NCBI GenBank assembly: GCA_012033595.1 | Contig: JAAUQL010000017.1 | Location: 1-64,000, forward strand | Reading direction: 5' to 3' | DNA: 64,000 bases | Source: Cyclobacteriaceae bacterium | Lineage (GTDB): Bacteria > Bacteroidota > Bacteroidia > Cytophagales > Cyclobacteriaceae | In this document: piece by piece, positions 1 to 64,000 of the stretch | Numbering within the stretch: position 1 is the stretch's first letter | How the letters are laid out: every line of letters begins with the position of its first letter | The notes under the pieces: generated by a model | Told to the model about the DNA's origin: nothing | The model's database searches: none | What the model saw: only the letters and a program-made list of their open reading frames with translations | Position numbers and translations under genes: made by a program

Positions 1-424
1 ATCAGCTTGGTTCCTGTTGGAAATATTGGCATTTGCATCTGCATATCTATAGCGTTTTGCGACAATGACAATTTACGACTTTTCGCCCTTTTTGCTATAT
101 TTCGATGGTCAAGTCAGGAGGTCTGAAATTACATAAATAAAGTTGGACAAAAAAGAGTGTGAGGTGAAGCTGGTTTCTCCCCTTTATCGGATTATTACCT
201 TAGTGCTACATACGTCTATGATAGAAGCGCTTGCTCAGATTAGTGATGTAGCAATCTGCAAAGATTTTTTTGCCGATGCCGCCAGCCTTTGAAAAAGGGG
301 TGGTCAATAGCCGGCTTTTTTGAACAAGCGGTTTGAAAGACCCGAATAGTGAAGTGAATTAATGTTGATCGATGAAGCTGCAAACATCAAAGGCTGCATT
401 GCCTCTTAGCAATACGGGTGTTCT
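1..424. other. gene-free stretch at window edge
   Basis: I see no ORF of convincing length or composition on either strand here, and no hairpin, tRNA-like fold or repeat. It may be the far side of an intergenic region whose gene lies outside the window. Confidence 0.4.
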
Positions 425-658
425 CTACAAGGGAAAATTATTCTTATAAGAATTCCGGACTAAAAAATAAAGAGAGCTGTCAGTAAAAATCGCCACTTCA
501 GAGGCAGAATCAAAATGTTCTGTGGGGCTAATTTCAGCCGGAACCTGCAACATATTGATGTCGTTTGGTTGCCGGTATTTGTTGGCTGGGCGGTCTTCAT
601 TGCAGTATGCATAAAACATAACTAACAACGAAATAAAAAGTGTAACTCTTATAATCAT
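425..658 (-). CDS. small secreted hypothetical protein
   Basis: I do not recognise this 77-residue protein. It starts with a charged residue and a hydrophobic stretch (IIRVTLFISLLVMFYAYC) that could be a signal peptide or membrane anchor; the Cys near its end resembles a weak lipobox but lacks the usual small residue before it. The remainder is hydrophilic and ends in NFPL. The ATG start is clear but no promoter motif is evident. It is isolated from its neighbour by about 270 bases. It could be a real exported small protein or a chance ORF. Confidence 0.4.
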   Translation of the reverse strand: MIIRVTLFISLLVMFYAYCNEDRPANKYRQPNDINMLQVPAEISPTEHFDSASEVAIFTDSSLYFLVRNSYKNNFPL

Positions 659-928
659 CGTGTTTGGTTGATAAATCTTTAAGGTGTCATCTGCTAACCG
701 TACAATATCCTAGACACCTGTAACAGTCAAAGGTTGAAAAGCTTCAAAAAAAAATTATACTTTTTTTTAAACATTCAACCTCCTCATTAAGATTTTGGCC
801 ATTTGACCAGCTTGAGTTGATTTAAACGCTGCAATTCATGTTACATTGCCCTATCAAGCCGCGTCTTTTTTTTCTTCTCAGCTTCGCGATCGACAGTGCG
901 GATATTGCCGTAAAAAATTCAATTCGGC

Positions 929-3900
929 CTATTTGCTCGTGGCCTGACGATCTGGTGCAGGATATACGCTCACAAAATCCATTGTGCCATTGTTGTTGGC
1001 GACCACCAAAACAAGGCCATTTCGGCCTTGCAACCAGCCTGCATGTCTCACATTATCGCGCACCAATAAGCCGCTTTTTTGCGGTGGCACTGGTGCAAAA
1101 TCAATACCACTCTGCCCCAGGAGCCACAAGCCTGCCCCGGCATCATTTCTTATGGTCTCCAGTTCCATATCAAACAGATTTCCCAGTAAAACAAGGTCGG
1201 TGCGCTTGTCTCCGTTGATATCGCGTATCAAGATACTGTTGGTATTCGACACTTGGGCACGCATATCAAGCTCATGCAATTCGAATTGCCCGTTTCCCAA
1301 GTTTTCTATCACTGAAGTGGCGAGGGTAAATATCTGATGGTGAAGCCGGGCATTTTGCAACCTTTCCTTGCCGTAAATATCATAGAGCGTGGCGGTGGCA
1401 AAGCCATTATTGGTCGGGATTATTTCTCTCAATTCCCTGTTTTGCAAGAGCGTCCTTGCTCTGCTATTGGCAGGATACAGCATGCCTTGCTGATAATAGC
1501 CCAGCACCACATCGAGCTGGTCATCGCCATTGAAATCATCAGCAAACAATTCGAGTGGCTCAGCATTGCTCCCTGCAAATTTGAAGTTAAGCCCCATATT
1601 ACCCGCGACAAAATCCATGTCGCCATCATCATCCAAATCGGCAGAAGCAATGGTTTGCCACCATCCTGCGCTGTGCTCCAAGCCATTGCTCCGGTTTGGC
1701 ACTTTTACGAGCCGCCCATTGATATTTTCGAATATGGTAATGGGCATCCATTCGCCAACAACAATCAGATCGGCATCTCCGTCATGGTCGTGGTCGGACC
1801 AGACCGCCCCAGTTACCATGCCAAGCGCGTCAAACCCCGGAGCTAATTCGCGACTGGCCTTATGCAGCTTTCCCTGATCATTGAGCAACAAATAGCTGTC
1901 GGGTGACAGGGGATACTGCCCCGGCAATTGTCTGCCCCCAATAAAAATATCTATGTCGCCATCGGCATCGTAATCGAATGGTGCCACTACTTTGCCGCTA
2001 CAATTGACTGAATCAAGCAGGTTATTTGACCTCGTGAATTTTCCCTGGCCATCGTTGAGGTACAATCTGTGCAGCAAGCCTCCGTTTTCGAGCGTATGTT
2101 CGTTGCCACCACTGGCCACATACAAGTCTTGGTCGCCATCTCCATCCACATCGAAAAATGCTGCCCCGGTATCTTCAAACATTCTGTCCATTACAAATGC
2201 ACTGTCTGCTGCGGAGCTTAGCTTTGATCCGGGATTTTGGAAAAAAAGTTGTCCCGAACGCCGAAATGCCCCTCCGAGATAAATATCGTCTAGCCCATCG
2301 CCATTCACATCTGAGATGGCAAGCGCCGGCCCCAGGGTCGACATTTTGTATGGCAGCATCGGCTCTCGCAGAAAGTCCTCCAATTCGTTTTCGCTATGGC
2401 GGATGACCGGATCGATGTCGGATGTGATGGTATGGAAATAACGTGTATCCTCTTTTACTTCCAACTGCGGCTCCAGAGCATTCTGGTAATCAAGCAGGTA
2501 GATTTGATCTGCCGGAAAATTGTGCCTGGTTGATGTTCTGCCATCCGGCCAGGTGACCACCATTTTTTGTATTACAGAATCTGCACCCATACCAAAATGC
2601 ATGACAGGCTCCATGCTCGACCTGTATCCGCGCGAAAGAAAATGCTGCTGATATTGCATGATTTCGCCATGGAAAATTGCCACCTTGGTACCCAAACCCA
2701 TTGGGTTGTGTTCTGAACCCACAAATCTAAACCTTATGAAATGCTGGTCGTGGAGCTGGTTTTCATATATAAATGCCTCCTGATCGATATTGTTGACCAC
2801 CAGGTCGAGGTCGCCATCGTTGTCCAAATCACCGTAGGCCACGCCATTAGACCAAGAAGGCTGTTCCATGCCCCATGCGTGCATCACCTGCTCAAAGGTG
2901 AGGTCGCCCTTGTTCGAACATATAATTGACCACAGGCTCCGAAGGCATCGCTTTCAAGAGCATGTTCCACTGCGCGTCGCTGAAGATATTTTTGCCTCCG
3001 CTCATTTGCAAATATTGACGATACATATCGCCCCAATCCATATTCCTGATGTCTTTTCTGATGCCATTGGTCACATACAGGTCTTTCCATCCATCGTTGT
3101 CGAAGTCGGCAAACAATGGCGCCCAGCTCCAGTCAGTCCTGGATATTCCGGCCATGGTGCCCACTTCACCAAAGTTGTCTTTTCCATAGTTGAGATGCAG
3201 CATGTTGAACATGTACTGATAATGGAGGCCATTTGACAGGTGATTTTGAAATTTATTGGCATTCATCCCTCCGAGATTGGCATAGAGTCTGCGGTTGCCT
3301 TCGGCGATCATATCAACCACTACAATATCAGTAAGGCCATCGTTGTTGTAGTCGGCCATATCATTGCCCATAGAATAATAGGATATGTGTGGCATGGATT
3401 TTTTTATGCTTTCCGTAAAGGTTTTGTTCTGGTTGTTGAGATAGAGATAGTCGTATTCAAAAAAATCGTTGCTCACGAAAATGTCATCCCATCCGTCGTT
3501 GTTGATATCGCCAACGGACACGCCGTGGGCAAATCCGATTACCGAACTATGCAAGCCGGCTTTTGCACTCACATCTACAAATTTGCCTTCTATTTGCTCA
3601 TACAAGACGTCGCCAGCTTCATGGTGTGGGGTATGTCGCAAAGCTGTGGCATCGCCGCTTGTGATTTTTACCGGCCCCTGGTTTACAAGGTACATGTCGA
3701 GGTCGCCATCGCGGTCGTAGTCAAAAAATGCCGCATTGACTGCGAAGCCTTTATGGTTAAGGCCGAAGGCTCTGGCCTGCTCGGTAAAGCGGCCGGTCCC
3801 ATCATTGATGTACAACAGATTGGCGCGATCATCAGGGGCTTCCATGCCTGATTTGCTGATATAAATGTCTAAAAAACCATCATTGTTGAGGTCAATCATG

Positions 3901-4256
3901 GTGGTGCCGGTGTACCATCCTCTGCCCATATGATCCAGCCCCGCCCTGGAGGTAATATCTTCAAAGACCATCTCCCCTTTGTTTTTGTAGAGCCGGGCAG
4001 GCACCTGGTTGCCGGTAAAAAAAATGTCAGCAAGTCCATCATTGTCGATATCGCCGATAGAGACCCCTCCACCGCTGTAGAAGTCCTGATATTCGATCAC
4101 ATTCATTTCGTGCGTTTCTTCCAGATGGTTGGCAAAGGTGATGCCGGTGCTTTTTGAACTTAATAAACGAAAGAGCGGAGATTGCTTTTCACTTGCAGGC
4201 TGGCATGAGCCCAATAGTGCTGCCACAAAAATTGCCGTGATCAAGTGCTTGCTCAT
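929..4256 (-). CDS. FG-GAP/VCBS repeat lipoprotein with ASPIC/UnbV domain (CRTAC1-like), frameshifted
   Basis: A secreted surface lipoprotein of about 1109 residues when two ORFs (2892-4256 and 929-2887) are joined. The N-terminus has a signal peptide ending in the lipobox LGSC. Repeated Asp-rich calcium-binding loops (DIDNDGLADI, DLDNDGDLDLVV) form FG-GAP/VCBS beta-propeller blades on both sides of an ASPIC/UnbV module recognisable from GLGTKVAIFHG and VTWPDGRTS. Near 2914 the reading frame breaks after VNYMFE; reading on in the other frame gives KGDLTFEQVMHAWGMEQPSW, the expected family continuation, so about two bases seem lost from an A run. Proteins of this kind are common in Bacteroidetes, often near SusCD systems, and probably bind extracellular substrates. 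Exact ligand unknown. Confidence 0.85.
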
Positions 4257-4393
4257 AGTTCAGAAGTGTTCAAGCGCGAATTTACTTTAAAATAGTATAA
4301 ACCGGCGGAACCGGAATATTTGATCGCCGGCAAAAGTGCGATATGTCCACGCGCATGGAAGGCTACTTTCAGTCAATTTTCCTGAATATTAGC

Positions 4394-4630
4394 TCATTTT
4401 CTGAGTAGCAGCGCCAGTTTATACCCCAATAGCGCAATGAGCAAAAGCCAAGGCAGGCCATGAAAGATGGTATCGAACCAATCTAGCGGCATCATGCCCA
4501 CAGCACCCCCCATTATCCATTTCACTTTGCCCCAAATATGCGGCTCAGGAAAAAAAGGAGCCAACCCCAGGGTCAGGCTTCCTACTATTGACATCCGCAA
4601 CCACGAATTGATTTTTTGCTCTCTATCCAT
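4394..4630 (-). CDS. small two-helix membrane protein
   Basis: A 78-residue protein with two likely transmembrane segments, roughly residues 13-28 (SIVGSLTLGLAPFFPEP) and 56-74 (HGLPWLLLIALLGYKLALLL), with a basic C-terminal tail. Small proteins of this layout occur widely in Bacteroidetes and are sometimes annotated loosely as RND-transporter-like; I see nothing that supports a transport role. It stands alone between the FG-GAP lipoprotein and the OmpH gene. Function unknown. Confidence 0.65.
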   Translation of the reverse strand: MDREQKINSWLRMSIVGSLTLGLAPFFPEPHIWGKVKWIMGGAVGMMPLDWFDTIFHGLPWLLLIALLGYKLALLLRK

Positions 4631-4903
4631 TTATAAAGCATTCATTGATGGCGCAAGTTGGGGAGTTTGGTATTGGTGCAAGGTGATCTGGGTTACTAGA
4701 CACCATGACCCGCAAAAATAATTAATATCTTAAATGCTGAATCTACACGCATTGCGCACATGGCATTTGCGTGCCCTTCTGTCGGGAAAAAGCCCGAAAG
4801 ATGATTTACTTTGCGGTGGTATTTCAGTTACATGGGCTATTTACTTCCCTCACGAGTTTAAAATGAGCATTTTTAATGAAGGCTCAAGGAACATTCAGCC
4901 ACA

Positions 4904-4928
4904 AAAAAAGCCCTGACCGGGCTTTTTT
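4904..4928. terminator. rho-independent terminator, bidirectional
   Basis: Ten-base inverted repeat AAAAAAGCCC / GGGCTTTTTT around the loop TGACC. The T runs on both strands allow termination in either direction. It lies just downstream of the leftward OmpH/Skp gene, which it most likely ends. Confidence 0.8.
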
Positions 4929-4946
4929 CTGAGACTTTATATCTTT

Positions 4947-5576
4947 TTAATTTGATTTGGTGCTATCTGTTTTGGCACCTGTTTCTTCTCCTTGATTGTA
5001 TTCGTCGTTCAGACCGGCAATTATTTCTTTGGTGATGTCCAGGCTATCGTTGGCATAGAGCACCCCGCTACCCTTGGTGTAGGTCAGCACAATTTGCAGG
5101 TTTTTGTTTTTACCATAGTCAGCCAGGTAATCCGATACTTTATCGTACAAATCAGCATTCATTTTGGCCTCCTCGCCCATAAGCTGCTGACCCAGTTGCT
5201 CTTGGTACATCATCAGGTTTTGTTGCTTTTTGCGCAGGTCTTCTTCCACGGCCTTGGCCTGGCTTATGGTCATGTTGCCGGCGGTAGATTGGAAATTGCC
5301 AATTTCACGTTGCAAGCCTTCCGCCCTGTTTTGATATTCGCTGTTTAATTTGTCCCTTTTAGCCAGCAATTGCTTTTCGAGTTCTTTAAAATAGTCATAG
5401 TTTTTCAGCAGTGAGTCTGAATTGACATATGCAATCGACAAATTCGAAGGATTGACTGCTCCGGTGGACGAAGTGGCCATTTCAGAAGAAGATTTGCCGC
5501 TGAAATGCAAAACATAGAGCACGACAAGCGCCACGGCCAGGATGACATTAAATACAATTGATAAATTAGTTTTCAC
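4947..5576 (-). CDS. OmpH/Skp family periplasmic chaperone
   Basis: A 209-residue exported chaperone of the OmpH/Skp family, expected to hold unfolded outer-membrane proteins in the periplasm. Residues 7-26 form a single hydrophobic signal or anchor segment. The family start LSIAYVNSDSLLKNYDYF follows at about residue 46, then a long Lys/Glu/Gln-rich coiled coil (residues 60-145), then a C-terminal strand region (QIVLTYTKGSGVLYAN) typical of the Skp trimer body. A short Glu/Lys/Thr tail ends the protein. The gene is monocistronic, with a good -7 box 30 bases upstream and a terminator right after it. Confidence 0.9.
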   Translation of the reverse strand: MKTNLSIVFNVILAVALVVLYVLHFSGKSSSEMATSSTGAVNPSNLSIAYVNSDSLLKNYDYFKELEKQLLAKRDKLNSEYQNRAEGLQREIGNFQSTAGNMTISQAKAVEEDLRKKQQNLMMYQEQLGQQLMGEEAKMNADLYDKVSDYLADYGKNKNLQIVLTYTKGSGVLYANDSLDITKEIIAGLNDEYNQGEETGAKTDSTKSN

Positions 5577-5605
5577 AATCTTAAGTTTTTTAAATTATTC
5601 GGCGG

Positions 5606-5613
5606 CAAAGATA
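5606..5613 (-). promoter_or_regulatory. Bacteroidetes -7 promoter box for OmpH/Skp gene
   Basis: On the minus strand the sequence reads TATCTTTG, a perfect match to the Bacteroidetes sigma-ABfr -7 consensus TAnnTTTG, 30 bases before the start codon. No clean -33 TTTG was found at normal spacing. Confidence 0.5.
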
Positions 5614-5779
5614 AAGAAAGATTGTAAAGATAAAATGCAATTGCCTATTAGATTGGGCATTGCCGTAGTTTGATCACTCAGAAAGGCGAGGTAGCAGTCC
5701 TACCCCATAGTTTGTCTGTTTACCTAACCCTTGAAGGACGTAAATAACCGGACTGCGCCAGGCTGATGGGGGTCATTGT

Positions 5780-6499
5780 CTATTCCTTTGTCTTTTGTTT
5801 GCCTGGCTTGTATTCATACTTCACATCCACCTGGTCGGTAATACTTGTATGTGTGAAATACGCCCCATCGTCCTTTTCCTTTTCTTCTTCCTGTGCCACA
5901 TAATCAGGCTCAAAGCCTGTTTGTGATTTTCTAAAAAAAAAGGCTAGTAATGCGCCTGCCAGGGCTCCGAGCAGGTGCGATTCCCAACTCACATCAAAAT
6001 CTACCATCTCGGGAAAAATACCGTAAACCATCCCGCCATACAGGATAATGATGATGGCCGACACCATGGCCATTTGCCGGCTGCGCCGCACCATGCCCCC
6101 AAAAAACAAAAAGGCAGCCATGCCATATACTATGCCGCTGGCTCCTATGTGGTAGGCATTGCGGGCCAGCAACCAGGTCCAAAAACCGGTGACAAGATAT
6201 ATCCACCCAAATATTTCTAAGGCGATACGGTGATAAAAATAAAACAGCAGCACACCCAGTGAAAGTAAAGGCAAGGTATTGGAGAGCAGATGCAGGATGT
6301 CGCCGTGTATGAGCGGACCGGTGACGATGCCAATAGCACCACGCAGTGTCCTGGGCAAAATGCCCAATTTGGCCAGACTGGTGTCGGTGGCCAGCTCCAG
6401 TGCCTTTATCACCCAGAGCACCAGCGTGAATGAAGCGACAAGATATACCGCATGGCGGAATTTCAATTGCTCGTCGCGGTCATTGATAAACGGGGTCAT
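5780..6499 (-). CDS. rhomboid family intramembrane serine protease
   Basis: A rhomboid protease that cleaves membrane proteins within the bilayer. From the chosen start (MTPFINDRDEQ) it has 239 residues; the longer track ORF adds an N-terminus with no family similarity. Multiple hydrophobic helices follow, with an oxyanion-loop region HGDILHLLSNTLPL, the catalytic Ser motif GASGIVYG, and the catalytic His in SWESHLLGALAGALLA, which also holds a GxxxA-like packing motif. The order Asn/His, Ser, His fits an active protease. The C-terminal 55 residues are hydrophilic, acidic and lysine-rich and presumably cytoplasmic. No operon partner is evident and the substrate is unknown. Confidence 0.88.
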   Translation of the reverse strand: MTPFINDRDEQLKFRHAVYLVASFTLVLWVIKALELATDTSLAKLGILPRTLRGAIGIVTGPLIHGDILHLLSNTLPLLSLGVLLFYFYHRIALEIFGWIYLVTGFWTWLLARNAYHIGASGIVYGMAAFLFFGGMVRRSRQMAMVSAIIIILYGGMVYGIFPEMVDFDVSWESHLLGALAGALLAFFFRKSQTGFEPDYVAQEEEKEKDDGAYFTHTSITDQVDVKYEYKPGKQKTKE

Positions 6500-7022
6500 T
6501 GGCTTATGCGCGTTGAAAATGATTTGACTTAAAATTACTTTTTTTAATATTACGCAAATTGAATTGGAAATTTTCTTTGCTAAAAAAGGACGTAAGTCCA
6601 CAGTGAGCAAATGCAAAGCACTATTCGTTGAGCACTGCTATTTTGCCTCTAAGCGTTACCAGGTTTGCTTGCTTTGGCTTCGTGGCAGCGCAAGTTAAAC
6701 TCAAACCACCCTTTGAATATATTATTCCGTCACGACGGGGTAGTGTGCGCACAGTTGCCTGATTTTCAGCCTGGCTGGGGAATCCAAGGGATCGTTTTCG
6801 TATCTGGAATGCGGCCTAATGAGGCTTCTTATCTTCAAGAAGCGCTTGCTTGCTAAAAGGGATGTCATTGGCATTAAAACCGGCTCATCGATTCAGTTTT
6901 TTTAGTATGTAGAAAGCCCGTTTTGGTGAAGCCGGGCTATGTTTATCCTTCCAATCATAAATGCCATCCTGTATATTATTTATAAAAGATTGCTACATTT
7001 AGGCGCATTAATTCACAAAAAC
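6500..7022. other. intergenic region with one hairpin and a weak promoter
   Basis: No convincing gene; the 63-codon ORF on the plus strand has no recognisable features. An inverted repeat AGCCCG/CGGGCT lies near 6916-6940. A near-consensus -7 box TACATTTA (6994-7001, seven of eight bases of TAnnTTTG with T and A conserved) precedes the pyruvate-kinase-like gene by about 20 bases. Confidence 0.3.
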
Positions 7023-8561
7023 ATGACGCTTGAAAATCTGGAGAATGAGTTGACTAATATTTACCAGGAATTGTTGGAGGGAGAGGCTAAGGCAGATAAA
7101 ATTGCCTCTTCCATGGATTCGAAATACAGGCTAAGCGCCAAAAACTTATACCGATATCTTATCTTGAGAAGTCGCGACATGCGAAAACTCCACGATAGCC
7201 TGTCTGATTTGGGCATCTCTTCGCTACGGACATCTGAAGGCTATGTGTATAAAAATGTCGCCAATGCATTGAAGATCGTGAAGTTGATGCAAGGGAAGGA
7301 TTGGACAGACGATGAAAAAATAGAAAGCATAGGCTACATCAAAAGCAAGCGATTGTTGCACAGGCATTCCAATATTCTGTTCAACAGCAAAGACAGACAG
7401 CACAGTACGGAAATTATGGTAACCATGCCCGACGAGGCGGCCGGCGATCTTGAATTTCTGAAAAACCTGATCCTTAGCGGAATGGAGATAGCTCGCATCA
7501 ACCTGAGCCATGGCAATGAAGAACAATGGCTCGACATGGTAAAAAGCCTGAATAAAGTGAGCAAAGCGCTACACATGCCCATAAAAATATATATGGATTT
7601 GTCCGGACCAAAAATTCGCGTTGCTGACATCAACATAGAGCGAAAAAAAGGCAAAAAGACCAAAACAGTCCATTCTGTAAAATTGCGCAAAGACGACAAA
7701 CTGATCCTTACCAAGAGGGAAACCAATGGCAAGAGAGCCCGCTACGACAGCAAAGACAGGCTGGTGGAAATGGCCGAAGTCGCTGTGTCGCTTCCGCAAA
7801 TCATAGATGATATTAAAATAGGCGAAAATATATTTTTTGACGATGGCATGATAGAGGCCAAAGTGATAGAAAAGACTTCAGAAGACGCCATCCTGGTCAT
7901 TACCAAAGCCCATAAAAAAAAGCTCTCTGCTCAGAAAGGCATCAACTTGCCCGACACGCACCTAAGGCTGCCCTCGCTCACCGACCGCGATATTGAACTT
8001 TTGCCCTTTGTGCTAGAGCATGCAGACATCGTCGGCTATTCCTTTGTGCGCAATGCCGACGATGTGGAAAAGCTATATATCGAACTCGACAGATTGAAAG
8101 GAAATGACATCGGCATAGTGTTCAAAATAGAAAATCAGGAAGCATTCGAAAACCTTCCATTAATTTTGTTTGAAGCCATGAAAAAGACCAAAATCGGCGT
8201 GATGATAGCTCGTGGCGATCTGGCGGTTGAGATTGGCTATGAGCGCATCTCCGAAGTTCAAAACCAGATATTGTGGCTTTGTGAGGCTGCGCACATTCCG
8301 GTGATCTGGGCCACTCAGGTACTCGACAATCTGGCCAAAAACGGTGTGGCCACCCGCGCAGAGGTTTCCGATGCCTCTATCAGCGCCCAAGCCGAATGCG
8401 TTATGCTCAACAAAGGACCGTATATCGTAGAGGCAGTAAAAACGCTAAAAAGCATATTGACCAAAACCGAATCGCACACCACAAAAAAGAAAAATACCAT
8501 GCGCGCGCTCCATGTGGCAAAAATGAACCTGCGAAAACTTTCGCGCCCCAAAAGCCTCTGA
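7023..8561 (+). CDS. pyruvate kinase-like protein with N-terminal extension and no C domain
   Basis: A 512-residue member of the pyruvate kinase superfamily. About 125 N-terminal residues form a helical region unlike classical kinases. The catalytic barrel follows: TMPDEAAG and GMEIARINLSHG (N-terminal strand and substrate loop), MDLSGPKIR, the inserted B-domain-like segment, INLPDTHLRLPSLTDRD, KIENQEAFENL with the catalytic Lys, and MIARGDLAVEIG plus WATQVLDNLAKNG with TRAEVSDA. The usual T-x-GPxS opening is altered to VTMPDEA. The chain ends about 40 residues after AECVMLNKGPY, so the C-terminal allosteric domain is missing. It probably keeps phosphoenolpyruvate/metal chemistry but regulation must differ. 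I start at MTLENLEN because the upstream codons look untranslated. Confidence 0.8.
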   Translation: MTLENLENELTNIYQELLEGEAKADKIASSMDSKYRLSAKNLYRYLILRSRDMRKLHDSLSDLGISSLRTSEGYVYKNVANALKIVKLMQGKDWTDDEKIESIGYIKSKRLLHRHSNILFNSKDRQHSTEIMVTMPDEAAGDLEFLKNLILSGMEIARINLSHGNEEQWLDMVKSLNKVSKALHMPIKIYMDLSGPKIRVADINIERKKGKKTKTVHSVKLRKDDKLILTKRETNGKRARYDSKDRLVEMAEVAVSLPQIIDDIKIGENIFFDDGMIEAKVIEKTSEDAILVITKAHKKKLSAQKGINLPDTHLRLPSLTDRDIELLPFVLEHADIVGYSFVRNADDVEKLYIELDRLKGNDIGIVFKIENQEAFENLPLILFEAMKKTKIGVMIARGDLAVEIGYERISEVQNQILWLCEAAHIPVIWATQVLDNLAKNGVATRAEVSDASISAQAECVMLNKGPYIVEAVKTLKSILTKTESHTTKKKNTMRALHVAKMNLRKLSRPKSL

Positions 8562-8999
8562 ATGGCCAGGGACAAGCTTCATGCAACAAATAATGTGATA
8601 ACTCAAAAATAAATATGCTCAAAGACCCCTTGAGTATTGTACAATCCCCTATCGGAATGCAATGCAGGATGTAGTAGATAGATTGGAAATTGTCCAATAA
8701 TATTTGTTTCTAATCAGTGCTTCAAGAGCGAATTTTTTTAGCCGTATGTTTGAATATCCATTCAAAAAACGTCGCATGAACAAAGCAAAATCCTGTTGAA
8801 TGACCCGGAAACATGGCAATTAAAGTTATCCAACAGGCCTTACGTCCGCAATAGCGAATTAATAATACACCCAGGGCGGTTTGCTCGACGGAAGTAAAAT
8901 AGCATGTGAAAATTATTGTCTGATGTTGTTGAATGCATCGCCTGCGCCGGAATCCGCACCGATATACCATTAACATCAAATAAAATGTACCTTTGCGCC
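8562..8999. other. intergenic region before DEAD-box gene
   Basis: No supported gene. A perfect -7 box TACCTTTG sits at 8988-8995, only about five bases before the helicase ATG, which would put the transcription start at or next to the start codon. Confidence 0.35.
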
Positions 9000-10309
9000 A
9001 TGGCAGGTACTATAGCATCGCAGCAGCAAATATTAGAAAAACTGGGCATCGAACAGCTCAACCCCATGCAGGAAGAAGCCCTGAGCGTCATCAATTCTTC
9101 AGATGATGTCTTGCTGCTTTCTCCCACAGGCACAGGCAAGACGGTGGCCTTTCTTTTGCCCATCATTGGCCAGCTCAATCAGGAATGCAGCGAAGTGCAA
9201 GTAGTCATTGTGGTGCCCACCCGTGAGTTAGCCCTGCAAATAGAGCAGGTCATCTGGAAAATGGGTTCAGGTTTTAAGGCAAATGCCGTATATGGTGGGC
9301 GGGCAGGCGCCAAAGACAAGGCAGACCTCAGGCACCGCCCTGCACTGCTAATCGGCACCCCTGGTCGACTTGCAGATCATCTTCGAAGGGGAAGTTTTTC
9401 TGACAAGTTCATCAAAACTATAGTGCTCGATGAATTTGACAAATCGCTGGAGATAGGTTTTGAACAGGATATGATGGAAATTATGGAGCTTTTACCCAAT
9501 ATTTCCAAGCGGGTGCTGACCTCGGCCTCGCAGCAATCAAAAATTCCTGACTTTGTAGGGCTGCACAAGGCCGTCAGGATCAATTACCTCAAAGAAGGAG
9601 TCCCGCAGCTACAAATCAAACTGGTCTTTACTCCTACAAAAAACAAACTAGATACCCTCTTGCACACCCTGTCGCATCTTGGCGATGTGCCGGGCATCAT
9701 TTTTTGCAATTTCAAAGATACCATTCAGGAAGTCAGCGATTTTCTCTACGACCAGGGCATCGGACATGGATATTTTCATGGGGGGATGGAACAAGCAGAC
9801 CGCGAGCGGCGCTCATCAAATTTCGCAATGGCACCTATACCTTGCTCATAGCTACAGACCTGGCGGCCCGAGGTATTGATGTACCCGAAATTGCCTTCAT
9901 CATCCACTACGAAATGCCACCAAAAGCCCATGAATTTATTCATAGAAATGGCCGTACAGCACGCATGCACAGCAAGGGCACAGCTTATATTTTATGGCAC
10001 AAAAACGATCTCTTGCCCGATTTTGTACAAGATCCCGTAGTCGAAAATATAAAACCAGCCCCGAAACCCAAATCTTCCGGATGGGAAACGGTGTATATCC
10101 TAGGCGGAAAGAGGGATCAGATATCCAAAGGTGATATCGCCGGCCTGTTTATGAAACAGGGTCAATTGAGCAAAGAAGAACTCGGAACAATAGAAATAAA
10201 ACAGGATTGTGCCTATGCCGCCGTGCAAGCCCACAAAGTTGAGAAACTGATTGCTCTGGTGAACAACAGTAAACTGAAAAAGAAAAAAATCCGCGTAAGC
10301 GTTTTATAG
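9000..10309 (+). CDS. DEAD-box ATP-dependent RNA helicase, frameshifted
   Basis: An RNA helicase of about 436 residues that unwinds short RNA duplexes. Helicase motifs in order: Q motif (LGIEQLNPMQEEAL), Walker A SPTGTGKT, VVPTREL, GTPGRL, DEFD in place of DEAD, TSAS in place of SAT, GIIFCNF, LIATDLAARGID and HRNGRTAR. A C-terminal domain of about 100 residues ends in a basic tail, KLKKKKIRVSVL, typical of DbpA/RhlE-like bacterial members. The frame breaks near 9809 after MEQADRER; the second ORF (to 10309) continues with ALIKFRNGTYT, so one G appears to be missing. The start is the ATG at MAGTIASQQQ because the Q motif begins shortly after. It ends five bases from the converging DUF1456 gene. 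Confidence 0.88.
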
Positions 10310-10314
10310 CACAT

Positions 10315-10737
10315 TTAGTGCGTATTGGTTTCCCCCTGACTTTTGCCGGATTTGGGCTTGGTAAACTGCGTCTTAGCAAACCTCTTGCCTACTGCGTCAG
10401 GTTTGCTGCCCGGGTTTTTACCTGGTTCGGGTTTGTTAACCTTAGTCTTGAAATGCTTCGGGCGTTCATTGGAGGTTTTATTCCCCTGGCCTTCTTCTGC
10501 TTTGGGCTTCCTTTCTATCGGGCCTCTTTTATAAATAACCAGGCCATTCAAAAAATTGCGTAAAATCTGATCCTGTAGTGGCATGTATTTCGGATGATCA
10601 TCGCTTCTAAAAAATGCGCCCAATTCGCTTTTTGAGATTTTGTAATCGACCAAAGCCAAAATTTTGATGATATCATCATCTCTCAATTGCAAGGCTACGC
10701 GGAGTTTTTTTATAATGTCATTGTTAGAAAGTGCCAT
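10315..10737 (-). CDS. DUF1456 family protein (YehS-like) with basic tail
   Basis: A 140-residue protein. Residues 1-72 match one DUF1456 unit as in E. coli YehS: ALSNNDIIKKLRVALQLRDDDI, then ILALVDYKISKSELGAFFR and RNFLNGLVIYKRG. YehS carries two such units; here only one is present, followed by about 68 residues of low-complexity Lys/Pro/Gly/Asn sequence that is strongly basic and probably disordered, suggesting nucleic-acid contact. The start at MALSNND matches the family N-terminus; the longer track ORF runs into non-homologous sequence. The biochemical role of the family is not established. Confidence 0.75.
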   Translation of the reverse strand: MALSNNDIIKKLRVALQLRDDDIIKILALVDYKISKSELGAFFRSDDHPKYMPLQDQILRNFLNGLVIYKRGPIERKPKAEEGQGNKTSNERPKHFKTKVNKPEPGKNPGSKPDAVGKRFAKTQFTKPKSGKSQGETNTH

Positions 10738-10868
10738 ATCATATAGTAATGTGATGCAATTTACATAAAAGAATGGCTGATGTGAGACAAAACAATTGAA
10801 ATGAACTCCTATGTATCCATTCTTGAAAACGGTGATTTGCTGATTTGATCTCAGTAGTGAAGGTAACC

Positions 10869-11771
10869 TCAAAAATATATTTCGTTGGCCAGTCTGAAGG
10901 TGTTGGCATGCGCTTCAACAATATCCGAAATACGAGCAGAATAGCCCCCGCCCATCACTACCGCCACAGGTATACTGTGCGCCTTGCATATCTCAAGTAC
11001 AAAACGATCCCGGTTTTTGCAACCGGCAATGGACAGACCCAGCCTGCCAAGCTTGTCGGTGGCCAGCACATCTACCCCTGACTGATAAAAAATAAAATCA
11101 GGTTCGATTTGGTCGATAAGCCTCGGAAGGTGGCTTTGGAGTAAGTGCAAATAGTCGGCATCGCCTATGCCATCGGGCAGATCGATATCCAGGTCTGACG
11201 CTTCTTTTTTCAATGGATAATTTTTACCTCCATGAATACTGAAGGTAAAAACCCGGCTTTCGTTTCTAAATATATGTGCTGTGCCATTTCCCTGGTGTAC
11301 GTCCAGATCAACCACAAGCACCTGGCGCGCCAGAGCGTTTTGCAAGAGATAGCACGCTGCTACTGCGATGTCGTTGAGCAGGCAAAAACCCTCGCCCCGG
11401 TCGCTAAAAGCATGATGAGTACCCCCTGCCACATTCATGGCTACCCCATATTCCCTGGCAAAAAGCGCACAATCGATTGTACCCTGCAAGATCACCAGTT
11501 CTCGCTCAACCAATGCCTGTGAATACGGAAAACCCATTTTCCTGATTTCATCTCCAGACAGTTTGCCGTCCTTCAGTTTTTGCCAATAGGCACTTTCGTG
11601 AATTTGCAACAAATTTTCTTCTGCGATGGCCTGTGGCGAAAAAATATTGGCTTGCGAAATGGTTCCTTCATATAGAAGCTGCTCTGGCACCAGATCGTAT
11701 TTGATCATGGGAAATCTATGCCCTTCAGGCAAATCTATGGTGTAGTGTTCATTCCAGGCTACTTTGAGCAT
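10869..11771 (-). CDS. histone deacetylase-fold (AcuC/HDAC-like) deacetylase
   Basis: A 300-residue zinc hydrolase of the arginase/deacetylase superfamily. It shows the HDAC hallmark GGTHHAF with the catalytic His pair, the zinc-site segment VVDLDVHQGNGTAHIF, FSIHGGKNYP, the second zinc Asp region YQSGVDVLATDKLGRLGLS, and the closing MGGGYS. Full length for bacterial class II-like members, which remove acetyl groups from lysines, polyamines or small molecules. No acetyltransferase is next door, so the substrate cannot be deduced. Single-gene unit upstream of the transketolase terminator region; start at MLKVAWNEHY. Confidence 0.88.
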   Translation of the reverse strand: MLKVAWNEHYTIDLPEGHRFPMIKYDLVPEQLLYEGTISQANIFSPQAIAEENLLQIHESAYWQKLKDGKLSGDEIRKMGFPYSQALVERELVILQGTIDCALFAREYGVAMNVAGGTHHAFSDRGEGFCLLNDIAVAACYLLQNALARQVLVVDLDVHQGNGTAHIFRNESRVFTFSIHGGKNYPLKKEASDLDIDLPDGIGDADYLHLLQSHLPRLIDQIEPDFIFYQSGVDVLATDKLGRLGLSIAGCKNRDRFVLEICKAHSIPVAVVMGGGYSARISDIVEAHANTFRLANEIYF

Positions 11772-11943
11772 AGGCGATAAACGTCATTTTTAGTCTTGAT
11801 GTTCACCCGAGCGCTATAAGATTCTATACATCGCCTTCATCCTTATTTCCATCGCCGAGCCGGGATCTGCAGATCGCTGACGACCGATTCTTCGATGCGA
11901 TGACTCAACTTACCGGCTGTGGGATATTCATCGGCGCATATGA

Positions 11944-11968
11944 AAAAGCCCCGTAGTACGAGGCTTTT
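11944..11968 (-). terminator. rho-independent terminator after transketolase
   Basis: Inverted repeat AAAAGCC / GGCTTTT enclosing a smaller CGTA-G-TACG pairing; on the minus strand it is followed by a U run. It lies 24 bases after the transketolase stop codon. Confidence 0.75.
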
Positions 11969-11991
11969 AATTTATACGATCAGGTTTCTAA

Positions 11992-14034
11992 TTATTTGTA
12001 GTCCTGCAGGTAAGCAACCACCTGATTGAAAACATTGTCTGCCGTATAGCCAAATTTTTCATCGAGTACTTTGTAAGGAGCCGAATAGCCAAAATGCTCC
12101 AGGCCAAACACCTTACCTTTGCCACCTACCAGGCCTCTCAGCGTCACCGGTAAACCTGCGGTAAGGCCAAAAGCCGGTTTGTCGGTCGGAATCACCTCTT
12201 GCTGATATTTGGCATCCTGAGTCCTGAACAAGCCTTCCGACGGTGCCGATACGATCTGTATTTTCAGACCTTTTTCGCTCTCCAGCTTAGCTGCGCCTTC
12301 AAACAAGGTGGACACCTCAGAACCATTGGCTACTAAAATCACATCTGGGCTGCCAGATGCTTTTTTGGCAATGTAGGCACCTTTGCCGGCGCTGAGGGCA
12401 TCTTCGTAGCGAGAAGCGCCAACGGTGGGCACGTCTTCTATGTTTTGCCTCGACAACAGCAAGGCCGTTGGACTATCCGTGTTTTCCAGAGCCAGTTTCC
12501 AACAAACTGTAGTTTCAACAGCATCAGCAGGCCTCAGCACCAACATGCTGTTTTTGTCATCATGGTTTTTCAACTGCTCCAGCAAGCGGATTTGAGCTTC
12601 CTGCTCTATAGGTTGGTGGGTCGGCCCATCCTCTCCTACCCTGAATGCATCATGTGTCCAGACATATTTCACTGGCAATTTCATTAGAGCAGCCAATCTT
12701 GCGGCAGGTTTCATGTAGTCAGAAAACACGAAAAATGTAGCGCAAACCGGAATAACTCCACCATGCAGGGCCATACCGTTGGCTATGGCAGCCATGGTCA
12801 GTTCCGATACTCCTGCCTGCAGGAATGCTCCGGAAAAATCTCCCTTTTTGAACTGGGTGGTTTTCTTGAGGAAACCATCGGTTTTGTCGCTGTTCGACAA
12901 GTCGGCAGAGGCCACAATCATGTTTTCTACATGCTCGGCAAAATATGCCAGAACCGTGGCAGAAGCTGCCCTGGTGGCGATATTCGCTTTCTGAGCGATT
13001 TCTTTATAGTCGATGGCAGGTACGGCTCCGCTCAAAAACTTTTGCAGCTTTTTGGCCAACTCCGGATTGTTCTTTTCCCATGCAGCTTGTTCTTGTCTGC
13101 TGGCATCTGCCTGCTTCTTTTTAGCCTTTTTTATTTCTTCCCAATAGGCGGCCACATCGTCAAAAATCACGAAAGGACTGGCAGGGTTGCCGCCCAGGTT
13201 TTCTATAGATTTATCGAAACATGCGCCCGCTTCGCCCAGCGGCATACCATGTGTCGAACACTGTCGTTCAAAATTTTCTCCGGTTTTGGTCAGGGCGCCC
13301 TTGCCCATAATGGTTTTACCAATGATCAAAAATGGCTTTTCCGTTTGAGCATTGGCTTGTTTGAGTGCCTGGCGAATCTGGCCTATGTCATTACCATCTA
13401 TGGTGACCACTTCCCAACCCCATGCTTTATATTTGGCTTCGGTATCTTCTGTGGTAACGGCATCGGTATCGGTAGAAAGCTGGATGTCGTTGGAATCGTA
13501 AAACATAATCAGGTTGCCCAGGCCCAGGTACCCGGCGATTCTGCCAGCTCCCTGCGATATTTCTTCCTGAACGCCGCCATCAGAAATGAAAGTGTAAATC
13601 TTGTGCGACATCCAGTCTCCAAAACGCTCAACTAAAAAACGCTCAGCAATAGCCGCGCCTACAGCCATGGTGTGACCCTGACCCAATGGACCGGATGTGT
13701 TTTCCACTCCTTTGGCAACATCGAGTTCGGGATGGCCGGGAGTGGGGCTGCCCCATTGCCTGAAATTGGTGAGGTCGTCGAGTGAGAAGGTGCCCACCAG
13801 GGTAAGAATAGAATACAACATCGGAGACATGTGACCCGGATCCAGAAAAAACCTGTCTCTATTGGCCCAGGTCATGTCGGCAGGATCAAAATTTAAAAAT
13901 TCCGCAAAAAGTGTATGGACAAAATCCGCTCCGCCCATAGCTCCACCCGGATGTCCGGATTTTGCTTTTTCGACCATAGCAGCAGACAAAATCCTCATGT
14001 TATCTGCGGCTTTATTCATAATAATATCACTCAT
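11992..14034 (-). CDS. tkt: transketolase
   Basis: A 680-residue thiamine-diphosphate enzyme that moves two-carbon units between sugar phosphates in the non-oxidative pentose phosphate pathway. The N-terminal PP domain has KSGHPGGAMGGAD, DRFFLDPGHMSPMLY, the GPLGQGHTMAVGAAIAERF cofactor loop and the metal-site segment ISDGGVQEEISQG with the following Asn in YDSNDIQL. The central Pyr domain has the catalytic Glu in GVSELTMAAIANGMALHGG and the THDAFRVGEDGPTHQPIEQ substrate loop. The C-terminal domain ends in GYTADNVFNQVVAYLQDYK. I start at MSDIIMNKAADN; the track start adds twelve unlikely residues and would overlap the -7 box region. Flanked by its own promoter box and terminator. Confidence 0.95.
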   Translation of the reverse strand: MSDIIMNKAADNMRILSAAMVEKAKSGHPGGAMGGADFVHTLFAEFLNFDPADMTWANRDRFFLDPGHMSPMLYSILTLVGTFSLDDLTNFRQWGSPTPGHPELDVAKGVENTSGPLGQGHTMAVGAAIAERFLVERFGDWMSHKIYTFISDGGVQEEISQGAGRIAGYLGLGNLIMFYDSNDIQLSTDTDAVTTEDTEAKYKAWGWEVVTIDGNDIGQIRQALKQANAQTEKPFLIIGKTIMGKGALTKTGENFERQCSTHGMPLGEAGACFDKSIENLGGNPASPFVIFDDVAAYWEEIKKAKKKQADASRQEQAAWEKNNPELAKKLQKFLSGAVPAIDYKEIAQKANIATRAASATVLAYFAEHVENMIVASADLSNSDKTDGFLKKTTQFKKGDFSGAFLQAGVSELTMAAIANGMALHGGVIPVCATFFVFSDYMKPAARLAALMKLPVKYVWTHDAFRVGEDGPTHQPIEQEAQIRLLEQLKNHDDKNSMLVLRPADAVETTVCWKLALENTDSPTALLLSRQNIEDVPTVGASRYEDALSAGKGAYIAKKASGSPDVILVANGSEVSTLFEGAAKLESEKGLKIQIVSAPSEGLFRTQDAKYQQEVIPTDKPAFGLTAGLPVTLRGLVGGKGKVFGLEHFGYSAPYKVLDEKFGYTADNVFNQVVAYLQDYK

Positions 14035-14067
14035 AAGTACCAATTGTAAGTTCTTGAAAAAACGGTG

Positions 14068-14075
14068 CAAATATA
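14068..14075 (-). promoter_or_regulatory. Bacteroidetes -7 promoter box for transketolase
   Basis: Minus-strand TATATTTG matches TAnnTTTG exactly, 34 bases before the chosen start codon. A -33 element at standard spacing is not obvious. Confidence 0.5.
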
Positions 14076-14244
14076 CAATGGAGCTGCCGTAAATCCGGTC
14101 TAAAACTGAATTTTTATCCTTTTAAAAAATGCGTGCTTTTTAAGATCAAAAAGGCAAGAAAAAACCGGCGATAAAGTGGAAATTGCACCCCATATGTCAT
14201 TGACATAGCAAAAATAGTATTCCAAAAACAGCGTTGGTACGAAC

Positions 14245-16299
14245 ATGAAAAAGTCAGGAGTATTCATCACATTGTCAATTATCATTTGTCTGCATAGCCT
14301 GGCTCAGGAGATTCAGTGGGCATCGGACGTTTCTTTCCAGTTCAATCATTTCTCCGATACCGAATACAATGCTTCAAATGCCTTGGGGGCACCTGATGCC
14401 ATCCCATACGGACAACTAAGCCAAAAAGCTTTTAGACTCAATGCAGAAAGCGGGTATGGCACCATGACCCTGACCTATGACCGGGCTCAACAGGTCAGCC
14501 AGGTGCTCATCGTCGAAAATTATCTACCGGGCAGAGTAAGCAAGGTGATTCTTTACGATACGGATGAAAACGCCCACATCATTTACGAATCGAAGGGGAA
14601 ACCGAGTACCAAAACCTACGATGTCTTGTCGATAAAAGTGGACAAAACACGGTATATGGTTCAAAAAGTGGCGGTTCATCTTAATACCTACGTACACAAA
14701 GGGTGGGCGCAAATAGATGCTGTTGGCATTAGCGAAACCACCTTCGAAGGAGAGGTGATCCCCGGAGCTTCCGCCCCGGCAGCGAGCAACGTAGCGGAAG
14801 CAGAAGAAGAAATCGTCTTTTTGGCCACCAAGGAGCGTCTTAGCGATAATATAAATACGAAATACCTGGAATCGAAACCTGTGATATCGCCCGATGGAAC
14901 CATCCTGTATTTTGCAAGGAAAAATGCGCCAGAGAATTTGGGTGGCAAACGCGACGACCAGGACATTTATATATCGGATTTGGTGGGCAAAGAATGGACT
15001 TATGCCCACAACATAGGGAAACCTCTCAATGACAAACAGGCCAATGGAATTTGCTCCGTAAGCCCCGATGGCAACAGCATTATGGTGATCAATGCCTACC
15101 ATGACGACGGCACCATAGAAGACGGTGTGTCGGTATCGAGAAAAACAGCTTCAGGCTGGAGTTTCCCCAAAAAGCAAGATATTGAAGACTATCACAATCT
15201 GAGTGAATATCAGGATTACTTTCAAAGCAACTCGGGCAAGGTGTTGATCTCTGCGGTGCAGCGTAATGATTCCAAAGGCGATCAGGACTTGTATGCCAGC
15301 TTCAGGACTGGCGATGACTCGTGGTCGAAGCCGGTAAATCTTGGCAGCACCATCAACACCCGCAAAGTGGAGTTTGCGCCTTTTCTGGCATCGGACAATA
15401 AAACATTGTATTTCGCCAGCAATGGCCATCGTGGATTTGGTGAGAGCGACATCTTTTACAGTCGCAGACTCGATGATACCTGGACAAATTGGAGCACACC
15501 CACCAACCTGGGTAAGGCCATCAATTCCATCAGTTGGGACGGATACTATACGATTTCGGCCAAAGGCGATTTTGCCTATTTTATCTCCACTGCCGGGGCC
15601 TTAAACAAGGTAGATTTCAACCCCACTGATGAAGATATATACCGCATATCGCTATCGAAAGAGGCCAAACCCGACCCTGTGGTATTGATCAAGGGAAAAG
15701 TAATAAACTCCAAAACCAAGAAGCCCGTCGAAGCCGATATTTTTTATGAAAGTTATCCGCTAAAAGACGAAGAAGGGCTGGCGATTTCTGACCCCACCAA
15801 TGGCAACTATAAAATAGTGCTGCCGGCTGGTAAGAAATATGGTTTCCGCGCCGAAGCCAAAGGTTTTATAGCCGTAAGCCAAAACGAAGACTTCACCATG
15901 GTGAGCGACTACAAAGAAATAACACGCGACCTGATCCTGACCCCACTGGCGGTGGGCGAAACTGTGCAACTCAACAACATTTTCTTTGAGCAGAGCAAAG
16001 CAGAAATGCTTCCTGAATCAAAACCTGAACTGGACAGGTTGCTAATGCTGCTTTCTGACAACCCATCGCTCGAAATCGAACTTGGCGGCCATACCGACAA
16101 TCAGGGAAGTTCGACGGCCAACCTAAGGCTTTCTGAAGATCGCGCCATGGCCATCATGACTTACCTCATCGAACAGGGAATAGACAAAAAACGCCTGGAA
16201 TCTAAGGGATACGGAGGCACCAAGCCAATCGCCAGCAATGCCAGTGCAGATTCGAGGCAAATGAACAGACGCGTAGAAATCAAAATCCTGAAGTTTTAG
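14245..16299 (+). CDS. PD40 repeat / OmpA-domain outer membrane protein
   Basis: A 684-residue envelope protein anchored to peptidoglycan. It starts with a signal peptide (about residues 1-20, cut after SLAQ). Residues 25-165 resemble a galactose-binding-like sandwich (NASNALGAPDAIPYG). Four or five PD40-type WD-like repeats follow at about 205-475, recognisable from KPVISPDGTILYFA, CSVSPDGNSIMV, and LYFASNGHRGFGESDIF. Residues 490-570 form a carboxypeptidase-regulatory-like sandwich (IKGKVINSKTKKPVEADIF). The C-terminal OmpA domain (575-684) has LGGHTDNQGSSTANLRLSEDRA and RQMNRRVEIKI for diaminopimelate binding. This layout is widespread in Bacteroidetes; some relatives sit in gliding/type IX secretion loci. 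Single gene here. Confidence 0.88.
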   Translation: MKKSGVFITLSIIICLHSLAQEIQWASDVSFQFNHFSDTEYNASNALGAPDAIPYGQLSQKAFRLNAESGYGTMTLTYDRAQQVSQVLIVENYLPGRVSKVILYDTDENAHIIYESKGKPSTKTYDVLSIKVDKTRYMVQKVAVHLNTYVHKGWAQIDAVGISETTFEGEVIPGASAPAASNVAEAEEEIVFLATKERLSDNINTKYLESKPVISPDGTILYFARKNAPENLGGKRDDQDIYISDLVGKEWTYAHNIGKPLNDKQANGICSVSPDGNSIMVINAYHDDGTIEDGVSVSRKTASGWSFPKKQDIEDYHNLSEYQDYFQSNSGKVLISAVQRNDSKGDQDLYASFRTGDDSWSKPVNLGSTINTRKVEFAPFLASDNKTLYFASNGHRGFGESDIFYSRRLDDTWTNWSTPTNLGKAINSISWDGYYTISAKGDFAYFISTAGALNKVDFNPTDEDIYRISLSKEAKPDPVVLIKGKVINSKTKKPVEADIFYESYPLKDEEGLAISDPTNGNYKIVLPAGKKYGFRAEAKGFIAVSQNEDFTMVSDYKEITRDLILTPLAVGETVQLNNIFFEQSKAEMLPESKPELDRLLMLLSDNPSLEIELGGHTDNQGSSTANLRLSEDRAMAIMTYLIEQGIDKKRLESKGYGGTKPIASNASADSRQMNRRVEIKILKF

Positions 16300-16478
16300 C
16301 ATAAATGGCAGGCCAACTATACGTCCTGTAGGTGCACTAAAAAAAGCGAAATGGCACTGACAAGAGCAGAATTGTGCAATTGTCACTGTTATTGAACTAC
16401 CACAGTACAAATAATAGTAATCCACTTTGACAATCTGGAAAAAGATGGCTTAATTTGAATAGATATGAATTTTTGTTC

Positions 16479-18254
16479 ATGTTAAACCACGATTTGGAGG
16501 ATTTTTCACAACGCCTGATACTTGGCGATCAGCATCATATTACATCAACAGGCATTTATAAGCGGGCAATGCTTACCGGATATTTATGCATCATGGTGGT
16601 GGGCATTTGTCTTTTTTATGCCCTGTACGATGCCTACCACGGCTTTTACCATGATTATCTGCTATATTTTACCCTCTTCAATTTTGCGATCATCGCTTTC
16701 TTGCTCAACAAAAGTGGCCGGTTTGAGTTTGCCAAAATATTATTGCTCACAGCCACGTTGCTGGTTATTTTTCTTTTTAGCGCAACAGAACCGGTAGGCA
16801 ACAGCATCTATCTCAATTTTTTCCCCTTGTCGGTTGCTGCCTTCGCCCTTTTCGATTACAAGGCATTGTACAAAGGCGTGATCTTTACAATGATATCCTT
16901 TTCACTTTTTTTGCTATTGTACTTTTATGAAATACCCCTTTTGCCCAGGCAAGCTATAGCAGCGGGTACAGAGGCTTCTGATTTCCTCATTCATTTTATC
17001 ATTTCGCTCTCAGCCACGGTGCTCATCATCATTTTCCTGATCAAGCTCAATCGCACCATAGAAGCAAATTTGCTGAGCAAGGATAAAAACCTGCAAATAA
17101 CCGCCGAAGAACTGAAAGCCAGCCAACAGAGATTTGAAATGGCCATTAGTGGCTCCAATTCGGGTATATACGACTGGGATATCGTTCGAAATGCGATATA
17201 CCATGCCCCAAGATGGAAAAAACTACTCGGCTATGAAGAGGACGAACTCGAAGACTTCGACATTAATGTCTTCTATGAATTGGTCCATCCCGAAGATGTG
17301 GAACGCGCCAAATCAATGCTACAAAACCACCTGATAAACGGCACCAAATATACCATCGAACTAAAACTTCGGACTAAGTCTGGGGAGTATCAGTGGTTTA
17401 ACGACTCAGGGCAGGCCGTATGGAACGACCAGGGCGCACCAATAAGGATGGTGGGGTCTATTGTGAAAATCCACGAACGAAAAATGGCGGAGGAGCGCAT
17501 AAAAAAGCAAAACCGCATGCTGGAAAAGACCAACCTGGAGCTCGACAATTTTGTCTATAGCGCTTCTCACGATATACGTTCGCCGCTTACCTCAGTGTTG
17601 GGTCTCATCAATATTGCTTCCAAATCGGGTGACAAAAAAGAAATTGACCACTGTCTGGAGTTGATGAAATCCAGGATCAACCGGCTGGATGATTTCATTG
17701 AAGATATCCTGGATTTTTCCAGAAACTTACGGCTCGACAAAAAATACCGGGAAATAAACTTGTATTATTTTGTTGATGACATCATTAAAAACCATGACTT
17801 TGGTGACACCTTCCGCAAACTTCGCATCAAAATGTCGATACCGGCAGATTTTGAAGTGATTTCTGATCCATTAAGACTCAAAATTATCCTAAAGAACCTC
17901 TTTTCCAATTCCAGCCGCTTTTCCAATGCGCGCAATGAGACTGCCTGGATGAGTGTAACAGCCCTGAGAACTGAGCGTAGTTTTCAGCTGATCGTCAAAG
18001 ACAACGGAGAGGGCATCAGGGACGAGCTGCAAGACCGGATTTTTGAGATGTTTTACAGGGCATCCGAAAATTCAAAAGGGTCAGGACTCGGACTATATAT
18101 TGTAAATGAAATGGTGAACAAGTTAAATGGCAACATAAAGGTGATTTCCACCTACGGTGTTGGATCACAGTTTATTATCGAATTGCCCGATCATCGTTTT
18201 GCTAAAAAACCGATGATCTGCTCATTGATAAAAACCCCGTGGCATAGTCGGTAG
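16479..18254 (+). CDS. membrane PAS-domain sensor histidine kinase
   Basis: An inner-membrane sensor kinase of 591 residues. About six hydrophobic helices span residues 30-190, followed by a short coiled linker, a PAS domain (about 210-345; FEMAISGSNSGIYDWD, WFNDSGQAVWND), and a HisKA dimerisation helix with the phospho-accepting His in YSASHDIRSPLTSVLG. The ATPase domain carries the N box NLFSNSSRFSN, G1 DNGEGI, F box FEMFYR and G2 GSGLGLYIV. No response regulator lies beside it, so it is an orphan kinase; its signal is unknown. The track start is a TTG; I prefer the ATG at MLNHDLEDF eight codons in. Confidence 0.88.
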   Translation: MLNHDLEDFSQRLILGDQHHITSTGIYKRAMLTGYLCIMVVGICLFYALYDAYHGFYHDYLLYFTLFNFAIIAFLLNKSGRFEFAKILLLTATLLVIFLFSATEPVGNSIYLNFFPLSVAAFALFDYKALYKGVIFTMISFSLFLLLYFYEIPLLPRQAIAAGTEASDFLIHFIISLSATVLIIIFLIKLNRTIEANLLSKDKNLQITAEELKASQQRFEMAISGSNSGIYDWDIVRNAIYHAPRWKKLLGYEEDELEDFDINVFYELVHPEDVERAKSMLQNHLINGTKYTIELKLRTKSGEYQWFNDSGQAVWNDQGAPIRMVGSIVKIHERKMAEERIKKQNRMLEKTNLELDNFVYSASHDIRSPLTSVLGLINIASKSGDKKEIDHCLELMKSRINRLDDFIEDILDFSRNLRLDKKYREINLYYFVDDIIKNHDFGDTFRKLRIKMSIPADFEVISDPLRLKIILKNLFSNSSRFSNARNETAWMSVTALRTERSFQLIVKDNGEGIRDELQDRIFEMFYRASENSKGSGLGLYIVNEMVNKLNGNIKVISTYGVGSQFIIELPDHRFAKKPMICSLIKTPWHSR

Positions 18255-18337
18255 TGCAGTTTCATATTCAAGCTTTGTCGTTCTTATATCATATCTTTTT
18301 GCTCAGGAAAAAGATTAAACCCGAAGGATCTGCCCGG

Positions 18338-18922
18338 TCAAAACGCGGAAGTAAACTTACTGACCACATTTGCCGATGGCTTTTCGAAGATATGGGCGAT
18401 TCGAAACATTTTGTCGCGAAGGTCAAAGGCAATGCCCTCATCGAAATAAAAAGAAGTGTTTAAGATAAAATCTTCATACTCGGCCTGAAAATCCGGATTT
18501 CCATATAAACTGACTATCTGCTGGTTTTGCGCCCAAAAATCTAAGCCCCTGGAAGTTCTGCTGTCTTTGGCAATATTGAAATAATACTCCGGGAAGCTGG
18601 ACACCTTTATTTGGCATATTTTGTTGTCTTTAAAATAAACATAAGAAACAGGCAAGGTAAGTAAATGCTCGTATTTGATAAAGTATTCAAAGCCAAGTAC
18701 ACACTCCAGCGCCTTATCGGGGTCTTCGCTGAAAAGCTCTTCTGCCAAATATTCGTCATACGTTTTTAAATCTCCACCAAACCCCAAAATACTGACCACC
18801 TCTTCAAAGGATTGTCCAAGACGCAAAGCCCCTACCGCCTTTCCTTCTTCGATGGTTACATGTTGGCCCTGAAGCATAGCAGGCACTAATAGCATTGGAA
18901 TGAGTAAATGAATGTAGCGCAT
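18338..18922 (-). CDS. secreted hypothetical protein
   Basis: A 194-residue protein I cannot assign to a family. The N-terminus is a clear signal peptide (MRYIHLLIPMLLVPAMLQGQ, cleavage about residue 20). The mature part, VTIEEGKAVGALRLGQSFEEVVSILG, resembles the way small periplasmic proteins of the SmpA/BamE type begin (a short Gly-x-Leu motif followed by an amphipathic helix), but the rest does not support that call. It converges on the histidine kinase gene with an 80-base gap. Confidence 0.7.
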   Translation of the reverse strand: MRYIHLLIPMLLVPAMLQGQHVTIEEGKAVGALRLGQSFEEVVSILGFGGDLKTYDEYLAEELFSEDPDKALECVLGFEYFIKYEHLLTLPVSYVYFKDNKICQIKVSSFPEYYFNIAKDSRTSRGLDFWAQNQQIVSLYGNPDFQAEYEDFILNTSFYFDEGIAFDLRDKMFRIAHIFEKPSANVVSKFTSAF

Positions 18923-19381
18923 AGATGTGGTGTGTTATTTTGTAATTGTATGATCAATTTGGTGATATATGCCATAAATACCAAATGATGCTAAACAAGC
19001 ACAAAGATCAGATAATATTCTGCACAATGGTAAACATGTAGCGCCATTTTTTTGCTGTGATTTCAGCCAAGCAACCCTCAACGCTCCAAGTATTGGTGCA
19101 GCCCATAGATGACCACTGGCATTTTTGAGTACTTGATCAAAACAAAATGCGAATAATTCGTGCGCCGGCGCCGTGCATTATGAAAATAAAAATTGGATAT
19201 TTTCCAGCAGCATCAAGCACATAAGGGCTTGAAATTAAATGGCATTGGAAAAAAATATTCTTAAAATTTGTTACTCACACCAAGCTATATAGCACCAATA
19301 AAAATTATATTGCAAAATATATTTAACCATTTTGGCTTTGCCTGGTTAAATTACCTTGTTGCAGCGCCTAAGTGAGTTTGA
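18923..19381. other. AT-rich intergenic region upstream of SusC operon
   Basis: No gene supported. A near-consensus -7 box TATATTTA (19318-19325) lies about 57 bases before the SusC start, without a good -33 partner. The region separates the leftward hypothetical gene from the rightward SusCD operon and should hold the operon promoter. Confidence 0.35.
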
Positions 19382-22300
19382 ATGAATAAAGTTCTACTGT
19401 TAATTTCGCTAAGTTTCCTAATCATCTGCCCTCTTGTAGCTCAGGATGCTCAAAGCACCATTACCGGCATGGTGACCGGAATCAATGGAGACCCCATTCC
19501 AGGCGTCAACATTTTCATTCAAAATACTACTATAGGTACTATTTCTGAATTTGACGGTTCGTACGAAATCAACGTTCCTGCCGAGGCACAATTTATTGTG
19601 TTTAGCTACATCGGCTATCTGACCACTGAGGAGCCTATCGACAATCGCAGCATCATAAACGTGGTTTTGCTCGAAGATACCAAACAGCTCGAAGAAATAG
19701 TGGTGACGGGATACACCTCACAAAAGAAGGCCGACGTAATTGGCTCCATCTCTTCCATCAACCCCGAATCGGTGAAAGATATGCCGATTATCGGAATCGA
19801 CCAGGCCCTGCAAGGACAAGTAAGTGGTGTTTCTGTAACCCAGTCATCGGGCACACCGGGTGGAGGAATTATGGTGAGGGTTCGCGGCAATTCATCCATA
19901 AGCAGTGCCAATCAACCAATGTATATTATTGACGGCATACCGGTTCGCGACGGAAGATTGTCCACCAGAAACTTTGGTGGTCAAAATGACAATGCCTTGT
20001 CGACCATCAACCCAAATGACATCGAATCGATTGAGATATTGAAAGACGCATCGGCCAAAGCCATTTACGGATCGAGAGCGGCTAACGGTGTAGTACTAAT
20101 TACGACCAAGCGTGGCAAAAAAGGCGCTCCTACCTCTTTCGACATAGATGTACAACGGGGCATCATCAATCCGACCAATACCATAGAGGTACTCAATGCC
20201 ACTGAACTGCTGGCATTGCAGCGTGAAGCCCTGGCCAATGCTGACGAAAATCCGGACGATGCCGGCCTGCCCGGTGTCACCGACGCAGTAAACACCGACT
20301 GGCAAGATGCCGTGATGCGACAGGCCATAGTCGAACAATACCAGATATCGACCAGAGGAGGATCGGAAAAAACGCAATTCTACATGAGCGCCAGCTACAG
20401 GGCAGAAGAAGGTGTAATGCTCAATAATGACTTTAAGAGGGCTACCTTTACCACTAACCTCGACCATCAGGCCAACGAAAGGCTGTCACTGGGTCTCAAT
20501 CTTAATTTTGCCCGGACAAAAAACAACCGGGTAAAAGGTGACAACTTCCTGGATGGGGTGTACAATGCAGCCATTACCAGCCTGCCCTATTATACCCCGT
20601 ATGACGAAGACGGCAAACTAATCGCACCAGGCGATGCCGGATACGCCGAAATCCCCAACTTCAACCCCGTAGGCCAGGCCATAGAACCTCGGTTCGATAC
20701 CTATGCCACCAAAGTGCTGGGCGGCTTGTTTGCCAAATATGAGATATTGCCCAATCTGATGCTGATCTCTAAAGTAAATGTGGACTACCTCACCACCATC
20801 GAAGATCAGTTCGAACCCACCACCACGGCTATCGGCGGATGGCTGGAAAGTGTAGGAAGTCAAGGTTATGGCATATATAGCACATCGGAAGCTTCTACCC
20901 TGCTCAACAACAATGTGCTCACCTACAATACCTCGATAGGAGCAATCCACGAGATCAGCGCTTTGGCAGGAACAGAATTTATCAGCAGGACTTTTCGAAG
21001 TGGCTCTACCACAGGCATATTATTTCCCAGCAACGAATTCACTTATTTATCTTCTGCGGGCTTAATATTGGATGGATCCTCTTTTCTGGTCAACAGCGGC
21101 TTGATCTCTTTCTTTGGAGAAGCAAATTACAAATATAAAAGCAAGTATCTGGCTAAAGTCAGCGCACGATACGACGGCTCATCCCGATTTGGTGAAGACC
21201 GAAAATATGGCTTTTTCCCAGCCTTTTCAGTAGGTTGGAGGATGACCGAAGAAGAATTTCTCAAAGACTATTCATGGCTTGATGATCTGAAGTTGAGGGT
21301 CAGTTATGGCCTTACGGGCAATGAGCGCATTGGCGATTTTCAGTACCTGGCCACTTGGAATGCCACCATCGCATACAATGGTGTACCGGGCACTGCCCCC
21401 GCTACCCTGGGAAACCCCAATCTGGGATGGGAGCAAAACACCGAATTTAATGTGGGCTCTGATCTCGCGTTGTTTGCGGGCCGGTTCCAATTCACCTTCG
21501 ACTATTATTACAATGTCACCAACAACCTGCTCTTAAACGAAGCTTTACCCTATACCACTGGTTTTTCTTCGATTCTTGGCAATCTTGGCGAAATTACCAA
21601 TGAAGGCATAGAATTGACCATTACCGCGGTAAATGTTGATAAAGCTTTGAGATGGACCAGTCAGTTCAATATCTCGGGCAATAAAAATATCGTGCAAAAA
21701 CTAGCCACCGACGAGCCGCAGTTTCCGGGCTACCAAACCTTTACCAATAGCACCCACATTATAGCTCCGGGCAAACCATTGGGTACCTTCTGGGGATTGA
21801 AATACCTTGGAGTGGATCCAGGTACTGGCGATGCGATATATTATGACAAAAATAACGACGGACAATTAACGGCCAGTGATGGCACCTTTATCGGCGATGC
21901 TCAACCCGACTTTTTTGGAGGTTTTACCAACACATTACGATATAAAGGCTTCGACTTTACCGCCTTTTTGCAGTTTAGCTATGGCAACGAAATGATCAAC
22001 TTCGGCAACACCACCCTGCTCAATTCTGGTGAGGAAATCAAAAATAATCAGTCTGTAAAAGCGTTGAAGCGATGGAAGAAAGAAGGGGATATCACTTCCG
22101 TTCCAAAATATGAATTTGGCAATACTGAAAACAACCGATTTAGCTCTCGGTTTGTTGAAGATGCCTCATTTCTCAGGCTAAAAAACATATCGTTGGGCTA
22201 TACGCTTGGCGAGGTAATGTTGGCCAAATTGAGGCTAAACGGCCTGCGCATTTATGCATCGGGAACCAACCTATGGACACTGACCAACTATAGTGGTGCA

Positions 22301-22408
22301 GACCCCGAAGTAAACAGCATTGACGGTTCGAGCACCGCTCAGGGACTCGATCTATATACGTTTCCTCAGGTGAAGACAATTTTGATAGGTTTAAACATCA
22401 GTTTTTGA
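19382..22408 (+). CDS. SusC/RagA-family TonB-dependent outer membrane receptor
   Basis: A 1008-residue outer-membrane transporter. Signal peptide (residues 1-21), then a carboxypeptidase-regulatory-like sandwich (ITGMVTGINGDPIPGVNIFIQ, about 25-105), the SusC junction LEEIVVTGYTSQKK, a plug domain (about 115-225) with QALQGQVSGVSVTQSSGTPGG and VRVRGNSSISSANQPMYIID, and a 22-strand barrel ending in the aromatic residue of LIGLNISF. With the SusD partner it forms a lidded channel that takes up oligomers using TonB/ExbB energy. The gene leads a five-gene operon with a protease, which suggests peptides as cargo as in Porphyromonas RagAB, not glycans; no glycoside hydrolase is present. The SusD start overlaps the stop (TGATG). 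Confidence 0.93.
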   Translation: MNKVLLLISLSFLIICPLVAQDAQSTITGMVTGINGDPIPGVNIFIQNTTIGTISEFDGSYEINVPAEAQFIVFSYIGYLTTEEPIDNRSIINVVLLEDTKQLEEIVVTGYTSQKKADVIGSISSINPESVKDMPIIGIDQALQGQVSGVSVTQSSGTPGGGIMVRVRGNSSISSANQPMYIIDGIPVRDGRLSTRNFGGQNDNALSTINPNDIESIEILKDASAKAIYGSRAANGVVLITTKRGKKGAPTSFDIDVQRGIINPTNTIEVLNATELLALQREALANADENPDDAGLPGVTDAVNTDWQDAVMRQAIVEQYQISTRGGSEKTQFYMSASYRAEEGVMLNNDFKRATFTTNLDHQANERLSLGLNLNFARTKNNRVKGDNFLDGVYNAAITSLPYYTPYDEDGKLIAPGDAGYAEIPNFNPVGQAIEPRFDTYATKVLGGLFAKYEILPNLMLISKVNVDYLTTIEDQFEPTTTAIGGWLESVGSQGYGIYSTSEASTLLNNNVLTYNTSIGAIHEISALAGTEFISRTFRSGSTTGILFPSNEFTYLSSAGLILDGSSFLVNSGLISFFGEANYKYKSKYLAKVSARYDGSSRFGEDRKYGFFPAFSVGWRMTEEEFLKDYSWLDDLKLRVSYGLTGNERIGDFQYLATWNATIAYNGVPGTAPATLGNPNLGWEQNTEFNVGSDLALFAGRFQFTFDYYYNVTNNLLLNEALPYTTGFSSILGNLGEITNEGIELTITAVNVDKALRWTSQFNISGNKNIVQKLATDEPQFPGYQTFTNSTHIIAPGKPLGTFWGLKYLGVDPGTGDAIYYDKNNDGQLTASDGTFIGDAQPDFFGGFTNTLRYKGFDFTAFLQFSYGNEMINFGNTTLLNSGEEIKNNQSVKALKRWKKEGDITSVPKYEFGNTENNRFSSRFVEDASFLRLKNISLGYTLGEVMLAKLRLNGLRIYASGTNLWTLTNYSGADPEVNSIDGSSTAQGLDLYTFPQVKTILIGLNISF

Positions 22409-23756
22409 TGAATTATAAAATATACATAGCGGTTTTTATTGCCCTTGGCGGGCTGTTTTCATGCGGTGACCTGCTGACACCGAAACCGGTGGATCGGATT
22501 TTAGATGACCAGGTACTCACCGATGCCAATTCTGCCCGGGTGGTACTCACATCTGTGTATCGCAACCTGGCCAACCTGGGTGCGCCAAAGATCATCGCCG
22601 GAGACCTCACCGCAGACAACCTCATTCACAATGGCACCTTTACCCAGTTTAGGGAAATCAGCAATAAAGACATTTCGGCCTCTAACGGCTCTGCCAGCTC
22701 GATGTGGGAGGTAATTTACAGCCTCACCTATGTGGTGAATTTTTTATATGAAGGGCTTCCGAATATCGACATTTCACAAAATGACTATGATGAGATCACG
22801 GCTGCGGCAAGTTTTTTACGGGCTTATGCCTATTTTGTAGGTGCCTATACCTATGGTGGGTTGCCAATCGTGAAGTCTACTCAGGTAGATGAAAACCGGT
22901 CTGTTGCCAGAGCCTCATTTGAGGAAACACTCGACTTTGTGGAATCTGAGCTGCTATATGCCCTCAATAAACTGCCTGCCGAATCTTTCAATAGCGGCGA
23001 GGCTACCAACGGGGCAGTGAAAGCACTTTTAGCGCGCTATTATTTGTATAGGCAAAACTGGTCTGAAGCAGAAAAATATGCTACAGAAATAATCGAAGGC
23101 CAGGGAACCAAAACCTACACCCTGGAACCCATCTTTGCCGATGCTATTGACGATTTTAGCACAGAGTCGATCTTGGAAATTGTATATAGTGCCAATGACA
23201 ACCCCGGAACTTCCACCGACTTTAGTATCAACAATTTATTCGAAAGCCGACGGGAGATAATTCCCTCAAGTGAAATGGTGCTTTCATTGCAAATGATGGA
23301 GGCAGCAGGAATGTAATGCTGGAGAATGATCCGAGAAATGTTCGTGGAGCTGATAATGGCTACACGATAGTTCGATATGGCCCTTTCGACAATATTCAAC
23401 TATTCCGTCTTGCCGAAATGTACCTGATCAGGGCCGAGGCGCGGGCACAACAAGACAAGATTTCGGGCAATCAAAGCGCACAGTCTGACATTAATTTGCT
23501 TCGGGAAAGAGCCGGTGTTCCGCTCATTCAGGGAACATCCAAAAATCAGATGCTACTGGCTATAGAAAACGAGCGCCGCATGGAGCTTTGTTTCGAAGGC
23601 CATCGCTGGTACGACCTGGTACGTACTGGCCGCGACCAGGTGGTAATGGACGAATTCACCAATAACTGGACCAGCAAAGACCAGCTTTGGCCTGTGCCGC
23701 TCAGGGAAATACGAAATAACCCTGAATTGAAAAATGCCCAAAATCCTGGATATTAA
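22408..23756 (+). CDS. SusD/RagB-family surface lipoprotein, frameshifted
   Basis: The surface lid and substrate-binding partner of the SusC transporter, 449 residues when the two ORFs are joined. Signal peptide with lipobox GLFSC, then the SusD N-terminal helices (DANSARVVLTSVYRNLANLG, SLTYVVNFLYEGLP), the TPR-like helical core (AAASFLRAYAYFVGAYTYGGLPIV; NGAVKALLARYYLYRQNW), and the C-terminal signature IQLFRLAEMYLIRAEARAQ and ENERRMELCFEGHRWYDLVRTGR. The frame breaks near 23311 after MMEAAG; the following frame continues VMLENDPRNVRGADNGYT, so one base seems lost. The start is the ATG overlapping the SusC stop; the track extended it to a TTG. Confidence 0.9.
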
Positions 23757-23768
23757 CCCAATGAATTA

Positions 23769-24602
23769 ATGAAAGGAAAACCATACATATCGCTTATCAT
23801 CTTGCTTTTTACCGTGTTGCTCTCGTGCGAAAAGCCTGAGGAAATCATATTTGAAGGTCCGTACCATGCCAGGTTTACGCAGACATCCAGTGAAATACTG
23901 GAAAACTACAAAGACCCTTTCAATATCAATTTCAATGAACCAATTTCCATAGAATTGCACCTGGCAGCCCCTTCACAAAACAATACCACCATCATTGAAT
24001 ACAAGGTTGGCGGCACTGCTGTAGAAAACCAGGATTACATTTTAGAAGATGGCGACAAAAAACGTGTGTTGATCCCGGTTGGAGAACACATTGGCAACAT
24101 CAGGTATTTACCCATCAACAATCGCGAGCAAACAGGAGACAAAACGCTTAAATTCACCATTACTTCGGTGAATAACGGATTGGATGCCGGATTTGGAGAA
24201 ACAGGAGTGAATGGGCGCTTCCATACCGTCACCATCAAAGACGATGATTGTCTGGTTGATCTCAGGAAATTTGAAGGGATCTGGGAGTTTAACCAAAACA
24301 ACGGCGAGTTTATTTATGATGTGGAAATACAGGTGGATTGGGCATCGAACAACACGATTTACATGCTAGGCTATACCGGACTCGATTCGGGGGTGTATGC
24401 CTTTGCCAATTTGGATCTTTGCCGGGGCGAGTTTGTAATCCCCGAACAAGGTCTTGCCGGCAACTTTGAACAATTGGGTGGTACCCGAACCGATGGCAAA
24501 GGTACATTCGACTCAGAAGTAGAATTTATGAATTTTTCATATTCTTATGATTTTGCGGGTCCGTCTATCCGGGAGGTGATTGCACGTAAGAAAATCGAAT
24601 AA
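23769..24602 (+). CDS. SusCD-associated lipoprotein with Calx-beta-like domain
   Basis: A 277-residue predicted surface lipoprotein. The signal peptide ends in a lipobox at LLSC (residue about 20). Residues 45-160 look like a Calx-beta/immunoglobulin-like sandwich: VGGTAVENQDYILEDG, then LIPVGEHIGNIRYLPI, then KTLKFTITSVNNG. The C-terminal part (EGIWEFNQNNGEFIYDVEIQVD) resembles DUF-type domains found in SusE/F-like accessory lipoproteins. Twelve bases after SusD, so surely co-transcribed; likely a ligand-binding accessory of the uptake system. No enzyme motif seen. Confidence 0.75.
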   Translation: MKGKPYISLIILLFTVLLSCEKPEEIIFEGPYHARFTQTSSEILENYKDPFNINFNEPISIELHLAAPSQNNTTIIEYKVGGTAVENQDYILEDGDKKRVLIPVGEHIGNIRYLPINNREQTGDKTLKFTITSVNNGLDAGFGETGVNGRFHTVTIKDDDCLVDLRKFEGIWEFNQNNGEFIYDVEIQVDWASNNTIYMLGYTGLDSGVYAFANLDLCRGEFVIPEQGLAGNFEQLGGTRTDGKGTFDSEVEFMNFSYSYDFAGPSIREVIARKKIE

Positions 24603-24606
24603 TATT

Positions 24607-25107
24607 ATGGAGAGATTGAGATTACGATATGTTTTGGTGCTGATGGTGGTGATAATGTCTGCTTGTAAGGAAGATCATGAGATACAGCCGGCTTCTTACT
24701 CGAAAATGTTGACTGGCGAAGAAAGCAAAACCTGGGAGCAGGTTTCATTCACCTATATTTTCAATGACACAGAAGTAGGCGAAATGAATGCCAACCCAAT
24801 ATATGGCATTCCCAGTTGTGCCCTGGACGACCAATACAAATTTTATAGAAAAGGCAAACTGTTAGAAGCTTTCGATAGCGGTGAGCAGTGCGATCCTGAT
24901 GCTGACGATTTACTGTTTAAAACAAGTTGGGATATCATCAATGCCAATGCAAAATTATATTTGGGAGGAAATGATTATGTGCTCAGTAAATTGACGGACG
25001 ATTCTTTGGTCTTTGGTTTTAGGGATACCCTGGTGGCTCCCGTCGGCAACAATACCTTCTGGGAATATCCCGGTATAGCGCAGTGGGTTTATAAATCAAT
25101 AAAATGA
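24607..25107 (+). CDS. hypothetical lipoprotein of SusCD operon
   Basis: A 166-residue predicted lipoprotein with signal peptide MERLRLRYVLVLMVVIMSAC giving a plausible lipobox (MSAC). The rest has a pattern of short strands and a conserved-looking pair of cysteines (PSCALDD, EQCDPDADD) that may form a disulphide. I do not recognise a family. It begins five bases after the preceding stop and its TGA overlaps the ATG of the downstream protease, so it belongs to the same operon. The ATG start is preferred over the upstream TTG of the track. Confidence 0.7.
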   Translation: MERLRLRYVLVLMVVIMSACKEDHEIQPASYSKMLTGEESKTWEQVSFTYIFNDTEVGEMNANPIYGIPSCALDDQYKFYRKGKLLEAFDSGEQCDPDADDLLFKTSWDIINANAKLYLGGNDYVLSKLTDDSLVFGFRDTLVAPVGNNTFWEYPGIAQWVYKSIK

Positions 25108-28100
25108 GTATGAGGAGTAGCGCAAGTCAACATCTGAAAACAATAGGCTCGTTGGTGCTTATGCTGCTTTTGGCAGCTACGGCTCGGGCACAAAATTGGC
25201 AAACTGCCACCAATACCACATACCTCAATTCGCTATCGGCAGAACTTGACAGAGCCTTTCAGGAATATAAACAATCGGCACAAATCTATGCCCTTGAACG
25301 CAATATCCCCATCAGGCAGGTTTTTGATAATGGTACCACGATTTCGCTAATCAGGATAATGCCGTCTGGTTTGGCAGAGTATTACAAATCGGACAATCAA
25401 CAAGCTGCTCAAAATGTGGGTACAGTACGGCTGAGACCCCGGGCCAATTTGGGACTAAACCTTACCGGAAAAAATTTCCTGATTGGCGTGTGGGATAGTG
25501 GATCCATCAACTCCGACCACCAGGAGCTTTCTGGTCGCATCGACATTAGAGACAACATCCCTTACGATGATCACGGCACGCACGTGGCTGGTACCATTGG
25601 CGCCACCGGCATCAATCCACAGGCAAAAGGCATGGCCTTCGAAGCCGATATGTTTGCCTACGAATTCAACAACGACAATTCGGAAATGGCCGCCGAAGCT
25701 GCCGAAGGACTTACCATTTCCAACCATTCGTATGGTTTGCGGACAGGCTGGGACGTGGCCAATGGCGGTACCGGCTGGCAGTGGTTTGGCGATCCCGGAG
25801 TAAGCAGTGTCGAAGACTACCGCTTTGGATATTATGACGCTTCCAATAGCAGGGTTTGGGACGATATCGCCTTCAATGCGCCTTATTATCTAATTATTAA
25901 ATCAGCCGGAAACGACCGCACAGACGTGGGAGATGGCACCCGCCCGCCCGACGGTCCCTACGATTGCCTCGAACCCAAAAGCGTGGCCAAAAACATACTG
26001 ACCATCGGTGCTGTAGACCATCTGGCCGGTGCCTACAACAACCCGAACGAAGTGGTAATGAGCGACTTCAGCAGTTGGGGGCCAACAGATGACGGGCGCA
26101 TTAAACCCGACATATCGGCCATTGGGGTAGATGTATTCTCTACATTGGCCGAATCACCGACAGCCTATGGTACCCTCTCGGGCACATCGATGTCGGCACC
26201 CAACACCACTGGAAGTTTGGCCTTGCTACAGCAATACCACGAGCAGCTATATGCAGGACGCATCATGAAGTCTGCCACGCTAAAAGGGTTGGTGATTCAC
26301 ACGGCAAATGAAGCCGGCAAAAACCCGGGACCGGACTATGAGTTTGGTTGGGGATTGCTGGCTGTTGACAAAGCAGCCAGCCTGATGACCCGGGCCAATG
26401 GAATTGACTTTATAATCGAAGAACTGAAATTGGCCGAAAACGATTCCATAGTTTACAATGTGAATGCCGAAGCCGGAAAAACCCTGATCGCAACCATCTG
26501 CTGGACAGATGTGCCGGGTACCCCCGCACCTATCAGCCTTGACCCCGCCAGACTTATGCTCGTCAATGACCTGGACATGCGCATTTACGAACCAGATGGC
26601 AAGAGAAATTTTCCCTGGATATTGGATCCTGCAAGTCCTGAAAAGGCAGCAAGCAAAGGCGATAACTTCCGTGACAATGTAGAAAAAATAGAAATTGACC
26701 CCACAGTAAGCGGAACGTATCGAATCGTGATCAGGCATAAAAACACCTTGCGAAACAAAAGCCAGGAGGTATCGCTGATCGTGTCCAATGCCAGCCCCTC
26801 GATCAGCTTGGCCACCTACTATAGAATTGGAGGTGGAGGAGATTGGAACGACCCCTCCAAGTGGTCGCTTAATAGCGGTGGTGCCAGCGCCAATGCCGTT
26901 CCCGGCGCCAGCAATCCGGTTATTTTCGACAACAACTCCTTCTCGGCGGCCAACAATACCATCAGCCTGAATTCCGCCGCCAGTTGCTACAATATCAACT
27001 ACTACACAAGTGACTCATGCAGCATCAATCTGTCGTCTTTCACGCTGAATGTGGATGGATCGCTGTATGACGAAAACGAAAAATTGAGTTTTGCCAATGG
27101 TAAAATCAGTTTCGTGGGCACCCTATCCAAAAACAATCAAATTATGCTTTCGCCAAAGGCATTCAACAATGTCGATCTGGAATTTGTCTCCCTCAATGGC
27201 TCCTGGCACATCAAGCAGGATTTTGATGTAAATAATTTGTTGATCCAAAACAGCTCGGTACTGGCAATAGATAAGACCATCAACGCCAGAGTAGTAGTGA
27301 TAAATAACACACCGGCTAACATAGTTGACCTGAGTCAGAGTGAGATCACCGGAATAAATGCGCTAACCGTAGCGCCATTGTCGGAGGTGGAGTTGATGGC
27401 ATCCAGCATCATATTAAATGGTTCCAATGGCATTTTTGAAAAGACCATTGCCTCCGAAGACATCACCTATCATAATATATCGGTGAGCAATGCCAACTTA
27501 AGCGTAATTGGCGACAATAGTTTCAACAGCATATCAGCAAATGGCGACCTGTCACTTTTTGACAACAACATTATCGACAGCCTGAGCCTGAGCCAGTCGG
27601 GCTCGTTGGTGCTAGGGGAAGGCACTACCCTGCTGGTTCGCAGGGCTTTCGCAGCCACCGGAGTGCCTGAGAATCGTATAGAGATCAGCTCGGTGGGGCC
27701 TGCTGAGGCAAGCATAGTTGGCAACGACGGAAACATCAGGTTCTGTTTCGATTACCTCGACATTACCAATGTGACTTCAGGTGGAGCCACTTCCTTTTTT
27801 GTTGGCGACAATAGCATACTCGACGCTGCCAGCACAGGTTGGTTGGCCCTGGATTGTAACGACGTATTGTTCCCTTCATTTGATGTATTGTACCCTTGTG
27901 CCATGGGTGAAGTGAAATTTGTAGATTCCAGCACCGGTTTTCCAAGCAAATGGCAGTGGAACTTCGGTAATCTGCAATTTCCATCGGAAAACACCTCTAC
28001 CTTACAAAACCCATTTCATCAATTCCGGTTCGAAGGCGAATATGAAGTCACCTTGAATGTAAAAAATGCCCTTTTTGACCAGACCATCACCCGAACCATC

Positions 28101-28598
28101 GAGATCAAGGATATTGAAAGCGGGCTAAGTGTGCCCAGCATCAATATCAATGGCACCAGACTTACAGCCTCCATCATAGCCCCTGAATATCAGTGGTATT
28201 ACAACAATGTAGCCATACCAGGCGCCAATACCAGGGTGTATGACATCGTTAATCCGGGCGTTTACTATGTCACCGTTTCTGATCAAAATTGCTTGTTCCG
28301 ATCAGAACCTACCGTAGTCACTTCAACATTAGACGTCGAAAAACCTGATGAATTCGCCATTTATCCCAACCCATCCTCAGGCGATGTGAATCTCCGATGG
28401 GCAAATTCCTATTACGGAAAAGGTAGAATTGATATTTATGATTTTCTGGGCAACAAAGTTTATAGTCGGGAAATCCGGAAAAATTCGCCGGTCTATGAGC
28501 TCACCCTTCAACTTCCGGCTCATACTCAGGGCTTACTCACCGTCATATTGCAAACGGAAAATGGCAGCTATGCCAGCAAGATCGTCGTGAAGCCATAG
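25104..28598 (+). CDS. subtilisin-like (S8) serine protease with PKD and type IX sorting domain
   Basis: A 1164-residue secreted protease. Signal peptide to about residue 30, an N-terminal propeptide-like part, then the S8 catalytic domain with Asp131 (GVWDSG), His157 (DHGTHVAG) and Ser362 (GTSMSAPN). Residues 440-570 form a beta-rich domain often seen after S8 catalytic cores (DLDMRIYEPDG). A long Asn/Ser-rich repetitive beta region follows, then a PKD-like domain (WQWNFGN, YEVTLNVKNA) and a C-terminal type IX sorting domain beginning FAIYPNPSSGDVNL and ending ASKIVVKP. It should be exported by the type IX system to the surface and supply peptides to the adjacent SusCD pair. Start codon overlaps the previous stop (ATGA). 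Confidence 0.92.
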   Translation: MSMRSSASQHLKTIGSLVLMLLLAATARAQNWQTATNTTYLNSLSAELDRAFQEYKQSAQIYALERNIPIRQVFDNGTTISLIRIMPSGLAEYYKSDNQQAAQNVGTVRLRPRANLGLNLTGKNFLIGVWDSGSINSDHQELSGRIDIRDNIPYDDHGTHVAGTIGATGINPQAKGMAFEADMFAYEFNNDNSEMAAEAAEGLTISNHSYGLRTGWDVANGGTGWQWFGDPGVSSVEDYRFGYYDASNSRVWDDIAFNAPYYLIIKSAGNDRTDVGDGTRPPDGPYDCLEPKSVAKNILTIGAVDHLAGAYNNPNEVVMSDFSSWGPTDDGRIKPDISAIGVDVFSTLAESPTAYGTLSGTSMSAPNTTGSLALLQQYHEQLYAGRIMKSATLKGLVIHTANEAGKNPGPDYEFGWGLLAVDKAASLMTRANGIDFIIEELKLAENDSIVYNVNAEAGKTLIATICWTDVPGTPAPISLDPARLMLVNDLDMRIYEPDGKRNFPWILDPASPEKAASKGDNFRDNVEKIEIDPTVSGTYRIVIRHKNTLRNKSQEVSLIVSNASPSISLATYYRIGGGGDWNDPSKWSLNSGGASANAVPGASNPVIFDNNSFSAANNTISLNSAASCYNINYYTSDSCSINLSSFTLNVDGSLYDENEKLSFANGKISFVGTLSKNNQIMLSPKAFNNVDLEFVSLNGSWHIKQDFDVNNLLIQNSSVLAIDKTINARVVVINNTPANIVDLSQSEITGINALTVAPLSEVELMASSIILNGSNGIFEKTIASEDITYHNISVSNANLSVIGDNSFNSISANGDLSLFDNNIIDSLSLSQSGSLVLGEGTTLLVRRAFAATGVPENRIEISSVGPAEASIVGNDGNIRFCFDYLDITNVTSGGATSFFVGDNSILDAASTGWLALDCNDVLFPSFDVLYPCAMGEVKFVDSSTGFPSKWQWNFGNLQFPSENTSTLQNPFHQFRFEGEYEVTLNVKNALFDQTITRTIEIKDIESGLSVPSININGTRLTASIIAPEYQWYYNNVAIPGANTRVYDIVNPGVYYVTVSDQNCLFRSEPTVVTSTLDVEKPDEFAIYPNPSSGDVNLRWANSYYGKGRIDIYDFLGNKVYSREIRKNSPVYELTLQLPAHTQGLLTVILQTENGSYASKIVVKP

Positions 28599-28676
28599 CT
28601 GTGTTATCGAATAATCGAATGCCAGGTGCATGTTCGAAGCCAGCTTGAGGCCCAATACCGGCTTAGGGGTCGTTTA

Positions 28677-29860
28677 TTATACCTTATTAGTTCTCATCCA
28701 GGAGATGGTAAAAAATGAAACCACAAAAGCCAACAACCCACTGGCAATCGCCAGCGCCACGCTTCCATACAGATACTGAACAATATTGGCCTTAATACTA
28801 TCCAGGGTATAACTTTCGACAGATAGCAAATCGACGATGGGTTCATCGACAAAAGGTATGCCCAGCACAAAACTCAGGTAAATGACAAGGGGAATCAATG
28901 GAGGTGCCGAAATATTGGCGGCCACTATAAATATGGCCTTATTGAGCCTCATCAGGTGAGACAGTGTAATGCCCACGATTAGTTGATAACCCCAAATGGG
29001 CACAATGCCCATAAAAACGCCAAATCCAATAGAAAGTGCCTTAACCCCAACCGGCTCGTCCTTATCGAAAAGTTGCTCCCGGATAAATGCCATTATTTTT
29101 TTTTTTGTGAGGCTTTTTAAAAACCTCCGGGGAAAATGGTACAAAATGGTGAGGGCGACCAGCCAGGTATTGAGCAGACTGATGCGTGTGAAATCCTGCA
29201 ATGGCCTGAAATGGGTGACCCTGGTTTCGGGAGGATCGTAGTGGATGCTGATGGGAATATTCCTGACATCGATGCCCCGCCAGGATGATTTTACGATCAC
29301 TCCACTTCAAATTCGAAGCGTCGGGAAAGATAGCGCATATTCTCCATCGCCCTGACGGGATAAAGCCTAAAGCCCGATTGCGTATCGGTGAGTTTAAGAC
29401 CTGTCTCCACTTCAAACCAAAAGTTGGAAAAATTATTGCCGAAGCTGCTTTTGCCCGGCACATTCACCTCACCCATATTCCTGGCTCCAATTACCAGCGC
29501 CTGATCACCTTTGGCAGCTTCAGCTAAAAACACGGGAATGTCTGAAGCGAAATGCTGACCATCGCTGTCGATGGTAATGACGTAGTCAAAGCCCCGAGCA
29601 AGAGCCCACTCAAAACCCTGGCGTAGCGCCATTCCTTTACCCCGATTAATATCGAAAGTGAGCACTTGGATTTTTGATGCAAATTGCTCCAGAATTTGGG
29701 TGGTGCCATCGGTAGATCCATCGTTTACCACCAGCACATCTGCAGAATAATCCAGCACGGAGGCAATGACATCAGCCAGGGTGCCGGCGTTGTTGTAGGT
29801 GGGCACTACCACGCAACATTTTAGTGCTTTCGACTTCTCTATCCACTCATTTTTTATCAT
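28677..29860 (-). CDS. GT2 glycosyltransferase fused to DUF2062 membrane domain, frameshifted
   Basis: A bifunctional-looking protein of 394 residues when ORFs 29297-29860 and 28677-29300 are joined. The N-terminal family 2 glycosyltransferase has VVPTYNNAGTLADVI, VVNDGSTDGT, NRGKGMALRQGF and the metal motif TIDSDGQH. The end of that domain (VKSSWRGIDVRNIPI, TRVTHFRPLQDF) lies in the second ORF, so the break near 29297 splits one domain; a lost G would restore VEVIVKSSW. The C-terminus is a DUF2062 domain with four hydrophobic segments (GFGVFMGIVPIWGYQ, NISAPPLIPLVIYLSF). Such fusions recur in aryl polyene clusters. Last gene of the leftward operon. It may transfer a sugar to the pigment or its carrier. 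Confidence 0.88.
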
Positions 29861-30231
29861 TGGCAGCTAAATGTTCCGTTGAGTTTTAAAAATACTTCGC
29901 CTGAACCAAAGGAACAAACGGCACTCGCCTGTTTGCTTTGTCCCGATTCTTCTACCCTGATGCTGAACAACAACTCACTGGTATCGCGCGGGCTTACCAT
30001 CGACAAAAATTTGATTTGTCGCGCACTGGTCAAGAGGTACTTTTTATGGTAGTGCCTGCTGATCAGCTCTCCGACCATCTCTACCTGGCACACGCCCGGC
30101 AGTACAGGATTGCCCGGAAAATGGCCTTCAAATATTGCATTAGCCGTATCCAGTTGCACACGCGCCTTTATCGTGCAGCTTGCTTCATCAAACACCATTT
30201 CCTGCAAAAAGTAAAGATTGTCCAGTAACAT
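29857..30231 (-). CDS. hotdog-fold 3-hydroxyacyl-ACP dehydratase (FabZ/ApeI-like)
   Basis: A 124-residue hotdog enzyme. The motif FEGHFPGNPVLPGVCQVEM contains the FabA/FabZ-type catalytic His within the HFPGxPxxPG loop, and the helix carries a Glu where the acidic residue is expected. It should dehydrate 3-hydroxyacyl-ACP intermediates during polyene elongation. Shorter than housekeeping FabZ by about 20 residues. It overlaps the glycosyltransferase start by four bases (ATGA). A second hotdog protein at 36978 is the likely alternative or partner dehydratase. Confidence 0.85.
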   Translation of the reverse strand: MLLDNLYFLQEMVFDEASCTIKARVQLDTANAIFEGHFPGNPVLPGVCQVEMVGELISRHYHKKYLLTSARQIKFLSMVSPRDTSELLFSIRVEESGQSKQASAVCSFGSGEVFLKLNGTFSCQ

Positions 30232-30236
30232 TTTTT

Positions 30237-30842
30237 TTAGTTTAAAAGCGAAAGCCTGAGTTTGATATCGATCATATTGTGCGTGAGGGTCATCGTGTGT
30301 GGAACGGAATTTTGGCCCTCGTAATCATAGGCAACCTCTACCTTTTCATACCCAATCCCCCTTCGGAATCCACGCTCAATCTGGCCTGATGTCTGATTTA
30401 CAAAAAATATATTATTGTCACGGCCTTTAATCTTATACTTTGCATTGCCGCGTTCGCTTTTCATGAGTTTCGCCTTGCCCTGGTGGTAGATGCCGGCCTG
30501 CAAAAGCAATCGCAGATCGTATTCCATTTGAGCCATAAACACTTTCTTTTGGAGCGATTCTATCATCTTGATTACTTCCATTTTATCCTTTAGCAACCTA
30601 AAATCCATGATGGTAGGCCCTAGTTCGCTTAAAAATTGTATGCGAATGCTTTCTTCTTCCGGCTTTATGACCATGATGCCGCTAAAATAGTATGCTTTGA
30701 AATTAAAGCCTGATTTATAAACCAAACCGCCGGGCGAACGGGATAAGAAGCTCTCCAGACCGGCATCTGAGGTAAGGTGCCTATATCCTGAACAGGCCGT
30801 CAACAAAACCACCAGCACACTAATGGATAGAAAACGCAGCAT
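30237..30842 (-). CDS. outer membrane lipoprotein of pigment cluster (LolB-like/DUF)
   Basis: A 201-residue lipoprotein with signal peptide ending in the lipobox LLTAC. The body is beta-rich (FKAYYFSGIMVIKPEEESIRIQF, TMTLTHNMIDIKLRLSLL), which fits a half-barrel of the LolA/LolB type that carries hydrophobic molecules. Aryl polyene clusters regularly pair a LolA-like protein with a lipoprotein such as this. Its start overlaps the LolA stop. I infer a role in moving the pigment or its lipid carrier to the outer membrane; direct evidence is lacking. Confidence 0.7.
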   Translation of the reverse strand: MLRFLSISVLVVLLTACSGYRHLTSDAGLESFLSRSPGGLVYKSGFNFKAYYFSGIMVIKPEEESIRIQFLSELGPTIMDFRLLKDKMEVIKMIESLQKKVFMAQMEYDLRLLLQAGIYHQGKAKLMKSERGNAKYKIKGRDNNIFFVNQTSGQIERGFRRGIGYEKVEVAYDYEGQNSVPHTMTLTHNMIDIKLRLSLLN

Positions 30843-31455
30843 CTTCGACGGGTTGATTCAATCTTCTGTTTTTAAAAAAAATATTAGTGAAATCGCCACC
30901 AGGCTCTAGTAGTTTAATCCGGTCGACCAGGAATTCGCGCTTGTCAAAAATGATCTCTATGCTATTGATAATGGCCTTCATTTCCTTATTGGTGGAATTG
31001 AGCTTAACCTTGTAATTGCCCGGCGATTCGAAATACTGGATGTCAAACTGCGGATTGTCTAGCACACTGCCCTGAATAATGCCGATGATGAGCTGGTTGA
31101 TCTCCTGAAAAGTCTTGCTCGATGCCATGTCTATGGTATTGGTCTTTTTGTCATCTCTGATCAGCATTTTATTGTTGTTGAGAATGACTACGTAACTAAA
31201 CGGCTCCATGTATTCCCATCGCAGCATGTTGGGCTTTTTGAAGGTGATGGTGCCTTGGGAAATGAGCTTGCTGCTGAGTATCTCCATGTATTTTTCCTGT
31301 ACAAAATCTGCCTGGATGCTGCTGGTAGCTGCCGACATCTGATTGAGCGAACGCTTGAGCTGGTCGGGATAAGTGACCACAGAGAACTGATCCGACTGGG
31401 CAAATAATTGCCCAAAAATCAACAGTACCATCAATGTAGAACTAAGCTTGCGCAT
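30820..31455 (-). CDS. LolA-like periplasmic carrier protein
   Basis: A 211-residue exported protein of the LolA fold. Signal peptide (about residues 1-19, cut after LFAQ), then the LolA pattern: IQADFVQEKYMEILSSKLISQGTITFKKPNMLRWEY, followed by the paired strands IINSIEIIFDKREFLVDRIKL and FTNIFFKNRRLN. LolA proteins bind acyl chains in a hydrophobic half-barrel; the pigment-cluster paralogue probably ferries the hydrophobic aryl polyene/DAR ester across the periplasm. Overlaps the deacetylase-like gene by 14 bases and the lipoprotein gene by 23, implying coupled translation. Confidence 0.85.
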   Translation of the reverse strand: MRKLSSTLMVLLIFGQLFAQSDQFSVVTYPDQLKRSLNQMSAATSSIQADFVQEKYMEILSSKLISQGTITFKKPNMLRWEYMEPFSYVVILNNNKMLIRDDKKTNTIDMASSKTFQEINQLIIGIIQGSVLDNPQFDIQYFESPGNYKVKLNSTNKEMKAIINSIEIIFDKREFLVDRIKLLEPGGDFTNIFFKNRRLNQPVEDAAFSIH

Positions 31456-32218
31456 ATGCTTTTATTTTGAACAATTCATCTACGCCTACACAGGCATAGT
31501 CGTTTTCAGCCACAAATTTCAGTATTCCTTCCAGCAAAACCTCACTTGATTCCATATGTTCATGCAGCAAAATTACCGAACCGGGTCGAATTTTCGCGGT
31601 GATTTTGCGAATCAGCGTTTCATTGACACTGCGTACGGTATCGTAGGTTCTGATGCTCCATCCTACCACTTGTAAGCCAAGTCGCCTTACCGCCCGTGCC
31701 GTTGGCGGATTGGTCACTCCATGTGGTGGCCTGAATAGCAGGGGCTTTGCTCCAATCAGTTTTTCAATAATTGTTCCGGTTTTATCTATTTCCCTAGCCA
31801 TTCGCTGGCTGCCAAATAAATTAAAAATATGCTGATGTGCATAGGAATGATTGCCAATAATATGCCCTTGCTCATGAATCTGCTTCAAAACCAGCGGATA
31901 TTTTTCAGCATTTTTTCCAATACAAAAAAAAGTAGCTTTGGCTCCATACTTTTGGAGCAGGGCCAACACTGCCGTTGTTTTCTCTCCGGGGCCGTCATCG
32001 AAGGTGAGGGCAATCCGCTTGTCGGCAATACCGGCCTGGGTATAAGCAGACACAAAAATCTGATAGCGCATGGATGCCGCACCAATAGCGATAATGGAAA
32101 TAAAAATAAAAATCAGCAGACCCACAGCCCAAATAATAAACTCACTGGCGGGACTGATGGCCAATAGTGCTAGAAATACCAGGGAAAAAGCGATGATCAG
32201 CCGGTGGTACTTCAACAT
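31442..32218 (-). CDS. polysaccharide deacetylase (NodB-fold) family membrane protein
   Basis: A 258-residue protein with two N-terminal membrane helices (about 6-48) and a NodB deacetylase domain. Motifs: TFDDGPGEKT with the catalytic base and metal Asp, HSYAHQHI with the metal His pair, RPPHGVTNP, and the C-terminal LLHEHMES. All metal ligands are intact. Family members de-N-acetylate sugars or de-O-acylate; its role within a flexirubin cluster is not known, though such genes recur there. Overlaps both neighbours by a few bases. Confidence 0.85.
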   Translation of the reverse strand: MLKYHRLIIAFSLVFLALLAISPASEFIIWAVGLLIFIFISIIAIGAASMRYQIFVSAYTQAGIADKRIALTFDDGPGEKTTAVLALLQKYGAKATFFCIGKNAEKYPLVLKQIHEQGHIIGNHSYAHQHIFNLFGSQRMAREIDKTGTIIEKLIGAKPLLFRPPHGVTNPPTARAVRRLGLQVVGWSIRTYDTVRSVNETLIRKITAKIRPGSVILLHEHMESSEVLLEGILKFVAENDYACVGVDELFKIKAYAQA

Positions 32219-33236
32219 TTTTGGAGCAGTATTAAACTATGGTATTTGTTTTTGTAATGATTGTAAATCAAGAGTGAATTGATGCCCTGTGATCCGGAGG
32301 GCATAGATCCCAAACTATAGAATTGTTGGTGCTTAATCATGTTTGCGGCCAGGTTTAAGCCAAAGGAAACCGCGGTAAAATACTCACCTGAGAGGCTTTT
32401 GAAAGCAAAGGAAGGGGTATGGGGAAATAGCCGGTGCTTGATTTGGCCATAGAGCTGGTCATCTTGCACATCACCGCTTTCGCCCAGAAGCAGTCCATCT
32501 ACGTCAGCGATTTTCAGGTTTGCTTGTATCAGACAGTTTCTGATCCAGTCCGCCAATGCCTCGGTTTCCGCCGACCCGTATTTGGTCTCAAATGCAACAA
32601 TCTGCGCGTAAGTGTGTGGCTGCTTATTGGCAGACAATACAAAAAATGCCGACCCTTCACCGATTTGAGATGTACTGGTAGGGGACTCATGGCCACATGG
32701 CAATTTACTAATCACATCTACGCTGGTGTTGGTGACCTCATCGATTCCACCGACCAAAATATTTTCAGTGCCTTCACCGATCATCATTAAGGCGTCTTGC
32801 AAGGCATTTTCGAAAGAATGTGCACGCTGCGCATAAGTGAAATTGTAGGCATGGCTTTGGAGCAAAAGTGATATTTGCCCTCCTATGGTGTTGTGCGTAG
32901 ATTGGATAAATGGCGTTGGGGATAGCACCGAATCCTGGCTGACCACCGCCGACAAAAATTTTCGGTATCTGCCAGACAGCCCAGGCCTGTTCCGATCGTC
33001 AACGCACCCGGTTTATCAATCCCGGCTTCATCGAGGCTCTTCATGGCAGTGGCCACTCCCATTCTGATGATGCGCGACATCCTCCTCAAGAGTTTTGGAT
33101 CTATGACGGCGCGGTATTCCGGCTCGATGCAGTTCATGCACAAACCATCGTAACTTTTCAATTCGGACAAGTACGATTGGCTATCGTAGCTCAGTTGGGG
33201 GGAAATGGCAGATGTAGCGTTGATGAATATCCTCAT
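32212..33236 (-). CDS. chain-length-factor-like ketosynthase without active-site Cys, frameshifted
   Basis: A ketosynthase-fold protein of 341 residues after joining two ORFs. It begins MRIFINATSAISPQ and shares RRMSRIIRMGVATA, GTGLGCLADTENF, LVGGIDEVTN and LSGEYFTA with the paralogue at 51420. Where catalytic KSs have a Cys-Ser-Ser elbow it shows FIQSTHNTIGGQ, so no nucleophile; a Gln next to this site recalls chain-length factors (KS-beta). The HGTGT-type His motif is also lacking. It overlaps its catalytic KS partner by four bases (ATGA), which fits a KS-CLF heterodimer like ApeO-ApeC of aryl polyene systems. Frame break near 32957 within a T run; one T restores ENFLSAVV. Confidence 0.85.
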
Positions 33237-34441
33237 TGCACAGATTTGAAAATCAATGATGAACAATTGCCCCCAAAGCCAAAAGAATTGGACAACACGT
33301 ATTTGATGTCCGTATTTCTCTCCGTCCGGGTGGCAGGCTCCCGGTGCAATACATTCATGGGTGTGATAAGCTGCTGGTTGGCAAAAACAGTCTGTTGCTG
33401 AAGGGCAAAAATACTGAATACTGCCTCTATAGCTCCGGCAGCTCCCAGGGTATGCCCGGTGTAAGATTTTGTCGACGAATATGGCGGTGGTGCATTTCCG
33501 AAGATATTCCCAATGGCAATACATTCTGACAGGTCGTTATTGGCTGTGCCTGTGCCATGCGCGTTGATATAAGAAATGTCCTGGTTTGCTATTTTGGCCG
33601 TTTTCAAAGCACTTTCCATGGCCAGCGTGGCGCCGGTTCCTTCTGGCGATGAAGCCGTCTGATGGTAGGCATCGTTGGCATTGCCGTAGCCGACCAATTC
33701 TGCCAGCGGTTTTGCTCCGCGTGCTGCTATGCTTTCTTCAGATTCAAGCACCAAAAAAGCTGCCCCTTCCCCCAGGTTCAGTCCTTTGCGTGTTTCATCA
33801 AATGGCCTGCACCGCTCCTGATCTAAGATCATTAGCGACTTGAATCCATGAAATGTGAATAGCGATAGCGCATCGGCTCCGCCTGCAATGCAAATTTTCA
33901 ACTTGCCGGATTTAATGAGCCGTGAGGCCAGGGCTATGGAATTGGCAGAAGAAGAACAGGCCGTACTTATGGTAGAAATAAACCCTTTGACCCCCAGACT
34001 GTCTGCGATGTACTGCGTACTAAACCCACAGTCATGTGCTCCAAAAGCTGCGCGATAGTCCACTTCGCCACCATCCGTCAATGTTTTGTAATGTTGTTCC
34101 GATACGTCCATGCCGCCTACACTCGTGCCGCTCACCAGGCCACAGTCAATAAGCTCAGCCTCTTGCAAACCTGCCGAATGTGCTGCCTCATCTGCCGCCA
34201 ACAAACCTAAAAGTGCCGTCCTGGAATTGTGATGGTTTAGGCGGCTTTTTACCCGGTCGCTCAATTGCCGGGTGCTCATACCCACCTCTCCAAAGAGATA
34301 TCCTTCGACCAGCCCGGAATTCAAATATACGGCTTGTCCTATCCCTGATTGTCCATTGAGCAGGGTGTCCAGATTTTCTCGCCTGTTGTTGCCTATGGCG
34401 GAGACAATACCCATCCCACTTACAAATACCCGGTCAGACAT
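33233..34441 (-). CDS. beta-ketoacyl-ACP synthase II-like, aryl polyene type
   Basis: A 402-residue condensing enzyme of the FabF type. The catalytic Cys is in STACSSSANSIALA, the first His in YINAHGTGTANND, and the Lys/His in SSTKSYTGHTLGAAGAIE; the chain closes with NSFGFGGNCSSLIF. It should decarboxylate malonyl-ACP and extend the aryl polyene. The start overlaps the stop of the ACP gene (TAATG) and the stop overlaps the CLF-like partner, giving an ACP-KS-CLF cassette that is repeated in opposite orientation at 49.9-52.5 kb with clear sequence similarity (ANDAYHQTASSPEGTG versus TNDAYHPSSLSPQGNG). Confidence 0.93.
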   Translation of the reverse strand: MSDRVFVSGMGIVSAIGNNRRENLDTLLNGQSGIGQAVYLNSGLVEGYLFGEVGMSTRQLSDRVKSRLNHHNSRTALLGLLAADEAAHSAGLQEAELIDCGLVSGTSVGGMDVSEQHYKTLTDGGEVDYRAAFGAHDCGFSTQYIADSLGVKGFISTISTACSSSANSIALASRLIKSGKLKICIAGGADALSLFTFHGFKSLMILDQERCRPFDETRKGLNLGEGAAFLVLESEESIAARGAKPLAELVGYGNANDAYHQTASSPEGTGATLAMESALKTAKIANQDISYINAHGTGTANNDLSECIAIGNIFGNAPPPYSSTKSYTGHTLGAAGAIEAVFSIFALQQQTVFANQQLITPMNVLHREPATRTERNTDIKYVLSNSFGFGGNCSSLIFKSVQ

Positions 34442-34699
34442 TAAACATTTGTCCCTTTACGTTCTATAAAATCACTTATGGTCTTTACAGAAAAAAAAAC
34501 CTCCTTGCCTTCATCGGCGCCGAGATTTTCAAACCATAGTTTTTTCAAGCAATACGATCAGCTCCAAGGCATCGATAGAGTCGAGACCCAGCCCGTCACC
34601 AAACAACGGATCATTGTCGCCAATATCTTCTTTGCTGATGTCCTCCAGATTGAGCTGATCTATAATTTCCTCTTTTAGTTTTTCCGTGAGTTCAGACAT
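34441..34699 (-). CDS. acyl carrier protein, frameshifted (not in ORF track)
   Basis: I found this ACP by translating the minus strand; the track misses it because the frame is broken. It begins MSELTEKLKEEIIDQLNLED and carries the phosphopantetheine Ser in GDGLGLDSIDALELIVLLEK. After LLEK the frame is lost and a different frame continues ENLGADEGKEVFF and ISDFIERKGTNV to a stop that overlaps the KS start. Adding two bases, in the A run and the T run near 34525-34545, gives 86 residues, nearly the 87 of the homologous ACP at 49963. It should carry the growing polyene. Modified by the AcpS encoded nearby. Confidence 0.82.
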
Positions 34700-34711
34700 A
34701 AATTTCGTTGA

Positions 34712-35314
34712 TTAAAAAATTGATTCAAATTTAGCAATATGTTGCCCAACCATTGCGCTATTTTCAATTAAATACAATTCGGCACCATAGGCGCTGTCTG
34801 TAAAATCGACCCTGCCGGCAATACAGCATTCGCTTGCTCCTCCGTCGAATAGCGCCCGGATGTATTTGCAGAAAAAGTCTTTGTTTTCCGGCAGCAAACA
34901 GGTGGCTTCCCCATTGATCTGGTGTCTGATGCACAATTCGCCCAACATGATATTGGGAAGCGTATAGACAAAAACCGATGGGCTCGGGAAATAATTGTCC
35001 CGATCGCTGATGGAGATTTGATGCTTCTGGTCGCTCACCAGCGAAGCATGGTAATTTTCGATGACAACAGCAATCTGCCCGCGATCGTAGTCTTTGAAAC
35101 GATCATGACCGACCAGCAAAAACTCCGCACATAAAAAACAAAGCTGGCTAAGCCGGTCCATTTTGTAATACTTAGGATAGGTGATGGCCAGGTGCGTATA
35201 GCAATCTTTAAAAAACCGGCCTGCTTCGTCGTGTTCATTGCTTACGACAAGGTGGCCATTTTGATACGCACCCTCACTGGTGATTTTACTTGTGGCAGAT
35301 ATAATTAATTTCAT
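34712..35314 (-). CDS. short ketosynthase-like protein without catalytic residues
   Basis: A 200-residue protein unique to aryl polyene/flexirubin-type operons. It resembles the N-terminal half of a thiolase-fold ketosynthase: MKLIISATSKITSEG at the start and PSVFVYTLPNIMLGELCIRH, which recalls the segment preceding the KS nucleophile elbow. The protein is only half the normal length, and I see no nucleophile Cys in a KS context and no His motif. It sits between an ACP and a catalytic KS, overlapping the latter by four bases, so it may be a structural or scaffolding partner. Function not established. Confidence 0.7.
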   Translation of the reverse strand: MKLIISATSKITSEGAYQNGHLVVSNEHDEAGRFFKDCYTHLAITYPKYYKMDRLSQLCFLCAEFLLVGHDRFKDYDRGQIAVVIENYHASLVSDQKHQISISDRDNYFPSPSVFVYTLPNIMLGELCIRHQINGEATCLLPENKDFFCKYIRALFDGGASECCIAGRVDFTDSAYGAELYLIENSAMVGQHIAKFESIF

Positions 35315-36462
35315 GGCTTTTCGAAGATAATTGCTGCATTTCCCCCGCCAAAACCCGACGCTGTCTTGAGTGCAAACCGGGCTTCATTATTTTGCTGCCG
35401 GTTTTTCAATACGTTTAGCGGCTCAGAAGTGCCGCTTTCCTCGTATCCGGCACTTTTCAAAAAGTCACCTTCATTGAGCTGCCATATAGCTATGACAGAT
35501 TCTAAAATACCCGCTGCACCCAGGGTATGGCCATAGTATCCCTTGAGGCTGTTGAGTGGTGCCTCGCCAAGGCCCAACGCCGCAAATGCCTTCGCTTCCA
35601 TTTCGTCATTGTACACAGTGGCCGTGCCATGGGCGTTGATATAGTCAATGTTTGCGGCAGTCAGCCCCGCCTGCTTCATAGCTTTTGCCACTGCGATCTT
35701 TAAACCGAGGCCTTCGCGCGACGGACCCGATATGTGGTTGGCATCGTTTGACTGCCCACCTCCCACGATTTTGGCCAGGGCACTGGTGTTTTGGCACATT
35801 CCCGGATTACTGCTGAGGAAAACGCCTGCAACAGCCTCGCCGAGATTGATGCCATCGCGGTTTTTATCAAATGGCTTGCACTGGCTTTTGCTCAACGCCA
35901 TAAAAGAATTGAATCCCGAATAGACAAAATGACTGAATAAATCCCCTCCCAGGACAAGCACATGGTCATAGTGGCCTGCTGAAATCATCATTTGACCGGC
36001 CAACATGGCCGAAACCCCAGAAATACAAGCATTGGAAATGACCACAGCCTCGTGTGGGAAGGAAAAATAAGTATTGATACGCCGGGCCATCACCGGCAAA
36101 AGTGCCCTTTGGTCCAACGCCTTTTCAGGGCTTTGCTCCATCAGGTCTATATTGCCCTTGGTGGTGGAGATCACCAACAAAAATCTCGACAAATCCATTA
36201 AATCCACTGGCTGCAATAGCGATTTGATGGCTAGAATGAATTGAAGTTCCAACCGGGTATAGTATGATTGTTCATCGTGAGAAAAGCGGCTGAGCCACTC
36301 TTGGTCATCTATTCTCGAAGCATATACCGGCTGAAGGGGAATCTGTGGAAATTCGATTTCTCTAATGCCACTTTTGCCGGCACGCAATTGAGCCATGTTG
36401 GCAGGTGTGCCCACCCCCAGCGAACTGATAATGAAATCTGCAATGGTATAAACTTGCCTCAT
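35311..36462 (-). CDS. beta-ketoacyl-ACP synthase (ApeR-like)
   Basis: A 383-residue condensing enzyme from the start MRQVYTIADFIISS. Catalytic Cys in SNACISGVSAMLAG, His in INAHGTATVYNDE, Lys/His in LKGYYGHTLGAAGILES; end FGGGNAAIIF. The CIS sequence at the nucleophile elbow differs from the CSS of the other two KS-CLF enzymes, suggesting another chain-length or substrate role, perhaps priming with the aryl starter. I reject the longer track start because it would overlap the thioesterase gene by more than 30 bases. It overlaps the short KS-like gene by four bases. Confidence 0.88.
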   Translation of the reverse strand: MRQVYTIADFIISSLGVGTPANMAQLRAGKSGIREIEFPQIPLQPVYASRIDDQEWLSRFSHDEQSYYTRLELQFILAIKSLLQPVDLMDLSRFLLVISTTKGNIDLMEQSPEKALDQRALLPVMARRINTYFSFPHEAVVISNACISGVSAMLAGQMMISAGHYDHVLVLGGDLFSHFVYSGFNSFMALSKSQCKPFDKNRDGINLGEAVAGVFLSSNPGMCQNTSALAKIVGGGQSNDANHISGPSREGLGLKIAVAKAMKQAGLTAANIDYINAHGTATVYNDEMEAKAFAALGLGEAPLNSLKGYYGHTLGAAGILESVIAIWQLNEGDFLKSAGYEESGTSEPLNVLKNRQQNNEARFALKTASGFGGGNAAIIFEKP

Positions 36463-36464
36463 GC

Positions 36465-36881
36465 TCAATCTTTTACGCCATGCGCCACTTTCCATGCTGC
36501 ATAAAAAGGGGGCACGGTAAGATGCAACTCCCTGTTTTCATCTAAAAAAACCTGTTCGGAAGAGCCTGTGGCATTGATGATGTCGCTGCCTTTGGTGCGG
36601 ATGGTATAGTGAAATATCACCTTGGCGGCCGGGGTATTTTGCCAGGTCGTTTCTACTATCAGCGTGTCTTCGTACTGCAATGGCCTTTTGTAGTCGCAAT
36701 TGATCTTGACAATCGGCAGCAGAAAACCTTGCTTGTATACCTGCATATACGAAAGGCCAAATTCCTTTCCGAAAGCCTCGCGCCCCATCTCAAAGTATTT
36801 GATATAATGTCCATGCCATACAATCGTAAGACTATCGACCTCATGAAAACTCACTTCAATTTCTTTTTTGCACGTTAGCAT
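36465..36881 (-). CDS. hotdog acyl thioesterase (4HBT/YbgC-like)
   Basis: A 138-residue thioesterase of the 4-hydroxybenzoyl-CoA thioesterase superfamily. The family signature VSFHEVDSLTIVWHGHYIKYFEMGREAFG contains the catalytic Asp and the tyrosine-rich helix; later strands NCDYKRPLQYEDTLIVE and VIFHYTIRTK complete the hotdog. Such an enzyme in aryl polyene clusters (ApeK-like) probably clears stalled acyl-ACP or releases a product. It ends two bases before the KS start. The track TTG start is less likely than the ATG at MLTCKKE. Confidence 0.85.
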   Translation of the reverse strand: MLTCKKEIEVSFHEVDSLTIVWHGHYIKYFEMGREAFGKEFGLSYMQVYKQGFLLPIVKINCDYKRPLQYEDTLIVETTWQNTPAAKVIFHYTIRTKGSDIINATGSSEQVFLDENRELHLTVPPFYAAWKVAHGVKD

Positions 36882-36977
36882 CAGCTCTTGGTTTTGTTGC
36901 AATGGTAACTAAAAAACAGTCCTTAGGCTGCCTTTTTGCCAAATCGGATTTCGCTTCCATCCATCCGTCGGCCGGTC

Positions 36978-37397
36978 TTATTTTTGTATAAATACCCTGA
37001 TTTCACATTGGGCAATCAAATTATGTTGATTGTCTTTTATTTTCCCTTCAAATATCTGAAAATCCAGGACTTCATTGGTGTTCACCACTTTCGTGGAAAG
37101 CGTTTCGCCCACCTCGGGGAATTTTGATATTTTCAAATTTTTGATGGAAGTGATAAATCCCAGCGGCACCGCCTCACCTTTTTGTTTATAACTGTATCCT
37201 GCAAAAAAAGCCGCCGATTGTGCTATGTTTTCCATCATGCCTCCACTGGTAAAATATCCATCAGACACCAATACATTGTCTTCTTTGGGTGATAAAACCG
37301 TCATCACCGAAGTATCATCTATCGCCTGTATGGCATCGATCATTACAAATGGCTTCCGTTGCGGTATATAATCTGTCACATCCATTGCGATCATCAT
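36978..37397 (-). CDS. hotdog-fold dehydratase-like protein (ApeP-like)
   Basis: A 139-residue hotdog protein. The opening YIPQRKPFVMIDAI matches the FabZ/FabA-type N-terminus; the middle (SGGMMENIAQSAAFFAGY) has the Glu-bearing helix of dehydratases; strands GFITSIKNLKISKFPEVGETLS follow. The usual catalytic His loop HFPGxPxxPG is replaced by a shorter VSDGYFTSGG, so it may work together with the hotdog protein at 29857, as paired dehydratases do in aryl polyene synthesis. Start at the tandem ATGs three bases from the acyltransferase stop. Confidence 0.8.
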   Translation of the reverse strand: MMIAMDVTDYIPQRKPFVMIDAIQAIDDTSVMTVLSPKEDNVLVSDGYFTSGGMMENIAQSAAFFAGYSYKQKGEAVPLGFITSIKNLKISKFPEVGETLSTKVVNTNEVLDFQIFEGKIKDNQHNLIAQCEIRVFIQK

Positions 37398-37399
37398 CT

Positions 37400-38290
37400 T
37401 TATTTTAATACTGGCGTTGAAACCTTGTCTTCCCAAAAATCATAATAATTGAACCACTGATACGGATACCTGGCCAGCATATGCTGCAAACGTTCCACAT
37501 AATCAGTCAATACCTCCCCGGCACTTTGCTGCGCCATGGCAATCGGCGTGGCAAAAAGGTCGTAATGGTTTGAGGCGCTTTTGACACAATATACAAATGA
37601 ATAAGGAACACTCAGTTTGGTCGCCATCATAAATGGCCCTGCCGGAAAATAGGCCTTTTTTCCATAGAAGTCATGCGCCATCACCTTGGCCTCATCCACA
37701 AAGCGGTCGCCATGTATGCAGACGATCTCCTTGGCAGCGAGTGCCGCATTGATTAGGAAAATATGAGAAAGATCGTTTTTGATGGGGATCACCTTCCAAC
37801 TTTCCTGACCCATCACCTCAGAAAGGTAGGTCTTGATCTTCTCGTGCTCGGCCTCGTACATCACTATATTCACTTTGGTTTCGAGCCTTTTCAATAAAAA
37901 ACCAGCAATATCCCAGCTGCCCACATGAGCGCTGATGAGCAGGGCACCCTGATTTTTATGCTTTAAATCCATCAGAAATTCCTCGCCGGTAAACGTATAG
38001 CCAATGTTGTTTTTGATGCCTGCAGAGAGCACTACCTTGTCGATGATGGTTTGCCCCAATAGAAAAAAGTTTTTGACCACAGCGAAGGCAGATTTGAGTA
38101 CGCTGAATTTTTGTGCTCTGCGGAAATACTGAAAAAGTGAAATGGTGGCCTTGGGTGCAAAAAAAATAAAGTACAAGACTACGAAACGAAGTACGAAATA
38201 CGCTGCCCTGATGCCGAGGTTTTTAAGTATAAAAACAAAAATCCGATATCCAAGCAGCCCGCCTCTTGTCTGTCCTTTCCACGAGGGCAT
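37400..38290 (-). CDS. lysophospholipid acyltransferase (LpxL-like)
   Basis: A 296-residue membrane-associated acyltransferase of the LpxL/HtrB type. A hydrophobic N-terminal anchor (about 10-50) precedes the HX4D catalytic motif in SAHVGSWDIAGFLL; later conserved blocks are IHGDRFVDEAKV and FFGKKAYFPAGPF-type substrate loop (here YGKKAYFPAGPFMMATKL). In related pigment systems such enzymes attach or transfer the acyl group; here it is one of three candidates for making the polyene-resorcinol ester. It abuts the ACP gene, sharing a stop/start overlap. Confidence 0.87.
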   Translation of the reverse strand: MPSWKGQTRGGLLGYRIFVFILKNLGIRAAYFVLRFVVLYFIFFAPKATISLFQYFRRAQKFSVLKSAFAVVKNFFLLGQTIIDKVVLSAGIKNNIGYTFTGEEFLMDLKHKNQGALLISAHVGSWDIAGFLLKRLETKVNIVMYEAEHEKIKTYLSEVMGQESWKVIPIKNDLSHIFLINAALAAKEIVCIHGDRFVDEAKVMAHDFYGKKAYFPAGPFMMATKLSVPYSFVYCVKSASNHYDLFATPIAMAQQSAGEVLTDYVERLQHMLARYPYQWFNYYDFWEDKVSTPVLK

Positions 38291-38535
38291 TACTGGTTTA
38301 CACGTTTGATGACGTAATTGTAAAAATCTTCGAAGGTCACGATGGTTTTAAAGTCCTCGGTGGTCACTTTGAAACCAAAATTGTTTTCAATTTCCACCAC
38401 CAGATCAACATAGTCGAGGCTATCGAGGTTCAATGTGCTTTTCAACTCCGCTTCCGGGCTTATATTCTCTTCTTTCACCTCAAATTCATCGACCAAAAAC
38501 TCATTGATCTTTTCAATTATCTCCTTATCACTCAT
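38290..38535 (-). CDS. acyl carrier protein
   Basis: An 81-residue ACP with the phosphopantetheine attachment Ser in LNLDSLDYVDLVVEIENNFG. The DSLD signature and acidic helices distinguish it from the DSID-type ACPs at 34441 and 49963, so the cluster has two ACP kinds that may serve different ketosynthases, for example polyene versus resorcinol chains. It lies between a KS and the acyltransferase in the leftward operon. Confidence 0.93.
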   Translation of the reverse strand: MSDKEIIEKINEFLVDEFEVKEENISPEAELKSTLNLDSLDYVDLVVEIENNFGFKVTTEDFKTIVTFEDFYNYVIKRVNQ

Positions 38536-38552
38536 TGCTTTATTGATATTGC

Positions 38553-39775
38553 TTATTTAAGTTTCCTGACAATCAAGGAAGAATTTGTGCCGCCAAATCC
38601 AAATGAATTGGATAAAAACACGTCAAATTGCTTTTTAATGGTCTCTTGTGGCAAATTTAACTCTTTTATTTTTTCATCTGGATTTTCCAAATTTAAATTT
38701 TGGGCAATAAAGTCATTTTGCATCATCAGCATGGAATACACCACTTCACTGGCTCCGGCCATCCACATTTCATGTCCGGTCATCGACTTGGTAGAGCTGA
38801 TAAAAGGCTTTACTTCGCCAAAAACCTGCGATATTGCCATGCCTTCCTGAACATCGCCCATTGGGGTAGAGGTGGCGTGGGCATTGATATAATCAATATC
38901 TTTGAGCGACAGCCCTGACTCGCTGATTGCCATTTCCAGCGATCGCTTTGGCCCCTCCACGTTGGGTTGCGAAATGTGCTCTCCATTCGAAGAAAAACCA
39001 TATCCCAGAATTTCGGCCAGTATGGGTGCACCTCGTTCCATGGCCGATTCGTAGCTTTCCAGTATGACGGTGGCCGCCCCGCCACCGGGTACCAGGCCAT
39101 CCCGGTCGCGGTCAAACGGCCTGGAAGCGCTTGCAGGTTCGTTTTCGCGAAGCGAAAATGTCCCTAATCCGTCGAAGCTGCCCATAGATTCGAAATTCAC
39201 TTCCTGGGCACCTCCGCAATGATACGTTTTTGATAACCGTTTTTGATCATTACATAGCCCAGGCCAATGGCATGAGATCCGCTGGCACAGGCTGCACTCA
39301 CGGTAAAATTGATGCCCCGTAGTCTGAATATGGTAGACAAATTCATGGTAACTGTGGAATTCATCGATTGAAAAATCGAACCGCTACCAATCAGGGTTGT
39401 GTCTTTTTTAACCCGGAGCGTATCCACGGCATCGATGGCTGGCTTGGCGGAGCTGTCGTTGCCAAAAATGATCCCCATCTCATTGGCATCTAAAAAATCC
39501 TGGGAAATACGCGCATTTTCCAACGCTTCCACGGTGCTTAGATAGGCAAATTCGCCTTGTTGTGGCAAACCTACACGCGCTCTGCGACCTATCTGGCCTT
39601 TGAGGTCTGGTGTGGGCAAGATGGCCGTGAGCGCAGACCTAAAGCCCAGCTCCCTTCTGACGGGGTCCAAACCAATGCCTGACTTACCTGCGTACAGCGA
39701 TTGTCTCACTTCATCGAGGTTGATGCCAAGACACGAATAAATGCCCATTCCGGTAATTACTACTCTGTGTTGCAT
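38553..39775 (-). CDS. beta-ketoacyl-ACP synthase (FabB/F-like), frameshifted
   Basis: A 407-residue condensing enzyme after joining ORFs 39197-39775 and 38553-39200. The N-terminal half starts MQHRVVITGMGIYSCLG and carries the Cys in SAACASGSHAIGLGYV; the C-terminal half has INAHATSTPMGD, SSTKSMTGHEMWMAGASE and NSFGFGGTNSSLI. The break near 39212 follows KRIIA; one extra G gives GGAQEVNFESMGSFDGLG, exactly the FabB/F path, so one base is probably missing. Full set of catalytic residues. Nine bases from the ketoreductase gene. Confidence 0.9.
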
Positions 39776-39784
39776 AATCCAATA

Positions 39785-40507
39785 TTATAATCCGCCGCTT
39801 ATGGTCACCACTTCTCCCGTAATGTAGGAGGATTCGGCAGATGCCAAAAAATTCACCAAAGCTGCGACTTCCTCTGGTGTACCGAACCTTTTTACGGGAA
39901 TGATGGATTTAAACTCTTTCTCGTCTATGCCTTCGGTCATGTCCGTTTTGATAAAACCCGGCGCCACGGCATTTACCGTGATGCCGCGCCGCCCTACTTC
40001 CTGGGCCAGTGCTTTGGTGGCACCTATCACCGCGGCTTTGGCTGCGGAATAGTTCGTCTGACCTGGCAGACCCTTGATGCCCGAAAGCGAAACCATATTA
40101 ATGATCCTGCCCCACTTAGCCGAAATCATGCCCGGCAAGACTGCTTTGGTCACATTGTAAAAACCCCCAACACTAATATTCAATACTTCATCCCACTCCG
40201 AATCTTTCATCCACATCATCAGATTATCCATCCGCACGCCCGCATTGTTTACCAACACGGCGATTTGATCGTTGGGATGCTCCTCTATCCAGTTGGTGAT
40301 GCTCGCCTGACAGGTTTCTCTGTTGGCTACATCAAAACAAAGCAGCCCGGCCACGGCCCCGGTTTCTTCCACAAGTTTTCGAGTCTCTTCGGCAGCTTCC
40401 TGATTTTTGGTATAATTGATCAAAATTCCATAGCCATGCGCTGCAAGTTTGCAACAAACTGCGCGGCCTATTCCTCTCGAACCTCCTGTCACCAAGGCAT
40501 ATTTCAT
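39785..40507 (-). CDS. 3-oxoacyl-ACP reductase (FabG-like, SDR family)
   Basis: A 240-residue short-chain dehydrogenase. NADP-binding TGGSRGIGRAV, the NNAG motif (LVNNAGVRMDNLM), catalytic Ser in NMVSLSGIKG and the YxxxK motif in TNYSAAKAAVIG are all intact; the end has the usual SYITGEVVTISGGL. It should reduce 3-oxoacyl-ACP to the hydroxyl form in each polyene cycle. Located between the ammonia-lyase and the KS gene in the leftward operon. Confidence 0.93.
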   Translation of the reverse strand: MKYALVTGGSRGIGRAVCCKLAAHGYGILINYTKNQEAAEETRKLVEETGAVAGLLCFDVANRETCQASITNWIEEHPNDQIAVLVNNAGVRMDNLMMWMKDSEWDEVLNISVGGFYNVTKAVLPGMISAKWGRIINMVSLSGIKGLPGQTNYSAAKAAVIGATKALAQEVGRRGITVNAVAPGFIKTDMTEGIDEKEFKSIIPVKRFGTPEEVAALVNFLASAESSYITGEVVTISGGL

Positions 40508-40565
40508 GATATCTATTTAATTTTTCTACTTTAATATAAGCCAAAGCACTTCACAATCGCAATAC

Positions 40566-42098
40566 CTAGTCAGGGTCGTTGTTCAAGATATAATCTTTCA
40601 CTTTTTGCAGGTCTTTGTAAATCGGATAATCCTGATCGAACCTGGCAATGATTTCCCTCAATTTGCGATAGTTGGCTTTTGAAGCCGGGGCCAAACCGGC
40701 AAATTTATCGAGGCAATCTACCGCCTGTAAGATGGTAATCAACTCTATGGAGACCACCTGGTAGCTGTTTTCGATTACTTTTTTGGTGATGAGGGCGGCA
40801 TTGGTGCCCATGCTCACAATGTCCTGGTTGTCGTTGTTGTTGGGTATGGAATGCACATACATCGGGTTGGAAAGCATCTGGTTTTCGGCCGTGGTAGAGG
40901 TGGCTGTAAACTGCACCCCCTGCATCCCAAAATTCAATCCCAGCCTGCCCAGATTCACAAATGGGGGCAACACCCCGTTTAGGTTTGGGTTGAGCAGGAA
41001 ATTGAGCTGACGCTCGGCCAACATCGATAATTTGGTGATGGCTATTTTGAGCTTGTCCATTTCGAATGACACATAGTCGCCGTGGAAGTTGCCGCCATGC
41101 AATACGTTTTTGTTTTTCACATCCACGATCGGATTGTCGTTGGCCGAGTTCACTTCTTCAAACATCAACTCCTGGCATTGATTCACCGTTTCCAGAATGA
41201 TGCCGACGATCTGTGGCACACAGCGGACAGAATAATATTCCTGCACCTTGTCCTGGATGACGGTTTCCTGCGAAAAATCCTTGTACAGGTGTTGATCCCG
41301 CTTTCTTATAAATTTACTCCCGGCAATATTTTTTCTGATCATAGCCGCAACCTCTTGCTGCCCTTTGTGCAGTTTAGATTTGTTCAGCTCTTCCGAGAAG
41401 TAGTCATCATACACTTCCATCAGTTCGCTTATCATCGACGAAGCGGCAACAGACCATTTTACCAGTCGCCTGGCATATATCGAATTGATGATGCCTATCC
41501 CCGTCATGATGCTGGTGCCATTGATGATGGCCAATCCCTCACGGATTTTTATTTCTATCGGTTGTATGTTCAGTTTGTTGAAGACCACGGCAGTGCTTTG
41601 CCTTTTCCCTTCATAATCGACTTCACCTTCGCCGATAAGCACCAATGCCAAATGGGCCAATTGTACCAGATCGCCACTGGCTCCTACCCCGCCATGCTCA
41701 TAGATCAATGGATATACGTGATGGTTGATCAGTTGCCTCAGCGTTTCTATCACTGACTTGTGCACTCCCGAGTATCCCAACGCCAAAGTATTGAGCCTGG
41801 CCAACATGGCAGATCTCACATAGATGGGCTCCAGGCAATTGCCCATACCAGAGGCATGGCTCCTGATGAGGTTGGTTTGCAAGGTATAGCGGTCGGCATC
41901 TTCTATCTGATAAGGCGCCATGGGTCCAAAACCAGTATTGATACCATAAATCACTTTGTTCTTGGTGAATTCTGATAAAAATTCAAAGCTGGCATCAACG
42001 CGCCGTTTGAGCGATTCGGAGATATTTATTGGATTGTCTTCAAAAATAATTGATGAAAAGCCATCTAGTCCCAGTTTTTCTTCTCCAAATTCAATCAT
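40566..42098 (-). CDS. aromatic amino acid ammonia-lyase (probable tyrosine ammonia-lyase)
   Basis: A 510-residue MIO-dependent lyase that eliminates ammonia from an aromatic amino acid. The self-forming cofactor triad Ala140-Ser141-Gly142 is in GVGASGDLVQLAHLAL; the catalytic Tyr loop is VIYGINTGFGPMAPYQ; EEVNSANDNPIVD and the C-terminal NNDNQDIVSMG are also conserved. The selectivity pair is Ser-His (RSHASGMG), as in histidine lyases, so sequence alone leaves Tyr versus His open. The setting at the head of a flexirubin operon, and the known tyrosine lyase of flexirubin-making Flavobacterium, favour tyrosine, giving p-coumarate as starter. First gene of the operon, 45 bases from a -7 box. 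Confidence 0.88.
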   Translation of the reverse strand: MIEFGEEKLGLDGFSSIIFEDNPINISESLKRRVDASFEFLSEFTKNKVIYGINTGFGPMAPYQIEDADRYTLQTNLIRSHASGMGNCLEPIYVRSAMLARLNTLALGYSGVHKSVIETLRQLINHHVYPLIYEHGGVGASGDLVQLAHLALVLIGEGEVDYEGKRQSTAVVFNKLNIQPIEIKIREGLAIINGTSIMTGIGIINSIYARRLVKWSVAASSMISELMEVYDDYFSEELNKSKLHKGQQEVAAMIRKNIAGSKFIRKRDQHLYKDFSQETVIQDKVQEYYSVRCVPQIVGIILETVNQCQELMFEEVNSANDNPIVDVKNKNVLHGGNFHGDYVSFEMDKLKIAITKLSMLAERQLNFLLNPNLNGVLPPFVNLGRLGLNFGMQGVQFTATSTTAENQMLSNPMYVHSIPNNNDNQDIVSMGTNAALITKKVIENSYQVVSIELITILQAVDCLDKFAGLAPASKANYRKLREIIARFDQDYPIYKDLQKVKDYILNNDPD

Positions 42099-42630
42099 TA
42101 CTCAAAAAATTCACAGGCTTTAATATTAATACAATCAAACGCCAAATATATTAAATAATCAACTGTGTCATTTATGTAAAGTAACATTTATGGTATAATT
42201 AAGCGCATGTTTTTACAATATCCATTGCAAAAATCAGTTGATGGAAAATTTCCCTTATGGATTATTCTAGTGGCAAATGATGAAGATTGACATTTAAAGC
42301 TATTTTCATAGATGATCTATTCCACTGTGTTTTGGCGAACCTCGATCTTATGCCATGTAATTATTGACAGCATTTTTTGAATTTAATAGTGCATTTCGGT
42401 GGCGCTGGAGGCTTGGGCTTTGGTGTTTGGCAGGAGCATCTGCGCTATCTCGCCCTCCGGGCCAAATCAATAATCGATTACAAAAATGAAAATGTTAATA
42501 CGATCGGGAAGATGGTATTTTGATGATTAACCACTCTGACACTTTGTATTTTGGAAAAAATCCTGGTGATTATGATTCTAATTGTATGCAAATACACCTG
42601 CACGCCATATTTCCGGTTATATTAGCGAGC
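42099..42630. other. divergent control region of the pigment cluster
   Basis: About 530 bases between the leftward lyase operon and the rightward FAD oxidoreductase operon, without a supported gene. It should hold divergent promoters and any operator. The only clear motif I see is the minus-strand -7 box; the plus side has two near misses (TATTTTG near 42516 and 42547). No regulator gene lies beside it. Confidence 0.4.
42143..42150 (-). promoter_or_regulatory. -7 promoter box for ammonia-lyase operon
   Basis: Minus-strand TATATTTG fits TAnnTTTG exactly and lies 45 bases before the lyase start. The -33 element is unclear. Confidence 0.45.
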
Positions 42631-44326
42631 ATGCAAACACTAGAGGAATTCGACACCATTATAGTCGGCTCGGGAGCCGGGGGTTTATCAGCGGCCATTT
42701 GCCTGGCACGCGCCGGCCAACGCGTGGTAGTTTTGGAACAACACGATGTGCCTGGCGGCTGGTGTCATAGCTTTTATCTGCATGGGTACAGGTTTTCACC
42801 GGGAGTACACTACATAGGCCAACTTGGTGAGGGCGAATCTACCCGACAGCTTTATGAAGGCCTTGGTGTAGCCAATGATTTGGTTTTTTCAGGATGAACC
42901 CTGAAGCCTTCGAGCATTGCCATATTGGCGCAACGCATTTCGATTTTCCGGCCAGCTCAGACGAGCTCACCAAACGCCTGTCGGCCCGGTTTCCTAATGA
43001 AAGAAAAAACATTGTCGCCTACCTCGCCATGGTAAAAAGGGTGAGCGGGCAATTGCAACTAATCGCCAAAATGAAGGGCTTCTGGGACAACATTACCATT
43101 GTGTGGCGTACCCGGCACATGGGCAAATATGGTCTTTTCAGCCTCAGGCGTGTCATCGATTGGTACATTAAAGACCCGCTACTGAAGCGCATACTCAATG
43201 TGCAATGCGGCGATCATGGTTTGCCCCCGGGCAAGGTCAGCTTTCCGTTCCATTGTGCCGTGGTTGATCACTACGCTTGTGGTGGATACTACCCCATGGG
43301 GGGCAGTGCCGCCATCGTAAAAGCCATGACCACGGCAATTAAAAAATATGACGGTGATGTTCGCACCAGACAAAAGGTGAAAAAATTCCTAATAGAAAAT
43401 GGAAAGAGAAAACGTGCGATTGGAGTAGAAATGGAAAATGGCGAGCAGATTTTGCAAAAAGGATCATATCCAATGCCGACCCAGACAAGACCTACCTCGA
43501 GATGGTCGGCACAGCGCACCTAAGTACTGGCCTGCGAAAAAAGCTGCAAAACACCAAATACTCGTGTACTTCGCTGATGCTGTTTCTCACTGTCGATATG
43601 GATATGCGCCAAGCCGGTATGGATTCGGGCAACATCTGGATTTATCCCGATGAGGATATGGATGTTTTTTATGATGAAATGATGCAGGAAGACCTGCTTG
43701 CTTCCTCCTATTTTAAGGGCATGTTTGTGAGCTGCACCACCCTGAAAGACCCAAGCAGCTACGACGGAAAACACCATTGCCTGGAGGCCATTACCTACAT
43801 CCATTACGATGCCTTTGCACGGTTTGAAAATGAAAGCCTGGAGCGTTCGCAAGCGTATTTGCAATATAAGAATCTGCTCATGCAAAAAATGATCGTTACC
43901 CTCGAACAAAAAATACCGAACATCAGCCGGCACATTGTACATCAATCGCTGGGCACGCCCATTACCAATGAACACTATATCAACTCTACCAGGGGCTGTG
44001 TGTATGGCACAGAAAAAACATTGAAACAAATAGGCCCCTTTGCCTTTCAGTCTAAAAGTGAAATCGATAACCTCTACCTGTGCGGAGCCAGCATATTGTC
44101 GCACGGTGTGGCTGGTGCCAGTATTTCCGGAGTGCAAACTGCCGCCAAAATTCTGCATTGCACAGCAGAGGATTTGATCAAAACCGATCCCACCCAGCAA
44201 CTCCAAATTTTCGAAGCGGAAGATAGCAGCCAATACCCCGATTGGCTCAAAAGGAAAATCGGCCTGCGCAAAGCAAAATCCGGATTTGGTGAAAACATAG
44301 CAGAAACGGCACAAAATAATCCTTAA
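42631..44326 (+). CDS. FAD-dependent oxidoreductase (phytoene desaturase/retinol saturase-like), two frameshifts
   Basis: A flavoprotein of about 565 residues once three ORFs are joined. The Rossmann motif VGSGAGGLSAAICLARAGQRVVVLEQ and VPGGWCHSFYLHGYRFSPG are typical of the CrtI/retinol saturase class; near the C-terminus NLYLCGASILSHGVAGASISG is the FAD-binding closing motif. Breaks near 42888 (GVANDLVF, missing T in a T run; true path FFRMNPEAF) and near 43452 (ENGEQI, missing T; true path FAKRIISNADPDKTYLEM). It is not a flavin halogenase: the family motifs differ. It may oxidise or isomerise double bonds of the polyene; its substrate is unproven. Rightward operon leader; ATG at MQTLEEFDT chosen by family N-terminus. 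Confidence 0.85.
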
Positions 44327-44488
44327 ACCCGGGCAAAAGCACAGTAAATCGCGCTCGCAGGACTCCTATTTTTGGTTTGTTTGCAATAAAACATATTGGA
44401 CAAATCCCTATATTGCGCCCTGAATTGAAGGGCCATTTTGGAGGGTCGCAAAATCATAAAAAAAGCATATTGTTGAAAAAAGCAGGGT

Positions 44489-45387
44489 ATGAAAAAAAAA
44501 TTCTTGCAATCTACTATTCACAAACCGGCCAGCTTAAGGAAATTATGGAGGACTTTCTCCAGCCTTTCCATCAGGCAGGCTGTCACGTGGAAACGGTGAG
44601 CATAGAAATGCAGAAGCCTTACCCTTTTCCCTGGACAAGCGAGAGATTTTTTGATGCCATGCCCGAAAGCGTACTGGGCATACCGCAGCCCCTTCAGGCA
44701 TTTGAACTGCAAGAAAACAAATATGATCTGATCATTTTGGGCTATCAGCCCTGGTATCTGTCGCCAAGTATTCCCACCACCGCTTTGCTCAAAGACCCCG
44801 GTTTTAAGGCCATTTTGAAAGACACCCCGGTGGTAACAGTGATCGGGGGTCGAAATATGTGGATTAATTCCCAGGAAAAAGTGAAGAGATTATTAAATGA
44901 AGCAAAAGCCATATTGGTGGGCAATGTGATCAGGATGGATAAAAATGAAAACCTGACCAGCGTAGTGACCATATTGTACTGGATGCTTGGAGGCAAAAAA
45001 GACCGATACCTGGGTATATTTCCCAAACCAGGTGTTGCTGACGCAGACATCTACAGTACTCATATATATGGCAAACTGGTATTGCAGGCGCTCCAAGCCA
45101 ACGATTATAGCGGATTACAAAACAATATAATAGCTGCCGGAGGCGCTTTTGTACAATGGAACCTTATGTTTATAGAGCTGAGGGCCAAAATACTATTTAA
45201 AGTATGGGCCTCTGCCATTATCAAAAAAAAGAACAGGACTTTGTGGCTTAAGTTTTTTAAATATTATTTAATGATTGCACTTTTCGTTGCTTCACCCATA
45301 GTTTTGCTTTTTTATATGATACTGGTCAGGCCTTTCAGGCTCAAGGCCGAAAAGAAACAAAAACAATTATTTTTAGATATTAAATAG
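44489..45387 (+). CDS. darA: DarA, dialkylresorcinol-forming enzyme (flavodoxin-like aromatase)
   Basis: DarA of dialkylresorcinol biosynthesis, about 299 residues. The N-terminus KKILAIYYSQTGQLKEIM is a flavodoxin-like FMN-binding strand-loop; FDLIILGYQPWYLSPSIP-type and VVTVIGGRNMWINSQEK blocks follow; a C-terminal membrane helix (about 265-288, YLMIALFVASPIVLLFYMILV) is present. In characterised systems DarA oxidises the cyclohexanedione made by DarB to the resorcinol. The natural ATG (atg then nine A) is out of frame with the ORF; ten A would give MKKKILAIYY, so one A is probably lost and the track start (upstream TTG) is an artefact. Directly before darB. Confidence 0.88.
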
Positions 45388-45398
45388 ATAAGAAGCAG

Positions 45399-46541
45399 AT
45401 GGCTGAAGTTTATATTACAAAAACAGCGAATTTTTTTCCAAATAGCCCGGTTTCAAACGATGAAATGGAGGATTATTTGGGTATGATCGATGGCAAACCT
45501 TCTAAATCGAGAAGGATAGTATTGCGGAACAACGGTATCGTAAACCGGTATTACGCCATCGACAAAGCCGGCAATGTAACCCACAGCAATGCCGAGATGT
45601 CGGCGCAGGCTTTGCGCAAGCTGTTCGACAACGATCCGGAACAGATCAAATCCATAGAGCTATTGAGCTGTGGCACTTCATCTGCCGATCAGTTGATGCC
45701 CTCCCATGCCGTTATGGTTCATGGGTTACTACCGGAGATGGATTCTGTGGAGGTAGTGTCGCCAGCGGGGGTATGCTGCGCGGGCATGCATTCGCTCAAA
45801 TACGCCTACATGGCCGTGAAGCTGGGCGATGTAAACAATGCAGTGGCCACCGGCTCTGAATTGTTTGCACCACTGCTCAGGGCCAATACGTTTGAGGAAG
45901 AAGCCCAAAAACTCAAAAGCCTTCAGGAAAACCCATACATCGGCTTCGAAAAAGAATTTCTGCGTTGGATGCTGTCAGATGGCGCCGGGGCGCTTTACCT
46001 GTCGAACACGAAAAACGAGAACGAACTCAACCTGAAAATAGACTGGATAGAAGGCGTATCGTATGCCAATAAAATAGAACCCTGTATGTACATGGGTTGC
46101 GAGAAGCTTGAAAATGGATCACTTAAGAGCTTTAAGACCATGACCCCCGAAGAACTGATCGGGGGCTCAGCCCTGAGCATTAAGCAGGATGTGAAGCTGC
46201 TCAGCCAGCACATAGTTTCTTTCGGCTATGACAAACTCAAAGATATATTTGACAAAAAAGGAATAACCATAGAAGAAGTTGACCACTTCCTGCCGCATAT
46301 TTCCAGCAATTTTTTCAGAAGCAAAATTGCCGATATCCTGGTGGAGCATGGCATGGGCGTACCCGAAGAAAAGTGGTTTATCAACCTGTACACCGTGGGC
46401 AACGTAGGTGCCGCTTCCATCTACCTGATGATTGACGAACTGTACCACAGCGGTAAGTTGAAAAAAGGCGATAAAATTTTGCTTGTTGTACCAGAAAGCT
46501 CAAGATTTTCCTACTCTTTCGGACTACTGACAGTTTGCTAA
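45399..46541 (+). CDS. darB: DarB, FabH-like ketosynthase of dialkylresorcinol synthesis
   Basis: DarB, 380 residues, a ketosynthase III relative. In known systems it joins two fatty-acid-derived thioesters by Claisen condensation and Michael addition to a cyclohexanedione that DarA aromatises. The chain opens AEVYITKTANFFPNSPVSNDEMEDYLG; the catalytic Cys lies in SPAGVCCAGMHSLKYA; the His region is VDHFLPHISSNFFR and the Asn region INLYTVGNVGAASIYLMID. This DarB-DarA pair is the diagnostic for dialkylresorcinol and with the aryl polyene genes for flexirubin-like esters. Eleven bases after darA and one base before the next gene. Confidence 0.93.
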   Translation: MAEVYITKTANFFPNSPVSNDEMEDYLGMIDGKPSKSRRIVLRNNGIVNRYYAIDKAGNVTHSNAEMSAQALRKLFDNDPEQIKSIELLSCGTSSADQLMPSHAVMVHGLLPEMDSVEVVSPAGVCCAGMHSLKYAYMAVKLGDVNNAVATGSELFAPLLRANTFEEEAQKLKSLQENPYIGFEKEFLRWMLSDGAGALYLSNTKNENELNLKIDWIEGVSYANKIEPCMYMGCEKLENGSLKSFKTMTPEELIGGSALSIKQDVKLLSQHIVSFGYDKLKDIFDKKGITIEEVDHFLPHISSNFFRSKIADILVEHGMGVPEEKWFINLYTVGNVGAASIYLMIDELYHSGKLKKGDKILLVVPESSRFSYSFGLLTVC

Positions 46542-46542
46542 A

Positions 46543-46938
46543 ATGAAAAAAGAAGACCTTCCTCAGGACAAAGGAGCGATAAAAGATCTGTGCTATGTAG
46601 TAGATGAACGTGGCAACTACACCACCGGACTGAGCGATGGTTGGGAAATAAAAGTGAAAGCCCTGGATGTGGCGTGGGACGATATCAAAGAAAAAACCGC
46701 TGCGGCATTGGCAGAAGTAAAAAGCGGCAAAGCCAGCCCCATAAAATACTACATGGAACGCAGCATCATGGATGTCGGCATCGTGGCGGCTTATACCGGA
46801 TTCTGGAGATGGCAGGTAAAAAGGCACCTCAAACCCGGTGTTTTCAAAAATTTGAATGATAAAAAATTAAAAAAATACGCTGATCTGTTTGAAATTGAAT
46901 TGGAGGAATTGAAAAAGATGGGAGAATATGGAGCTTAG
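46543..46938 (+). CDS. conserved hypothetical protein of DAR cluster
   Basis: A 131-residue cytosolic-looking protein without signal or membrane segment. I do not recognise a domain. Composition is Lys/Glu-rich and mostly helical, with aromatic clusters YYMERSIMDVGIVAAYTGFWRWQVKRHLKPGVF that could form a docking surface. It sits one base after darB and overlaps the BtrH-like gene by eleven bases, so it is tightly coupled to the resorcinol enzymes. A partner or adaptor for acyl transfer is my guess only. Confidence 0.7.
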   Translation: MKKEDLPQDKGAIKDLCYVVDERGNYTTGLSDGWEIKVKALDVAWDDIKEKTAAALAEVKSGKASPIKYYMERSIMDVGIVAAYTGFWRWQVKRHLKPGVFKNLNDKKLKKYADLFEIELEELKKMGEYGA

Positions 46939-47938
46939 TTTCAATCACGTTCAGTCGGCGCACTGCGAAAATGGGGTAACTAGAAATTTATTGAACCATA
47001 TCGGAATTGAGCAGATGACAGAACCCCTGGCATTTGGCATTGGCTCCGGCTTGTTCTTCATCTATATTCCTTTCGTCAAAATCAACAACGGCCCTGCCAT
47101 TTCGTACCGCACCATGCCCGGCATGATATTCAACCGAGCCTGCAAGTCGCTCCAGGTACCTCTGCTCAGAAAAAAATTCAACTCAGAAGAGGCCGCAAAA
47201 GCTTATTTGGATGAGGCCATAGCCAGTGGCACTCCGGTCGGCTGCCAGGTGGGGGTGTACTATTTGCCCTATTTTCCCAGGGAATACCGTTTCCACTTCA
47301 ATGCACATAACCTGGTGATCTATGGCAAAGAAAACGATGAGTACCTGGTGAGCGACCCCGTAATGGAACACGTGACTCGCCTCAACGCTTTCGACCTCAA
47401 CCGGGTGCGGTTTTCAAAAGGATTTCTTGCCCCAAAAGGGCAATTGTATTATCCGAAAGAGCACAAAACCGTGAGTGACGACCTGGTCAGGAAGGCCATT
47501 CTCACCGGCATGAAAAGGAACATCAGGCATATGTTGCACGCCCATGTACCGATACTCGGAGTCGATGGCATCAGATTCACGGCCCACAGGATCAGGAAAT
47601 GGAAAAGCAAACTCGGCGACAAAGCGGCGCGCAGTTATCTCGCCCAACTGGTACGGATGCAAGAAGAAATAGGTACCGGAGGGGGCGGATTTAGGTTCAT
47701 CTATGCGGCCTTTCTGCAAGAGTCTTCCGCATATTTTCCAGAGAAAGGCCTCGTTGGCATTTCCGAACAATTTACCAAATCGGGAGATCTTTGGCGAAGC
47801 GTGGCCGTGCAGGCAGCAGGCATCTACAAAGGCCGGCTTGGAGGCCAGCAAGACTACGACCACCTCAGTCAGATGATGATGGAAATAGCAGATATAGAAG
47901 GCAATGCATTTAGGAACTTATCAAAAACATTGAAGTAA
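46928..47938 (+). CDS. BtrH-like acyltransferase (BtrH_N + DUF4872)
   Basis: A 336-residue protein like BtrH of butirosin synthesis, which moves an acyl group from ACP onto an aminoglycoside through a Cys nucleophile. The N-terminal papain-like/BtrH_N domain has Cys13 in VQSAHCENGVTRNLL, the catalytic His region FNAHNLVIYGKENDEYLVSDPV, and LAFGIGSGLFFIYIP; the C-terminal half (about 175-336) fits DUF4872. Its place beside darAB and the ABC exporter makes it a strong candidate for esterifying the polyene acyl-ACP with the resorcinol hydroxyl. That is inference; the LpxL-like and C45 proteins are rivals. Confidence 0.85.
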   Translation: MELSFNHVQSAHCENGVTRNLLNHIGIEQMTEPLAFGIGSGLFFIYIPFVKINNGPAISYRTMPGMIFNRACKSLQVPLLRKKFNSEEAAKAYLDEAIASGTPVGCQVGVYYLPYFPREYRFHFNAHNLVIYGKENDEYLVSDPVMEHVTRLNAFDLNRVRFSKGFLAPKGQLYYPKEHKTVSDDLVRKAILTGMKRNIRHMLHAHVPILGVDGIRFTAHRIRKWKSKLGDKAARSYLAQLVRMQEEIGTGGGGFRFIYAAFLQESSAYFPEKGLVGISEQFTKSGDLWRSVAVQAAGIYKGRLGGQQDYDHLSQMMMEIADIEGNAFRNLSKTLK

Positions 47939-47941
47939 TTC

Positions 47942-48681
47942 ATGACAAATCAGGCCGTCGTTGTTAAAGATCTGCATTTCAAATACGCCACTGCGCCATC
48001 ACTTTTTGATGGATTTGAGATACAAATAAACGAGGGCCAACGCTTTGGCATTTTTGGCCCCAACGGGGCAGGAAAAACCACACTCATGTCCATCATCACG
48101 GGCATCCTGCCTTTGGTTGACGGTAGCATCACAATTTTTGATCACGATCTGAAACAGGAAAAGAAAAAGGCCCAATCGCTCATCGGTTTTGTTCCACAGG
48201 ATTTTTCGTTTTACGATGTGCTCACGCCCATGGAAAACCTGGAGTTTTTTGGTATTTGGAGCAATGTGGACAAAAAGAAAATCAACGCCCTCTCCAAAGA
48301 CATATTGCAGGTGCTTGGCCTGTACGAGGTGAGAAACAAAAATGTGAGAAGATTTCGGGAGGGATGAAAAGGAGGGTCAATCTGGCCATAGGTGTGATCC
48401 ACCATCCCAAAATTCTCTTCCTCGACGAACCTACCACCGGGGTGGACGTGCAAAGTCGGCATGCGATTTTGGAATTTTTACTAAAGCTCAATCGTGAAGG
48501 GACTACCATCGTGTATACGTCGCACCATTTACGCGAGGCAGAGGATCTGTGCGACCATGTCGCCATGATCGACGCAGGAAAAATCATATCAAACGGAAAA
48601 TCGTCCGATTTAATCGACCGGCATGCAGGCGGTCTCGAAGGATTGTATATGGAACTGACAGGAAAAGCATACAGGGATTGA
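47942..48681 (+). CDS. ABC transporter ATP-binding protein, frameshifted
   Basis: A 246-residue ABC-2-type ATPase after joining ORFs 47942-48367 and the frame running to 48681. Walker A GPNGAGKTTL, Q-loop FVPQDFSFYDVLTPMENLEFFG, signature ISGGMKRRVNLA and Walker B LFLDEPTTGVD with the switch His TSHH are all visible. The break near 48356 follows VRNKNVR; one A gives KISGGMKRRV, so the signature itself straddles the site. With the permease behind it, it likely exports the pigment or a lipid precursor. Four bases after the BtrH-like gene. Confidence 0.88.
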
Positions 48682-48683
48682 TT

Positions 48684-49957
48684 ATGATAAAACTTTGGGC
48701 TTGTTTAAAAAAGGACATCAGAATCATTTCCCGCGACAAAGTAGGCCTGGCGCTGCTATTTCTTATGCCCATCATACTGGTAGTGGTGATCACCAGTGTA
48801 CAAAACAGCGCCTTTGAAGTCGTAAACGATAACAAAATAAAATTGCTGCTCAGCAACCACGACGAAGGCCGATTGGGTCAGGCATTGGCCAAAGCCATAG
48901 AACAGATGGGACTGTTTGAAATGCACCAAGCAAAGACGGACGAAAAAGATTTTTCTGATGCTTTGTTTGCGCACGACGCCATGGTGGGCATACTTATCCC
49001 TTCCGGCTTCTCGCAAAAAGAACAAACTCAGGCTGACCATCTGGTAAACTTAGCCCTGGCCGACCTTGGCCTGAACGAAAGGCCGACGCAGGCAAATGGT
49101 GTCGATTCGGGCGCAATTACCATTACTACCATCCGGTGCTGCAAAAATCTTTTCGTTTTTCCATCAACGGCGTCATCACCACCGGACTGCAAGGCCTCAA
49201 AAGCAAATTGATGATCGAGACCTTATACAGCTCACTGGGTCAGGATTCCATTTCTGCTGACGTCGAAAACTCCCTTTTAGACAGCCAATCGGGTATACAT
49301 GAAGTGACCCTCACCAAGAGCGGCTATAGTTTTTTGCCCAATGCGTCGCAGCACAACGTACCCGCCTGGACTATCTTTGCTTTGTTTTTTATGGTCATTT
49401 CCCTGGGGTCGAACATGGTAAAGGAAAAACAAGAAGGTAGCTTCGTACGAATCAAGACCTTGCCTACCTCCTATTTCATGGCACTGCTATCGAAGCAAAT
49501 CACCTACATGGTAGTGGCCATCGTACAGGTATTTGTCATATTTTCCATTGGCATTTGGGTTTTTCCCAGCCTCGATTTGCCAGCGCTCAATATGCCCGGA
49601 AGCATGTGGGCGCTCACCCTGGTGACGGTTTTCACCGCTTTGTCGGCCATCAGCTATGCTATTTTTATTGGCGTATTTGCCAATACCCAGGAGCAAGCCA
49701 ATGGAATTGGCGCTGTTTCAGTAGTCATTTTGGCGGCCATTGGAGGCATTATGGTTCCCGACTTTGTGATGCCCTCGTTTATTCAAAAAATTATGGTCGT
49801 TTCTCCCTTGCACTGGTGTTTAGAAGCTTATTATGAACTTTTTTTGGAAGGTGGGGCGATGAGCGATATTTATATTAGTATTGTACCTTTACTTTTCTTC
49901 TCGCTCATATTGCAGAGCTTTGCCATAGTGGGTTTGAAGAGAAAAAATTTGATTTAA
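48684..49957 (+). CDS. ABC-2 type permease, frameshifted
   Basis: A 424-residue ABC-2 permease with an N-terminal helix (IKLWACLKKDIRIISRDKVGLALLFLMPIILVVVI), a large extracytoplasmic loop, and five more helices after residue 220 (TIFALFFMVISLGSNMVKEKQEGSFVRIKTLP and GIGAVSVVILAAIGGIMVPDFVMP). The break near 49114 after GVDSG is restored by one base (next NYHYYHPVLQKSF). Partner of the preceding ATPase; the only permease of the cluster, so it may act as a homodimer. No MMPL-type exporter, usual in aryl polyene clusters, was found in the window. Confidence 0.87.
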
Positions 49958-49962
49958 CAATT

Positions 49963-50226
49963 ATGGATAGAGAGATTTTAGTAAAAGATTTGAAAAAGCA
50001 CATCATCACCTACCTCAACCTGCTGGACATGACTCCCGAAGACCTCAAAAATGATGTGCCACTTTTTGGCGATGAATTGGGATTGGACTCCATAGATTCG
50101 GTAGAGCTGATCGTACTTTTAGAAAGAGAATATGGCATTAAAATAGAAGATCCGAAAGAAGGCCGTAAGGTACTCGTCGATGTAAATACCATAGCAGATT
50201 ACATTATTGCAAAAACCCCGGCCTGA
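49963..50226 (+). CDS. acyl carrier protein
   Basis: An 87-residue ACP with the phosphopantetheine Ser in GDELGLDSIDSVELIVLLEREYG, very like the frameshifted ACP at 34441 (same LFGDxLGLDSID block and similar length). It begins five bases after the permease and three before the ketosynthase. It heads the second ACP-KS-CLF cassette. Confidence 0.93.
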   Translation: MDREILVKDLKKHIITYLNLLDMTPEDLKNDVPLFGDELGLDSIDSVELIVLLEREYGIKIEDPKEGRKVLVDVNTIADYIIAKTPA

Positions 50227-50229
50227 TAG

Positions 50230-51419
50230 ATGCCCAGCGTAATGATTACCGGTATAGGGGCGATTTCGCCCTTGGGCAACACTGTTGATGAACACAGGGA
50301 AGCTTTTGCGCAGGGCAAATCCGGCCTATCCAGACTCGAAATGTTCACTACCAGGTATGCCGATCTTCTGTATTTTGGTGAAATAAAAACGTCGAGTGAT
50401 GCGCTGCGCTCCATACTTGGCGTAAGCGAAAAAAATGTAACGCGCAATTCGCTCCTGGCCTTGCACGCCATGCAGGAAGCGCTGCAAATGAGTGGCCTGG
50501 AACCACAGCAGATAGCTGCATCTGGCACCGCACTAATCGGCGCCAACACCACTGCGGGCATTTGCCTTACCGATGAGCTGTACCATGATGCCAACCGCGA
50601 CACCAACCCTTCGGCCTATATCAACGACTACGATGCCGGCTCGATAAATATATTCCTGCAAAGGATATTCAACATCAAAGGTGTGGTGAATACCATCAAT
50701 ACGGCCTGTTCGTCGTCGGCAAATGCCATTGCCTATGGCACGCGGCTCATCAAATCCGGAATGGCAGACAGGGCCATAGTGGGCGGGGTAGATAGCCTTG
50801 CGAAGTTTACCATCAATGGCTTCAATGCGCTGGGAATACTATCATCGGAAAAATGCAGACCATTTGATAAAAACAGAAACGGACTTAATCTTGGCGAAGG
50901 TGCAGCTTTTTTGATTTTGGAAAGGGAAGACCTGACCGGCAATAAAAAAATACTGGCAGAGGTGACGGGTTACGCAAACACCAACGATGCCTACCATCCT
51001 TCCTCGCTATCGCCGCAAGGTAATGGCCCCTACCTGGCTATGAAAACAGCCCTGGAAACCGCAGGCCTAAAACCATACGATATAGGCTATATCAACACGC
51101 ACGGTACCGGTACCGAAAACAACGATGAAGTAGAAGCCATAGCCATGGGAAGACTGTTTGAAAAAATACCAGCTTTTGGCTCAAGTAAATCGAGCATTGG
51201 CCATACCCTGGGCGCTGCCGGAGCCATAGAAGCGGTGGTTTCTGTGCTCAACCTGATGTACCAGGAAATCTTCCCAAGCCTAAACTTCGACACGCCCATG
51301 TATGAGCAGGCACCTGCACCGGCTACCCACCACCAAAAAGTGGAAATAGCGCATATCATGTCCAATTCATTTGGCTTTGGCGCAATTGCAGTTCATTAAT
51401 TATCTCTAAACCAGCCTAG
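50230..51419 (+). CDS. beta-ketoacyl-ACP synthase, aryl polyene type, frameshifted at 3' end
   Basis: A 396-residue condensing enzyme. The catalytic Cys is in NTACSSSANAIAYG, the His in INTHGTGTENNDE and the Lys/His in SSKSSIGHTLGAAGAIE. The first His motif has Thr-His where others have Ala-His. The track stops at FGFGAIAVH; adding one G near 51380 gives FGFGGNCSSLIISKPA and a stop at 51419, directly before the CLF start, so I extend the gene there. Duplicate of the KS at 33233; together with the ACP before it and the CLF behind it makes the second cassette. Confidence 0.9.
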
Positions 51420-52457
51420 ATGAACATAATACAATCTACGTGCATTTCGGCGCAAAACACCTTTTTGACCCCTGAACCAGCCTTCGGGCACCTCCCCGCA
51501 GGCAGCAAGCTGGAAGCCAAAGAACCTCCGTATGAAAATATACCCCGGAGCCTCTTGCGCCGCATGGGCAAAGCAGTGCGCATGGGGGTGGGCGCAGCCC
51601 TGCCTTTGATAGAAAAAAACATTACGCCAAACGGTATAATAATAGGCACGGGCAATGGTGGCATGGAAGACTGCATACGGTTTCTCAACCAGATCATCGA
51701 CTACGACGAAGGCACCCTCACTCCTACCAACTTCGTACAAAGCACCGCCAACGCCATAGCCGCCCAGGCAGGTCTGATGAGCGGCAACCTCGGCTATAAT
51801 ATCACCCATGTGCACAGAGGCCTGGCTTTTGAAAATGCTGTTATCGACGCACTGATGCTCCTCAAAGAAAATCCTAAAGCCAACTACCTCCTTGGCGGTA
51901 TCGATGAAATTTCCACCTATAATTTCAACATCGACCAACTTGGCGGCTGGGTAAAAGAAGAGTTTCCTGCCACGCAGGATATATACGAGACCACCAGCAA
52001 TGGCAGCCTGGCCGGAGAAGGTGCTGTTGTGTTTGTGGTGGGCAATGCGCCAGATAAACCAGACATCAAAGCTTGCCAAACCTTGCATAGCACCCATAGT
52101 CAGGAGGTGATGCAATCGCTTGGCGCAATGGTCGAGCTGCATTTGCCCGGTGGATTTGCCGATGTGGATGTGCTGATCAGCGGTGAAAATGGTGATGGGC
52201 GTTTCAAACATTTTTATACTGATTGCGAAGCGCTATTGACCAACAACACCGCCATTGCCAGGTTCAAGCATCTGTCGGGAGAGTTCCCCAGTGCATCGGC
52301 ATTTGGGTTGTGGCTGTCAGGCGAAATACTAAAACATCAAACCATACCTGTAAATGCGCTAAAGAACCCCGGATCAACATCCACATTCAAAAATGTCTTG
52401 ATTTACAATAATTTTCGTGGCCAACAGCATGGATTTATGCTGGTGGGGTTGGGATAA
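51420..52457 (+). CDS. chain-length-factor-like ketosynthase without active-site Cys
   Basis: A 345-residue intact paralogue of the protein at 32212. Conserved blocks: IPRSLLRRMGKAVRMGVGAA, GTGNGGMEDCIRFLNQ, LTPTNFVQSTANAIAAQ in place of the KS nucleophile elbow, LLGGIDEISTYN, and FKHLSGEFPSASAFG. No catalytic Cys or HGTGT His. It directly follows the catalytic KS with no gap, as expected for a heterodimer that sets chain length. ApeC in aryl polyene systems is the nearest described analogue. The ORF ends the rightward operon. Confidence 0.87.
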   Translation: MNIIQSTCISAQNTFLTPEPAFGHLPAGSKLEAKEPPYENIPRSLLRRMGKAVRMGVGAALPLIEKNITPNGIIIGTGNGGMEDCIRFLNQIIDYDEGTLTPTNFVQSTANAIAAQAGLMSGNLGYNITHVHRGLAFENAVIDALMLLKENPKANYLLGGIDEISTYNFNIDQLGGWVKEEFPATQDIYETTSNGSLAGEGAVVFVVGNAPDKPDIKACQTLHSTHSQEVMQSLGAMVELHLPGGFADVDVLISGENGDGRFKHFYTDCEALLTNNTAIARFKHLSGEFPSASAFGLWLSGEILKHQTIPVNALKNPGSTSTFKNVLIYNNFRGQQHGFMLVGLG

Positions 52458-52652
52458 CTTTTTGATGATGAGGACAATCAACATGCGTGGCTAGCTGCCG
52501 GCGTCTCTGGATCATGAGTGTGTCGCAATCGCTGTGTTGTCGGCCCTACGCTCATTTCCAAGAGTTTAAACACAGACAACATTTTACATTTTTAAGCCGT
52601 CCTTATGTAAGTTTAAAGCGTTAATGACCCATTTTATTTAAACTTGACAACC

Positions 52653-52682
52653 TTTGAAATCCACAATTGTATCATATCTTTA
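52653..52682 (+). promoter_or_regulatory. Bacteroidetes-type promoter
   Basis: TTTG (-33) at 52653, an 18-base spacer, and TATCTTTA, seven of eight bases of TAnnTTTG, ending at 52682. It lies about 70 bases before the start of the next gene. Confidence 0.4.
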
Positions 52683-52750
52683 GCTTTCCTTTTTGTAATA
52701 CTTTAGAAATAATTGATATCTTTTTTTTTAACTAAATATAATTTACCATC

Positions 52751-53353
52751 ATGACAAAACAACTCCTTTTCCTCCTGGCCCTTGCATGCCCTTTTATTGT
52801 AAATGCACAAAAAATATCAGCTTCAGGTTCATTTGATTTTCTGAAAGAAGCAAAAAAAATGCAGACAAGCTTCAACTACGAAAACGTGGTGGTGGGCGAA
52901 TTCAGTAACGAGAACGATTATGTACGGCGAGAAGTGACCGAAAAAAATGACAAAGAACCCGGTTCTGGCGAGATTTGGAAAGAAAAATGGTATGCCAACA
53001 GATCTAACAGATTCGAACCTAACTTTTTGGAGCTTTTTAATAAACACGCTGCTGACTATGGGGTATCTGCTGTACGCGATGAACAAACAAAGTATGTAAT
53101 GGAAGTAAAAACCATTTCAATAGACCCGGGATGGAATGTAGGGGTAATGAGACGACCGGCTCTGATCGACTTTGTAGTTTACTTCTACGACAGAAACGAA
53201 CCTGACAACATCCTGGCCAAGGTGGAATTAGCAAAATGTACAGGTCAGGATGCAATGGGCTATGACTTTGACAGTGCCTACAGAATGGAAGAAGCGTACG
53301 CCAAAGGGGCAAAATCGCTGGCTAAATACCTGGCAAAGAAAATGCCGAAATAA
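52751..53353 (+). CDS. secreted hypothetical protein
   Basis: A 200-residue protein with a clear signal peptide (about residues 1-19, cut after NAQ). The mature part is rich in Lys, Glu and Tyr; VMEVKTISIDPGWNVGVMRRPALIDFVVYFYD is the only segment with an ordered beta look, and the C-terminus is Lys-rich (KGAKSLAKYLAKKMPK). I do not recognise a family. It has its own promoter and converges on another secreted protein gene, so it may not belong to the pigment cluster. Confidence 0.7.
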   Translation: MTKQLLFLLALACPFIVNAQKISASGSFDFLKEAKKMQTSFNYENVVVGEFSNENDYVRREVTEKNDKEPGSGEIWKEKWYANRSNRFEPNFLELFNKHAADYGVSAVRDEQTKYVMEVKTISIDPGWNVGVMRRPALIDFVVYFYDRNEPDNILAKVELAKCTGQDAMGYDFDSAYRMEEAYAKGAKSLAKYLAKKMPK

Positions 53354-53448
53354 GAAAAAAATACCCTGCGAAAATACCCCGTTCAGCCTCACAAGGTGAG
53401 GCTATTTCTGAACAAGGCCATTTTTTATGGGGATGCCATAAAACAAAA

Positions 53449-53478
53449 AAGGCGGTAGAACCGGAATTCTATCGCCTT
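53449..53478. terminator. rho-independent terminator between convergent genes
   Basis: Twelve-base inverted repeat AAGGCGGTAGAA / TTCTATCGCCTT (one G-T pair) with a six-base loop. The A run on the plus side becomes a U run on the minus strand, so it best serves the leftward secreted-protein gene. A second hairpin (AGCCTCAC/GTGAGGCT, 53385-53403) lies just before it. Confidence 0.65.
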
Positions 53479-53497
53479 CATTTCATATATCTTATGA

Positions 53498-54124
53498 CTA
53501 TTTTTTGCCTATGGCCTTAGCGGCTTTCTTGTAGTCTTTACCACTCAATTCCATGGTTTCAGCTACAGTTTTGGCCCAAAAATTACGCAGGCCAAATCCG
53601 CCAGGCTTACCAACGTAGTTTTGTGAATGTAGTACTTCAAGAGTTTGAGGGTCAAAAAACACTACATACATCGACCCTTTTTCATCCAACTTGCTAAAGT
53701 ATTCGATCACATAGAGTAAGCCTACTCCGTCTTTTTCTTTTAATCCATCATAATTTTTAACGATTGCTTCAATGTCGCCTTCGTTAAATTTATAGGATTC
53801 ATTGATCACCAATTCATAATCATCGCTCAATTGGTTTTGTTGGTTCACAACAGAAAGATCATGAACGACTTTGTCTTTTTGATAAGTTTTTGCTAAATCA
53901 TATTTGTCTGCTTCGATGACGATCAGTTGGTTCCACTTATCAAAAAATTCATTTTTGACGGCCGATTCATCTGTAAATCCCGTTGATCCGATCATTTTTG
54001 ACTTGCTAAAATCGAGCCCTGCCCAGATCAATTTTTTAGCGCCGAAAACCTCCGGGTTGGTTTGTGCATTAACTCTAAATGCCAGCATTAAGGTGAGAAT
54101 GAGTAAAAAACTTACTTTTTTCAT
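53498..54124 (-). CDS. secreted hypothetical protein
   Basis: A 208-residue protein with a signal peptide (about 1-20, cut after VNAQ). The body contains IWAGLDFSKSKMIG, GVGLLYVIEYFSKLDEKGSMYVVFFDPQTLEVLHS and a basic C-terminus, KDYKKAAKAIGKK. It has no signature I recognise. The end pattern (Lys-rich tail) recalls the gene opposite it, but the two sequences do not otherwise match. Single-gene unit ended by a terminator. Confidence 0.7.
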   Translation of the reverse strand: MKKVSFLLILTLMLAFRVNAQTNPEVFGAKKLIWAGLDFSKSKMIGSTGFTDESAVKNEFFDKWNQLIVIEADKYDLAKTYQKDKVVHDLSVVNQQNQLSDDYELVINESYKFNEGDIEAIVKNYDGLKEKDGVGLLYVIEYFSKLDEKGSMYVVFFDPQTLEVLHSQNYVGKPGGFGLRNFWAKTVAETMELSGKDYKKAAKAIGKK

Positions 54125-54157
54125 GTTTTAGTGTAGTTTAAAAATTTTATTGATTGG

Positions 54158-55456
54158 TTAATTAAGATGTCGAAGATCAGAAAAATTTACCGGTTTTCGA
54201 ATTCCTTCTTTAAAAATTATTTTGTGTAGTTCGTCCATCGCCATCATTTCGATCACAGGCCTTACACGTAGTTTAGATCCGAATTCTTCTTTGAGCATGT
54301 CTAGTTCCACGACCGTGATTTCGTTGATTTTCACTACGATTTCGTCATTGCCCAGGGCATCTGTACGGAGTTGGATTTGGTATGCTTTTATCCAACTAAA
54401 GGCATTGAGCACATCAAAAATAATTGGCGGGTACAAGGTGGTGCCTTTGTATTTGATCATCTGATTTTTGCGTCCTATCACCGGACCCAGCCTAAAAGTA
54501 TTTCGTCCGCAGCTGCACTTGTCGCTATGTCTGGCGCAAATATCACCTGTCCTGAATCGCACCAATGGCATAGCTTCCAACCCAAGTGTGGTGATGACCA
54601 ATTCGCCGGGAGTGCCATCTGCTACCTGACGACCCTGCTCATCAATTATTTCTGCTATGATGAGGTCAGGTTGGTGATGCCCTCCCCTGCCGGCTTCACA
54701 TTCGGTAAAGGCTGTGGCCATTTCTGAAGAGGCATAGGTAGAATACAGGTCTATATCCAGGCTTTGTTTTATTCTACGGCCCAGGGAATTTAGCTCAAAA
54801 TCAGGACGTCTGATTGGCTCGCCGATGCAAACAGCACGTTTAACAGAGATATTTTTCAGGTCAATCCCGTTTTTCTCAGCATATTCTATCATTTTCACGA
54901 GAAAAGAAGGCACTACGATGAGTGCTGTGGGTTTCATGTTCAATATGGTATGCCACTGCAGCGGAATAGCTCCCGAGCCTACCCGCACCACGCCGGCACC
55001 CATGAGTCTGATACCCAGAAAATACGCCAATCCGGCCATAAACTGCTTGTTGATGGTGGTGGTCAGTTGAAAAATATCTTCACCTGAGCCTCCGGCAATA
55101 CGTAGCGATCGGGCCTCATTGTATGCCAGACGCTCCAGATCCTTGTCTGTTTGGGGAATAGTGACAGGCTGTCCCTGGGTACCTGATGTGGCAGCATAGT
55201 CTATGATTTTGTCCTTGCCCACACAATAAAATTCATGCTGATGTTTTTGCAGATCATCCTTGGTGGTAAAGGGCAAGCTGGCCAAATCTTCGATGCTTTG
55301 AATATCTTCTACGTTGATGTGATGCTCCCGAAATACAGCCTGGTAGTAGCCCGATTTTTCGGCTACGTATTTTAGCTGTTCCGTTAGTGCCCTATGCTGG
55401 TATGCTGCTATTTTTTCCGGGCTTTGCTTTTCCAAACTTTCCATGGACTCGTTCAT
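54158..55456 (-). CDS. PaaK-like acyl-adenylate ligase (phenylacetate-CoA ligase family)
   Basis: A 432-residue AMP-forming ligase. Core motifs are YAATSGTQGQPVTIPQTD (phosphate-binding loop, replacing TSGTTGxP), YSTYASSEMATAFTEC, GELVITTLGLEAMPLVRFRTGD and the C-terminal KIIFKEGIRKP where the catalytic Lys is expected. It is shorter than 4-coumarate:CoA ligase and fits the PaaK group. In this operon the substrate is probably p-coumarate from the ammonia-lyase, activated for transfer to ACP or CoA; that is inference. Start at MNESMESLEKQ, overlapping the AcpS stop by four bases; the longer track start reads through AcpS. Confidence 0.85.
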   Translation of the reverse strand: MNESMESLEKQSPEKIAAYQHRALTEQLKYVAEKSGYYQAVFREHHINVEDIQSIEDLASLPFTTKDDLQKHQHEFYCVGKDKIIDYAATSGTQGQPVTIPQTDKDLERLAYNEARSLRIAGGSGEDIFQLTTTINKQFMAGLAYFLGIRLMGAGVVRVGSGAIPLQWHTILNMKPTALIVVPSFLVKMIEYAEKNGIDLKNISVKRAVCIGEPIRRPDFELNSLGRRIKQSLDIDLYSTYASSEMATAFTECEAGRGGHHQPDLIIAEIIDEQGRQVADGTPGELVITTLGLEAMPLVRFRTGDICARHSDKCSCGRNTFRLGPVIGRKNQMIKYKGTTLYPPIIFDVLNAFSWIKAYQIQLRTDALGNDEIVVKINEITVVELDMLKEEFGSKLRVRPVIEMMAMDELHKIIFKEGIRKPVNFSDLRHLN

Positions 55457-55827
55457 ATTTTTTCCAACACTGCCATGGCTACTGCATAAGAGTGGCAATG
55501 CGAAATGGACAAATGTATTTTTAGGGTTGCCAATTGCGGGTACCGCGCTAATACTTCGGGTCCCCACCTATATTCAGGTTTGCCCTTATCATCATTTATC
55601 ACTTCTATTTTATTGATATCCACCTGACCATACCAGCCATCGCCTACCGCCTTGGCAAGTGCTTCTTTTGCGGCAAATCGCCCGGCAAAATGTTCAGGGG
55701 GTTTGGCCTTGCTATGGCAATAGTTAATTTCATCTATAGAAAAGACCTTTTCCAAAAAGCCCGGTCTTTCCAAGGACTTAGTCAGCCTGGCCACTTCTAC
55801 TATATCCACCCCGGTGCCTGCTATCAT
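55453..55827 (-). CDS. acpS: holo-ACP synthase (4-phosphopantetheinyl transferase)
   Basis: A 124-residue AcpS-type phosphopantetheinyl transferase that converts apo-ACP to holo-ACP using CoA. Signature TGVDIVEVARL at the N-terminus with the metal Asp, FAGRFAAKEALAKAVG with the Glu and Lys, and LSISHCHSYAVAMAV at the C-terminus. In a cluster with three ACPs it is presumably dedicated to them, though it could be the only AcpS of the cell. Overlaps the C45-like gene upstream and the ligase downstream (both ATGA). Confidence 0.93.
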   Translation of the reverse strand: MIAGTGVDIVEVARLTKSLERPGFLEKVFSIDEINYCHSKAKPPEHFAGRFAAKEALAKAVGDGWYGQVDINKIEVINDDKGKPEYRWGPEVLARYPQLATLKIHLSISHCHSYAVAMAVLEKI

Positions 55828-57506
55828 TGTTTCAGCATTTCCTGGCACGTACCGAGCCGTATTTCCATATGACGTTGCTCACTTGCTTTGGCAATCACTT
55901 TAGAGAGGCCTTTGTGGTACATATTTATGGCCTCTTCATATTGCTTTCGATCCATATAATAATCGCCCAAGTGATAGTAGGTGAGGTAGCTCTCGGGATT
56001 ACTTGCCATAAAAATTGAAATGTCATCATCAGACAAATTCTGCATCCTGCCCACACTATCCGGATAGGTCATTTTACTCACCATCTGCTGAAAGGTGCGA
56101 TATTTTTGAAATTCTTCTGAATACAAAAAAGGATCGGCTGCTATAGTCATAGAATCGATATGAACCGCAAGGTTGGGCGCTACCGGCCATGAGGAGTGAA
56201 ATATTTGATCGAGATCGTAACAAACAAAGGCGCCGAGTTGGTAAGGCGATGCAGAAACCCATACCCTGCGCTGATGCGGTTGGAAGATGACCGAATGATG
56301 TGCGATCAGTTGATTGATGGTCTTTTCATTGGCCATTCCCACATTGAGGCCATCCAGACCAAGCTGATCGCGCAAAATAGTAGCTGCGATGTTGGGTGTG
56401 ATGGTCTCCTCCTGTGCGAGCAACTGTGCCACCCGCTGATGGCGATATTGCGAAACACCCTCGGCCATATACGCCACATTATTTTGCTCATCTTTCAGCT
56501 CGTCGCTTTGGTAATGGTTGGTGACGATCATCTGATCCTTTCCATTACGATACAGCACAGTTTTGCCTTGCGATTTTTCAATCAACCCAAAATCATTTTC
56601 TTTGGCAGAACCGATCAGGAAGCTTTCGGCCACGAACGAATCGTACGATGCGGCAATGTTGTAGGCTTCACGAATGGTGGAAGCATATTGCAAAATATGT
56701 CGCCCTATTATCGATACTGGGGTTTTGGCCTTGAACATTACGCCTGATTTGGCAGAATTCAGCGTGACGGTAAGCCCGTGCTCATTCATGCCCGAAACCA
56801 CGCCACTAAATGCCGCCCAGGTCACGGACATAAAGGCATGGCCACTGTCTGGTTTTATAAATGCCACAATTTTATCTTTTGAAAATTGCTCCCCAAAGTA
56901 GAAGTCGAAGTTGCGGGCAATGAGCATATCTGGAGTGGAATCGAGGTCCTGGTTTTTCAATGCAAAAGAGGTACAACCCACCATGTTGAGGTTTTGAAGG
57001 GCGTGGCCGATGTCATGGGCGGCGTGGTAGTTGAGTGACCGGTGGAATTTGGGTGCGATAAAATCATATTCGTCGGACATAAAAAAAGACGCTCCGTATA
57101 TTTCCTTTGCAAATTCATCTGGAATATCCACTTCCAGGTCGCGGTTGAACCACGCTACTAGGTATTTCAAAAAATTGAAATACATTCCTGAGGGCACACG
57201 TTTGCGGATTTCAGTCACAAAGGCGCGCTCTTTGTCTGCATTGAGTGCCTGGGTGAGGCTGCCAAATGCCAGGCCACGATCCAGCGCCCCGCCCTCAAGG
57301 TACAATTCCCATAAGCCATATTTATTTTTGCGTAGCCAGTTGTTGCCTACCCAGGACAAATCGTCAGACTGGTGCACATCACTGAAACCAGTAATTTTTG
57401 ACTTATCGATTTTTGGAGGGAACACCAGCACCTTGATGAAGGCATAAACAAAAAATGCCAGCAAAAGTGAAAGTATGGCGAGCAGTATTTTATATCGCTT
57501 TTTCAT
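55824..57506 (-). CDS. C45-family autoproteolytic acyltransferase-like protein
   Basis: A 560-residue envelope protein with an N-terminal hydrophobic anchor (about 6-28) and an Ntn-hydrolase fold of the C45/acyl-CoA:6-APA acyltransferase type. The presumed nucleophile is Cys178 in NMVGCTSFALKN, followed by the typical ARNFDFYFG and MNEHGLTVTLNSAKSG blocks; self-cleavage before this Cys would create the active enzyme. A short TPR-like helical pair (YYHLGDYYMDRKQYEEAINMYHKG) ends the chain. Known C45 enzymes swap or hydrolyse acyl amides; here an acyl ester transfer to the pigment is plausible. First gene of the satellite operon with AcpS and the ligase. Confidence 0.82.
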   Translation of the reverse strand: MKKRYKILLAILSLLLAFFVYAFIKVLVFPPKIDKSKITGFSDVHQSDDLSWVGNNWLRKNKYGLWELYLEGGALDRGLAFGSLTQALNADKERAFVTEIRKRVPSGMYFNFLKYLVAWFNRDLEVDIPDEFAKEIYGASFFMSDEYDFIAPKFHRSLNYHAAHDIGHALQNLNMVGCTSFALKNQDLDSTPDMLIARNFDFYFGEQFSKDKIVAFIKPDSGHAFMSVTWAAFSGVVSGMNEHGLTVTLNSAKSGVMFKAKTPVSIIGRHILQYASTIREAYNIAASYDSFVAESFLIGSAKENDFGLIEKSQGKTVLYRNGKDQMIVTNHYQSDELKDEQNNVAYMAEGVSQYRHQRVAQLLAQEETITPNIAATILRDQLGLDGLNVGMANEKTINQLIAHHSVIFQPHQRRVWVSASPYQLGAFVCYDLDQIFHSSWPVAPNLAVHIDSMTIAADPFLYSEEFQKYRTFQQMVSKMTYPDSVGRMQNLSDDDISIFMASNPESYLTYYHLGDYYMDRKQYEEAINMYHKGLSKVIAKASEQRHMEIRLGTCQEMLKQ

Positions 57507-57543
57507 TTTAAAAAAAATCAGGCAATCCGAAATGTATGCCCTG

Positions 57544-57551
57544 CAAACTTA
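57544..57551 (-). promoter_or_regulatory. -7 promoter box for C45-acpS-ligase operon
   Basis: Minus-strand TAAGTTTG matches TAnnTTTG exactly, 38 bases before the C45-like start. No -33 partner at normal spacing. Confidence 0.45.
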
Positions 57552-57751
57552 TAAAATCCTGATGTTATTAAATGTATAGCGCGCCAAAAGGTAGATAAAT
57601 TTATTCAAGTTAAATTGATATCACATTATTTGGCTATGCATATTTAAGCGAATCTCGATCAAAACGCACCCCACGCAGGTTTTTTCCATACCACATGTTG
57701 CAGTAGGCTACAACCACTTGCATTTCAGTGTATCCTTGCCAGATTGCCGTG

Positions 57752-58231
57752 CTAGGCAAGGATGCTTTTGCTGCCATCGATAAAAATATGCAATAGCTTT
57801 TTTTCTCTGAAATCAAAAATATGCTGGACTTTGCGATGGATAAATAAGTTTCCGAGGAGTTCACCCAGCCAGCCAAAGGGCAGTGCATAGTGCAAAATGT
57901 CCGTCATAATGACCCCATCAGCGGTTTCTTCGAAGTGATGTTGATGATGCCAGAATTTGTAAGGCCCGAAACGCTGCTCGTCTATAAAATACTTTCCTTC
58001 TACGCACTGGCTGATTTCTGTGACCCAATTGAGGATAATACCCCACATCGGACTGACCCGATAAGTGATGATTTGCCCGGCATATGCCCTCGACTCGGCT
58101 CCGGATACAATCTTGAAATTCATATCTTCGGGGGTGATGGCATTTAGGTTTTTTGGCGACGAGAAAAATTCCCAGGCAGTTGGTAAATCAACGGGTAGTT
58201 TTTGTTTGATTTCAAAATAATGGATTTTCAT
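57752..58231 (-). CDS. SRPBCC/START-like ligand-binding protein
   Basis: A 159-residue protein with the helix-grip fold of the SRPBCC superfamily: KLPVDLPTAWEFFSSPKNLNAITPEDMNF at the N-terminus, GQIITYRVSPMWGIILNWVTEI, RFGPYKFWHHQHHFEE, and VIMTDILHYALPFGWLG before a C-terminal helix. The central pocket normally binds a hydrophobic ligand; a few relatives act as polyketide cyclases, but this type is widespread and usually unassigned. Start at MKIHYFEIKQ; the track start is an unsupported extension. Downstream of SRAP, possibly same transcript. Confidence 0.82.
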   Translation of the reverse strand: MKIHYFEIKQKLPVDLPTAWEFFSSPKNLNAITPEDMNFKIVSGAESRAYAGQIITYRVSPMWGIILNWVTEISQCVEGKYFIDEQRFGPYKFWHHQHHFEETADGVIMTDILHYALPFGWLGELLGNLFIHRKVQHIFDFREKKLLHIFIDGSKSILA

Positions 58232-58374
58232 TTTGAGGTATTTGTCACAATCAACCTGATATGAATACAAAAGGTTTTTGCTTCCAATAAAATAGCTCTG
58301 GGTCAGTATATGATTTTTTTTAGCAGGCGGCAAGCGATCTGTCACAAACCCTTAGCCTCTTCTGGGTGCTCCAT

Positions 58375-59133
58375 TCAATCTACCAAAGGGATAATTTCTT
58401 TGGTAGAGCCCATTCCTTCCAGCTTCAGGTACACACGCGGCACATAGGTGTATTCACGATACAGGCGCTGACCGACCGGCATTAGTATTTCTTTGGTATT
58501 CAGTTGAAAATCATTGACCGCCTCCGACACTGGATACAGGTTGATGGAGTCCGATTCGATGGGTCGCAGCATAGCCATCACTTCATTGAGGTGCAGACTG
58601 TCGCGTAAAAATTTGCGTCGCCTGCCCGGCGGTATAATCACCGGCATTTGACGGGTGAATCTGGCCAGGCGCTTGTTGGCATGTGTGGTCACTATCGAGA
58701 AAGATGCCTTTGATTGAAGACCATCCGGGCTATTCCAGGTATCCCATATTCCTGCAAAAGACATCAAGCGCTGACTGGCATCATATACCACATGCGGCAC
58801 TTTTTGGCCCTTGTCTGACCTGATCCATACAAAAAAACAGTTGGCCAACACCAAGCACCTCCTTCGTCTGATGGGGACGCGGTACGCCGGGTTTTTGACA
58901 ATGTTGCTGGCAGGAGAGTTGATATTATGAAACTTGAGGTCGGGCGATTTTGCCCAAAACGGAATGAGCCCCCACTGATGGTTGATGATTTTGTTTTCAG
59001 ACCCGGAGACAATAACCGGCAGTTCTATGCCAAAATGGGCATTGTACACCTTGTGAAATTCATATTGAAACTCTGCCTGAAATTCCTGCTCAATGGCAGC
59101 TACTCCTGATGCTATGCTAAACCGGGTACACAT
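58375..59133 (-). CDS. SRAP (HMCES/YedK) family protein lacking two catalytic residues
   Basis: A 252-residue SOS-response-associated peptidase homologue. SRAP proteins crosslink through Cys2 to abasic DNA sites. Cys2 is present (MCTRF), as is the Asn of NINSPASN and the RRRCLVLANCFFVW strand. Yet the catalytic Glu (F-x-E-W in YedK) is a Val (FFVW), and the His before the MPV segment is a Thr (ARFTRQMPVII). The protein is longer than YedK by about 30 residues, with an extra C-terminal tail (GQRLYREYTYVPRVYLKL). It may bind or crosslink DNA without normal release or peptidase activity. A -7 box lies 18 bases upstream. Confidence 0.82.
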   Translation of the reverse strand: MCTRFSIASGVAAIEQEFQAEFQYEFHKVYNAHFGIELPVIVSGSENKIINHQWGLIPFWAKSPDLKFHNINSPASNIVKNPAYRVPIRRRRCLVLANCFFVWIRSDKGQKVPHVVYDASQRLMSFAGIWDTWNSPDGLQSKASFSIVTTHANKRLARFTRQMPVIIPPGRRRKFLRDSLHLNEVMAMLRPIESDSINLYPVSEAVNDFQLNTKEILMPVGQRLYREYTYVPRVYLKLEGMGSTKEIIPLVD

Positions 59134-59480
59134 CCTCCGCTATTTATGGACAAAGATATGGACGTTAGGCCAATTTTTTTAGTTTTAAAAATAATTTATT
59201 TAGCATTTACGCAGCAAGAAGCTGAACATTACTAATTTTTTTAGTTTTCAATAATGTTTTTGCTCCACGATGTCTGAAATTTTTGGCACCATCAGCCCTG
59301 CACGAGGTTCTCTTTCATTTAAGGAAAAGAAAGTAAGAACCGTGGACTATCAGCGCAATTGAGGTTTGCGAGCAGTCCTTTGATTCAACGCTATAATAAT
59401 TGCCTTTGTTTCTGCCGTTATCCGCACTCAACACCCCGGTGAATTACCCGGATATATAATAACTGGTGTTTCAGCAGTCC
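59134..59480. other. intergenic region with a 15-base direct repeat
   Basis: No gene supported. AATTTTTTTAGTTTT occurs twice, at 59172-59186 and 59234-59248, 62 bases apart. The AT content makes chance likely, but the exact identity is worth noting as a possible operator or slippage product. Confidence 0.35.
59151..59158 (-). promoter_or_regulatory. -7 promoter box for SRAP gene
   Basis: Minus-strand TATCTTTG, an exact TAnnTTTG, 18 bases before the SRAP start codon, implying a very short leader. Confidence 0.45.
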
Positions 59481-61412
59481 CTATTTACGGGTTTTTCCCG
59501 GCCAGTCGTCCGTTCTGAAAGGAGATGCCGGCAAGCCATTTTTGTTGTAGAGGTTAGCTTTGGGGTTGATGGCCCAGGCATATCGAACCGCAACTGGCTC
59601 CGTCACCTTATCGCTGGTCACAAACACCTTACCTCCAACTATCTGAGCTTCAGCCCAATAAAACTTCTTGTCTTTTCCAGCGATTTGAAACCCTTCGAGC
59701 TGGTCTCCTTTCACCTGCAACCCTTTGCCCACATGATCAAAGGTGATTTCCACGTCGCGGCCATTCACTACCATAGATCGGTATAGCGGCCCTGACCATT
59801 CCAAATCCTGGTCATATGCTATGCTTTTGGCTGCCAAAGCCAGTCTGTGCCCTACTTCCTGTTTGTTGCGAGGGTGAATATCGAACATCTCACCAATGTC
59901 TATGGTCACCGCCATGCCGGTATTGGGCAGTCGCAATGCCATGAGTTGTGCCTCGCGCAATTCTGCCCAATCGTCTTCCTGAGGCTGCTCCGGAATATCC
60001 ATATAGTTGGCAAGCTGTACGTACAAAAAGGGAAAATAATCCAAGCCCCAGCGTACGCGCCAGTCTTGGATCATGGCCGGAAACAAGGTTTGATATTGGT
60101 ACGCCCGGCCGGCGTTGCTCTCACCCTGATACCAGATCACACCTTTGATGCCATAGGGAATAATGGGGTTGACCATGCCATTGAACAAACTCGAAGGGTA
60201 ATTTTGGTAGCTGTTCACCTGAGGAAAGTCGGGCTCCAGCCCTGTTAGGTATTTCCAAGGTCCGGCCAGATTTTCCAGTACAGCCCCATTGGGTGCATAC
60301 AATTTCATGCGATCTTCGGGTCCCGCAAAGTTGGCAGTGCCCCACCTATGTAGTAGGCGAACTGCGATAACATTTTTGCCTGATTTCACCAGCTTGGCTG
60401 GCACTGTAAACTCAGCGAAACGCGGCGAGCCGGTGGTGCCAAGTTCCTGCTCATTGAAATATACCGTTGCTTGATTGTCGATACGCCCCAAATCAAATTT
60501 GATCTCCTGACCTTTGAATTCCGACGGAATCTCAATCACCTTTCTCATCCAGACTATGCCCTTCAGGTCTTCTTTCCATTTGGGAGCGATCACCACAGGC
60601 CAGTCATTGGAATTGTAGTTGATTTTGGTCACACCAAGCTCCAGTCCTTTATTGGAAGTACTTATCAATTTGTTTTTTTCAGATTCACGCTGTCGGTTTG
60701 CCTCCATGTCCGCTTCCCAGTTGGGCTCTTGCTGCAGATCAGCCATTTGTTGCTCAAAATCCGGCAATGTTTTGAGCATTTCGGTGCTGGTCCAAGCCTC
60801 GGCTGCCGTGCCACCCCAGTTGCAGTTGATCAAACCAATGGGAACATTGATATCCTGGTGCAATTCTTTGCCAAAAAAATACGCTACGGCAGAAAATTCT
60901 TTGGCTATCTCGGGCGTGCAAATGTCCCATTGACCATCATTAAGATCATTTTTCGGTGCACTGGCTACCGTCCTCGGCACATAAAACATTCTTATATCTG
61001 GATAATTTGCCGCTTCGATTTCTTCCGCACCATTTTGGGCATTTTCCAGCTTCCATGCCATATTCGATTGACCAGAAGCCACCCATACATCGCCAAACAT
61101 CACGTCAGTCAAGGTCAGCGCATCATTGCCTCTGATGGTGACCACATAAGGCCCGCCAGCCTCAAAAGGAGGCAAATATACCTTCCAGCGGCCATCTTTT
61201 CCCGTAAGGGTAGTTACCGCCATTCCCTGGATTTCGACAATGATTTTTTCGCCGGGAGTTGCCGTGCCCCAAACTGGCGCGCTCACATTGCGCTGAAGTA
61301 CCATGTGATCAGAAAAAATCTGTGCCACTTTTACATTGGCCAGAGATAAAAAACTGCCAAAACAAAGGGCTAAAAACAAAAACCAGGAGGTAAGGATGTG
61401 TTGTCTTTTCAT
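59481..61412 (-). CDS. sialate O-acetylesterase (SASA) family protein
   Basis: A 643-residue secreted esterase that removes O-acetyl groups from sialic acid or other acetylated sugars. Signal peptide (about 1-26). The SGNH-like SASA domain has the nucleophile Ser in VASGQSNMAWKLE, NCNWGGTAAEAW, the WYQGESNAGRAYQY block, and the Asp-His pair in GEMFDIHPRNKQEVGHRLA. A galactose-binding jelly-roll insertion (about 290-390) lies in the middle (KGQEIKFDLGRIDNQATVYFN). No other sugar-processing enzyme is adjacent. Standard length for the family. Confidence 0.9.
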   Translation of the reverse strand: MKRQHILTSWFLFLALCFGSFLSLANVKVAQIFSDHMVLQRNVSAPVWGTATPGEKIIVEIQGMAVTTLTGKDGRWKVYLPPFEAGGPYVVTIRGNDALTLTDVMFGDVWVASGQSNMAWKLENAQNGAEEIEAANYPDIRMFYVPRTVASAPKNDLNDGQWDICTPEIAKEFSAVAYFFGKELHQDINVPIGLINCNWGGTAAEAWTSTEMLKTLPDFEQQMADLQQEPNWEADMEANRQRESEKNKLISTSNKGLELGVTKINYNSNDWPVVIAPKWKEDLKGIVWMRKVIEIPSEFKGQEIKFDLGRIDNQATVYFNEQELGTTGSPRFAEFTVPAKLVKSGKNVIAVRLLHRWGTANFAGPEDRMKLYAPNGAVLENLAGPWKYLTGLEPDFPQVNSYQNYPSSLFNGMVNPIIPYGIKGVIWYQGESNAGRAYQYQTLFPAMIQDWRVRWGLDYFPFLYVQLANYMDIPEQPQEDDWAELREAQLMALRLPNTGMAVTIDIGEMFDIHPRNKQEVGHRLALAAKSIAYDQDLEWSGPLYRSMVVNGRDVEITFDHVGKGLQVKGDQLEGFQIAGKDKKFYWAEAQIVGGKVFVTSDKVTEPVAVRYAWAINPKANLYNKNGLPASPFRTDDWPGKTRK

Positions 61413-61536
61413 AATAATTGTCTATTAAAATCCACTCTTTGGGTTGAGTACAAACAAATAAGGCTTAGCTCACGCCTTTCGGGCTATATTCACTTCATCA
61501 ATTTTACGCAGGCTTTTTATCCTGACTGCAATTTGA

Positions 61537-64000
61537 TCAATAATAGACCACATCGCAATCGGGATTGCTCTGCTTAAAGTCCTCTATCTTTTTCGGCGAT
61601 ATTTTATTATTGTAGCATTTGAGCACCTTCAGGTTTTTTAATCCGGTGAGGTCGTTGACCTGGCGTACCCGGGTTTTGCAAATTCCAATACTTCCAGATT
61701 GGTCAGACCCTCTATCGGCGAAATATCCCTGACGTTGGTGCCCGAGAATTTCAGTTCCCTGAGTCGGGCGAGCGACTGCAAAGGGTCGAGGTCGTCGATC
61801 TGCGTATTGTCCAGGTCGAGTATTTCGAGCGTGACAAGGCCTGCCAGAGGCTCCACGTCTGAGATAGGATTGCCCGCAGCAAGTAGCACTTTCAGGTTTT
61901 TGAGATTGGCCAGAGGCGCCAATGAAGATATTCTGGTGTCCGTAAAGGCCAGCGACTCCAACCTGACCATTTCGCTTATCGGATTAAGGTTTTTGATGGA
62001 GGTACCGCTCACTTTCAATTGCTTTACACCGGCCACCATGTGTAATTGCTCACGGCTGGGGCGGGCATCCAAGCCATGTTGTTGCTTAAAGACATCTTGC
62101 CAGGCATCGTCCATATTGCCCCACCAACTGCGCAAGCGCTCAGATTTATAAACCACCACAGCATGGTCTATATCAAACTTGAGGTTATAGACATCGTCGT
62201 CAGTCACATAGGTAGAATCGAAATAGGCAACCTTAAAATGCTCCATCAAGTCCAGTGCCACCAGGAATTTCACCTTGCTGAAGTCAAAAATCAAAGTATC
62301 CAGATTTTTGAGTGCCACCAGTGGTGAAATATCGCTCACACCGGTATGGGAAAAATCGATGGTTCTGAGGCTGATCAAGCCACGGGCAGCCGCCAGATCT
62401 ATCACTTTGGTATGGCTTCCTTTCAATCGCTCCAACTTACTCAAATGGGCTATCGGCGTGATATCGGAAATGGCCGTGCCCGAAAAATCCACTGTTTTAA
62501 GCAGAGGCATATATTGCAAAGGCGAGAGCTCATCTATGTAGGATTGCTTGCTAATGTCCACTTCTTCTATATGCAAAATGCGATGCAAGGCAATTGACTC
62601 TAATGAGTCGGGAAGCGAAACCTTGGGCTGCAACACAGCCTTCCAGTCGCTGCTTAGCCCATTCCAAAAACCGGCCAGTGCCTCGGTCATAAAAATCACA
62701 TTGACTTCTGGTCTTGCAGAAGCAAAGGCTACGAATCCTTCCATGGAAAGTGCCGATCCGTCTGCAAATACCGATACCAGGTGATTCAAGCCGACCAATG
62801 GGGACAGATCATCGACCTCCGTTCGCTCAATGTTTAGGGTTTCCAGCTTTGCAAGTCCTTCCAGGGCGTTGATATTTTTTGTTTTAGTCTGGCTTAGGTT
62901 CAGATTCTTAAGATTAACTAACGGCGCCAGGGCTGCCACATCTTCTATAGAAGTATTGGAAATGTTCAATTCTTCCAGCGTTTTCATGCCCGATAGCAGG
63001 CCGATTTGTGCCAGGTTGGTACTGGAGCAGTCGAGGTCTTTGAGATGAAGCAGCACTTCGAGTGCCGGTAGACTGTCGATGACGGTATGTGCCAGATGTA
63101 GGACTTCGAGCTTATCAAAATTATTCACTACAGATATATCCGTGACCGGGGTATTGTCGATAAATAACTTTTTCAATGACTTGCAGTATCGCAAAGGCTG
63201 CAGATCTTCCACCATGGTATTGGAGCAATCGAGGTATTGAAGTGTAGTGAGGTTTCTGATGGGAAAAAGATCAGTAATATCGGATGAAGAAATATCGAGC
63301 TTGCGTAGATTCTTGAGTTGATCCAGAGGCTGAAGATCGGTAATGAGGGTACTGCCTGCCAGATTGATCTCCTGCCTAGACGCGGCTTTTTTTACATGGT
63401 CAATTATGTTGATGCTGTCTTCTCTCACCAGGCCGTCGGCCACGTAGGTGGAGTCTGAAAATTCATCGATTTCACTAAGACCTAACCCCGGTTTTACCTC
63501 TATACCGAGGCCAAGCAGGGCTTTCCATTCGTCACTGAGCGAAGCCCACCAAAAGGTGAGTTCCTGATTTCTGCTTAGTCGGGTAGTGTAGATACTGGCT
63601 ATGCGCAGGTCTTTGTTGTCCTCATCTACATTTACCTCTATGTATCGCTCCATATTGGTATTGATGCTGTCCTCGTCTATGGTAATGCCTTTGAGGCTGC
63701 ACATCAGCTTGATGGTGAAATATAATTTGCCAGCAGGGTTGACGTCGTGCGATATGTCTGTAATGTTGAAGTCGAACTGCACTTTCTTAAAGAAAAAATC
63801 GACGTCTTTGAGATAGGCCTGCACGTCTTTGTTGGTAACTACATCCCGGTTTTTTACCAGGTCATCTTCTACCTGCACTTTGGCATCTCTAAATAATTTG
63901 AGGTAGCTCTCATTAATGACTACATCCTTTTCTTTGGCCGATACCGACGGATCTCCGAGGATGTTTAACGTAAACCTGAGGTAACTGACCATCTGCTCTA
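61537..64000 (-). CDS. leucine-rich repeat protein, partial at window end, 3' frameshift
   Basis: A long SDS22/internalin-like repeat protein; the 5' end lies beyond position 64000, since the reading frame stays open to the edge (63992 ATG need not be the start). An N-terminal domain (to about residue 190) of unknown fold precedes over fifteen repeats of about 22 residues of the kind LKNLRKLDISSSDITDLFPI. The track stops at EFAKPGYAR, but restoring one A near 61676 gives EFAKTRVRQVNDLTGLKNLKVLKCYNNKI and a stop at 61537, which completes another repeat and a cap. It probably mediates protein-protein contacts, perhaps at the cell surface. Confidence 0.82.

Follow-up and report, generated by a model that had tools for sequence, protein, structure and literature searches.

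A BtrH-related acyltransferase encoded in the dar operon of a Cyclobacteriaceae bacterium as candidate for the enzyme joining the two halves of flexirubin

The window analyzed here, a stretch of 64,000 nucleotides of contig JAAUQL010000017.1 from a Cyclobacteriaceae bacterium, contains a dar operon on the forward strand with the gene order darA-darB-darG-darH-ABC ATPase-ABC permease-ACP-ketosynthase-KS-like protein. The dialkylresorcinol aromatase gene darA (44482-45387) was assigned by a profile score of 470.8 bits and by synteny, and its start was set by alignment to orthologues. It is followed by the dialkylresorcinol ketosynthase gene darB (45399-46541; NF053539, 611.6 bits with a cut-off of 550) and by darG (46543-46938), which encodes a protein of 131 amino acids matching NF053545, a model named "flexirubin biosynthesis protein DarG", with 176.1 bits (cut-off 170). 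The next gene is darH (46928-47938), an intact frame of 336 codons annotated as BtrH-related acyltransferase with the domains BtrH_N and DUF4872. According to the preliminary description darH is coupled to darB and to a small gene, and the coordinates bear this out, since darB ends at 46541 and darG, starting at 46543, runs 11 bp into darH. Among related loci, an overlap of 11 bp is likewise the most frequent arrangement (42 of 76). Downstream of darH lie an ABC transporter ATPase (47942-48681; PF00005 and synteny), which is split over two frames, a frame-broken ABC-2 permease (48549-49957; PF01061/PF12698), an acyl carrier protein (ACP; 49963-50226) assigned by position and synteny, the counterpart of which in Azoarcus is darC (PMC3949708), and finally a ketosynthase and a KS-like protein of the Ketoacyl-synt_2 type (50230-52457; PF00109/PF02801 and PF13723).

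The aryl-polyene cluster for flexirubin is located on the reverse strand (28677-42098) and includes a ketoreductase, ketosynthases, dehydratases, LolA and GT2 as well as the tyrosine ammonia-lyase FlxA (40566-42098), a thioesterase-like protein (36465-36902) and an LpxL-like acyltransferase (37400-38290; PF03279). Also on the reverse strand are FlxY, which is of the 4-coumarate:CoA ligase type (54158-55567; NF053551, 629.7 bits), and a C45 autoproteolytic acyltransferase/hydrolase (55824-57506; NF040521, 173.4 bits). Frame splits were found at 32212-33524, 38553-39775, 42520-44326, and 47942-49957, affecting ketosynthases, a CrtI-like oxidoreductase, the ABC ATPase, and the permease. Most of the junctions are close to homopolymer runs, which suggests that the splits are assembly indels and not signs of decay. 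A SusD-like gene outside of the cluster (22405-23756) may be split as well.

In Pfam searches DarH matches BtrH_N (PF14399) with residues 12-144 (E 3.8e-50, 170 bits, gathering cut-off 29.7) and DUF4872 (PF16169) with residues 156-331 (E 7.4e-55, 185.8 bits, gathering cut-off 28). Against the NCBIfam equivalog model NF053550, "BtrH-related acyltransferase DarH", it scores 464.5 bits over model positions 2-324 of 325, far above the curated cut-off of 300 bits, whereas DarH paralogs elsewhere reach 152-186 bits and stay under it. Thus, the protein matches this family over its whole length and has the same operon neighbors, with "acyltransferase" being the name of the model. The genome as a whole contains no further BtrH_N gene. 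A tree of 31 BtrH-family proteins places the DarH sequences in a single clade on a long stem (support 100/99), separate from the stand-alone BtrH proteins. Since NCBIfam names already exist for both DarH and DarG, darH is not a new kind of gene; the family has previously been recognized by curators and the idea of an acyltransferase is not fresh. Four homologs under the cut-off (L024-L027) were rejected as DarH, as they are stand-alone BtrH proteins outside of dar operons. Stand-alone BtrH_N/DUF4872 proteins with the motif FNGQHCETTATG also occur in Bacteroidota outside of any dar operon (L095, L096, L097). Another BtrH_N protein (L112) is encoded on an Acinetobacter plasmid, flanked by a TetR regulator on one side and two PaaI thioesterases on the other, and matching BtrH_N genes are present on 45 Acinetobacter plasmid records.

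The preliminary description had pointed out an N-terminal Cys13 within SAHCENG and a later His as the residues kept in DarH. Both hold up in the alignment: Cys13, His127, and Asp143 are invariant among 53 DarH proteins, and when distant BtrH proteins are aligned, Cys and His remain invariant, the later His being His127, and an Asp is found in the D143 column or one column beside it. The AlphaFold (AF2) model of DarH has a mean pLDDT of 90.5 and places Cys13 at the N-terminus of helix 13-24, His127 as first residue of strand 127-135, and Asp143 directly after strand 138-142. By conservation and model, Cys13 (codon 46964-46966, forward strand like the following two) is therefore proposed as nucleophile forming the acyl-enzyme, His127 (47306-47308) as catalytic base, and Asp143 (47354-47356) as third member of the triad. 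A PDB search with the sequence gave no useful match. Foldseek matched the model over its whole length to CcbD/CtaG-like acyltransferase folds with E-values of 1e-9 to 6e-7 and TM-scores of 0.60-0.76, and the best PDB neighbors are AziU3, CtaG, and CcbD, followed by a C39-like peptidase. Judged from the predicted structure and the conserved residues, DarH is a papain-like cysteine enzyme of the C39/BtrH branch with a Cys13-His127-Asp143 triad. DarH could also be a hydrolytic peptidase, but its fold neighbors are mostly carrier-protein acyltransferases.

Three characterized systems are helpful for the comparison. BtrH of butirosin biosynthesis, which catalyzes ACP-dependent acyl transfer (PMC10318531), shares the N-terminal PF14399 domain with its Cys and His; its acceptor is an aminoglycoside amine, whereas that of DarH would be a phenol. 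CcbD/LmbD of lincosamide biosynthesis matches the DarH fold with an E-value of about 1e-8 and a TM-score of about 0.62. CcbD works by a ping-pong mechanism, in which the carrier-bound acyl group is transferred to the Cys and then attacked by the acceptor amine, and it accepts fatty acyl groups (PMC12945683). Its structure in the PDB was solved together with its carrier protein. The third catalytic residue of CcbD is a Glu, its product is an amide, and CcbD and DarH are 12-14% identical. CtaG of Ruminiclostridium cellulolyticum, with 12-13% identity, matches the DarH fold at an E-value of about 1e-8 and reaches TM-scores of up to 0.71. Its PDB entries include the variants C11A, H128A, and D144N, and compared by residue number C11/H128/D144 of CtaG stand against C13/H127/D143 of DarH, with a His-Asp spacing of 16 in both. 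CtaG catalyzes amide formation in closthioamide synthesis. As the documented chemistry of the BtrH family is the formation of amides, an aryl ester made by DarH is an extension of it.

A finished polyenoyl chain would arrive at DarH as an acyl carrier protein thioester. Cys13, activated by His127 and Asp143, would then take over the chain as an acyl-enzyme, for which the triad is predicted from conservation and model and the chemistry is borrowed from CcbD. Finally, a hydroxyl group of the 2,5-dialkylresorcinol produced by DarA and DarB would attack the acyl-enzyme, giving the aryl ester. We consider it likely that DarH transfers the polyenoyl group from the ACP via Cys13 to the resorcinol hydroxyl and in this way forms the ester of flexirubin.

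An enzyme that joins both halves is expected where resorcinol and polyene are both made, and not where one of them is made alone, which is the basis of a presence test. For this, 297 genomes drawn across the Bacteroidota were surveyed. DarH (matches over its cut-off), DarG, and DarA were found in the identical 23 genomes, belonging to 10 genera (Fisher's exact test for DarH and DarA 8e-35, a value obtained with genomes that are related and hence not independent). The polyene KS-like marker PF13723 is present in all 23 of them and additionally, over its cut-off, in G118, G242, and G238, which contain polyene clusters and have neither DarA nor DarG nor DarH. DarH is therefore present in all sampled genomes with dialkylresorcinol (DAR) and polyene genes (23/23) and absent from the three genomes with a polyene cluster only. 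DarB occurs in the same 23 genomes and in G238. The latter is not counted as an exception, since its DarB adjoins a TetR-type gene in a genome that lacks DarA. Besides DarA and DarB, DAR is tracked only by DarG, by DarH, and by the ABC transporter. The ABC permease was tested in nine genomes; the family was found in five DAR genomes and was absent from three polyene-only genomes. The probable cargo of this co-conserved transporter is the flexirubin product or the resorcinol. As DAR without polyene was not found in any of the 297 Bacteroidota genomes, the pattern by itself ties DarH to DAR and not specifically to the ester.

The surroundings of darH are similarly conserved. At 80 DarH loci of public Bacteroidota genomes DarG was found at 78, DarB at 77, the ABC ATPase at 73, and DarA at 72. 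DarG and DarH are adjacent on the same strand at all loci showing both (77/77), and DarAB is located apart from DarG-DarH in four cases (G017, L129, L147, L193). Since DarG-DarH is never split in these data and DarAB can sit elsewhere, DarG-DarH looks like a module distinct from DarAB. In all seven genomes in which DarG-DarH sits apart from DarAB or has no recognized DarA beside it, DarA was nevertheless found, and the polyene marker was detected in the six that were checked, in one of them under the family cut-off. The proposal of DarH as candidate ester-forming enzyme is supported, having withstood all tests run here that could have refuted it. DarH occurs only together with DAR genes, and each genome of this kind that was checked also has the polyene marker; DarH is moreover absent from polyene clusters without DarA, and its fold and triad match those of enzymes of the BtrH, CcbD, and CtaG kind. 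DarG itself gave no Pfam family over cut-off. In the fold comparison its C-terminal half resembles a helix-turn-helix (HTH) of the Cro/C1 type, preceded by an N-terminal β-hairpin and a long helix, and DarG may be a structural partner, a carrier-protein adaptor or a regulator.

Several ketosynthases related to DarB were noticed during the survey. The plasmid records searched yielded only orphan DarB and unrelated BtrH proteins. Orphan DarB-like ketosynthases without DarA lie beside a TetR-family regulator (L088, L109, L110), two of them on Bacteroidales plasmids. Other DarB-like ketosynthases are 616-645 amino acids long (L098, L099, L100, L108), and two of them, L098 and L100, have a fused haem-oxygenase-like iron enzyme domain (PF14518) and are followed by a gene for a DUF6999 protein. 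A Pseudoalteromonas plasmid encodes a ketosynthase as a separate protein, with an iron-containing redox enzyme and a hypothetical protein as its neighbors. The DarB-like ketosynthases of the L098 type possibly belong to an uncharacterized lipid pathway.

Two other acyltransferases of the window, which the preliminary description had named as competitors of DarH, were checked against the same distribution. The LpxL-like protein is a genuine member of its acyltransferase family (PF03279), it is encoded inside the polyene cluster, and it was found in most of the flexirubin genomes tested, so it could join polyene and resorcinol while DarH does something else. However, homologs are present in the three polyene clusters without DarA (G118, G242, and G238), and a search of G099, a genome with DarA, DarB, DarG, and DarH together with a polyene cluster, detected none. 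It is more likely that the LpxL-like acyltransferase catalyzes a step that all these polyenes share, and its role as ester-forming enzyme appears quite improbable. C45 enzymes are likewise capable of acyl transfer and the C45 gene is close to flxY, but here, too, homologs occur in the same three DAR-free polyene clusters, while G099 has only more distant C45 proteins outside of the cluster, which makes the formation of the flexirubin ester by the C45 protein very unlikely. Since both proteins occur in DAR-free polyene clusters, neither tracks the ester, and both were rejected as the ester enzyme for not tracking DAR.

No enzyme is established for the joining of the flexirubin halves in the literature searched, and the one proposal found there names the ligase-like FlxW (PMC3992019), which would make the ester from free polyene acid. 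The thioesterase-like protein at 36465-36902 could free such an acid. No gene corresponding to FlxW was identified in the cluster here, and in a search with PF00501 the sole AMP-binding gene found in the cluster was flxY or its homolog, both here and in the DAR-containing relatives G226, G254, and G099; FlxY homologs are also present in DAR-free polyene clusters. A second AMP ligase as ester enzyme was considered as well and dropped, as none was found in the cluster. Judged from the AMP-binding genes of these four clusters, it is highly improbable that an FlxW-type ligase forms the ester.

A further alternative is that DarH acts on the resorcinol branch by loading or editing acyl groups for DarB or by hydrolyzing stalled thioesters. 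The gene sits in the darAB operon alongside an ACP and a ketosynthase, and a papain fold with Cys, His, and Asp is also capable of hydrolysis. However, DarA and DarB were by themselves sufficient for resorcinol formation upon heterologous expression (PMC3992019), and therefore the ring can be made without DarH. Moreover, in the literature producers of free DAR are described with darABC and regulators only, namely Pseudomonas chlororaphis with darABC, darS, and darR (PMC6403133), and Photorhabdus with DarABC (PMC4414361), and DarG-DarH can sit apart from darAB. A function of DarH in the resorcinol branch is thus unlikely.

An operon with the same gene order, darA-darB-conserved hypothetical-BtrH-like-ABC, is described for Azoarcus sp. 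BH72 (PMC3949708). The BtrH-like gene darE (azo0290) was listed there in 2014 as "BtrH-like peptidase", and the names darG and darH designate other genes in that paper (PMC3949708). The Azoarcus pigment consists of a polyene and a DAR with a proposed ester, and its polyene is derived from 3-hydroxybenzoate (PMC3949708), so that the polyene starter differs from that of the flexirubin cluster here. The link between DarH and the ester draws on the protein fold, on DarAB being sufficient for the resorcinol, and on this kind of literature from other phyla. DarH is the best candidate for the enzyme joining the two halves of flexirubin, and most likely it is this enzyme. In the literature on BtrH and DarH no knock-out, biochemistry or other test of darH was found. 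Taking DarG into account, we lean slightly towards a BtrH/CcbD-type acyltransferase of papain fold that makes an aryl ester together with DarG as an obligate small Cro/C1 HTH-like partner, in which case the pair would be a portable module for joining dialkylresorcinols with aryl-polyenes of various origins.

Flexirubins are the chemotaxonomic marker pigments of the Bacteroidota. If DarH is the joining enzyme, the flexirubin pathway would be closed and the KOH pigment test would gain one diagnostic gene pair, darG-darH. The amide-forming family would furthermore gain an ester-forming branch, which would be useful for coupling polyenes to phenols.
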